From contig NZ_JAQGJD010000221.1 of assembly GCF_028290785.1 (NCBI RefSeq), positions 1 through 35,323 on the forward strand: a DNA stretch of 35,323 nucleotides. Reading direction: 5' to 3'. The stretch comes from Tardiphaga sp. Lineage in GTDB: Bacteria; Pseudomonadota; Alphaproteobacteria; Rhizobiales; Xanthobacteraceae. The position numbers were made by a program, and so were the translations under genes. Below are positions 1 to 35,323 of the stretch, one piece after another. The notes beneath the pieces were generated by a model. It ran no database searches and had not been told where the DNA came from. It was given only the letters and a program-made list of their open reading frames with translations. Each line of letters opens with the position of its first letter. Positions within the stretch are counted from its first letter, which is position 1.

Positions 1-35
1 GCGCGGCGAACGAACAAGCAAAGCCGGAGCGGACA

Positions 36-275
36 ATGGACGAATTGAACGGACGAATGATTGCGTGCCAGATATTGATCACCGGACTGATTGCCCGCGT
101 CGCCAACGACTCGTCCGATCCGCTACGATTCCTGTCGGACTATCGCGACGAGATCAAAGCCGTGGTACGCGGCATCAACATCGCCGGCATGGAAAACACC
201 GACCGTGTCCGGCAGGCCGCGCTACAGACCGTCGATGAAATGTTCTCGCTGATGAAGCCGCCTAGCGTGGATTGA
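36..275 (+). CDS. Small hypothetical protein (79 aa)
   Basis: A short frame with a GGAG ribosome-binding sequence a few bases before the ATG and ordinary high-GC codon use, so it is probably a real gene. The 79-residue product has no signal peptide and no membrane segment. It looks mainly helical, with a hydrophobic N-terminal stretch (ACQILITGLIARVA) and a charged middle. I recognise no domain and assign no function. It is followed by about 235 bases of non-coding DNA holding iron-type regulatory motifs, so it is probably not co-transcribed with the receptor gene downstream. It may be the last gene of an operon lying to the left of the window. Confidence 0.6.
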   Translation: MDELNGRMIACQILITGLIARVANDSSDPLRFLSDYRDEIKAVVRGINIAGMENTDRVRQAALQTVDEMFSLMKPPSVD

Positions 276-300
276 GCCGGCATCGAATTATCCCGATCAG

Positions 301-317
301 CTTAGAACGCTTCAAAT
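301..317. promoter_or_regulatory. Irr/ICE-like operator, distal site of receptor 1
   Basis: CTTAGAACGCTTCAAAT matches 11 of the 14 fixed positions of the iron control element bound by Irr in Rhizobiales (approximately TTTAGAA-N3-TTCTAAA). It lies about 190 bases before the first receptor gene. The motif is seen; binding by Irr is inferred. Confidence 0.5.
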
Positions 318-355
318 CATCAAGGAGAATTTTATTCAGCAATATCAGTCCGCAG

Positions 356-372
356 TTTAGAACGATTACTAT
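356..372. promoter_or_regulatory. Irr/ICE-like operator, proximal site of receptor 1
   Basis: TTTAGAACGATTACTAT has a perfect left half (TTTAGAA) and a weak right half, matching 10 of 14 positions of the ICE consensus. It abuts the leader block shared by both receptor genes. The weaker right half makes this the least certain of the sites. Confidence 0.4.
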
Positions 373-433
373 CTAGATGTATTCAAACATGTCTGCGCCT
401 CATTCTAGCCCAAACGCGTTGACCGCCAATTTC
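372..433 (+). promoter_or_regulatory. Conserved leader/promoter block of receptor 1
   Basis: This block aligns without a gap to 4008-4068 upstream of the second receptor. Both begin TCTAGA, continue with ATTCAAACATG, and 28 bases later carry TTGACC followed by an ATTTC stretch. Equal spacing in two promoters suggests a conserved core promoter or leader. No exact transcription start can be named. The rest of 276-510 shows no gene. Confidence 0.4.
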
Positions 434-510
434 GCCATCGATATTCCGTCTCCCTGAGACAAATTATCGCAGCATCCGCGACGCTGCGTCACATTTTGGG
501 GCGGAATTCG

Positions 511-3072
511 ATGAGCACGGCCAAGGTACCACGATCGTTGCGTTCTGTTGCCGTCGCTTCGAGCTCCGAAAAATCCGAGGCAACCCACTCCGGCCGCAAG
601 GTGTCGGCCGTCGCAGGCCTGATCGCCGTGGCCTCGTTCAGCGGCGCGGAAGCGCAGCAATCCAACCTCCCGCCGGTGACGATCGATGCCCCGGTCGCCC
701 GGCCACGTCCCGCCGCGTCGAAGCCGACGCCGGATGCCACGCGTGCGCGCAGCGCGCTGCGCCGCGCCGCCCGCCGCACCCAACCGGCGCAGGTGGCGCC
801 GGTGCCCTATCCCAATGTCGGCGAACTCGGTGGCCCGGATCGCAATCCCTATGCGGATCCGTCGGCACCATACAAGATCGACCGGCTGCAGTCGTCCAGC
901 AAATTTCCCGAGCCGCTGCTCAACACCCCGAAGACCGTGACGGTGCTCAGCAAGGAATTGCTTGAAGACAAGAACGCCACCACGTTGAAGCAGGCGATCC
1001 TGAGCACCGCCGGCGTCACGCTCGGCACGGGGGAGGGCGGCAACGCTTTCGGTGACCGCTTCTTCATCCGCGGCTTCGACGCCCGCAACGACGTGTTCCT
1101 CGACGGCATGCGCGACGCCGGCGTCAGCGTCCGCGAAAACTTCTTTACCGAGCAGGTCGAGATCCTGCGCGGTCCCGGCTCGTCGTTCGCCGGCCGCGGC
1201 ACTACCGGTGGCGCCATCAACATTGTCACCAAGCAGGCGACCACCGAAAAAAACTTCTACAAGATGGACACCTCGTTCGGCACCGATGCCACCAAGCGCG
1301 TCACCATCGACGTCAACCAAGTGCTCAGCCCGTCGCTGGCAGTGCGCGTCGGCGGTCTGTTCCAGGATGCCGATGTGGCCGGCCGAGACTACGTCAAGGA
1401 CGATCGCAACGGCGCCTTCGCCGCGCTGACCTTCAAGCCGGTCGATGCCATCAAAGTGACCGCCAACTATATCCACACCGACCTGCACGGCCTGCCGGAC
1501 TTCGGCGTGCCGTATTACCGGCCTAACGCCGCGACCACCGCCGGCGGCCCGTTCACCGATTTCGGCGTCAACCGCAACAACTTCTACGGCTTCGTCAACC
1601 GCGACTTCTACAAGGTTCACCAGGACATCGGCTCGATCAACGGCGAGGTCCACATCACCCCTGACTTGGTGCTGAGCAACAAGCTGCGACTGCAGCGCTC
1701 GTCGCAGGACTATATCGGCACGCTGCCGGAAGCCCCGGTGATCAACGCCACCAACCTGGCGGCCTCAACGCTGTCGGCCAACCCGCAGAGCCGCTTCCAG
1801 GTCACGGATGCTCTTACCAACCAGACCGAGGCGGCGTACAAGTTCGATTTCGCCGGCTGGAAGAACACTGCGCTGGGCGGCGTTGAGATCTCGCGTGAGC
1901 GTTCCAGCATCGACTCCTATGCTGGCCTGAGTTCGGAAGCACTGCCCGGCGGCTTCAGCGGCACGGGATCGCTGATCGGGGTCAGCGTCTTCAATCCGCA
2001 GTTCACCAACCTGCCGTTCGGTAGCACGCCGTCGCTAAGGGGACTGCCGACCAAGATCGCGATCGACACCAACAGCGGCTACATCATCGATACCGCCAAC
2101 TACAATGATCTCGTGATCCTGAATGGCGGCGTCCGCTACGACGACTACAACATCGCCACCAACGGCTACGGCACCGTGAACGGCGTCGCCAACGTGTTTG
2201 GCGCGCAGTCCGCGCAATCCGGGCTGACCAACTACAATGGCGGCATCGTGGTCAAGCCGGCGCCGTTCGCCAGCCTCTATGCCGCCTACGCGACATCGTC
2301 GAATCCGGTGGGTGCCGAGTTCGACGGCACCAGCACCCAGTACGGCGGCCTTGCGCCATCGCTCAACGGCAATCCGAACCAGATCTTCGGGCCGGAAAAG
2401 AACCGGGCCGCTGAAATCGGCGCGAAGCTGGAGCTATTCGACCGAAGGCTGCTATTCACCGCGGCGCTGTTCCAGACGGAAAAGGATAACGCGCGTGAAT
2501 CGCGCAACGTTACCAACATTGCGACCTCCACGCCGTCATGTCCGTATCCCGCCGGTTCGACTGGCACCATCTCCTGCATCAGCGCCGGCGCGGCCTATCG
2601 CATCCAGGGCATCGACATCGGCGTCGCCGGCAAGATCACCGACAAATGGAGCCTGTTCGGCGGCGTGGTGCTGATGCAGTCCAAGGTGACGGCATCCAAC
2701 GTGCCGTCGGCAAACCTGGCGCTGTTCCCCAGCAATGTCGGGTTGCAGCTCGCCAACGTCGCGCACCAGTCGTTCAATGTGCTGAGCAAGTACAAGTTCA
2801 ACGACGTCTGGGAGCTTGGCGGACAGGCCACCTACCGCTCGAAAATCTACGGCGGCACATTCCTCGCCGCCAACCAGGGCACGGAGCTGCCGAGCTACTG
2901 GCGTTTCGATGCATTCGTGGAAGCCAAGATCGACAAGAACTGGACCGTCAAGCTGTTCGCGAACAACCTGACCAACAAGCTGTACTACGATGCGCTGTAC
3001 CAGAGCGCCGCGCCGTTCGTGCTGGTGGCGCCGGGCCGTTCGGGGACGTTGGTCGTAAGCGCGAAGTTCTAA
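511..3072 (+). CDS. TonB-dependent siderophore receptor 1
   Basis: Outer-membrane ferric-siderophore receptor that imports an iron chelate using TonB-ExbB-ExbD energy. The start at the ATG at 511 (853 aa) is preferred over an upstream TTG at 496 because the product then aligns with the paralogue at 4147 (STAKVPRSLR against AQAKTPRSLR). A long n-region and a hydrophobic stretch (about residues 31-44) end in AEA-QQ, a typical signal-peptidase site. A TonB-box-like PPVTIDAPV follows, then an Arg/Pro-rich spacer. The plug domain (about 125-245) contains FIRGFDARNDVFLDG, VEILRGPGS and GGAINIVTK. The remainder is a beta-barrel ending in an aromatic residue (AKF). The PiuC-type hydroxylase downstream suggests a Fiu-like catecholate receptor. 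Probably regulated by Irr through the ICE-like sites upstream. The ligand is not determinable. Confidence 0.95.
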   Translation: MSTAKVPRSLRSVAVASSSEKSEATHSGRKVSAVAGLIAVASFSGAEAQQSNLPPVTIDAPVARPRPAASKPTPDATRARSALRRAARRTQPAQVAPVPYPNVGELGGPDRNPYADPSAPYKIDRLQSSSKFPEPLLNTPKTVTVLSKELLEDKNATTLKQAILSTAGVTLGTGEGGNAFGDRFFIRGFDARNDVFLDGMRDAGVSVRENFFTEQVEILRGPGSSFAGRGTTGGAINIVTKQATTEKNFYKMDTSFGTDATKRVTIDVNQVLSPSLAVRVGGLFQDADVAGRDYVKDDRNGAFAALTFKPVDAIKVTANYIHTDLHGLPDFGVPYYRPNAATTAGGPFTDFGVNRNNFYGFVNRDFYKVHQDIGSINGEVHITPDLVLSNKLRLQRSSQDYIGTLPEAPVINATNLAASTLSANPQSRFQVTDALTNQTEAAYKFDFAGWKNTALGGVEISRERSSIDSYAGLSSEALPGGFSGTGSLIGVSVFNPQFTNLPFGSTPSLRGLPTKIAIDTNSGYIIDTANYNDLVILNGGVRYDDYNIATNGYGTVNGVANVFGAQSAQSGLTNYNGGIVVKPAPFASLYAAYATSSNPVGAEFDGTSTQYGGLAPSLNGNPNQIFGPEKNRAAEIGAKLELFDRRLLFTAALFQTEKDNARESRNVTNIATSTPSCPYPAGSTGTISCISAGAAYRIQGIDIGVAGKITDKWSLFGGVVLMQSKVTASNVPSANLALFPSNVGLQLANVAHQSFNVLSKYKFNDVWELGGQATYRSKIYGGTFLAANQGTELPSYWRFDAFVEAKIDKNWTVKLFANNLTNKLYYDALYQSAAPFVLVAPGRSGTLVVSAKF

Positions 3073-3079
3073 GAGCCGG

Positions 3080-3099
3080 GCAGGCGCGTTCGCGCCTGC
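3080..3099 (+). other. Perfect GC-rich inverted repeat
   Basis: GCAGGCGCG and CGCGCCTGC form a 9-base perfect inverted repeat separated by TT, just after the receptor stop codon. No T-run follows. It may protect the 3' end of the receptor mRNA or act together with the terminator at 3131. Confidence 0.5.
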
Positions 3100-3130
3100 T
3101 TCCTCCGGCCAGCCTTCTGTGAGATGAGAT

Positions 3131-3169
3131 GCGCCGCTACCGGACCCGCGCCGGGAGCGGCGTTTTTTT
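3131..3169 (+). terminator. Rho-independent terminator between receptor 1 and piuC
   Basis: CGCCGCT pairs with AGCGGCG, extended inside by CCGG pairs, and the stem is followed directly by seven T residues (3163-3169). This is a textbook intrinsic terminator. It lies only about 25 bases before the hydroxylase start, so hydroxylase expression must come from readthrough or from a promoter inside this short gap. Confidence 0.85.
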
Positions 3170-3193
3170 GAAGCCGTGCATTGGGAGTGTTCG

Positions 3194-3883
3194 ATGCTGA
3201 TCTGCGTACCTGACGTCTTGAGCAAGAGCGATGTCGCGGATTTCCGCCGCATCATGGATGCCGCCGACTGGGAAGACGGCCGCTCCACCGCCGGTGCGCA
3301 GTCGGCACTGGTCAAACGTAACGAACAACTGCCGCCGGACAGCGACGTGGCGCGGGCGCTGGGCAATCGCATCATATCGGCTCTGACATCGAATCCCCGG
3401 TTCATCTCGGCAGCGATCCCGCTGCAGATATTTCCGCCGCTGTTCAACCGCTATGTGGCTTCGGACGGCCATCATTTCGGTATCCATGTCGATAACGCCG
3501 TGCGCGGCGACCGTCTCACGGGCTTGCGCATTCGCACCGATCTGTCGATCACGCTGTTCCTGTCGGAACCCGACGAATATGACGGTGGCGAGCTGATCGT
3601 CGAGGACAACTACGGTTCGCACGAGGTTAAGCTGGCGGCCGGCGACCTGGTGCTGTACCCCGCGTCCAGCCTGCATCTGGTGACGCCGGTGATATCAGGA
3701 ACCCGCGTCGCTTCGTTCTTCTGGTTGCAGAGCATGATCCGCGATGCGCATGCGCGCAGCATGATCTTCGACCTCGACAGCGCCATCCAGAACCTGGTGG
3801 TCCGACTCGGACGCGATGATCCGGAAACCGTTAAACTGACCGGCATCTACCACAACCTGATCCGGCACTGGGCCGAGGTGTGA
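3194..3883 (+). CDS. piuC: PKHD-type Fe(II)/2-oxoglutarate hydroxylase (PiuC/YbiX family)
   Basis: Cytoplasmic Fe2+-dependent dioxygenase of the PiuC/YbiX family, which commonly accompanies siderophore receptors and whose exact substrate is uncertain. The ATG at 3194 gives 229 aa, the usual family length. The iron triad is visible as HVD (in [11 protein letters not shown]) and the later His in [10 protein letters not shown]; the 2-oxoglutarate-binding Arg is the one in GTRVASFFW. The [10 protein letters not shown] segment and the C-terminal helical region ([19 protein letters not shown]) are typical. It lies downstream of receptor 1 and is separated from it by a strong terminator. A decayed copy of the C-terminal part lies at 6726-6872 behind receptor 2, showing that this gene was once duplicated with its receptor. 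Confidence 0.93.
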
Positions 3884-3893
3884 ACCCCGATAC

Positions 3894-3910
3894 TTTAGAG
3901 TCGCTCTCAA
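3894..3910. promoter_or_regulatory. Irr/ICE-like operator, distal site of receptor 2
   Basis: TTTAGAGTCGCTCTCAA is a near-palindrome matching 11 of 14 fixed ICE positions. It begins 11 bases after the piuC stop codon and about 250 bases before receptor 2, mirroring the distal site of receptor 1. Confidence 0.5.
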
Positions 3911-3970
3911 CTGTAACGCTGTCTTCGCTGTTCTGCCTCCCTTGCTTTTGTTTTCACGAGCGAAGTCTTG

Positions 3971-3987
3971 TCGAGAACGTTTCTAAC
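3971..3987. promoter_or_regulatory. Irr/ICE-like operator, proximal site of receptor 2
   Basis: TCGAGAACGTTTCTAAC has an intact core (AGAA-N3-TTCTAA) and matches 11 of 14 ICE positions. It lies just before the leader block shared with receptor 1. Confidence 0.5.
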
Positions 3988-4007
3988 AAGTTTCACGAGC
4001 GTTTCGA

Positions 4008-4068
4008 TCTAGACATATTCAAACATGGACTCGCCGTATTGCGGCCATGCTGCATTGACCTGCATTTC
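4008..4068 (+). promoter_or_regulatory. Conserved leader/promoter block of receptor 2
   Basis: Gap-free counterpart of 372-433: TCTAGA, ATTCAAACATG, then TTGACC at the same 28-base distance. The remaining bases to the receptor start hold no gene that I can support. Confidence 0.4.
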
Positions 4069-4146
4069 AACGCTCGGCTACTTCACCCAAGAACGATCAA
4101 CGCAGAACGAACTGCGTGATCCATTGGGTTTAGTACGGGGGCTAGA

Positions 4147-6534
4147 ATGGCGCAGGCCAAGACACCGCGATCGTTGCGTTTCGGCACGGCGCTTGATGCG
4201 ATCTACAGTAATGGCGATGCACACTCCGGCCGCAAGGTCACAGCCGTCGCGGGCCTGATCGCCGTCGCTTCCTTCTCGGGTGCGGAAGCGCAGCAATCGC
4301 CGCTGCCGCCGGTGACGGTGGACGCTCCCGTGGCCCGACCCCGTCCGGCCGCCGCGAGGCCAACTCCCGACCAGGTCCGCGCGCGCAACGCCTTGCGCCG
4401 CGCCGCCCGCCGAACCCAGCCCACTCCCGTCGCGCCGGTGCCGTTTCCAAACGCCGGCGGACTTGCGGCCGATGCCAATCCTTATGCGGACGCGGCCGCG
4501 CCTTACAAGAGCGACCGCCTTGCCGGCACCAAATTCTCCGAGAAGCTGGTCGATACGCCGCGGACGGTGACCGTGCTCACCAAGGAGATCCTGGACGACA
4601 AGAATGCCACCAGCCTGAAGGAGGTGGCGCGCACCACCGCCGGCGTCACACTGGGCACGGGCGAGGGCGGCAACGCGTTTGGCGACCGCTTCTTCATCCG
4701 CGGCTTCGATGCCCGCAACGACGTTTTTATCGACGGCGTCCGCGATCCCGCCATCAGCATCCGCGAGAATTTCTTCACCGAGCAGATCGAGATCTTGCGC
4801 GGCCCGGCATCCTCCTTCGCCGGTCGCGGCACCGCCGGAGGCGCCATCAACATCGTCACCAAGCAGGCGGGCGACCGCAACTTCCAGAAGGTCGAGACAA
4901 CCTTCGGCACCGACCAGACCAAGCGCGTCACGGTGGATGTCAACCAGGTGATCAGCCCGACGCTCTCGCTACGCACCGGCGGCCTGTTCCAGGACGCCAA
5001 CGTAGCCGGCCGCAACTACGTTACCGACGATCGCTGGGGCGCCATGGGGGCGCTGAAGTGGACCCCGACCGACTCGTTCAAGGTGGTCGCGAACTACGTC
5101 CACACCGATCTCGACGGCCTGCCGGACTTCGGCGTGCCGTATAACCGCACGGCACGCGCGCCGGTGACCGACATCAACGTCGATCGCAACACCTATTACG
5201 GCTTCGTCAACCGCGACTTCCAGAAGGCGACGCAGGATTTCGGCACGGTGATCGGCGAACTCAAGATCACGCCGGACATCACGCTGACCAACAAGACGCG
5301 ACTGGAGCGCTCGATCCTGAACTATGTCGGCACGTTGCCGAGCAATGCCACCGCGACCAACGTCACGCTGTCGTCGCAGAGCCGCTACCAGGTCACGGAT
5401 GTCGCCGCCAACGTCACCGATGCGACCTTCAAGTTCGACACCGGACCGGTCAGGAACACGCTGGTGGCCGGCGTCGAAATCTCGCGGGAAGATATCATGC
5501 GCGATACCTATGCCGGGCTGACGGCGGAACTGGCGGGGGTCCAGACCGGCGGTCAGGCGGGATTCTCGCTGTTTGCACCGCCGAACCAGTTTTCCTTCGC
5601 GAACCAGCCGCAGCGCGCCAACAGCCCGACCAACATCAAGGTAGACACCAAGGCCGGCTACCTGATCGAGACCGCCAATTACCAGGACATCGTCATCCTG
5701 AACGGCGGCGTCCGCTACGACGATTACGAGATCAGCGGCGTCAATCCGACGGGTGGCACCACGTCGAACCATTCCGGCATGGTGAACTACAATATCGGCG
5801 GCGTGTTCAAGCCGGTGCCGTTCGGCAGCATCTATGCCGCCTATGCCACGTCGTCGAATCCAGCCGGCGCCGAACTAGATGCGACCGGTGCTGCCTATGG
5901 CGGCTCGGTGTTCAACTCGCTGCCGTTCCAGGCTCTGACGCCGGAGGAAAACAAGTCGTCGGAAGTCGGCACCAAGTGGGAGCTGTTCGATCGCCACCTG
6001 CTGGTGACGGCCGCGCTGTTCGAGACCGTCAAGAGCAACGCCCGTGAAATCGGTCCGAACAATGCCGTCCTATCGACCGGCGAATATCGCGTCCGCGGCA
6101 TCGATCTCGGCATGGGCGGCAAGATCACTGACCGCTGGAGCATGTTCGCCGGCGCGGTGTTCATGGAGTCCAAGGTGCTGAAGTCGTTCGATCCGACGCA
6201 AGTCGGCGCGCAGTTCGCCAATATTGCCCATCAGTCGTTCAACATGCTCACCAAGTACCAGATTACGGCCCCCTGGGAAATCGGCGGGCAGGCGACTTAC
6301 GTCTCGGAGATCTATGGCGGCACCTTCGGAGCGACCAATGGCAACGTGCTGCCGTCGCACTGGCGGTTCGATGCCTTCACCGAATACAGGTTCAACCGTC
6401 ACCTGAAGGCGAAGTTGTCGGCCAACAACATCTTCGACACCGTCTATTACGACGCGTTCTATCGCAGCAACACGCCGTTCACCTTCATCGCGCCGGGCCG
6501 CTCGGTCTGGCTGACCTTACAGGGTTCGCTCTGA
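4147..6534 (+). CDS. TonB-dependent siderophore receptor 2
   Basis: Paralogue of the receptor at 511-3072, 795 aa, closely similar throughout. The signal sequence again ends in AEA-QQ after a hydrophobic VAGLIAVASFSG stretch. It is followed by a TonB-box-like PPVTVDAPV, an Arg/Pro-rich periplasmic spacer and a plug with FIRGFDARNDVFIDG and IEILRGPAS. The barrel is shorter than in receptor 1 through several loop deletions (for example, around the region matching the Cys-containing loop of receptor 1). The chain ends in GSL, without the terminal aromatic residue usual for outer-membrane barrels. It probably imports a different ferric siderophore. Two ICE-like sites upstream suggest Irr control. 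A hydroxylase remnant and then exbB follow. Confidence 0.95.
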   Translation: MAQAKTPRSLRFGTALDAIYSNGDAHSGRKVTAVAGLIAVASFSGAEAQQSPLPPVTVDAPVARPRPAAARPTPDQVRARNALRRAARRTQPTPVAPVPFPNAGGLAADANPYADAAAPYKSDRLAGTKFSEKLVDTPRTVTVLTKEILDDKNATSLKEVARTTAGVTLGTGEGGNAFGDRFFIRGFDARNDVFIDGVRDPAISIRENFFTEQIEILRGPASSFAGRGTAGGAINIVTKQAGDRNFQKVETTFGTDQTKRVTVDVNQVISPTLSLRTGGLFQDANVAGRNYVTDDRWGAMGALKWTPTDSFKVVANYVHTDLDGLPDFGVPYNRTARAPVTDINVDRNTYYGFVNRDFQKATQDFGTVIGELKITPDITLTNKTRLERSILNYVGTLPSNATATNVTLSSQSRYQVTDVAANVTDATFKFDTGPVRNTLVAGVEISREDIMRDTYAGLTAELAGVQTGGQAGFSLFAPPNQFSFANQPQRANSPTNIKVDTKAGYLIETANYQDIVILNGGVRYDDYEISGVNPTGGTTSNHSGMVNYNIGGVFKPVPFGSIYAAYATSSNPAGAELDATGAAYGGSVFNSLPFQALTPEENKSSEVGTKWELFDRHLLVTAALFETVKSNAREIGPNNAVLSTGEYRVRGIDLGMGGKITDRWSMFAGAVFMESKVLKSFDPTQVGAQFANIAHQSFNMLTKYQITAPWEIGGQATYVSEIYGGTFGATNGNVLPSHWRFDAFTEYRFNRHLKAKLSANNIFDTVYYDAFYRSNTPFTFIAPGRSVWLTLQGSL

Positions 6535-6569
6535 CGCGGCACGATCTGTGTTGATGCATTCCGGTTGGG

Positions 6570-6602
6570 CCGTGATGCGGCCGGTTTTCCGCCGCATCAC
6601 GG
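6570..6602 (+). terminator. Strong hairpin downstream of receptor 2
   Basis: CCGTGATGCGGC pairs perfectly with GCCGCATCACGG around a nine-base loop. It lies 36 bases after the receptor stop. No T-run follows, so intrinsic termination is uncertain; it may stabilise the mRNA 3' end. Part of the stem, TTTCCGCCGCATCA, is identical to codons near the start of piuC (around 3239), so it may also contain relic coding sequence. Confidence 0.5.
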
Positions 6603-6725
6603 CGGCGCAGGGGGGCGGTATGCACATCCGTGCAGCGCGTACGAGATTTGTTTGCTTCCAGTTTGCATCTGGCAATAGCTATCGCATCAGCCATGCGCGA
6701 GGCGGCTGTTTTCCGGCCGCGGGGC

Positions 6726-6872
6726 GTGGTACGGAATGCCCAAGCGCGCAGCATGATAGCCAATACCGACCGCGTTCTTCAAAGCCGTGTTGAATATCGA
6801 CGAGATGACCGCGAAACGGTCAAATTGAACGGCATATGTAACCATCTCATCCGCACATGGGCCGAGGTCTGA
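6726..6872 (+). pseudogene. Decayed C-terminal remnant of a second piuC
   Basis: In one frame, ending at the TGA at 6870-6872, this stretch encodes ARSMI, then RRDDRETVKLNGI, then [10 protein letters not shown]. It aligns end to end with the last ~48 residues of the intact PiuC at 3194-3883 ([28 protein letters not shown]). The rest of the hydroxylase, including the iron-binding His/Asp residues, is missing. Upstream sequence in the same frame shows no catalytic motif. It cannot be a functional dioxygenase. It sits behind receptor 2 exactly where intact piuC sits behind receptor 1, which points to duplication of a receptor-piuC unit followed by loss. Confidence 0.85.
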
Positions 6873-6877
6873 TCTTG

Positions 6878-6894
6878 TTTAGAATGAATCTTAA
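6878..6894. promoter_or_regulatory. Irr/ICE-like operator over the exbB start
   Basis: TTTAGAATGAATCTTAA matches 12 of 14 fixed ICE positions, the best match in the window. It begins six bases after the pseudogene stop and overlaps the likely exbB start codon (6884-6886). This would place an Irr site inside or downstream of the exbB promoter, as expected for a roadblock-type repressor site. Function is inferred. Confidence 0.5.
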
Positions 6895-7753
6895 GTTGCT
6901 GGCGGCGCTTGCCGTTCTGTCGCTCGCCTCGCCGCTGGCCGCGCAGCAGGTGACGGCGCCCCCGACCGCCGCACAGCCGACGCGGGTGCAGCCGCCTTCG
7001 TCCGCCATCGACGCCGCGGCGCCGGCGGAGCCGGCGAAATCCGCCAAGGCGGTGGTCGCCGCATCCATGCACGAGCTGTCGCCGTGGTCGATGTTCAAGA
7101 ATGCCGACATCATCGTGCAGGCGGTGATGATCGGCTTGGCCTTCGCGTCGCTGGTGACCTGGACCGTGGGCATTGCCAAGACTATCGAGCTATCGGCTGC
7201 GCAGCGCCGCCTGAAGAAATCGCTCCGCCGTATCGCCGATACCCGTTCTCTGTCGGAGGCGCAGCTCGCACTCGGCGAGAAGGAGAGCGTGCTGTCGTCG
7301 CTGCTTGCCGCTGCCATGCGCGAAGGGCGGATGTCGGCGGGGATCTCCAGCGACAGTGGTATCAAGGAGCGCGCCGCGTCGAGCTTTTCGGAAATCGTTC
7401 GCGCCGAGGCGCGCCGCGTCCGCTTCGGCATGGGCGCGCTGGCGACCATCGGCGCCACTTCGCCGTTCGTCGGCCTGTTCGGCACCGTGTGGGGCATCAT
7501 GAACAGCTTCATCGGCATTTCGAAGTCGCAGACCACCAACCTTGCGGTGGTTGCACCCGGCATCGCCGAAGCCTTGCTGGCGACCGCCATCGGTCTGGTC
7601 GCGGCGATCCCCGCGGTGATCATCTACAATCACTTCTCGCGCGTCACGAAGGGGTACCTCGAGCAGGTCAGCCGCGCCTCGGGAGCCGCCGGCCGGCTGC
7701 TGTCGCGCGACCTCGACCGCACCCATGTCTCCCACGCACGCGCGGCGGAATAA
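6884..7753 (+). CDS. exbB: ExbB proton channel subunit of the TonB system
   Basis: Inner-membrane proton-channel subunit (MotA/TolQ/ExbB family) that, with ExbD, energises TonB for the receptors upstream. The start at 6884 (289 aa) is chosen because it opens with a clean signal-like segment ([20 protein letters not shown]). The in-frame ATG at 6857 would overlap the pseudogene and add nine unsuited residues. After an Ala/Pro-rich periplasmic stretch come three membrane segments: [20 protein letters not shown], then after a cytoplasmic domain [20 protein letters not shown], and [20 protein letters not shown]. The [18 protein letters not shown] and [19 protein letters not shown] motifs are diagnostic. 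The long N-terminal extension is common in alphaproteobacterial ExbB. exbD follows after three bases. Confidence 0.95.
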
Positions 7754-7756
7754 CCC

Positions 7757-8227
7757 ATGGGCATGTCGCTGTCCGAAGGCTCCGATGACGACGACGATTT
7801 CGGCGAATCCCACGAAATCAACGTCACGCCCTTCATCGACGTTATTCTCGTCCTGCTGATCATCTTCATGGTGGCGGCGCCGCTTTCCACGGTGGATCTG
7901 CCGATCGACCTGCCGACCTCGACCGCGACGCCGCAGAAGAAACCGGACAAGCCGACCTATGTCAGCATCAAGTCCGATCTGGCGGTGGCGATCGGTGAGA
8001 ACATGGTCAAGCGCGTCGATCTGGTGCGTTCGCTCGATGCGATGCCCGACAGCAACAAGGACCGCGCGATCTTCCTGCGCGCCGACCGGGCGGTGCCCTA
8101 TGGCGACATGATGGACGTGCTGGAATTGCTGCGTTCCGGCGGCTACACGAAACTCAAACTGGTCACGCTGGAAGGCGTGCCGGATACGGGCGCCGTGCCG
8201 CCGTCGGCCGAGAAGCCGAAGCTCTGA
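7757..8227 (+). CDS. exbD: ExbD subunit of the TonB energy-transducing complex
   Basis: Single-pass inner-membrane protein of 156 aa that partners ExbB. After an acidic tract (DDDDD, residues 10-14) comes the ExbD signature INVTPFIDVILVLLIIFMVA, with the proton-carrying aspartate at D28 in the membrane segment. A periplasmic domain follows. An ATG two codons later is an alternative start. exbB lies 3 bases upstream and tonB about 17 bases downstream, so the three are almost certainly one transcript. Confidence 0.95.
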   Translation: MGMSLSEGSDDDDDFGESHEINVTPFIDVILVLLIIFMVAAPLSTVDLPIDLPTSTATPQKKPDKPTYVSIKSDLAVAIGENMVKRVDLVRSLDAMPDSNKDRAIFLRADRAVPYGDMMDVLELLRSGGYTKLKLVTLEGVPDTGAVPPSAEKPKL

Positions 8228-8244
8228 ACGAAACCGGTTTAGTG

Positions 8245-9036
8245 ATGTCCGACCTCGATGCAAAAAAGCCGTCGCGACGGCTGTGGATGATCGCGGCGCT
8301 TGGCGCCGTGCTTCTGCATGGCATCGGCATCGCGCTGGCGGTGACGACCATGGAATCCGAGGAGATGGACGACTCGCTCGGTGCGCCGGCCATCGAGGTT
8401 GGGCTGGAGATGATGTCGCCCAAGCTCGAGGCCACCGATCTGCCGCCGGGGCCGGACACCGACGCGTCCACCGCTTCGCCGGCGGTTGCCGAGCAGAAGG
8501 CCGAGGTCAAGGAGACCGATCTGCCGAAGGCGATCCCGCAGGAGAGCGAGGATCCCGACCGCGTGGTGACCACCAACGATTCCAAGAAGCCGACCGAGGA
8601 GCAGCCGGAGAAGCAGGCGGTGCAGCAGTCGGCCTCCACCGAATCCGTCGCCGCCGAGGCCACCGCGATGCCGAGTTCCGAAGCCGCGGTAGAAGGCCCG
8701 CGTTCGGTTGCGCCGGCGCAGGGTTCCGGCGACAGCGCGCGTCGCGTCAAGGTGACCTGGCAGAAGGAACTGGTGGCGCATCTCGACAAGCACAAGAAGT
8801 ATCCGGCCGAGCGCCAACAGAAGACCGCCGAGATCACCGTCAATTTTGAGATCGACCGTACCGGCAAGGTACTTGCAGTCGGCGTCGTCAAGAGTTCGGG
8901 CGATGCCGCGTTCGACGAGGCGGCGCTGGCGATGGTGCGCCGTTCCGATCCGCTGCCCCCGCCGCCGCCGCTCATCGCCGACGAAGGTTTGAGCTTTACG
9001 CTGCCGGTGATTTTTCGTGTGAAGGGCAAGGGTTAG
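8245..9036 (+). CDS. tonB: TonB energy transducer
   Basis: Periplasm-spanning TonB protein, 263 aa. One N-terminal membrane anchor (WMIAALGAVLLHGIGIALAV) carries the conserved in-membrane His. A long acidic, Glu/Pro/Ala-rich linker (about residues 40-160) is followed by the C-terminal TonB domain with YPAERQQKTAEITVNFEID, GVVKSSGDAAFDEAALAMV and the closing LPVIFRVKGKG. The linker is acidic rather than built of classic Pro-Lys repeats. A GTG at 8242 adds one residue and could equally be the start. It is the last gene of the exbB-exbD-tonB operon and very probably serves both receptors upstream. Confidence 0.92.
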   Translation: MSDLDAKKPSRRLWMIAALGAVLLHGIGIALAVTTMESEEMDDSLGAPAIEVGLEMMSPKLEATDLPPGPDTDASTASPAVAEQKAEVKETDLPKAIPQESEDPDRVVTTNDSKKPTEEQPEKQAVQQSASTESVAAEATAMPSSEAAVEGPRSVAPAQGSGDSARRVKVTWQKELVAHLDKHKKYPAERQQKTAEITVNFEIDRTGKVLAVGVVKSSGDAAFDEAALAMVRRSDPLPPPPPLIADEGLSFTLPVIFRVKGKG

Positions 9037-9052
9037 GGCTGGCCTCGGACCC

Positions 9053-9211
9053 GTGTCCGGGACGCGGTGCGCATTCTCGGGCGATGCACACTTGCATCGC
9101 CGCCATGCCGCTCCGCAGATCCGGGATCCCGGTTTCTTAAGCCAGCGGGCCCCGGATCAGCAGCGCACCACGCCGCAAGCGCGGCGCACTGCGCTGCATC
9201 CGGGGAACGAG
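9053..9211. repeat. Intergenic palindromic repeat, family A copy 1
   Basis: This GC-rich element fills the gap between the converging tonB and SDR genes. It contains GATCCGGGATCCCGG, a run reading GCATCGCCGCCATGCCGCT, and ends CATCCGGGGAACG. The same modules occur in the same order at 31221-31370. Likely a mobile-derived repeat or a bidirectional 3' hairpin. Confidence 0.75.
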
Positions 9212-9213
9212 AC

Positions 9214-9960
9214 TCAATACGTCGCGCGTCCGCCAGAAATATCGAATACCGCGCCGGTCGAGAACGAGCAGTCTTCCGATGCCAGCCACGCCGCCATCGC
9301 CGCCAGCTCTTCCACCAGCACAAAACGGTTCTTCGGGATCTTCGACAGCATGAAGTCGATATGCTGCTGCGTCATCTGGTCGAAGATAGCCGTCCTCGCC
9401 GCCGCCGGCGTGATCGCGTTGACCGCGATTTCATACGACGCCAGCTCCTTGCCGAGCGACTTCGTCAGCGCGATCAGCCCGGCCTTGGAAGCCGAGTAGT
9501 GCGCGGCGTTCGGGTTGCCTTCCTTGCCGGCGATCGAGGCGATGTTGACGATGCGGCCGTAGCCCTGCTTGAGCATCGACGGCACGATGGCCTTGCAGCA
9601 GATGAATGGGCCGTCGAGGTTGATGCGCAGCACCTTGCGCCATTCTTCCAGGTCGGTCTCCCATACCGTCTTGTTGATGCCGGCGATGCCAGCATTGTTG
9701 ACCAGGATGTCGATCTTGCCGAACGCCTTCAGCGTCGCGTCGCGCGCCTTCTCGACGGCGGCAAGATCGGAGACATCGACGCCCACCGCAATCGCGGCAT
9801 CGCCGACTTCCTTGGCGGTCTTTTCGGCGAAGGCGATGTCGTGATCCCAGATCGCGACCTTCGCGCCGGAGGCGACGAAGCGCTCGGTAATGGCCCGCCC
9901 GAATCCCTGTGCGCCGCCGGTAACCACGGCACAGCGGCCGTTCAGATCGATCTTGTTCAT
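9214..9960 (-). CDS. SDR family NAD(P)-dependent oxidoreductase A
   Basis: Classical short-chain dehydrogenase, 248 aa from the ATG at 9958-9960, which follows an AGGAGA ribosome site on the minus strand; upstream in-frame codons are repeat-derived. Visible motifs: cofactor loop VTGGAQGFGRA near the N-terminus, NNAG in LVNNAGIAG, and the catalytic Ser and Tyr-x3-Lys in NIASIAGKEG and HYSASKAGL. It is FabG-like. In this setting, beside an aldonate dehydratase, a sugar ABC importer and a second SDR, it may oxidise a sugar or a keto-deoxy sugar acid. The specific substrate is not readable. It lies downstream of SDR B and the dehydratase on the same strand, separated by repeat elements. Confidence 0.88.
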   Translation of the reverse strand: MNKIDLNGRCAVVTGGAQGFGRAITERFVASGAKVAIWDHDIAFAEKTAKEVGDAAIAVGVDVSDLAAVEKARDATLKAFGKIDILVNNAGIAGINKTVWETDLEEWRKVLRINLDGPFICCKAIVPSMLKQGYGRIVNIASIAGKEGNPNAAHYSASKAGLIALTKSLGKELASYEIAVNAITPAAARTAIFDQMTQQHIDFMLSKIPKNRFVLVEELAAMAAWLASEDCSFSTGAVFDISGGRATY

Positions 9961-10020
9961 GGGAATGTCTCCTCGTTGTTCGTCAGTATGGAATGGCAGA
10001 AAGCGATGCGACGGCCGTGC

Positions 10021-10177
10021 GCTCCCTCGCCCCGCTCTTGCGGGGAGAGGGTGGGGTGAGGGGCGCTTGCGATCTGCGAGCATAGAGCGCGTGACGAGAG
10101 CCGTGCCATGCCCCTCACCCGACCGGCTTCGCTGCGCTTCGCCGCTCGACCTCTCCCCGCCAAGTGCGGGGAGAGGT
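10021..10177. repeat. Intergenic palindromic repeat, family B
   Basis: A long inverted structure: CCCCGCTCTTGCGGGGAGAGG near one end and CCTCTCCCCGCCAAGTGCGGGGAGAGG at the other, with GTGAGGGGC and GCCCCTCAC arms between. It fills the gap between the two SDR genes and ends five bases beyond the SDR B stop codon. Confidence 0.75.
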
Positions 10178-10182
10178 TAGAA

Positions 10183-10917
10183 CTACAACGTCCAGCCGCC
10201 ATCGATGACATGCGCGACGCCGGTGGTGAACGAGCTCTCGTCGCTGGCGAGGTAGACGGCGAGCGAGGCGATCTCTTCCGCAGTGCCGAGCCGTCCCATC
10301 GGCTGCCGGCTCACGAACATCTCGCGACCGTTCGGGCCTGCGGCAGCGGCGCGGTCCAGCATCGAGGGTGTCTCGATGGTGCCGGGGCAAATGCAATTGC
10401 AGCGGATGCCCTGGGTAATGAAGTCGGCGGCTACCGCGCGGGTCAGCGCCGCCACGGCGGCCTTGGTCGCGCCGTAGACGTAGCGGTTCGGCGCCGCCTT
10501 GAAGACACCGGCGGCGGACGCAATGTTGACGATCGAGCCATGGCCGCTCTCCAGCATGCCCGGCAGGAACGCCCGGATCGTGCGGTGCATCGACTTGACG
10601 TTGATGTCGAACGAAAAATCCCAGGCTTCGTCGGAACAGTCGAGCACCGAGCCGTGGTGCACGAATCCCGCGGCATTCAGCAGGATATCGATGGTGCCGA
10701 CGCGCTTGGCCATCGCATCGACCGCCGCGGTGTCGCGGACGTCAAGCTTGGCGGTTTCCGAGACGCCGTCCTGGCCGAGCAGGGCGATCTTGCCTTCGTC
10801 GATATCGGTGGCGAATACTGTCGCTCCCTCGCGCGCAAATGCCAGCGCGCAGGCGCGGCCGATGCCGACGGCGCCCGCAGTTACGAAGGCGCGCTTGCCC
10901 TTCAGACGATCGGACAT
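10183..10917 (-). CDS. SDR family oxidoreductase B (2-keto-3-deoxy-fuconate dehydrogenase / BDH2-like)
   Basis: Short-chain dehydrogenase of 244 aa. The cofactor motif is VTAGAVGIGRA, followed by LNAAG (in place of NNAG) and catalytic Ser and Tyr in NIASAAGVF and YVYGATKAAV. The substrate-side loop CNCICPGTIETPSM is characteristic of the BDH2/DHRS6-like branch, which includes bacterial 2-keto-3-deoxy-L-fuconate 4-dehydrogenases. Next to an aldonate dehydratase that would generate a 2-keto-3-deoxy acid, this is a plausible next step in a non-phosphorylative sugar-acid route. No FAH-type hydrolase, which would normally follow, is in the window. Family call firm, substrate inferred. Confidence 0.85.
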   Translation of the reverse strand: MSDRLKGKRAFVTAGAVGIGRACALAFAREGATVFATDIDEGKIALLGQDGVSETAKLDVRDTAAVDAMAKRVGTIDILLNAAGFVHHGSVLDCSDEAWDFSFDINVKSMHRTIRAFLPGMLESGHGSIVNIASAAGVFKAAPNRYVYGATKAAVAALTRAVAADFITQGIRCNCICPGTIETPSMLDRAAAAGPNGREMFVSRQPMGRLGTAEEIASLAVYLASDESSFTTGVAHVIDGGWTL

Positions 10918-10950
10918 GTGGTTCTCTCCTATAGTTGGTTGATTGTCGCT

Positions 10951-11058
10951 TTGTCATTCCGGCGCACGGGCGGCGCCAGCCGACCGTGAACCCGGAACCC
11001 CGCCATGTTCATCGTCTCATGTCGAGGTTCCGGGTTCGCTCGCGCTTCGGAACGACAG
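10951..11058. repeat. Intergenic palindromic repeat, family C copy 1
   Basis: Begins TTGTCATTCCGG and ends CGGAACGACAG, with internal arms GAACCCGGAACC and GGTTCCGGGTTC. It fills the gap between SDR B and the dehydratase and ends at the base before the dehydratase stop codon. Related copies are at 14160, 17784 and 18920. Confidence 0.75.
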
Positions 11059-12867
11059 TCAGTGGTTATGCCGCGCGGTGCCGATCTTGCCGGCGATGTC
11101 GTGGTAACGGGTGGCGAGTTCGAGGCAGGCGCCGGTGGCCTGCTGGCCGACCGTGGAACGATAGAGCTCCTGCCACGGCGTCTGGTGCGCGGGATATTTG
11201 AAGCCGCCGGATTCCTTCAGCGCTGCGCGGCGCTTGTTCAGCTCCGCGTCCGAGATCAGAATATTCGCGCTCCCCTTGTTGAGGTCGATGCGAACCATGT
11301 CGCCGGTCTGCAGAATGGCCAGCCCGCCATTGGCCGCGGCCTCCGGCGTCGCATTGAGGATCGACGGTGAGCCGGAGGTGCCGGATTGCCGGCCGTCGCC
11401 GATGCACGGCAGCGAGTGAATGCCGCGTTTGATCAGCGCCGCCGGCGGCTGCATGTTCACCACCTCGGCACCGCCGGGATAGCCGATCGGCCCGGTGCCG
11501 CGCACGAACAGGATACAATGTTCGTCGATGTTCAGCGACTCGTCGTCGATGCGGTGGTGATAGTCCTCCGGCCCCTCGAACACGATGGCGCGGCCTTCGA
11601 AGGCGTTGAGGTCCTTCGGGTTGACCAGATAGCGGTCACGAAATTCCTTGGAGATCACCGAGGTCTTCATGATCGCGGAATCGAACAGGTTGCCACGCAA
11701 CACCAGGAAGCCCGCATCCGTCACCAGCGGCTTGTCGTAGGACCAGATCACGTCGTTGTCGGGGGCTGGCGCCTTGGCGCAGTTCTCGCCCATGGTGTGG
11801 CCGTTCACCGTCAGCGCGTCCTCGTGGATCTTGCCGTGCTTGATCAGTTCGCGGGTTACCGCCGGCACGCCGCCGGCGCGGTGATACTCCTCACCCAGAT
11901 AGAAGCCGGCCGGCTGCATGTTGACCAGCAGCGGAATCGCATGGCCGACGCTCTGCCAGTCATCGATGTCCAGTTCGACGCCGATGTGGCGCGCCAGCGC
12001 ATTGATATGGATAGGCGCATTGGTGGAACCGCCGATCGCTGAATTGACCACGATGCAGTTCTCGAACGCTTTTCGCGTCAGAATGTCGGAGGGCTTCAGA
12101 TCCTCCCAAACCATCTCGACGATGCGGCTGCCGGTTTCGTAGGCAATCTGGCCGCGCTCGCGGTAGGGCGCGGGGATTGCCGCGCAGCCGGGCAGGGACA
12201 TGCCGAGCGCCTCGGCCAGGGAATTCATCGTGGAGGCGGTGCCCATGGTGTTGCAATGGCCGACCGACGGCGCCGATGACGCCACGATGGTCATGAATTC
12301 CTCGTAGTCGATCTCGCCGGCGGCGAGCCGCTCGCGGGATTTCCACACGACAGTGCCGGAGCCGGTCCGTTCGCCGTCGTGCCAGCCGTTCAGCATCGGT
12401 CCACCCGACAGGACGATGGCCGGCAGGTTCACCGTCGCCGCCGCCATCAGGCACGCCGGGGTGGTCTTGTCGCAGCCGGTGGTCAGCACCACGCCGTCCA
12501 GAGGATAGCCGAACAGCACCTCGACCAGGCCGAGATAAGCAAGGTTGCGGTCCAGCGCCGCGGTCGGGCGCTTGCCGGTCTCCTGGATTGGGTGCACCGG
12601 AAATTCCATCGCCAGCCCGCCGGCGGCGGTGATTCCTTCGCGGACCCGCTTTGCCAGTTCGAGATGATGCCGGTTACACGGCGACAGGTCGTTGCCGGTC
12701 TGGGCGATGCCGATGATCGGCTTGCCGGACTGCAGCTCGTGGCGGGTCAGACCGTAATTCAGATAGCGCTCAAGATAGAGTGCGGTCATCGCCGGATTGT
12801 GCGGATCGTTGAACCATTCGCTGGAGCGGAGTTTGCGTCGTACGATCCCGGTGATCGGCTTATTCAT
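11059..12867 (-). CDS. IlvD/Edd family aldonate dehydratase (xylonate/arabinonate type)
   Basis: Fe-S, Mg-dependent sugar-acid dehydratase converting an aldonate to its 2-keto-3-deoxy acid. The ATG at 12865-12867 follows GGGAGAAACT and gives 602 aa. Strong family signatures: [20 protein letters not shown], the cluster cysteines in [10 protein letters not shown] and [28 protein letters not shown], and near the C-terminus [16 protein letters not shown]. It resembles pentonate dehydratases such as Caulobacter XylD more than IlvD or Edd. It is transcribed away from a sugar-type ABC importer and upstream of two SDRs, which supports sugar-acid catabolism. D-xylonate, L-arabinonate or a related acid are all possible. 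Confidence 0.9.
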
Positions 12868-13082
12868 AGTTTCTCCCGCAGCGCACACTTGATCGGTGCG
12901 TCATAATATTTCGACGAACGGCGCGATGGTTGCACGCCCGCGCCCGCTTCGCAACGTGGCCGGACCCCGCCATCCCTACGACTATGATCCAACGACAAGC
13001 CAAAAAATTTCTGCTATGACGTCGGCCAACAGACGCCGCGGCTTGAGCCGCAGGACGTCGGAGTTCTGGGAAGGGGAATTGT
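12868..13082. promoter_or_regulatory. Divergent promoter region of the sugar locus
   Basis: About 215 bases between the leftward dehydratase and the rightward ABC ATPase, with no credible gene. It includes two direct copies of GACGTCGG (13018-13025 and 13054-13061) flanking the inverted repeat CGGCTTGAGCCG (13039-13050), close to the ATPase start. AAGGGGAATTGT precedes the ATPase ATG. No regulator gene is adjacent, so the controlling protein is unknown. Confidence 0.5.
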
Positions 13083-14147
<1,065 letters not shown>

Positions 14148-14159
14148 GACTCGAAGCTA

Positions 14160-14311
14160 TGTCATTCCGGGATGCAACAGACGGCGAAGCCGGCTGATGC
14201 AGGCCCGGAATCCCGGGATGTTGTGCGCTGAACATCTCGGGATTCCCCGCCACTCCAATTGGAGTGGCTGAGGTTTGCGCGCGGCTCGCGCCGCGCCCGC
14301 CCCGGAATGAC
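14160..14311. repeat. Intergenic palindromic repeat, family C copy 2
   Basis: Opens TGTCATTCCGGGA and closes CCCCGGAATGAC. It contains CATCTCGGGATTCCC and the module CCACTCCAATTGGAGTGGCTG, also present at 18920-19063. It lies between the ATPase and binding-protein genes. Confidence 0.8.
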
Positions 14312-14368
14312 GACGTCGTTCAAAACATTGGTCGATCAACGAACCAATAAACAGGGAGAAGATGAAAG

Positions 14369-15694
14369 ATGACTGGATTCACACCGGATCGCCGATCTCT
14401 GCTCAAGGGCGGCGCGATTACGCTGGCTGCCGCGGCGACGATGTCGGCGGACCAACTGCTCGGCTACGCCAAGGCCTGGGCGCAAGCCTCGCCGTGGAAG
14501 CCCGAACCCGGCGCCAAGATCAACCTGCTGCGCTGGAAGCGCTTCGTCGAGGCCGAAGATGTCGCCTTCATGAAGATCGTCGATGCCTTCCAGAAAGCAA
14601 CCGGCACCACGATCACCGTCTCCAACGAATCCTATGACGACATCCAGCCCAAGGCGTCGGTCGCGGCGAACACGGGGCAGGGCCTCGACATGGTATGGGG
14701 CCTGTACTCGCTGCCATTCCTGTTCCCGAGCAAATGCATGGACGTCACCGACGTCGCCGAATACCTCGGCAAGAAGAACGGTGGCTGGGCCGCGTCCGGC
14801 GAACAATACGGCAAGTATAACGGCAAGTGGATCGGCGTTCCCGTCGCCGCCACAGGCGGCCTGGTCAACTACCGCGTCGCCGCTGCCGAGAAGGCCGGCC
14901 ACAAGACCTTCCCGAGCGATCTCGGCGGCTTCCAGGATTTGGTCAAGGGCTTGAACAAGAATGGCACCCCGGCCGGCATGGCGCTGGGTCATGCCTCCGG
15001 CGACGCCAATGGCTGGGTGCACTGGGCGCTGTGGGCGCATGGCGGCAAGCTGATCGACAAGGACAACAAGGTCACCATCAACTCGCCGGAAACCGCGAAG
15101 TCGCTGGAATACGTCAAGTCGCTGTATGACAACTTTATCCCCGGCACCGCGTCGTGGAACGACTCGTCGAACAACAAGGCATTCCTTGCCGGACAGCTGC
15201 ATCTCACCACCAACGGCATCTCGGTCTATGTCACCGCGAAGAAGGAAGCCCCGGCCATCGCCGAGGACATGAACCACGCCCATCTGCCGGTCGGCCTGGA
15301 CGGCAAGCGCCGCGAACTGCATCTTGGCTTTCCGATCCTGATCTTCTCCTTCACCAAGTTCCCGCAGGCATGCAAGGCCTTCACCGCGTTCATGATGGAG
15401 CCGGAGCAGTTCAATCCGTGGGTCGAGGCGGCGCAGGGTTATCTGTCGCCGTTCCTCAATGCCTACGAAAAGAACCCGATCTGGACCGCCGACCCGAAGA
15501 ACACGCCGTACCGCGATGTCGCCACCACGGCGTCGACCCCGGCCGGCGAAGCGCAGATGAGCGAAAACGCGGCGGCGGCGATTGCCGACTTCGTGGTGGT
15601 CGATATGTACGCCAACTACTGCACCGGTCGTGAAGACGTGAAGACCGCGATGACGTCGGCGGAACGCGCGGCGAAGCGCATTTTCCGCGCGTGA
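14369..15694 (+). CDS. CUT1 sugar ABC transporter substrate-binding protein, Tat-exported
   Basis: Periplasmic solute-binding protein of 441 aa. The ATG at 14369 lies about 8 bases after GGGAGAA, whereas the out-of-frame ATG at 14362 is too close. The N-terminus has a twin-arginine signal (RRSLLKGG followed by ITLAAAATM and an A-x-A site near residue 36), suggesting Tat export of a folded protein. The mature part has the extracellular solute-binding family 1 fold pattern (INLLRWKRFVEAEDVAFMKI, GLDMVWGLYSLPFLFP, GGLVNYRVAAAEKAG, LAGQLHLTTNGISVY). Ligand unknown; the neighbouring aldonate dehydratase suggests a sugar or sugar acid. It lies between two palindromic repeats. Confidence 0.93.
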   Translation: MTGFTPDRRSLLKGGAITLAAAATMSADQLLGYAKAWAQASPWKPEPGAKINLLRWKRFVEAEDVAFMKIVDAFQKATGTTITVSNESYDDIQPKASVAANTGQGLDMVWGLYSLPFLFPSKCMDVTDVAEYLGKKNGGWAASGEQYGKYNGKWIGVPVAATGGLVNYRVAAAEKAGHKTFPSDLGGFQDLVKGLNKNGTPAGMALGHASGDANGWVHWALWAHGGKLIDKDNKVTINSPETAKSLEYVKSLYDNFIPGTASWNDSSNNKAFLAGQLHLTTNGISVYVTAKKEAPAIAEDMNHAHLPVGLDGKRRELHLGFPILIFSFTKFPQACKAFTAFMMEPEQFNPWVEAAQGYLSPFLNAYEKNPIWTADPKNTPYRDVATTASTPAGEAQMSENAAAAIADFVVVDMYANYCTGREDVKTAMTSAERAAKRIFRA

Positions 15695-15734
15695 TGTGAA
15701 TGGCCGGCGCAATTGTTTTGCGCCGGCCTCTCCT

Positions 15735-15861
15735 CGTCGTCCCCGCGAACGCGGGGACCCATACCCGCTGTCGCTCTGTTTTTTTGGGGGGCGGCGGTTA
15801 AGGCCTTCTTCCAGTCGAGAGGACGGAGGCTATGGGTCCCCGCCTTCGCGGGGACGACACG
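15735..15861. repeat. Intergenic palindromic repeat, family D
   Basis: The left arm CGTCGTCCCCGCG-AACGCGGGGACCC and the right arm GGGTCCCCGCCTTCGCGGGGACGAC are inverted copies around a spacer. The element sits between the binding protein and the first permease, where a stabilising hairpin could raise binding-protein expression relative to the permeases. Confidence 0.8.
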
Positions 15862-15894
15862 GAGTGGGTTGCTATAAACCGGAGCTACAATGGA

Positions 15895-16857
15895 ATGACC
15901 ACCATCCCCACATCGCTTCCGACGCCGACCCGGCATTTCGGTAAATCCTCCGCATGGGACCGGCTGCGCACCAACCGCAACTGGCTGGCGCTGTGGTTCA
16001 TGCTGCCGGCGGCGGCGTTCCTGATCCTGTTTCTCGCCTACCCGCTGTTCCTCGGCGTGTGGATGAGCTTTACCGATGATCGCATCGGCCGCGGCGGCGG
16101 CAACTTCGTCGGGCTCGAGAACTACGAGTGGCTGAAGGACGATTCGATCTTCTGGCTGTCGGTGTTCAACACGCTGCTCTACACGATCGTGGCTTCCGCC
16201 ATCAAATTCGCCGTCGGCCTCTATCTCGCGCTGCTCCTGAACCGGCATATGCCGTTCAAGGCACTGATCCGCGCCGCGGTGCTGATCCCGTTCATCGTGC
16301 CCACCGTGCTGTCGGCGATTGCATTCTGGTGGATCTACGATTCGCAGTTTTCGATCATCTCCTGGTCGCTGATCAAGATGGGCCTGATCGACCACAACAT
16401 CAATTTCCTCGGCGATTCCTCCTGGGCGCGCGGCAGCGTGATCTTCGCCAACATCTGGCGCGGCGTGCCGTTCGTCGCCATCACCCTGCTGGCCGGCCTG
16501 CAGACGGTGTCGCCGTCGCTCTACGAGGCCGCGACGCTGGATGGCGCCACCTCGTGGCAGCGCTTCCGCTTCATCACCTATCCCCTGCTGACGCCGATCA
16601 TCGCCGTCGTCATGACCTTCTCGGTACTGTTCACCTTCACCGACTTCCAGCTGATCTGGGCGCTGACCCGCGGCGGCCCGGTCAACGCCACCCATCTGAT
16701 GGCGACGCTGAGCTACCAGCGCGGCATTCTGTCCGGGCGACTCGGCGAGGGCGCGGCGATCGCCACCGCCATGATCCCGTTCCTGATGGCGGCAATCGCC
16801 ATCTCCTGGTTCGGCATGCAACGCCGTAAATGGCAGCAAGGCACTGACAATGACTGA
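15895..16857 (+). CDS. CUT1 ABC transporter permease 1 (MalF/UgpA type)
   Basis: Inner-membrane permease of 320 aa from the ATG at 15895. The frame is open from 15832, but that upstream part is repeat sequence, and GGAG lies just before 15895. Six membrane segments can be traced, beginning WLALWFMLPAAAFLILFLAY. The coupling EAA loop, which contacts the ATPase, is seen as EAATLDGATSWQRFRFITYP. It overlaps the next permease by eight bases (ATGACTGA), indicating translational coupling. It forms a heterodimer with that permease. Confidence 0.93.
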   Translation: MTTIPTSLPTPTRHFGKSSAWDRLRTNRNWLALWFMLPAAAFLILFLAYPLFLGVWMSFTDDRIGRGGGNFVGLENYEWLKDDSIFWLSVFNTLLYTIVASAIKFAVGLYLALLLNRHMPFKALIRAAVLIPFIVPTVLSAIAFWWIYDSQFSIISWSLIKMGLIDHNINFLGDSSWARGSVIFANIWRGVPFVAITLLAGLQTVSPSLYEAATLDGATSWQRFRFITYPLLTPIIAVVMTFSVLFTFTDFQLIWALTRGGPVNATHLMATLSYQRGILSGRLGEGAAIATAMIPFLMAAIAISWFGMQRRKWQQGTDND

Positions 16858-17770
16858 CCATACCGCCGACCAGCACCGCATTGTGCCAGCCGCGACCGTC
16901 GAGCAGGACGATCACAGCGAGGGCATGACCTATCTGGAGTCGCTGCCGCGCCGCATCGTCACGCTGTACATCCCGCTGTTCATCATCGTCGTGATCCTGC
17001 TGTTCCCGTTTTACTGGATGGCGCTGACCTCCATCAAGCCGGACGAGCAGCTCATCGACATGGAGAAGTTCAACCCGTTCTGGGTGATCAAGCCGACGCT
17101 GAAGCACATCAACAAGCTGTTGTTCGAGACCAACTATCCGCGCTGGCTGTGGAACACGATGTATGTTGCCGCCGCCGCTACCACGCTGTCGATCATCGCC
17201 TCCGTGCTCGCGGCCTATGCTATCGTGCGGCTGCGCTTCCGCGGTGCGGAAGTGGTGGGCGCGACGATCTTCATGGCCTATCTGGTGCCGCCGTCGATCC
17301 TTTTCATCCCGCTGGCCAGCGTCATCCAGGCCTACGGCCTGTTTGACTCGCCGCTATCGCTGATCCTGATTTATCCGACGCTCCTCATCCCGTTCTCGAC
17401 CTGGCTATTGATGGGTTACTTCAAGACCATCCCGTTCGAGCTGGAGGAGTGCGCGCTGATCGACGGCGCCTCGCGCTGGCAGATCCTGGTCAAGATCATC
17501 GTGCCGCTGGCGGTGCCGGGGCTGATCTCGGCGTTCATCTTCTCGTTCACTTTGTGCTGGAACGAGTTCATCTACGCGCTGACGTTCCTGCAATCGACCC
17601 AGAACAAGACTGTCCCGGTGGCCATCGTCAACGAATTCGTCGATGGCGACATCTACAAATGGGGCTCGCTGATGGCCGGCGCCCTGGTCGGCTCCTTGCC
17701 GCTGGTGATCTTGTATGCGTTCTTCGTTGAGCACTATGTGTCGGCGATGACGGGCGCGGTGAAGGAATAA
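16850..17770 (+). CDS. CUT1 ABC transporter permease 2 (MalG/UgpE type)
   Basis: Second inner-membrane permease, 306 aa. After a hydrophilic N-terminus of about 40 residues come six membrane segments (first YIPLFIIVVILLFPFYWMAL). The EAA-type coupling loop is EECALIDGASRWQILVKIIV, and the C-terminal LVGSLPLVILYAFF segment is typical of the MalG side. The start overlaps the end of permease 1. It is followed by a repeat element and then a sugar-acid dehydrogenase-like gene, supporting co-function in uptake and catabolism. Confidence 0.93.
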   Translation: MTDHTADQHRIVPAATVEQDDHSEGMTYLESLPRRIVTLYIPLFIIVVILLFPFYWMALTSIKPDEQLIDMEKFNPFWVIKPTLKHINKLLFETNYPRWLWNTMYVAAAATTLSIIASVLAAYAIVRLRFRGAEVVGATIFMAYLVPPSILFIPLASVIQAYGLFDSPLSLILIYPTLLIPFSTWLLMGYFKTIPFELEECALIDGASRWQILVKIIVPLAVPGLISAFIFSFTLCWNEFIYALTFLQSTQNKTVPVAIVNEFVDGDIYKWGSLMAGALVGSLPLVILYAFFVEHYVSAMTGAVKE

Positions 17771-17783
17771 CAACACTCGCTGT

Positions 17784-17895
17784 TGTTCCGGGGCGCGAGC
17801 GCACCAGCGCGAGCGAACCCGGAACCTAGAAATGGTGTTGAACATGTCGGGATTCCGGGTTCACTCGCAGCAAGCCGCTCGCGCCCCGGAATGAC
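17784..17895. repeat. Intergenic palindromic repeat, family C copy 3
   Basis: Begins GTTCCGGGGCGCGAGCGC and ends GCGCCCCGGAATGAC, with internal GAACCCGGAACC and GGATTCCGGGTTC arms. It separates permease 2 from the downstream dehydrogenase. Confidence 0.8.
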
Positions 17896-17924
17896 AAACC
17901 AAAACCAAGAAACGGAGTTTCCCC

Positions 17925-18908
17925 TTGCACATCCTCATCCTCGGCGCCGCCGGCATGGTCGGCCGCAAGCTCACTGAAAAGCTCGTGCGCGATGGCCGGC
18001 TCGGTAGCCGCGACATCACCAGGCTCACGCTGCAGGACGTTGTTGCGCCGGCGAAACCGTCCACCACCATTCCCGTCGAACTCGTTACCTCGGACTTCGC
18101 CGATCCCCATACCGCCGCGCCGCTGGTCGCCGGCAAGCCCGACGTGATCTTCCACCTCGCCGCAATCGTCTCCGGCGAGGCCGAAGCCGAGTTCGACAAG
18201 GGTTATCGCATCAACCTCGACGGCACCCGCTTCTTGATCGACGCCATCCGCGCCATCGGCGGCGGCTACAGGCCGCGCCTCGTCTTCACCTCGTCGATCG
18301 CCGTATTCGGTGCGCCGTTTCCCGAGAAAATCGGCGACGAGTTCTTCCACACCCCGCTGACCTCCTACGGCACGCAGAAGTCGATCTGCGAAATGCTGAT
18401 CGCCGACTATAGCCGCAAGGGATTTCTGGATGGCATCGGCATCCGGCTGCCGACCATATGCGTTCGCCCGGGCGCGCCGAACAAGGCGGCGTCGGGCTTC
18501 TTCTCAAATATCATTCGCGAGCCGCTCGCGGGGCATGAAGCTGTATTGCCGGTCAGCGAAGACGTGCGCCACTGGCACGCCTCGCCGCGCTCGGCGGTCG
18601 GCTTTCTCGTTCATGCCGGCACGATGGATCTCGCCGCGATGGGCGCGCGGCGTAATCTCAGCATGCCCGGCATGTCGGTCACGGTCGGCGAACAGATCGC
18701 CGCGCTGGAGCGCGTCGCCGGGAAGGGCGTCGTCGCCCGCATCAAGCGCGTGACCGATCCCGTCATCACCGGCATCGTATCCGGCTGGCCGCGCGATTTC
18801 GTCACCGACCGCGCCTTGAGCCTCGGCTTCACGACGGCCGAGAAGACGTTCGATGACATCATCCGGATTCACATCGAGGATGAGCTGGGCGGAAAGTTCG
18901 TGGCGTAA
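17925..18908 (+). CDS. denD: Extended SDR, D-erythronate dehydrogenase-like (DenD)
   Basis: NAD-dependent extended short-chain dehydrogenase, 327 aa, starting at a TTG after GGAG. The Rossmann motif is GAAGMVGRKL (residues 8-17), followed by DVIFHLAAIVSGEAEAEF, the catalytic Ser/Thr region FTSSIAVFG and the Tyr-x3-Lys motif YGTQKS. RLPTICVRPGAPNKAASGF and DVRHWHASPRSAVGF match my memory of D-erythronate dehydrogenases, which oxidise erythronate to 3-keto-erythronate. The usual partners (OtnC-type decarboxylase and OtnI isomerase) are not in the window, so a different sugar acid or a nucleotide-sugar-like substrate is possible. It lies at the end of the transporter cluster. Confidence 0.75.
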   Translation: MHILILGAAGMVGRKLTEKLVRDGRLGSRDITRLTLQDVVAPAKPSTTIPVELVTSDFADPHTAAPLVAGKPDVIFHLAAIVSGEAEAEFDKGYRINLDGTRFLIDAIRAIGGGYRPRLVFTSSIAVFGAPFPEKIGDEFFHTPLTSYGTQKSICEMLIADYSRKGFLDGIGIRLPTICVRPGAPNKAASGFFSNIIREPLAGHEAVLPVSEDVRHWHASPRSAVGFLVHAGTMDLAAMGARRNLSMPGMSVTVGEQIAALERVAGKGVVARIKRVTDPVITGIVSGWPRDFVTDRALSLGFTTAEKTFDDIIRIHIEDELGGKFVA

Positions 18909-18919
18909 GCCCCAAGCAC

Positions 18920-19063
18920 TGTCATTCCGGGGCGCGAGCGCGCCAGCAGCGAGCGAACCCGGAATCCCGAAGTGTTCATCGTCCCATCTCGGGATTCCCC
19001 ACCACTCCAATTGGAGTGGCTGAGGTTCACGGCCGGCTATCGCCGTCCGCGCCCGGAATGACA
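18920..19063. repeat. Intergenic palindromic repeat, family C copy 4
   Basis: Opens TGTCATTCCGGGGCGCGAG and closes GCCCGGAATGACA, with CATCTCGGGATTCCC and CCACTCCAATTGGAGTGGCTG inside. It combines the left part of copy 3 with the right part of copy 2, suggesting a modular repeat. It marks the boundary between the sugar and acyl-CoA clusters. Confidence 0.8.
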
Positions 19064-19169
19064 GTTTGCCGCCGCAACCCTGCGCCGCGAAAATCGTCCG
19101 GTTCCGGCCTCGCAATCCGGCCTGCCATGCGCCTATATTGACTGCAACAAGCACACGGGAGCAAACCAT

Positions 19170-20339
19170 ATGACCGCCAGCATCGTGGGATGGGCGCATA
19201 CGCCGTTCGGCAAGTTCGACGCCGAGACTGTGGAAAGCCTGGTCGTGAAGGTCGCCACCGAGGCGATGGCCGATGCCGGCATCTCCGCCGCCGATGTCGA
19301 TGAGATCGTACTCGGCCATTTCAACGCCGGCTTCTCGCCGCAGGATTTTACGGCCTCGCTGGTGCTGCAGGCCGATCCCGCGCTGCGCTTCAAGCCGGCC
19401 ACCCGCGTCGAGAACGCCTGCGCCACCGGCTCCGCTGCCGTGCAGGCCGGCGTGAAATCCATCGCCGCCGGCACCGCCAAAATTGTGCTGGTGGTCGGCG
19501 TCGAGCAGATGACTCGCACGCCCGGGCCGGAGATTGGCAAGAACCTGCTGCGCGCCTCTTATCTCCCGGAAGACGGCGAAACCCCCGCGGGCTTTGCCGG
19601 CGTGTTCGGCGGCATCGCGCAAAAATACTTCCAGAAGTATGGCGATCAGTCCGATGCTCTGGCGATGATCGCGGCGAAGAACCACGCCAATGGTGTGCAC
19701 AACCCCTACGCGCAGATGCGCAAGGACTTTGGCTTCGAGTTCTGTCGCTCCGAAAGCGAGAAGAATCCTTTCGTCGCCGGTCCCCTCAAGCGCACCGACT
19801 GCTCGCTGGTGTCGGACGGCGCCGCGGCCTTGGTGCTGACCGATTCCGAAACCGCGAAGGCGATGGGCAAGGCCGTGACCATCCGGTCCACCGCGCACGC
19901 GCAGGACTTCCTGCCGATGTCGAAGCGCGACATTTTGTTGTTCGAGGGCTGCACCGTAGCCTGGCAGCGCGCGCTGGAGGCCGCCGGCGTTACGCTTGAC
20001 GATCTCTCCTTTGTCGAGACCCACGACTGCTTCACCGTCGCCGAACTGATCGAATACGAGGCGATGGGCCTGACGGAGCGCGGGCAGGGCGCCCGCGCCA
20101 TCAAGGAAGGCTGGACCCAGAAGGACGGCAAGCTGCCGGTCAACCCGTCCGGCGGGCTGAAGGCCAAGGGCCATCCGATCGGCGCCACCGGCGTTTCCAT
20201 GCATGTGCTGAGCGCGATGCAGCTACTCGGCCAGGCGCCGGAAGGCATGCAGATCAAGAACGCAAAACTCGGCGGGATTTTCAACATGGGTGGCGCGGCG
20301 GTGGCGAATTACGTCTCGGTGCTGGAGCCCGCGAAGTAG
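19170..20339 (+). CDS. SCP2-type thiolase (acetyl-CoA acyltransferase family)
   Basis: Cytoplasmic thiolase of the SCP-x/SCP2 branch, 389 aa, expected to cleave 3-ketoacyl-CoA with CoA. GGGAG precedes the ATG. The nucleophilic Cys is C84 in ENACATGS; the catalytic His regions are THDCF (H285) and GLKAKGHPIGATG. The C-terminus (FNMGGAAVANYVSVLE) is typical of this branch, which lacks the CxGGG motif of classical thiolases. All catalytic residues are present, unlike in the second thiolase-fold protein at 24536. It is the first gene of an acyl-CoA catabolic run; the ligase starts six bases later, so the two are coupled. Chain-length specificity is unknown. Confidence 0.92.
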   Translation: MTASIVGWAHTPFGKFDAETVESLVVKVATEAMADAGISAADVDEIVLGHFNAGFSPQDFTASLVLQADPALRFKPATRVENACATGSAAVQAGVKSIAAGTAKIVLVVGVEQMTRTPGPEIGKNLLRASYLPEDGETPAGFAGVFGGIAQKYFQKYGDQSDALAMIAAKNHANGVHNPYAQMRKDFGFEFCRSESEKNPFVAGPLKRTDCSLVSDGAAALVLTDSETAKAMGKAVTIRSTAHAQDFLPMSKRDILLFEGCTVAWQRALEAAGVTLDDLSFVETHDCFTVAELIEYEAMGLTERGQGARAIKEGWTQKDGKLPVNPSGGLKAKGHPIGATGVSMHVLSAMQLLGQAPEGMQIKNAKLGGIFNMGGAAVANYVSVLEPAK

Positions 20340-20345
20340 CCCGCC

Positions 20346-21896
20346 ATGAATGTCGCGCAATGGCTGGCGGCATCGGCGCGGCTGCATCCCGACGCACCGG
20401 CGCTGCTGACTGGCACGAGGGTCGAGGCCGACTATGCGACCTTTGCGGCTCGCGCTGCCGCGATCGGGGCAGGGCTTGTTCGCGACTACCGCATTCAGCC
20501 CGGCGATCGCGTTGCGCTGTTCATGTCGAACTGCACGCCATATCTCGAATGCTTGTATGCGGTGTGGTGGATCGGCGCGGCGGCGATCCCGATCAACGCC
20601 AAACTGCACGGCCGCGAAGCTGCGTGGATTTGCGACAATGCCGGCTCGACGTTCGCGTTCGTCGATGACGACAGCAGCAAAGCGCTGGCCGCGGTCATGG
20701 AAGACATGCCGGCGGCCATGCAGATGCTGTCAGTCGAGTCAGCCGACTTCCACACCCTGCAGCACAACGACGGCGGCACCGCCTCGCCGCTGCCGCGCGA
20801 CGACCACGATCTCGCCTGGCTGTTCTACACCTCCGGCACCACTGGACGGCCGAAGGGCGTGATGCTCAGCCACGGCAATCTGGTGGCGATGTCGCTGTGC
20901 TATCTCGCCGATGTGGATTCCGTTGCTCAACGCGACGCCATCCTCTACGCCGCGCCGATCTCGCACGGCGCCGGTCTGTACAATTTCATCCACGTCCGCA
21001 TGGCCGCGCGCCATGTCATCCCGGAATCCGGCGGCTTCGATGCCGACGAGGTGCTCGATCTTGCTAAGGCCCTCGACGATGTTGCGATGTTCGCGGCGCC
21101 CACCATGGTGCGCCGCCTCGTCGATGCCGCGAAGAACCGCGGCGAAGCCGGCGAAGGCATCCGCACCATCGTCTACGGCGGCGGGCCGATGTATCTCGCC
21201 GATATCCGCGATGCCATCGCTATCATGGGCCAGCGCTTTGTGCAGATTTATGGCCAGGGCGAGTCGCCGATGACCATTACCTCGCTGCCGCGCGCCTGGC
21301 ATGCCGATGTCGATCATCCGCGCTACCTCGAGCGGTTGGCGTCCGTCGGCGTCGCCCAGAGCGTGATGGCGGTGCGGATTACCGGCGATGCCGGGCAGCC
21401 GCTGCCTGCGGGCCAAACCGGCGAGATCGAAGCGAAAGGCCCAGCCGTGATGCTCGGCTACTGGAATAATCCGAAAGCCAATGAAGAGACGCTGCGGAAC
21501 GGCTGGCTGCGCACCGGCGACGTCGGCCGGCTCGACGCGGACGGCTTTCTGACGCTGTCCGACCGTTCCAAGGATGTCATCATTTCCGGTGGTACCAACA
21601 TCTATCCGCGCGAGGTCGAGGAAGCGCTGCTGACCCACGCGGATGTCCGCGAGGTCTCGGCGATCGGCGTGCCCGATTCCGACTGGGGCGAGATCGTGGT
21701 CGCCTGCGTGGTGCTGGAAGAGGGCGCCACGGCCGACGACGCCGCGCTCGATGCGCATTGCCTCGAGGTCATCGCCCGCTTCAAGCGCCCGAAGCGCTAT
21801 GTCTATCTCGGCGCGCTGCCCAAGAACAATTACGGCAAGGTGCTGAAGACGGAGCTGCGGGAGATGATGAAGCCCAACACTCCGCCGTCATCCTGA
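20346..21896 (+). CDS. AMP-forming acyl-CoA synthetase/ligase
   Basis: ANL-superfamily ligase that activates a carboxylic acid to its CoA ester via an acyl-adenylate, 516 aa. The P-loop-like motif is FYTSGTTGRPKGVMLS. The adenylate region has IYGQGE and the hinge WLRTGDVGRLDADGF, followed by DRSKDVIISGGTNIYPREVE. The C-terminal catalytic Lys is in NNYGKVLK. Everything needed for activity is visible. The final two codons and the stop (TCA TCC TGA) are part of the intergenic repeat that begins here, so the C-terminus was probably reset by the repeat. Substrate unknown; the adjacent thiolase and acyl-CoA dehydrogenase suggest a fatty, branched or cyclic acid. Confidence 0.93.
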   Translation: MNVAQWLAASARLHPDAPALLTGTRVEADYATFAARAAAIGAGLVRDYRIQPGDRVALFMSNCTPYLECLYAVWWIGAAAIPINAKLHGREAAWICDNAGSTFAFVDDDSSKALAAVMEDMPAAMQMLSVESADFHTLQHNDGGTASPLPRDDHDLAWLFYTSGTTGRPKGVMLSHGNLVAMSLCYLADVDSVAQRDAILYAAPISHGAGLYNFIHVRMAARHVIPESGGFDADEVLDLAKALDDVAMFAAPTMVRRLVDAAKNRGEAGEGIRTIVYGGGPMYLADIRDAIAIMGQRFVQIYGQGESPMTITSLPRAWHADVDHPRYLERLASVGVAQSVMAVRITGDAGQPLPAGQTGEIEAKGPAVMLGYWNNPKANEETLRNGWLRTGDVGRLDADGFLTLSDRSKDVIISGGTNIYPREVEEALLTHADVREVSAIGVPDSDWGEIVVACVVLEEGATADDAALDAHCLEVIARFKRPKRYVYLGALPKNNYGKVLKTELREMMKPNTPPSS

Positions 21897-22000
21897 GGCG
21901 CCGCCGCGCAGCGGCGGCCTCGAAGGATGCGCCGCAAGTGCCGGGGCCGTTGCCGCGTCCTTCGAGGCTCGCCCTTCGGGCGACCACCTCAGGATGACGG
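21886..22000. repeat. Intergenic palindromic repeat, family E
   Basis: Begins CGTCATCCTGAGG and ends CCTCAGGATGACGG, with internal arms CCTCGAAGGATGCG and CGTCCTTCGAGG and a small CGCCGCGCAGCGGCGG hairpin. It overlaps the last codons of the ligase gene and supplies its stop codon. Confidence 0.85.
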
Positions 22001-22142
22001 CACCTGGATAGCGGCACGGCACCTCGTCCCGCGCATACGGCCCCGCGCCAGCCGCCCTTGATCTTGCCGATCCCATGCCGTTACTAGGCCCGGAATGACG
22101 GCGCTTTCAGCGCTGCGACATCGCACGGGAGCGGACGGCCGG

Positions 22143-23363
22143 ATGGGACCACTTCACGGGATTAGGATCATCGACATGACGTCGGTGATGATGGGGCCAT
22201 ATTGTACCCAGACGCTGGGCGATTACGGTGCCGATGTCATCAAGGTGGAGTCCCCCGAAGGCGACGTGGTTCGCAGCATCGGGCCGATGCGCAACCCCGG
22301 CATGGGGCCGATCTTCCTCAACACCAACCGCAGCAAGCGTTGCATCTGCCTCGACCTCAAGAAGGAGGAAGGCCGCACCGCGCTGCTGAAGCTGGCCGAG
22401 ACCGCCGACGTGCTGGTCTACAATGTCCGCCCGGCCGCGATGGCGCGGCTCAATCTGGGTTACGAAGCCTGCGCGGCGATCAATCCCCGATTGATCTATG
22501 CCGGCGTGTTCGGCTTCAGTCAGGCCGGTCCCTATGCCGCCAAGCCAGCCTATGACGACCTGATCCAGGGCGCTACCGCGCTGCCGGCGCTGAACGCGCG
22601 GATATCAAGCGACGGCGTGCCGCGCTACGTCCCGAATGCGCTGGTCGACCGCATCGTCGGCCTCACCGCGCTGGGCGCCATTCTCGCCAGCGTCGTGCAC
22701 CGCGACCGCACCGGGGAGGGCCAGCGCGTCGATATCCCGATGTTCGAGACCATGGCGAGCTTCATGATGGGCGACCACATGGGCGGGCTCACCTTCGACC
22801 CGCCGCTCGACAAAGGCGGCTATTCCCGGCATCTGTCACCGGACCGTCGGCCGTACCAGACCTCCGACGGCTACATCTGCGCGATGGTCTACAACGACAA
22901 GCAGTGGAAAAGCTTCCTCAAGCATGTCGGCCGCGAGGAGTTGTTCGACGATCCGCGCTTCGCGACCTTCCCGCAGCGCATCCAGCATATCGACGCCGTC
23001 AATGCCGAACTGTCGCGCATCTTCACGACGCGCACCACGGCGGAGTGGGCTGACCTGCTCGACGAGGCCGACGTGCCTTCGACGCCGATGCACACGCTGG
23101 AAAGCATGATGCAGGATCCGCATATGGTCGCGACGGACTTCTTCCAGAAGGTGGAGCATCCGACCGAGGGCGCGGTGCGCAGCATGAAGGTCTCGGCGAC
23201 GTGGTCGAAAACCCCCGTCAACCCGACGCGGCTCGCCTCGCATCTCGGTGAGCAGAACGCCGAGGTGCTGGCCGAGGTCGGCTATACCGCGGCGCAGATC
23301 GCGAAGCTGCATCAGGACGGCGTGTTGAAGCAAGCCGTCATGCCCGACACCTCGCAGGTATAG
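22143..23363 (+). CDS. CaiB/BaiF family class III CoA-transferase
   Basis: Class III acyl-CoA:carboxylate CoA-transferase, moving CoA between acids. The ATG at 22143 (406 aa) follows GGGAG and gives the usual family N-terminus (GPLHGIRIIDMTSVMMGPY). The in-frame ATG at 22095 lies in sequence reading CCCGGAATGACGG, like the end of a repeat, and is unlikely. The family segment LGDYGADVIKVESPEGDVVR is present, and the catalytic Asp is in YDDLIQG. It is followed four bases later by the acyl-CoA dehydrogenase. It offers a second means of forming the CoA thioester in this cluster; donor and acceptor are unknown. Confidence 0.92.
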   Translation: MGPLHGIRIIDMTSVMMGPYCTQTLGDYGADVIKVESPEGDVVRSIGPMRNPGMGPIFLNTNRSKRCICLDLKKEEGRTALLKLAETADVLVYNVRPAAMARLNLGYEACAAINPRLIYAGVFGFSQAGPYAAKPAYDDLIQGATALPALNARISSDGVPRYVPNALVDRIVGLTALGAILASVVHRDRTGEGQRVDIPMFETMASFMMGDHMGGLTFDPPLDKGGYSRHLSPDRRPYQTSDGYICAMVYNDKQWKSFLKHVGREELFDDPRFATFPQRIQHIDAVNAELSRIFTTRTTAEWADLLDEADVPSTPMHTLESMMQDPHMVATDFFQKVEHPTEGAVRSMKVSATWSKTPVNPTRLASHLGEQNAEVLAEVGYTAAQIAKLHQDGVLKQAVMPDTSQV

Positions 23364-23367
23364 CCGC

Positions 23368-24534
23368 ATGGATTTCGCCTACGACGCCAACCAGGAATCC
23401 ATCCGCGACGCGATCGAAAAGATCTGCGCGCGCTTCGACGATGCCTACTGGCTGAACAAGGACAAGGAGGGCGGCTTTCCGATCGACTTCCACAGAGCGA
23501 TGGCCGATGCCGGTTGGCTCGGCATCTGCATTCCCGAGGAATATGGCGGCTCCGGCCTCGGCATCTCGGACGCCGCGATCATGATGCGGACGATCTCGGA
23601 ATCCGGCGCCGGCATGTCCGGCGCCTCCGCGGTCCACATGAACGTGTTCGGGCTCAATCCGGTGGTGGTGTTCGGCACACCCGAGCAATGCGCGCGGATG
23701 CTGCCGCCGATCGTGTCGGGCGCCGAGAAAGCCTGCTTCGCCGTCACCGAACCGAACACCGGCCTCAATACCACGCAGCTCAAGACCCGTGCGGTACGCG
23801 ACGGCGACAAGTACGTGGTCAACGGCCAGAAGGTGTGGATTTCGACCGCGCAGGTCGCTGAGAAAATCCTGTTGCTGGCGCGCACCACGCCGCTAGAAGA
23901 CGTCAAGAAGCCGACCCACGGCCTCAGCCTGTTTTACACCGACTTCGACCGCAGCAAGATCGCCGTGCACGAGATCGAGAAGATGGGCCGCAAGGCGGTC
24001 GATTCCAACGAACTGTTCATTGCGGATTTCGAGATACCGGTGGCGGACCGTATCGGCGAGGAGGGCCGCGGCTTCGACTACATCCTGCACGGCATGAACC
24101 CCGAGCGCATCCTGATCGCCGCCGAGGCGGTGGGTCTAGGCCAGGCCGCGCTGAAGCGCGCCGCGGAGTATGCGAAGAACCGCATCGTGTTCAACCGTCC
24201 GATCGGCCAGAACCAGGCGATCCAGCATCCCCTCGCCAAGAACTGGATGGAGCTGGAAGCGGCGTGGTTGATGGTGATGTCGGCCGGCTGGCAGTATGAC
24301 CAGGATCTGCCGTGCGGTCCGGCCGCCAACGCCGCAAAGTATCTCGCCGGCGAGGCCGGCTATCACGCCTGCGAGCAGGCGGTGATGACCCATGGGGGCT
24401 TCGGCTACGCCAAAGAATATCATGTCGAGCGCTATCTGCGGGAATCCCTGATCCCCCGCATCGCGCCGATCAGCCCGCAACTGATCCTGTCGTTCATTGC
24501 CGAGAAGGTGCTCGGCCTGCCGAAGTCGTATTGA
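23368..24534 (+). CDS. Acyl-CoA dehydrogenase
   Basis: FAD-dependent acyl-CoA dehydrogenase, 388 aa, introducing the alpha-beta double bond and passing electrons to ETF. FAD/substrate motifs: CFAVTEPNTGLNTTQL and VNGQKVWISTAQ. The C-terminal domain has GGFGYAKEYHVERYLRES; the Glu of KEY is placed like the catalytic base of medium-chain enzymes. The usual YEGT-Q motif after it is replaced by IAPISPQ, which may mean an altered FAD or subunit contact. Its stop is one base before the thiolase-like gene. No enoyl-CoA hydratase is found nearby, so that step must be encoded elsewhere. Confidence 0.93.
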   Translation: MDFAYDANQESIRDAIEKICARFDDAYWLNKDKEGGFPIDFHRAMADAGWLGICIPEEYGGSGLGISDAAIMMRTISESGAGMSGASAVHMNVFGLNPVVVFGTPEQCARMLPPIVSGAEKACFAVTEPNTGLNTTQLKTRAVRDGDKYVVNGQKVWISTAQVAEKILLLARTTPLEDVKKPTHGLSLFYTDFDRSKIAVHEIEKMGRKAVDSNELFIADFEIPVADRIGEEGRGFDYILHGMNPERILIAAEAVGLGQAALKRAAEYAKNRIVFNRPIGQNQAIQHPLAKNWMELEAAWLMVMSAGWQYDQDLPCGPAANAAKYLAGEAGYHACEQAVMTHGGFGYAKEYHVERYLRESLIPRIAPISPQLILSFIAEKVLGLPKSY

Positions 24535-24535
24535 G

Positions 24536-25672
24536 ATGAGCTACATCACCGGTGTCGGCCTCACGCCGTTCGGCAAGCATGAGGGCTCCTCCACCCTCGA
24601 CCTGATGAGCACGGCCGCCGAAGCCGCCATCGCCGACGCCGGGCTGAAGCGCGGCGATATCGACGGCTTCCTGTGCGGCTATTCCACCACCATGCCGCAT
24701 ATCATGCTGGCCACCGTGTTCGCCGAGCATTTCGGCATCACGCCGTCCTACGCCCACGCCATCCAGGTCGGCGGCGCCACCGGCATGGCGATGGCCATGC
24801 TCGCACACACGCTGGTCGATGCCGGCGTGGCGAAACACGTCCTCGTGGTCGGCGGCGAGAACCGGCTCACCGGGCAGAGCCGCGACGCCTCGATCCAGGC
24901 GCTGGCCCAGGTCGGCCACCCCACCTACGAAGTGCCGCTCGGCCCGACCATCCCGGCCTATTACGGCCTCGTCGCCAGCCGCTACATGCACGAATATGGT
25001 GTCACCGAAGAAGACCTCGCGGAATTTGCGGTCTTGATGCGCGCGCATGCGAAAACCCATCCCGGCGCGCAGTTTTACGAAGCCATCACCGTCGCCGACG
25101 TGATGGCGTCCAAGCCGATCGCGAGCCCGCTGAAACTGCTGGATTGCTGCCCGGTGTCCGACGGCGGCGCCGCCTTCGTGGTCAGCCGCGAGCCCACCGG
25201 CGAGATCGGCATCCGCGTCCGCGGCGCAGCCCAGGCGCATACCCATCAGCATGTCACGGCCGCGCCGGCGCTGTCCGAACTTGGCGCCGAGATCGCCCTT
25301 GCGCGGGCCAAGGCAGTCTCCGGCCTGCAGATCGCCGACGTCCGCTACGCCGCCGTTTACGACAGTTTCACGATCACCCTCGCGATGCTGCTGGAGGATC
25401 TCGGCCTCGCCGGTCGTGGCGAGGCCGCCGCCCGTGTCCGCGCCGGTCATTTCGGCCGCGACGGCGCGATGCCGCTCAACACCCATGGCGGGCTGTTGAG
25501 CTATGGCCATTGCGGCGTCGGCGGCGCTATGGCGCATCTGGTCGAGACCCATCTGCAGATGACCGGCCGCGCCGGCAACCGCCAGGTCCGCGACGCCTCG
25601 GTGGCGCTGCTGCATGGCGATGGCGGCGTGCTGTCGTCGCACGTCAGCATGTTCCTGGAGCGCGTGCGATGA
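24536..25672 (+). CDS. Thiolase-fold protein lacking the nucleophilic Cys (probable acyl-CoA aldolase subunit)
   Basis: SCP2-thiolase fold, 378 aa from the ATG one base after the dehydrogenase stop. In the position of the catalytic Cys (ENACATG in the thiolase at 19170) this protein reads QVGGATG, with G80 replacing Cys. The HDCF motif is YDSFT (Y275), and KGHPIGATG is SYGHCGVGG (Y323, H325). These changes rule out ordinary thiolysis. They are typical of members that work with a DUF35 partner, such as the steroid side-chain aldolase Ltp2 with ChsH2, where tyrosines act in retro-aldol cleavage. The next gene, overlapping by four bases, is exactly such a DUF35 protein. Function as an aldolase for a 3-hydroxyacyl-CoA is inferred. 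Confidence 0.88.
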   Translation: MSYITGVGLTPFGKHEGSSTLDLMSTAAEAAIADAGLKRGDIDGFLCGYSTTMPHIMLATVFAEHFGITPSYAHAIQVGGATGMAMAMLAHTLVDAGVAKHVLVVGGENRLTGQSRDASIQALAQVGHPTYEVPLGPTIPAYYGLVASRYMHEYGVTEEDLAEFAVLMRAHAKTHPGAQFYEAITVADVMASKPIASPLKLLDCCPVSDGGAAFVVSREPTGEIGIRVRGAAQAHTHQHVTAAPALSELGAEIALARAKAVSGLQIADVRYAAVYDSFTITLAMLLEDLGLAGRGEAAARVRAGHFGRDGAMPLNTHGGLLSYGHCGVGGAMAHLVETHLQMTGRAGNRQVRDASVALLHGDGGVLSSHVSMFLERVR

Positions 25673-26037
25673 GCCAGCTCAAGCCGGCCGCCGACTGGAC
25701 CACCGATGTGGAAGCGATCAGCTATCAGTGCTGCGCCCTCTGCCACGAAGTGCAATATTTCCGCCGTGCCTTTTGCGCCGCTTGCGGCGCGACCGATCCC
25801 GTCGACACGATCGCCAGCGGGGAGGGCACCGTCTATGCCACGTCCCTCGTGCTGCGGGCGGCGACCCCGGAGGCACGCGCGCACGTGCCCTACAACATCG
25901 TTCTCATCGACACCGCCGAAGGCTTTCGCATGATGGCCCACGGCGACCCCTCTCTCGCCATCGGCGACAAGGTGCAGGCGCGCTACACGCGCTTCACCGG
26001 CCGCCTCGTTCCCTATTTCGAAAGGACTTCTTCATGA
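25669..26037 (+). CDS. DUF35 zinc-ribbon/OB-fold protein, partner of the thiolase-like protein
   Basis: Small 122-aa protein with an N-terminal zinc ribbon, C22-x2-C25-x10-C36-x2-C39 (CALC and CAAC), followed by an OB-fold region (GEGTVYATSLVLRAA, YNIVLIDTAEGFRMMAH, GDKVQARYTRF). This is the Rubredoxin-like/DUF35 architecture of the ChsH2 C-terminal part and of scaffold proteins bound to thiolase homologues. The start ATGA overlaps the thiolase-like stop, and its own stop overlaps the next start, so the three genes are translationally coupled. It probably forms a complex with the upstream protein, recruiting acyl-CoA or stabilising the active site. No enzymatic motif of its own. Confidence 0.88.
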   Translation: MSQLKPAADWTTDVEAISYQCCALCHEVQYFRRAFCAACGATDPVDTIASGEGTVYATSLVLRAATPEARAHVPYNIVLIDTAEGFRMMAHGDPSLAIGDKVQARYTRFTGRLVPYFERTSS

Positions 26038-28127
26038 GCCGTCTCCGCGCCGCCCTCGATCCGAAATCCGTGGCCATCATCGGCGCCTCCGAAAATCCCA
26101 ACAAGGTCGGCGGCCGGCCGGTGCACTACCTGCAGAAGTTCGGCTTCAAGGGCAAGATCTACCCGATCAATCCGACGCGCACCGTGATCCAGGGCGAGAA
26201 GTGCTATCCGAGCCTGCAGGATCTGCCGGAAGCGCCCGAGATGGTGATCGTGGCCGTGGCCGGCGACAATGCGATTGCTGCGGTGGAAGCGTGCGCCGCC
26301 TTCGGCGTCAAGATCGCGGTTGTCATGGCATCGGGGTTCGGTGAGGTCGATGCTATCGAAGGCAAGGCGAAAGAGCGCCGCATGGTCGAGGTTGCGCACA
26401 AGGCCGGTATGCGCATCGTCGGGCCGAACTCGCAGGGCCTCGCCAACTTCGGCACCGGCGCCATTGCCTCGTTTTCCACCATGTTCATGGAGTTCGATCG
26501 CGTGGAGGGCCATGTGGCGATGCTGAGCCAGAGCGGTGCGCTGTCCACCGTGCCGGTCGGCTTTCTCAACCCGCGCGGCATCGGCGTGCGTCATAGCCAC
26601 GCCACCGGCAACGATGCCGACATCACCGTCGGCGAACTGGCTATCGCGGTAGCGGAAGACACCCAGGTCAAGCTGATGCTGCTCTATCTCGAGAGCATCC
26701 CGGAAAAGAAATACCTCGAAGAGCTTGCGGCCGTGGCGCTCGATCGCGACCTGCCGATCATCGCGCTGAAGTCGGGCCGTTCCGAAGCCGGCCGTCAGGC
26801 GGCGCAGTCGCATACCGGCGCGCTGGCGAATGAAGACCGCGTCGTCGATGCGTTCTTCGAACACCATGGTATCTGGCGCGCGCCGGACATGCGCGGCCTT
26901 GTGGAGGCCACCGAACTCTATCTGAAGGGCTGGAAGCCGAAGGGCCGGCGCCTGGTCGCGATCAGCAATTCCGGCGCGGTCTGCGTTATGACGGCGGACG
27001 CCGCCACGACCGTGGGCATGCCGATGGCGAAGCTGGCGGATGCCACCGACAAGAAGCTGAAGGGCATTTTGCCGAGCTTCGCCACCACCACCAATCCGAT
27101 CGATCTCACCGCTGCGCTGCTGTCGAACAGCAACCTGTTCGGCGACATCCTGCCGGTGATCGCGGAAGATCCCGCGGCGGATGCTTTCGTTATCGGCGTG
27201 CCGGTCGCCGGCCCCGGCTATGACGTGCCGGCCTTCGCCCGCGACTCTGCGGCTTTCGCGGCGCAGACCGGCAAGCCGCTGGTGGTAGCTGCTACCCAGC
27301 CAAGCGTCGCCAGGGAATTCCAGGCGCAGGGCGTCTCGGTATTCCCGACCGAAGTCGAAGCGGTGACCGCACTGAACCAGTTCGTGGCACATCGCGAGTT
27401 GATGGCCCGCACGATCGAACGTCGCGCCACGCGCGGAAAATCCGATCCGTTGATCCCGACCGACGGTGCGACAACGATGTTGAACGAGGCCGACAGCCTG
27501 GCGCTGCTGGCGGCGCGCGGCATTCCGGTGGTGCCGTATCGCCTCTGCCATTCGCGCGCCGAAGCCATCGCCGCGTTCGAGGCGATCGGCGGCCCGGTGG
27601 TGGTGAAGGGCTGCTCGGCTGATATTGCGCACAAGTCTGAATTGGGGTTGGTCAAGCTGAAGATCAATTCACGGGAGGACGCCGGCGACGTCTATGCCGA
27701 GATGGAGGACATCATCCGCAAGCACGGCTCGCGCTTTGACGGCGTCATCGTCGCGGCGATGGCCGGTGGCCGGCGCGAGATCATGATCGGCGCGCACCGC
27801 GATCCGGTATTCGGCCCGGTGGTCGCGGTCGGCGATGGCGGCAAATATGTCGAGGTGTTCAAGGACACTACGCTGCTGCTGCCGCCGTTTTCGAAAGACG
27901 ACGCGAAGGAAGCGCTCGGCAAACTGCGTATCGCACCACTGTTCGAGGGCGTGCGTGGCGAGCCGCCAATGGACCTCGATGCGCTCAGCGACGCGGTGGT
28001 CAAGATCGGCGAGCTGATGCGCGACGCCTCCGCCAAGGTGATGAGCATCGACCTCAACCCGGTGATGCTCGACAGCCAGGGCAAGGGATGTGTGGTGGTC
28101 GATGCCGTGGTGTTCCAGGGCGCGTAG
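26034..28127 (+). CDS. NDP-forming acyl-CoA synthetase (acetate-CoA ligase, ADP-forming family)
   Basis: Fused alpha-beta acyl-CoA synthetase of 697 aa that makes acyl-CoA from acid, CoA and ATP with release of ADP, or runs in reverse. Start ATG at 26034 overlaps the DUF35 stop. Order: CoA-binding Rossmann domain (DPKSVAIIGASENPNKVG, residues 9-26), succinyl-CoA-ligase-like domains with the phosphorylated His in QSHTGALANED (H260), and a C-terminal ATP-grasp domain from about residue 490 (GGPVVVKGCSADIAHKSELG; end SIDLNPVML). All key motifs are intact. It is the second ligase in the cluster, suggesting either two different acids or energy recovery from a product such as acetyl- or propionyl-CoA. 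Confidence 0.92.
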   Translation: MSRLRAALDPKSVAIIGASENPNKVGGRPVHYLQKFGFKGKIYPINPTRTVIQGEKCYPSLQDLPEAPEMVIVAVAGDNAIAAVEACAAFGVKIAVVMASGFGEVDAIEGKAKERRMVEVAHKAGMRIVGPNSQGLANFGTGAIASFSTMFMEFDRVEGHVAMLSQSGALSTVPVGFLNPRGIGVRHSHATGNDADITVGELAIAVAEDTQVKLMLLYLESIPEKKYLEELAAVALDRDLPIIALKSGRSEAGRQAAQSHTGALANEDRVVDAFFEHHGIWRAPDMRGLVEATELYLKGWKPKGRRLVAISNSGAVCVMTADAATTVGMPMAKLADATDKKLKGILPSFATTTNPIDLTAALLSNSNLFGDILPVIAEDPAADAFVIGVPVAGPGYDVPAFARDSAAFAAQTGKPLVVAATQPSVAREFQAQGVSVFPTEVEAVTALNQFVAHRELMARTIERRATRGKSDPLIPTDGATTMLNEADSLALLAARGIPVVPYRLCHSRAEAIAAFEAIGGPVVVKGCSADIAHKSELGLVKLKINSREDAGDVYAEMEDIIRKHGSRFDGVIVAAMAGGRREIMIGAHRDPVFGPVVAVGDGGKYVEVFKDTTLLLPPFSKDDAKEALGKLRIAPLFEGVRGEPPMDLDALSDAVVKIGELMRDASAKVMSIDLNPVMLDSQGKGCVVVDAVVFQGA

Positions 28128-28130
28128 GAC

Positions 28131-28226
28131 GTAGCCCGGATGACAATCCGGGGCCGGCTTATCGATTATGAACGCCGGTCCCCGGATTTCGTCGTCGCGC
28201 GGGGCGCGCCGACTTCATCCCGGTTA
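28131..28226. repeat. Intergenic palindromic repeat, family F
   Basis: Outer arms TAGCCCGGATGA and TTCATCCCGG enclose AATCCGGGGCCGGC and GCCGGTCCCCGGATT. It begins three bases after the synthetase stop and may act as a 3' hairpin ending the main operon. Confidence 0.75.
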
Positions 28227-28740
28227 CCGATCGCGTCTTGACGAAAATCCTATCGTGGATTATAAGCCGCTATCTGTCATGGCCGGGGCGTCTGATCAGC
28301 GCAGCGGCGATAGACAGGGCCGATGACCAAGGTGGAGCGCCGAGAGGTGCCGCGCCCTACGTCATTGGGCGCGGGCGGCTGGCGTTATCAGCCGCCCGGG
28401 CGGACCGCGTCATGGTCTGCCCCAAAGGCGTCTCGCAAACGCCTTAGCGCCTCCCGCCGCTCCCCCGGCCTCGCGCTTGATCGCGAGGCTTCGGGCACAC
28501 CCCGGGCGCAAGCGCACCGCGGCAACGGCTTCGCTTGCTCTTATTTCTGCAGCACCTTTGCGCAGGACACCGATGCGAAAGGATGACGACGCGCGAACAG
28601 CTTGCTGTTGTGGCGGCCCATGGCCTGAGGTAGCGTAACCGGCAAGCGGAATATAATTCCGCAGCATGGAATGGGATGGCGGCGCGTAACGATTGATCAT
28701 CGATCAGTCGCTGGATGCGTCGCCCCGAGGGAAACGCATC
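28227..28740. other. Long intergenic region before the IclR regulator
   Basis: About 510 bases with no gene that I can support. Short open frames here (up to about 95 codons on either strand) have arginine- and proline-rich low-complexity translations, poor start context and no recognisable domain. The AT-richer stretch around 28240-28280 could hold a promoter. The last 60 bases hold the inverted repeat at 28694 and the regulator's ribosome site (GAGGGAAA). Confidence 0.5.
28694..28706. promoter_or_regulatory. Inverted repeat upstream of the IclR gene, possible operator
   Basis: TGATC-ATC-GATCA is a perfect five-base inverted repeat with a three-base spacer, about 35 bases before the regulator start. 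IclR proteins often bind short palindromes near their own promoter. The assignment is inference. Confidence 0.35.
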
Positions 28741-29709
28741 ATGGGACGACGCTCCGAACGACTTAGCAAACAGGGCATGCTCGCCAGCGATCTCGCCGGC
28801 GATGGCGACGTCATCCAGGTGGTGTCGCGCGCCTTCGATATCCTGCGCTGCTTCGAAGGCCACGATGCGCGCCTCGGCAATCTCGAAATCTCCAACCGCT
28901 GCGGCCTGCCGCGCTCCACGGTGTCGCGGCTCACGCATACGCTGACGCGGATGGGCCAGCTCGCTTATCTGCCCGGCGACCAGAAGTATCGCATCGGCCC
29001 CAGCGCCGTGGCGATGAGCACCTCGATGATGCGCGGATTGCAGGTCCGCAACCTGATCCGGCTGCGGCTGCAGGAAGTCGCCGAGCAGATTCCCGGCACC
29101 ATCGGTTTCACGATTCCCGATCGATTCCACATGGTCTATCTGGAATACGCCCGCGCCGAGAATGCGCTCGGGCTGCATTCGACCACCGGCAGCCGCATTG
29201 CGATGGGCCGCACAGCGGCCGGTCATGCCTATATTGCGGCGCTGGACGAAGACGTTGGCAACGCGCTGATCACCGAGATGTCGCGCGAGATGCCGGAGGA
29301 TTCCAAGATCCTGCGCGGCAGGATCGAGCGCAATCGGCAATCGTTGCGTGAGCACGGTCATGTCACTGCGGGCGGCATGTTCAGCCCGCACATCACCGGT
29401 ATCGCGGCGCCGATCTGGTCGCCGCAATACCAGACCTTCGTGGTCGTCACCATCGGGCTGTTGTCGGCGATGTATGACGAGGCGCGCCTGCATGACGAGG
29501 TCGCGCCGATCCTGATGAAGCTGAGCGGCGCCGTTGCCGCCATGGTGCAGAATGCCGACAGCGGACTGACAAGCGCACCGGCGTCCGACGCGCGCGCGAC
29601 GCCGGTCGCACCGAAGAAAATTCCTGCGGAGCAAGTGAATGAACTGGAAGCCGGAACTCGACGACCTCTCCCGGCGCGAAGCGTTCGCGCAGGAGATGGG
29701 CGGCGCTGA
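28741..29709 (+). CDS. IclR family transcriptional regulator
   Basis: DNA-binding regulator, 322 aa from the ATG at 28741, chosen over the TTG at 28693 because GAGGGAAA lies at good spacing. The N-terminal winged helix-turn-helix (about residues 24-85) contains SRAFDILRCFEG, EISNRCGLPRSTVSRLTHTL and YRIGPSAV. The C-terminal effector domain (about 100-270) includes MGRTAAGHAYIAAL and ITGIAAPIWSP. After the usual end (LSGAVAAMVQNAD), about 50 more residues of low complexity follow, and the gene overlaps the next by 71 bases. It probably controls the acyl-CoA cluster in response to a pathway intermediate; the effector is unknown. Confidence 0.9.
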   Translation: MGRRSERLSKQGMLASDLAGDGDVIQVVSRAFDILRCFEGHDARLGNLEISNRCGLPRSTVSRLTHTLTRMGQLAYLPGDQKYRIGPSAVAMSTSMMRGLQVRNLIRLRLQEVAEQIPGTIGFTIPDRFHMVYLEYARAENALGLHSTTGSRIAMGRTAAGHAYIAALDEDVGNALITEMSREMPEDSKILRGRIERNRQSLREHGHVTAGGMFSPHITGIAAPIWSPQYQTFVVVTIGLLSAMYDEARLHDEVAPILMKLSGAVAAMVQNADSGLTSAPASDARATPVAPKKIPAEQVNELEAGTRRPLPARSVRAGDGRR

Positions 29710-31195
29710 CAAGGTCAAGCGGCAGCATGACCAGGGCCGGCTCACGGTTCGTGAGCGCATCGACAGACTGATCGACAAAGGCAGCTTCCACGAGGTCGGC
29801 GCCGTAGCTGGCGTCGGCGAATACAATGCCGCGGGCGAACTCACGCATCTGACGCCGGCGAACTGCGTGTTCGGCCGCGGCAAGGTCGAGGGCCGTCCGG
29901 TCGTGGTGGTCGGTGACGACTTTACGGTGCGCGGCGGTTCCGCCGATGCGTCGATCTCCGCCAAGCCCTTGATGGCCGAGGAGATGGCGCATGACTTCCG
30001 TCTGCCTATCATTAGGGTGATCGAGGGCTCCGGCGGCGGTGGCTCGGTGAAGACCATCGAAACCAAGGGCGCGGCCAATCTGCCGGGCGGCGTCGGCGGC
30101 ACGCGCTGGTACTGGTACACGACGGCGAATTTGGCGCAGGTGCCAGTGGTCGGACTCGGGCTCGGCTCAGTCGCAGGGCTTGGTGCTGCGCGGCTGGCGG
30201 CTTCACATTACTCGGTAATGACCAAGAACTCGGCGATGTTCGTCGCGGGCCCACCGGTGGTGGCGCGGATCGGTGCGACGCTGGACAAGAAGGCGCTTGG
30301 CGGTGCCGACATCCAGACCCGCGCCGGCGGTGTCGATCATGCGGTCGAGACCGAGGAAGAGGCGTTCGCCTGCGCCAGACGCTTCCTGTCGTATCTGCCG
30401 TCATCCGTCTATGGCTTGCCGCCGACGACAGTTTGCCGCGACGATCCCGAACGCGCCGAAGAGTTTCTGCTGAAGGCCGTGCCGCGGGATCGCAAGCAGG
30501 TCTACAAGATGCGTCCGATCATCGATGCCGTGGTTGACCGCGGCTCGTTCTTCGAGATGGCGGCGAATTTCGGCCGGCCGATCATCACCGGCTTCGCGCG
30601 GCTCGAAGGCCGCGCGGTGCTGGTGCTGGCGAGCGATCCGTTTCACTACGGTGGCTCGTGGACCGCGGACGCCTGCCAGAAGGTGGTGCGCTTCGTCGAT
30701 CTCGCCGAGACCTTCCATCTGCCGGTGGTCTATCTGATGGACTGCCCGGGATTCATGATCGGCCTCGAAGCCGAGAAGGCGGCGACGATCCGGCACGGTG
30801 TGCGTGCGATGGCAGCGGTGAACCAGACCACGGTGCCGTGGTGCACGATCATCATCCGCAACGCCTTCGGCGTCGCCGGCGTGGTGCACCAGCCGGCCAA
30901 CCGCTTCTCGATGCGTTATGCGTGGCCATCGGCCTATTGGGGCTCGCTGCCGCTGGAAGGCGGCATCGAGGCGGCGTATCGCGCCGACATCGAAGGCGCC
31001 GAGGATCCTGTCGCCAAGCAGCAGGAGATCGAGGATCGCCTCAACAAGCTGCGCTCGCCGTTCCGTTCGGCGGAAAAGTTCTGGGTCGAGGAAGTCATCA
31101 ACCCCACGAAGACGCGCTCGCTGCTGTGCGAATTCGCGCGATTGGCGGAGCCGCTACGGATGGCGGGACCGACACGGCTGGCGATGCGGCCGTAG
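29639..31195 (+). CDS. Acyl-CoA carboxylase carboxyltransferase (beta) subunit
   Basis: Biotin-dependent carboxyltransferase subunit of the propionyl-/methylcrotonyl-CoA carboxylase family, 518 aa. The ATG at 29639 has GGAG at good spacing and restores the family N-terminus (ELDDLSRREAFAQEMGG, then KVKRQHDQGRLTVRERIDRL). Other motifs: DFTVRGGSADASISAK, IEGSGGGGSVKTIE, MDCPGFMIGLEAEKA, and the oxyanion regions VVGLGLGSVAGLG and NAFGVAGV. No biotin carboxylase or biotin carrier subunit is encoded in the window, so it must use one from elsewhere. Substrate (propionyl-, methylcrotonyl- or geranyl-CoA-like) cannot be settled by eye. It overlaps the IclR gene by 71 bases. Confidence 0.9.
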   Translation: MNWKPELDDLSRREAFAQEMGGADKVKRQHDQGRLTVRERIDRLIDKGSFHEVGAVAGVGEYNAAGELTHLTPANCVFGRGKVEGRPVVVVGDDFTVRGGSADASISAKPLMAEEMAHDFRLPIIRVIEGSGGGGSVKTIETKGAANLPGGVGGTRWYWYTTANLAQVPVVGLGLGSVAGLGAARLAASHYSVMTKNSAMFVAGPPVVARIGATLDKKALGGADIQTRAGGVDHAVETEEEAFACARRFLSYLPSSVYGLPPTTVCRDDPERAEEFLLKAVPRDRKQVYKMRPIIDAVVDRGSFFEMAANFGRPIITGFARLEGRAVLVLASDPFHYGGSWTADACQKVVRFVDLAETFHLPVVYLMDCPGFMIGLEAEKAATIRHGVRAMAAVNQTTVPWCTIIIRNAFGVAGVVHQPANRFSMRYAWPSAYWGSLPLEGGIEAAYRADIEGAEDPVAKQQEIEDRLNKLRSPFRSAEKFWVEEVINPTKTRSLLCEFARLAEPLRMAGPTRLAMRP

Positions 31196-31220
31196 CAGAC
31201 GAGCCACGTTCAGGCTCGTT

Positions 31221-31370
31221 TCCCGGACGCGCTGCGGCATTCTCAGGCGATGCGCTTGCATCGCCGCCATGCCGCTGCGCAGAGCCGGGATCCCGGTTGC
31301 TTTACTTCAAGATACCGGGACCCCGGCTCTGCGAAGCAACACTGCGTGTTGCATCGCGTCCGGGGAACGG
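31221..31370. repeat. Intergenic palindromic repeat, family A copy 2
   Basis: Shares with 9053-9211 the ordered modules CGGACGCG, GCATCGCCGCCATGCCGCT, CCGGGATCCCGGTT and GTCCGGGGAACG. It lies between converging genes, as copy 1 does, which fits a bidirectional terminator or insertion-tolerant site. Confidence 0.8.
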
Positions 31371-31373
31371 AGG

Positions 31374-32636
31374 CTACATCCTCTTCAGCACCACACTCGC
31401 ATTGACGCCGCCGAAACCAAACCCGTTCGACAGCACGTGCTCGATCTTCATCGCACGCGCATGGCCGCGGATGAAATCGAGGCCGTCGCCGGCGACATCG
31501 GGATTGTCGAGATTCAGCGTGGCCGGCGCGATCTGATCGCGCAGCGCGAGGATGGCGAAGATAGCTTCCAGCCCGCCGGCGGCGCCGAGCAGATGCCCGG
31601 TGGCGGACTTGGTTGAACTGATCGCCACACTTCCGTTGGTGCCGAAGATCGTCTTGATGGCTTCCAGTTCTCCGTGATCGCCGACCGGCGTCGAGGTCGC
31701 GTGAGCGTTGAGATGCTGCACCTCGCTCGCGGAAATTCCGGCCTGCGCCAGCGCGATCTGCATCGCGCGCCTGGCGCCGTCGCCGTCTTCGCGTCCGGCG
31801 GTCATGTGGAAGGCATCCGACGTGGTGCCGTAGCCGATCAGTTCCGCAATAGGCTTCGCGCCGCGTGCCAGCGCATGGTCGAGTTCTTCGATGACCACGA
31901 CGCCGGCGCCTTCGCCCATCACAAAGCCGTCGCGGTCGCGGTCGAACGGCCGCGAGGCGCGCTCGGGATTGTCGACAAAGTTGGAGGACAGCGCGCGTGC
32001 GGCGGCAAAGCCGCCGAGGCTGACGCGGTCGATGCAGGCTTCCGCGCCGCCGGCGATCGCGACGTCGGCCTCGCCGGAACGGATCAATCGTGCGGCATCG
32101 CCGATCGCCTGCACGCCCGCGGCGCAGGCCGTCACCGGCGCGCCGATCGCGCCTTCGAAACCATGGCGGATCGAGATGTGGCCGGCGGCGAGATTGACGA
32201 GGAAGGAGGGCACGGTGAACGGCGAGAGCCGCCGAATGCCTTTGGTATCGGTGGTGCGCACCGCGTCCGCGATCGCCGGAAAGCCGCCGATGCCCGAGGC
32301 GATCACCGTGGCGGTGCGCTGGCGGGCATGGGCGTCTTCCGGCTTCCAGCCGGATTGCGCCAGCGCTTCATCGGCGGCCATCAGCGCGAACAGAATGAAG
32401 CGGTCCATCTTCTTCTGGTCTTTGCGTGGCGCGGCCTTGTCGGCATCGAAACCGCCTTCGGCGTCATCCGCGATATCGGGCACCTGACCGCCGACCTTGG
32501 CAGCGAGATCCGCCGTCATGGCTTCCGGCAGCAGGCGAATGCCGGATTGTCCCGCCAGCAGCCGCGACCAGTTGGTCTCCACGCCGCAGCCGAGCGGCGA
32601 CACCGCTCCCATTCCAGTCACGACGATACGGCGCAT
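31374..32636 (-). CDS. FabF-like beta-ketoacyl-ACP synthase
   Basis: Condensing enzyme of the KAS II (FabF) type, 420 aa from the ATG at 32636 (a TTG two codons upstream also fits). It opens RRIVVTGMGAVSPLGCGV. The Cys-His-His triad is visible in VTACAAGVQAIG, NAHATSTPVGDHGE and KSATGHLLGAAGG. It ends FGFGGVNASVVLKRM, typical of FabF. A housekeeping fabF usually sits beside acpP and fabG; here it is the last gene of a leftward operon with a thiolase and an MFS transporter, so a specialised role is likely. Acyl substrate unknown. Confidence 0.92.
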   Translation of the reverse strand: MRRIVVTGMGAVSPLGCGVETNWSRLLAGQSGIRLLPEAMTADLAAKVGGQVPDIADDAEGGFDADKAAPRKDQKKMDRFILFALMAADEALAQSGWKPEDAHARQRTATVIASGIGGFPAIADAVRTTDTKGIRRLSPFTVPSFLVNLAAGHISIRHGFEGAIGAPVTACAAGVQAIGDAARLIRSGEADVAIAGGAEACIDRVSLGGFAAARALSSNFVDNPERASRPFDRDRDGFVMGEGAGVVVIEELDHALARGAKPIAELIGYGTTSDAFHMTAGREDGDGARRAMQIALAQAGISASEVQHLNAHATSTPVGDHGELEAIKTIFGTNGSVAISSTKSATGHLLGAAGGLEAIFAILALRDQIAPATLNLDNPDVAGDGLDFIRGHARAMKIEHVLSNGFGFGGVNASVVLKRM

Positions 32637-32679
32637 ATGCAATCCAGTCTTGATGTTGAGGCGGGCGGTCGCGCCGCGA

Positions 32680-33966
32680 TCAGGCGGCGGCGACGACCTT
32701 CTTGTCGCGCGAAATCATCAGCACGATGATTGCGGCAACAATGCACAGCGCACCGGCGGCGAAGAATGCCGGCAGGTAGCTCAGCAGCACGGTGCGCGAC
32801 AGGCCGGCGCCGAACGCTGCGGTGGCGGCGCCGAGCTGATGGCCGGCGAAGATCCAGCCGAACACCAGACCGGCACGCTCGGGTCCGAACTTTGACGCAG
32901 TGAGCCGTACCGTCGGGGGCACGGTGGCGATCCAGTCCAGCCCGTAGAACATCGCGAACAGCGACAAGCCATAAAACGAGAAGTCACTAAACGGCAGCGC
33001 CAGCAGCGACAGCCCGCGCAACCCGTAGTACCAGAACAGCAGATACCGGTTGTCGTAGCGGTCCGACAGCCAGCCGGACGCGATGGTGCCGACGAAATCG
33101 AATACGCCCATGGCGGCGAGCAGGCCGGCGGCCTGGATTTGCGGAATGCCGAAATCGAGGCACATGGGGATCAGATGCACCTGCACCAGCCCGTTGGTGC
33201 TGGCGCCGCAGATGAAGAAGGTGGCGAACAGTATCCAGAACACGCGGGTCTGCGCGGCATCGCGCAACGCACCCAGCGCCGCCGCCATAATCGGGGCGTT
33301 GTTCGGCGGGGGAGCCGCGATCGGCGCCGTGCCGGTGTCGCCATAGGGCCGCAGGTCGAGATCGCTGGGCCGGTCGCGCATCACCAACAGCACGCCGAGG
33401 GCGGCGACCGCCAGCATCACGCACATCAGTGCCAGCGCCCAGCGCCAGTCTGAGTGCTCGGTGATGCTGGCGAGGATCGGCAGGAATATCAGCTGGCCGG
33501 TGGCCGCGCTCGCCGTGAGGATGCCGATTACCAGTCCGCGCCGCGCCGAGAACCAGCGGGTCGCGACGGTGGCGCCGAGTACCAGAGCTGTCATGCCGGT
33601 GCCGATGCCGACGGCGACGCCCCACAGCGCCATGAGCTGCCAGACCTGGGTCATCCACAGGGAAAGCAGCAGGCTCGCGACTACGACAACCAGGGCGGTC
33701 AGGGTCACGTTGCGCAGCCCGTAGCGATTCATCAGCGCGGCGGCGAACGGCGCCATCAGCCCGAACAGCACGAAGCGGATCGACATCGCCGAGGAAATCT
33801 CGGCGGTGCTCCAGCCGAACTCCTTCTGCAGCGGTACGATGAAGACGCCGGGCGCGCCGACCGCGGCAGCGCTCACCAGCGCGGTGACGAACGTTACGGC
33901 GATCATCGCCCATCCGTAGTGGATGTTGCGGCGGGCGAGTACGGTCGAGAGCCATCCGGAGATCAT
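32680..33966 (-). CDS. MFS transporter (monocarboxylate/oxalate-formate-like)
   Basis: Twelve-helix major facilitator protein, 428 aa. The start at 33966 follows AGGAACACCG on the minus strand; the upstream in-frame extension overlaps the thiolase and is implausible. The first helices read IHYGWAMIAVTFVTALVSAA and VGAPGVFIVPLQKEFGWST. The loop motif MNRYGLRNV resembles the conserved MFS loop, and a second half starts around residue 215. The overall pattern recalls the oxalate/formate and monocarboxylate antiporter branch. It lies between a thiolase and a FabF gene on the same strand, with gaps of 73 and 43 bases, so an organic acid linked to that pathway is its likely cargo. Confidence 0.9.
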   Translation of the reverse strand: MISGWLSTVLARRNIHYGWAMIAVTFVTALVSAAAVGAPGVFIVPLQKEFGWSTAEISSAMSIRFVLFGLMAPFAAALMNRYGLRNVTLTALVVVVASLLLSLWMTQVWQLMALWGVAVGIGTGMTALVLGATVATRWFSARRGLVIGILTASAATGQLIFLPILASITEHSDWRWALALMCVMLAVAALGVLLVMRDRPSDLDLRPYGDTGTAPIAAPPPNNAPIMAAALGALRDAAQTRVFWILFATFFICGASTNGLVQVHLIPMCLDFGIPQIQAAGLLAAMGVFDFVGTIASGWLSDRYDNRYLLFWYYGLRGLSLLALPFSDFSFYGLSLFAMFYGLDWIATVPPTVRLTASKFGPERAGLVFGWIFAGHQLGAATAAFGAGLSRTVLLSYLPAFFAAGALCIVAAIIVLMISRDKKVVAAA

Positions 33967-34039
33967 CGGTGTTCCTGTGGTGACATAAGTTGCCGTCGCG
34001 GCACGGGCCGCTGCGACAGATGTATAGGGATTGCGCGGA

Positions 34040-35236
34040 TTAGTGAATGATGCGTTCCACTGCGATCGCGGTGGCTTCGCCGCCGCCGATACACAGCGCT
34101 GCGACGCCGCGTTTGAGGCCGTGGGCCTCCAGTGCATGGAGCAGCGTCACGATCAGCCGCGCGCCGGTGGCGCCGATCGGATGGCCAAGCGCGCAGGCGC
34201 CGCCGTTAACGTTGATCTTTTCGCGGGCAATGCCGAGGTCGCGCTGCGCCGCCATCGGCACCACGGCGAAGGCCTCGTTGATCTCGAACAGGTCGACATC
34301 GCCGACGCTCCAGCCAACCTTGTCCAGCAACTTGCGGATCGCGGGGATCGGCGCGGTGGTGAACCACTGCGGCTCCTGGCTGTGGGTAGCGTGGCCGCGA
34401 ATGACGGCGAGGGACGGCAGGCCTTCGCGATCAGCCAGCGAGCGCCGTGCCAGCACCAGCGCCGCGGCGCCATCGGCATTGGCGGAGGAGGCGGCCGGCG
34501 TGATGGTGCCGTTGCTGCGAAATGCCGGCTTCAGGTTGGGGATTTTGGCGGGATCCACCTTCAGCGGATGTTCGTCATTGGCGACCTCGCGCGGGCCGGC
34601 CTTCTCAGCGATGGTGATGGGCACGATTTCCACCTTGAACGCGCCGCCCTCGACCGCCTTGCGGGCTCGGGTCAGCGTCTCGATCGCCCAAGCGTCCTGA
34701 TCGGCGCGGGTAAATTGATAGGCCTCGGCGGTGGCTTCGCCAAAGTCGCCCATCGAGCGGCCGACCTCGTAGGCATCTTCCAGGCCGTCCATCAGCATGT
34801 GGTCGATGATTCGGTCGTGGCCGACCCGGTAGCCGCCGCGCGCCTTCTGTAGCAGGTAGGGCGCATTGGTCATGCTCTCCATGCCGCCGGACAGCACGAT
34901 CTCGGCGGAGCCGGCGCTGATGATGTCGTGCGCCAGCATGGTGGCCTTCATGCCGGAGCCGCACACCTTGTTGACCGTGGTGGCGCCGGTAGCGTCCGGT
35001 AGCTTCGCGCCGCGGGCGGCCTGCCGCGCCGGCGCCTGACCCTGTCCGGCGGGCAGCACGCAGCCCATGAACACTTCGTCGATCCGCTCCGGCGCCAGCC
35101 CGGCGCGTTGCACCGCGGCGGCAATGACATGGCTGCCGAGCTTGTGGCCCGAGAGCGACGACAACTCGCCCTGGAAGCGGCCGAGCGGGGTGCGGGCGGC
35201 GGAGACGATGACGACCGGATCTGACGTGGCGGACAT
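34040..35236 (-). CDS. Acetyl-CoA acyltransferase (classical thiolase)
   Basis: Degradative/biosynthetic thiolase, 398 aa, preceded by AAGGAGAAC on the minus strand. Catalytic residues are intact: nucleophilic Cys in NKVCGSGMKA, His in GHPIGATGARL and the second Cys in CIGGGEATAIA; NEAFAVVPMA is also present. It would interconvert two acyl-CoAs with a 3-ketoacyl-CoA, either in beta-oxidation or in acetoacetyl-CoA formation. It is the first gene of a leftward operon with an MFS transporter and a FabF-like synthase. The palindrome CATCATATGATG lies about 45 bases before the start. Confidence 0.95.
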   Translation of the reverse strand: MSATSDPVVIVSAARTPLGRFQGELSSLSGHKLGSHVIAAAVQRAGLAPERIDEVFMGCVLPAGQGQAPARQAARGAKLPDATGATTVNKVCGSGMKATMLAHDIISAGSAEIVLSGGMESMTNAPYLLQKARGGYRVGHDRIIDHMLMDGLEDAYEVGRSMGDFGEATAEAYQFTRADQDAWAIETLTRARKAVEGGAFKVEIVPITIAEKAGPREVANDEHPLKVDPAKIPNLKPAFRSNGTITPAASSANADGAAALVLARRSLADREGLPSLAVIRGHATHSQEPQWFTTAPIPAIRKLLDKVGWSVGDVDLFEINEAFAVVPMAAQRDLGIAREKINVNGGACALGHPIGATGARLIVTLLHALEAHGLKRGVAALCIGGGEATAIAVERIIH

Positions 35237-35280
35237 AGGGTTCTCCTTCGCGCAGGCGCGGGATCAATTAGGATGACATC

Positions 35281-35292
35281 CATCATATGATG
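35281..35292. promoter_or_regulatory. Perfect 12-base palindrome upstream of the thiolase operon
   Basis: CATCATATGATG is a perfect palindrome about 45 bases before the thiolase start codon, in a relatively AT-rich patch. The position suits an operator, but no regulator is seen and the rest of the promoter may lie beyond the window. Confidence 0.35.
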
Positions 35293-35323
35293 CGTCGCGG
35301 GATAATCAACCGGCTCCGGCAAA

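Follow-up and report, generated by a model that had tools for sequence, protein, structure and literature searches.

A Cys-less thiolase-fold protein and its DUF35 partner in Tardiphaga sp., a predicted acyl-CoA (retro-)aldolase

Background

Two aldolases of the thiolase fold that pair with a DUF35 protein have been characterised, Ltp2-ChsH2 from Thermomonospora curvata (PDB 6ok1) and CtSal-Shy from Comamonas testosteroni (PDB 9myr, Sal below). Ltp2 has Gly in place of the nucleophilic Cys, Tyr294 in a YDxF motif and a C4-type DUF35 partner, and Sal has Gly89 and Tyr302 at the corresponding positions. According to PMC12329534, Tyr294 of Ltp2 and Tyr302 of Sal are the catalytic bases, the catalytic acid is Tyr344 in Ltp2 and Cys304 in Sal, and the backbone of the Gly contacts the substrate hydroxyl. 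Tyr302 and Cys304 of Sal were probed by mutagenesis, and C304S had no detectable activity; the zinc site of Shy is of the C3H1 type, and the protein belongs to a MaoC hydratase (PMC12329534). Shy is reported to shape the substrate cleft of Sal. A pair of the same kind with a non-steroid use, IpfD/IpfE, is encoded on pIBU218 for ibuprofen degradation and is said in PMC9195938 to release propionyl-CoA. Other Cys-less thiolase-like proteins comprise TbSLP (PDB 5ab4-5ab7), which according to PMC12329534 lacks an associated DUF35, and mycobacterial TLP1.

In this study, a window of 35,323 nucleotides from the soil bacterium Tardiphaga sp. (the whole stretch of DNA that was analysed) was investigated, focusing on a thiolase-fold gene and the DUF35 gene that overlaps it. 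A sequence-only reading of the window had proposed that the two encode an acyl-CoA aldolase. This class assignment, which stays a prediction, is supported by the residues, the phylogeny and the gene pairing described below.

Results and discussion

Organization of the locus

The gene of the Cys-less thiolase-fold protein (TLP; 378 aa, predicted acyl-CoA (retro-)aldolase with G80, Y275-D-S-F278 and H325) occupies positions 24536..25672 of the + strand, on which the other genes given below with coordinates of their own also lie, with its start ATG at 24536 and its stop TGA at 25670-25672. The DUF35 gene (25669..26037, 122 aa, start ATG at 25669, stop TGA at 26035-26037), whose product was recognised by PF01796 and modelled as a C4 zinc ribbon plus OB fold, overlaps it by the four bases ATGA, as had been read from the sequence. 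An ADP-forming acyl-CoA synthetase gene (26034..28127; CoA_binding_2, Succ_CoA_lig and ATP-grasp_5 in Pfam) overlaps the DUF35 gene by 4 bases in turn, again ATGA. On the 5' side, an acyl-CoA dehydrogenase gene (23368..24534; PF02771/02770/00441) ends 1 base before the TLP gene and is itself preceded, at a distance of 4 bases, by a CoA-transferase family III gene of the CaiB type (22176..23363; PF02515), the start of which is uncertain from gene calling (22095, 22128 or 22176). No NCBIfam model reached its cut-off for either the acyl-CoA synthetase or the acyl-CoA dehydrogenase. Judged from their spacing, the CaiB, acyl-CoA dehydrogenase, TLP, DUF35 and CoA synthetase genes likely form one transcription unit.

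A Cys thiolase (19170..20339; C/HDCF/H; NF005704 at 701.2 bits, cut-off 412), used here as the contrast protein and not part of the aldolase, and an AMP-forming ligase precede the CaiB-type gene (19170-21896 for the two), and an IclR-type regulator (28738..29709; PF09339/PF01614) lies downstream. A sugar-type ABC transporter and a D-erythronate dehydrogenase (NF043036, 372.7 bits, cut-off 325) are also found upstream of the operon. Together with the KDG kinase and KDPG aldolase genes that some relatives within the family possess, they have the appearance of a sugar-acid module of their own.

The TLP gene is common and not peculiar to the Tardiphaga genome. Relatives at E<=1e-40 were recorded in 75 of the 149 genomes of the window's family, and a profile at E<=1e-80 matched in 39 of 398 genomes of the phylum and 71 of 289 genomes of the class. 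The genome scan returned at least 594 pattern matches, at least 590 of which were confirmed relatives; at least 80 loci were kept, at least 74 of them named Bradyrhizobium, with 82-90% identity among the matches listed. One relative at 52% identity is located on an actinobacterial plasmid (L074; the fetched loci are cited by such numbers).

Active-site residues of the TLP

In a BLASTP pairwise alignment (28% identity), Gly80 of the TLP aligned on Cys84 of the 19170 thiolase, YDSF (275-278) fell on HDCF with Tyr275 replacing His, and SYGHCGVGG paired with KGHPIGATG. The sequence-only reading had named these three replacements correctly and had missed that the His of the GHP motif is kept as His325, which reduces the loss to two of the three motif residues of thiolases. 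G80, Y275, D276, F278 and H325 were invariant in 20 of 20 aligned sequences (the TLP and 19 relatives, 38-94% identity). This conservation bears on the idea that the TLP is a non-catalytic acyl-CoA binding or scaffold protein comparable to mycobacterial TLP1, which we regard as very improbable: MsTLP1 likewise has Gly (Gly102) at the Cys position and no thiolase activity, but conserves none of the catalytic residues of thiolases (PMC3406046), whereas the aligned TLP sequences retain Tyr275, Asp276 and His325 without exception (20 of 20).

The signature of SCP2-type thiolases and acetyl-CoA acetyltransferases, a nucleophilic Cys plus the His of HDxF, was not found in the TLP, which has G80 and Y275 at these places. 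There is hardly any likelihood, in our judgement, that the protein is a true thiolase whose nucleophile has been relocated to another Cys. Its relatives carry the annotation thiolase or acetyl-CoA acetyltransferase, the NCBIfam model that fits it best describes an acetyl-CoA acetyltransferase (NF004811, PRK06158), and Cys204 is invariant in 20 of 20 aligned sequences; but the score for that model was 280 bits, well below its cut-off of 421, and none of the 26 Cys thiolases in the tree described below falls within the clade of the TLP. Cys204 also occurs in the 19170 thiolase beside that enzyme's own nucleophile and is therefore not a replacement nucleophile, and in many relatives Cys326 gives way to Ser, Pro or Ala.

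Mapping by alignment placed Gly80 of the TLP on Gly89 of Sal and Gly83 of Ltp2 (own count), Tyr275 on Tyr302 and Tyr294, Ser277 on Cys304 and His296, and His325 on Gln352 and Tyr344, respectively. The composition of Ltp2-ChsH2 that had been ascribed to the Tardiphaga pair was thus found in the Gly, the Tyr and the C4-type DUF35, but not in Ser277 (His296 in Ltp2), His325 (the acid Tyr344 in Ltp2) or the clade; Ltp2 also differs from the TLP by a 2-residue gap after the 325-equivalent position. From the Sal signature, a Tyr302/Cys304 dyad plus Gln352, only the Tyr is kept in the TLP. The loop LSFGQSG of Sal is close to LSYGHCG of the TLP, but the essential Cys304 is replaced by Ser277, Sal belongs to another clade, and the DUF35 of the window is a free-standing protein of 122 aa with a C4 zinc site, unlike the C3H1 site of Shy joined to MaoC.

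Of the 58 proteins of the Gly/Tyr/His class, 26 carry Ser at position 277, 23 carry Ala and 9 carry Cys, and because Ala stands there in 23 of 58, the acid of Sal cannot be general to the class. The three proteins with Gln325, from two lineages (Sal with L281, and L193), all carry Cys277, as if an acid were needed at either of two places. His325 may be this acid in the TLP, or its part may be to hold the enolate, as it is in thiolases; a further candidate acid is His360 (present in 49 of 58). The active site of the TLP is probably a Tyr/His pair, differing from Ltp2 in the third residue.

Residue coupling and phylogeny

A set of 97 non-redundant thiolase-superfamily ORFs from the fetched loci, including the TLP, PDB references and IpfD, was used for this analysis; ipfD was taken as L077:13643-14827 from gene order and the locus numbers of the paper, the record calling it hypothetical. 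Residues 80 and 275 were Gly plus Tyr in 71 of the 97 and Cys plus His in the other 26, mixed combinations being absent (0/97). Residue 325 was His in all 26 Cys proteins, and among the 71 Gly proteins it was His in 58, Tyr in 10 and Gln in 3.

A maximum-likelihood tree was reconstructed from these 97 rows (26 Cys thiolases, 385 columns, motif columns removed); it superseded an earlier tree of 80 rows with 5 Cys thiolases, which was replaced because its sample had been drawn mostly with the window protein. In the new tree, the sample of which is biased to TLP relatives and to Pseudomonadota and contains four rows with very long branches, the 26 Cys/His proteins were split from the 71 Gly/Tyr proteins at one branch with support 100/100. 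The changes needed on the tree were one for residue 275, four for residue 325 and thirteen for residue 277. The TLP did not group with the Cys thiolases and was placed on the Cys-less side (100/100) together with both characterised aldolases (Ltp2 6ok1 and Sal 9myr), in agreement with the sequence-only reading.

Within the Gly/Tyr side, the TLP belongs to a 9-row clade (100/100) nested in a 14-row clade (100/100), all of the form G/YDSF/H and without Ltp2, IpfD or Sal. Separate from it, a 12-row clade (99/95) contains both Ltp2 and IpfD and has Tyr325 in 10 rows and His325 in L198 and L284; L284 is nested among Tyr325 rows, so residue 325 is not a clean clade marker. IpfD, at 29% identity to the TLP, has the Gly and a YDAF motif like the Gly/Tyr side, but Tyr at 325. 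Sal is paired with a single relative (100/99). The closest solved sequence to the TLP, the 'putative thiolase' 4u4e from Sphaerobacter thermophilus (2.9e-50), is alike in G/YDSF/H and lies on the Gly/Tyr side, but in another clade, of 33 rows (100/99). We know of no function for 4u4e, and no functional study of the Gly/YDSF/His class was found in the open-licence literature.

Structure of the TLP

The AlphaFold2 model of the TLP (pLDDT 94.2, pTM 0.93) showed a complete SCP2-type thiolase fold, for which Foldseek listed Sal first (3.5e-36) and TbSLP second. VIA-align Z values against the model were 54.8 for 6esq, 53.9 for TbSLP, 52.5 for Sal, 51.7 for 7yvy, 49.5 for Ltp2 and 48.0 for 4u4e, and as all SCP2-type structures score alike, the highest value belonging to a Cys acetoacetyl-CoA thiolase (6esq), the fold comparison was rejected as a test of aldolase versus thiolase.

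Through His325, as in Cys-less condensing enzymes, the TLP might alternatively decarboxylate thioesters of the malonyl-CoA type or 3-keto thioesters, or cleave them in a retro-Claisen-like manner. We consider this quite improbable. TbSLP, with its Z of 53.9, does decarboxylate malonyl-CoA, very slowly (0.005 per s), but Sal did not decarboxylate it (both PMC12329534), and the second thiolase His is replaced in 58 of 58 Gly/His325 proteins by Tyr, the residue that does the retro-aldol chemistry in Ltp2 and Sal.

The DUF35 partner

The DUF35 protein matched PF01796 (OB_ChsH2_C) with 42.2 bits (cut-off 27.1), and its Cys 22, 25, 36 and 39 (C-x2-C-x10-C-x2-C) were invariant in 23 of 23 sequences. 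Its predicted model (pLDDT 93.0) consists of a zinc ribbon and an OB fold, and among solved structures it was matched best by the DUF35 of ChsH2 in the Ltp2 complex (Z 13.6), in a tie within 1 Z with 6esq, 9myr, 9vbt and 6htj, the last being a DUF35 protein on its own. The DUF35 chains of thiolase-type complexes scored 12.4-13.6, compared with 9.2 for the lone DUF35 protein 3irb and at most 6.5 for other folds.

In 58 genomes of the class, a DUF35 gene adjoined 20 of 20 TLP matches at E<=1e-80, and 42 of 47 DUF35 matches lay within 700 bases of a same-strand thiolase-superfamily match; the genome of the window itself has three DUF35 matches, each beside a Cys-less TLP. An adjoining DUF35 gene was also recorded for 22 of the 39 weaker matches entered from the 58 genomes, some of them of the Cys type. 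DUF35 proteins serve Cys thiolases as well, BbsAB and the 6esq thiolase each having one. In the wide loci, a same-strand called DUF35 gene stood by 50 of 81 thiolase-like ORFs and by 0 of 15 HDCF ORFs, 13 of these 15 being orthologues of the 19170 gene; this count missed DUF35 genes shown by annotation or tblastn (L039, L044, L049, L051, L052, L074, L075, L237 and the second pair of L071), and since gene calling missed them, the 58-genome count is the fairer one. The gene pairing, an indirect sign, makes the TLP and its DUF35 partner a candidate physical complex.

Neighbouring genes and the substrate

Across the relatives, the conserved core consists of TLP and DUF35, often with an ADP-forming CoA ligase, and the other neighbours vary by clade. 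The ADP-forming CoA synthetase gene lies close on the 3' side of the TLP gene in L039, L041, L043, L050-L052, L071, L072, L074 and L214-L216. MaoC hydratase genes adjoin DUF35 in the related operons L057, L075, L076 and L235, and where identity is 48-51%, DUF35 is followed directly by two MaoC genes, which carry this annotation in L075 and L076 and fall into the same clusters in L057, a DUF35-MaoC order that equals the hydratase-aldolase order of the steroid systems, whereas the operon of the window has no MaoC gene. TctC binding proteins and AtuA-family proteins are encoded in the L071 and L072 operons, and L073 and L074 have a divergent split transketolase with glycerol dehydrogenase. In L046-L049, L053, L217 and L218, TLP-DUF35 is found among apparently unrelated genes (judged from their first residues), and for this reason neighbours are weak evidence.

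The neighbours were also tallied for the pattern expected of an aldolase operon, a hydratase without a 3-hydroxyacyl-CoA dehydrogenase. The 104 same-strand neighbours of 35 Gly/Tyr loci included acyl-CoA dehydrogenase (11), ADP-forming CoA ligase (9-10), MaoC (9), SDR (7), ECH (6) and CaiB (5), and the 48 neighbours of 14 Cys/His loci included SDR (6), MaoC (3) and acyl-CoA dehydrogenase (3); the control being small and similar, these tallies do not separate aldolase from thiolase operons. The neighbour sets were reduced from 126 to 104 and from 49 to 48 by removing DUF35-like and thiolase-like proteins, with 6 and 2 DUF35 proteins remaining and three thiolase-like genes left unclassified, and L293, tallied as Gly/Tyr and probably a misread Cys protein (L250, at the same place, is C/HDCF/H), contributed no neighbours. 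Families of 3-hydroxyacyl-CoA dehydrogenases appeared in neither neighbour list (25 families of 63 and 25 of 75). ADP-forming CoA ligases, acyl-CoA dehydrogenases, MaoC/ECH hydratases, CaiB transferases and carboxylate importers recur beside the Gly/Tyr genes, a set consistent with the degradation of carboxylic acids in the form of their CoA esters.

The same fold and partner could also work in the condensing direction, adding acetyl- or propionyl-CoA to an aldehyde or ketone, for instance for the entry of small ketones into CoA metabolism. Aldol reactions are reversible, the operon of the window has ligases and a downstream carboxyltransferase (Pfam), and a possible parallel is the acetone cluster of D. 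arcticum, of whose products 04022 and 04023 were abundant during growth on ketones, while 04021 was detected with acetone and isopropanol only (PMC8084838). We nevertheless judge this direction unlikely, as the two characterised family members cleave (PMC12329534), the genes for the dehydrogenase and for CoA activation suggest a degradative pathway, and the acetone paper proposes another role for its acetyltransferases (PMC8084838).

As to the substrate of a cleaving enzyme, no steroid family scored over its cut-off among the scanned window proteins (Pfam, NCBIfam), and apionyl-CoA, terpene and ketone substrates were considered from the neighbours with nothing decisive found. A tertiary or ring-attached 3-hydroxyacyl-CoA that cannot be oxidised to a ketone, the substrate proposed in the sequence-only reading, is no more than possible, the precedent being the ibuprofen pair with its ring chemistry, and the substrate may be a new one.

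Proposed reaction

We consider it fairly probable that the TLP is a thiolase-fold acyl-CoA (retro-)aldolase that is assisted by its DUF35 partner. As the TLP has no Cys nucleophile, no acyl-enzyme of the thiolase type would be formed. The ADP-forming CoA ligase or the CaiB transferase would activate the substrate and the acyl-CoA dehydrogenase would desaturate it; for the hydration step no gene was recognised in the window operon, an enoyl-CoA hydratase family having no match among the 17 window proteins scanned. Tyr275, the base in Ltp2 and Sal, would take the proton of the 3-hydroxyacyl-CoA, whose hydroxyl would sit against the backbone of Gly80, and the C2-C3 bond would break to give an aldehyde or ketone and the enolate of acetyl- or propionyl-CoA. 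His325, a thiolase inheritance at the position of the Ltp2 acid Tyr344, would most likely protonate or hold this enolate, and the DUF35 protein would shape the substrate cleft as in Sal. Besides the missing hydratase gene, points against this reading are that the function of His325 may be confined to the one it has in thiolases, in an oxyanion hole, and that the TLP has Ser277 at the place where C304S abolishes the detectable activity of Sal.

In a wider scheme, which we put forward tentatively and rate a little short of an even chance, Ltp2 and Sal would be derived branches of a larger family of DUF35-assisted aldolases. Its standard pair would be Tyr/His, the His of the GHP motif having taken on the part of acid, or of holding the enolate, once Cys had changed to Gly and His to Tyr, and the acid would later have moved to a Tyr at the same place (Ltp2 and IpfD) or to the Cys of YDxF (Sal). 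The window gene would then be the Bradyrhizobium/Tardiphaga version, acting on a non-steroid 3-hydroxyacyl-CoA of its own.

Conclusions

The TLP, by its active site, phylogeny and partner gene most likely an enzyme of retro-aldol chemistry, is a member of a large, little-studied bacterial group, for which thousands of genes are estimated from the genome scan and whose genes bear the annotation thiolase or acetyl-CoA acetyltransferase. The rule of Gly/Tyr versus Cys/His provides a simple sorting test for any such gene. Should these proteins prove to be aldolases, the last step assigned to many predicted beta-oxidation routes is chemically wrong, and the group would comprise unexplored biocatalysts for the cleavage and, in reverse, the formation of C-C bonds.

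Additional Cys-less pairs and related proteins

Besides the pair of the window, the genome contains two additional Cys-less pairs of a thiolase-fold protein gene and an adjacent DUF35 gene. One is located at G000:C209:664-2150 (locus L002) and carries the motifs YDSF and CNNH, and the other, at G000:C278:31431-32805 (loci L001 and L068), carries YDAF and SYMH and adjoins proteins from the clusters to which, in loci L071 and L072, the AtuA-family protein and the small protein accompanying it belong. On the ibuprofen plasmid pIBU218 (L077), a second pair (L077:939-2503) was found in addition to the one taken as ipfD/ipfE; it resembles the steroid side-chain aldolase Ltp2 in having YDHF and Tyr at 344, and is accompanied by enoyl-CoA hydratase and CaiB genes. 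Downstream of the pair in locus L046, a 198-aa C-terminal fragment of the thiolase-fold protein (L046:12361-12954), sharing 74% identity with the window protein across 188 residues, is apparently the leftover of a duplication. In nine genomes of the class, a second DUF35 type was identified within longer open frames (487-515 aa) that lie close to genes of the thiolase superfamily (G579:C6, G584:C1, G573:C1, G574:C19, G544:C58, G540:C68, G546:C1, G561:C7 and G571:C2), and the neighbours classified (L250, L251 and L255) are of the Cys type.

Gene neighbourhoods

At the start of the window, two long, mutually similar receptor-like genes with related N-termini (496-3072 and 4147-6534) flank a small ORF resembling an oxygenase (3176-3883), and ORFs of ExbB/ExbD/TonB type follow at 6857-9036; as recognized by sequence reading only, 496-9036 looks like a candidate iron-uptake cluster. 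The D-erythronate dehydrogenase gene (17925-18908), scoring above the model cut-off, has as neighbours an ABC transporter of the sugar type and a dehydratase of the IlvD/Edd type. KDG kinase and KDPG aldolase genes precede the Cys thiolase in L036, L038, L040 and L044, among which the family scan covered the L036 pair (L036:2038-3634). On a Paracoccaceae plasmid (L073:11986-18021) and an actinobacterial plasmid (L074:6487-15610), the thiolase-fold protein genes adjoin genes running in the opposite direction for a split transketolase, a glycerol dehydrogenase and an SDR, a set which we take to be reminiscent of apiose catabolism, as a candidate only.
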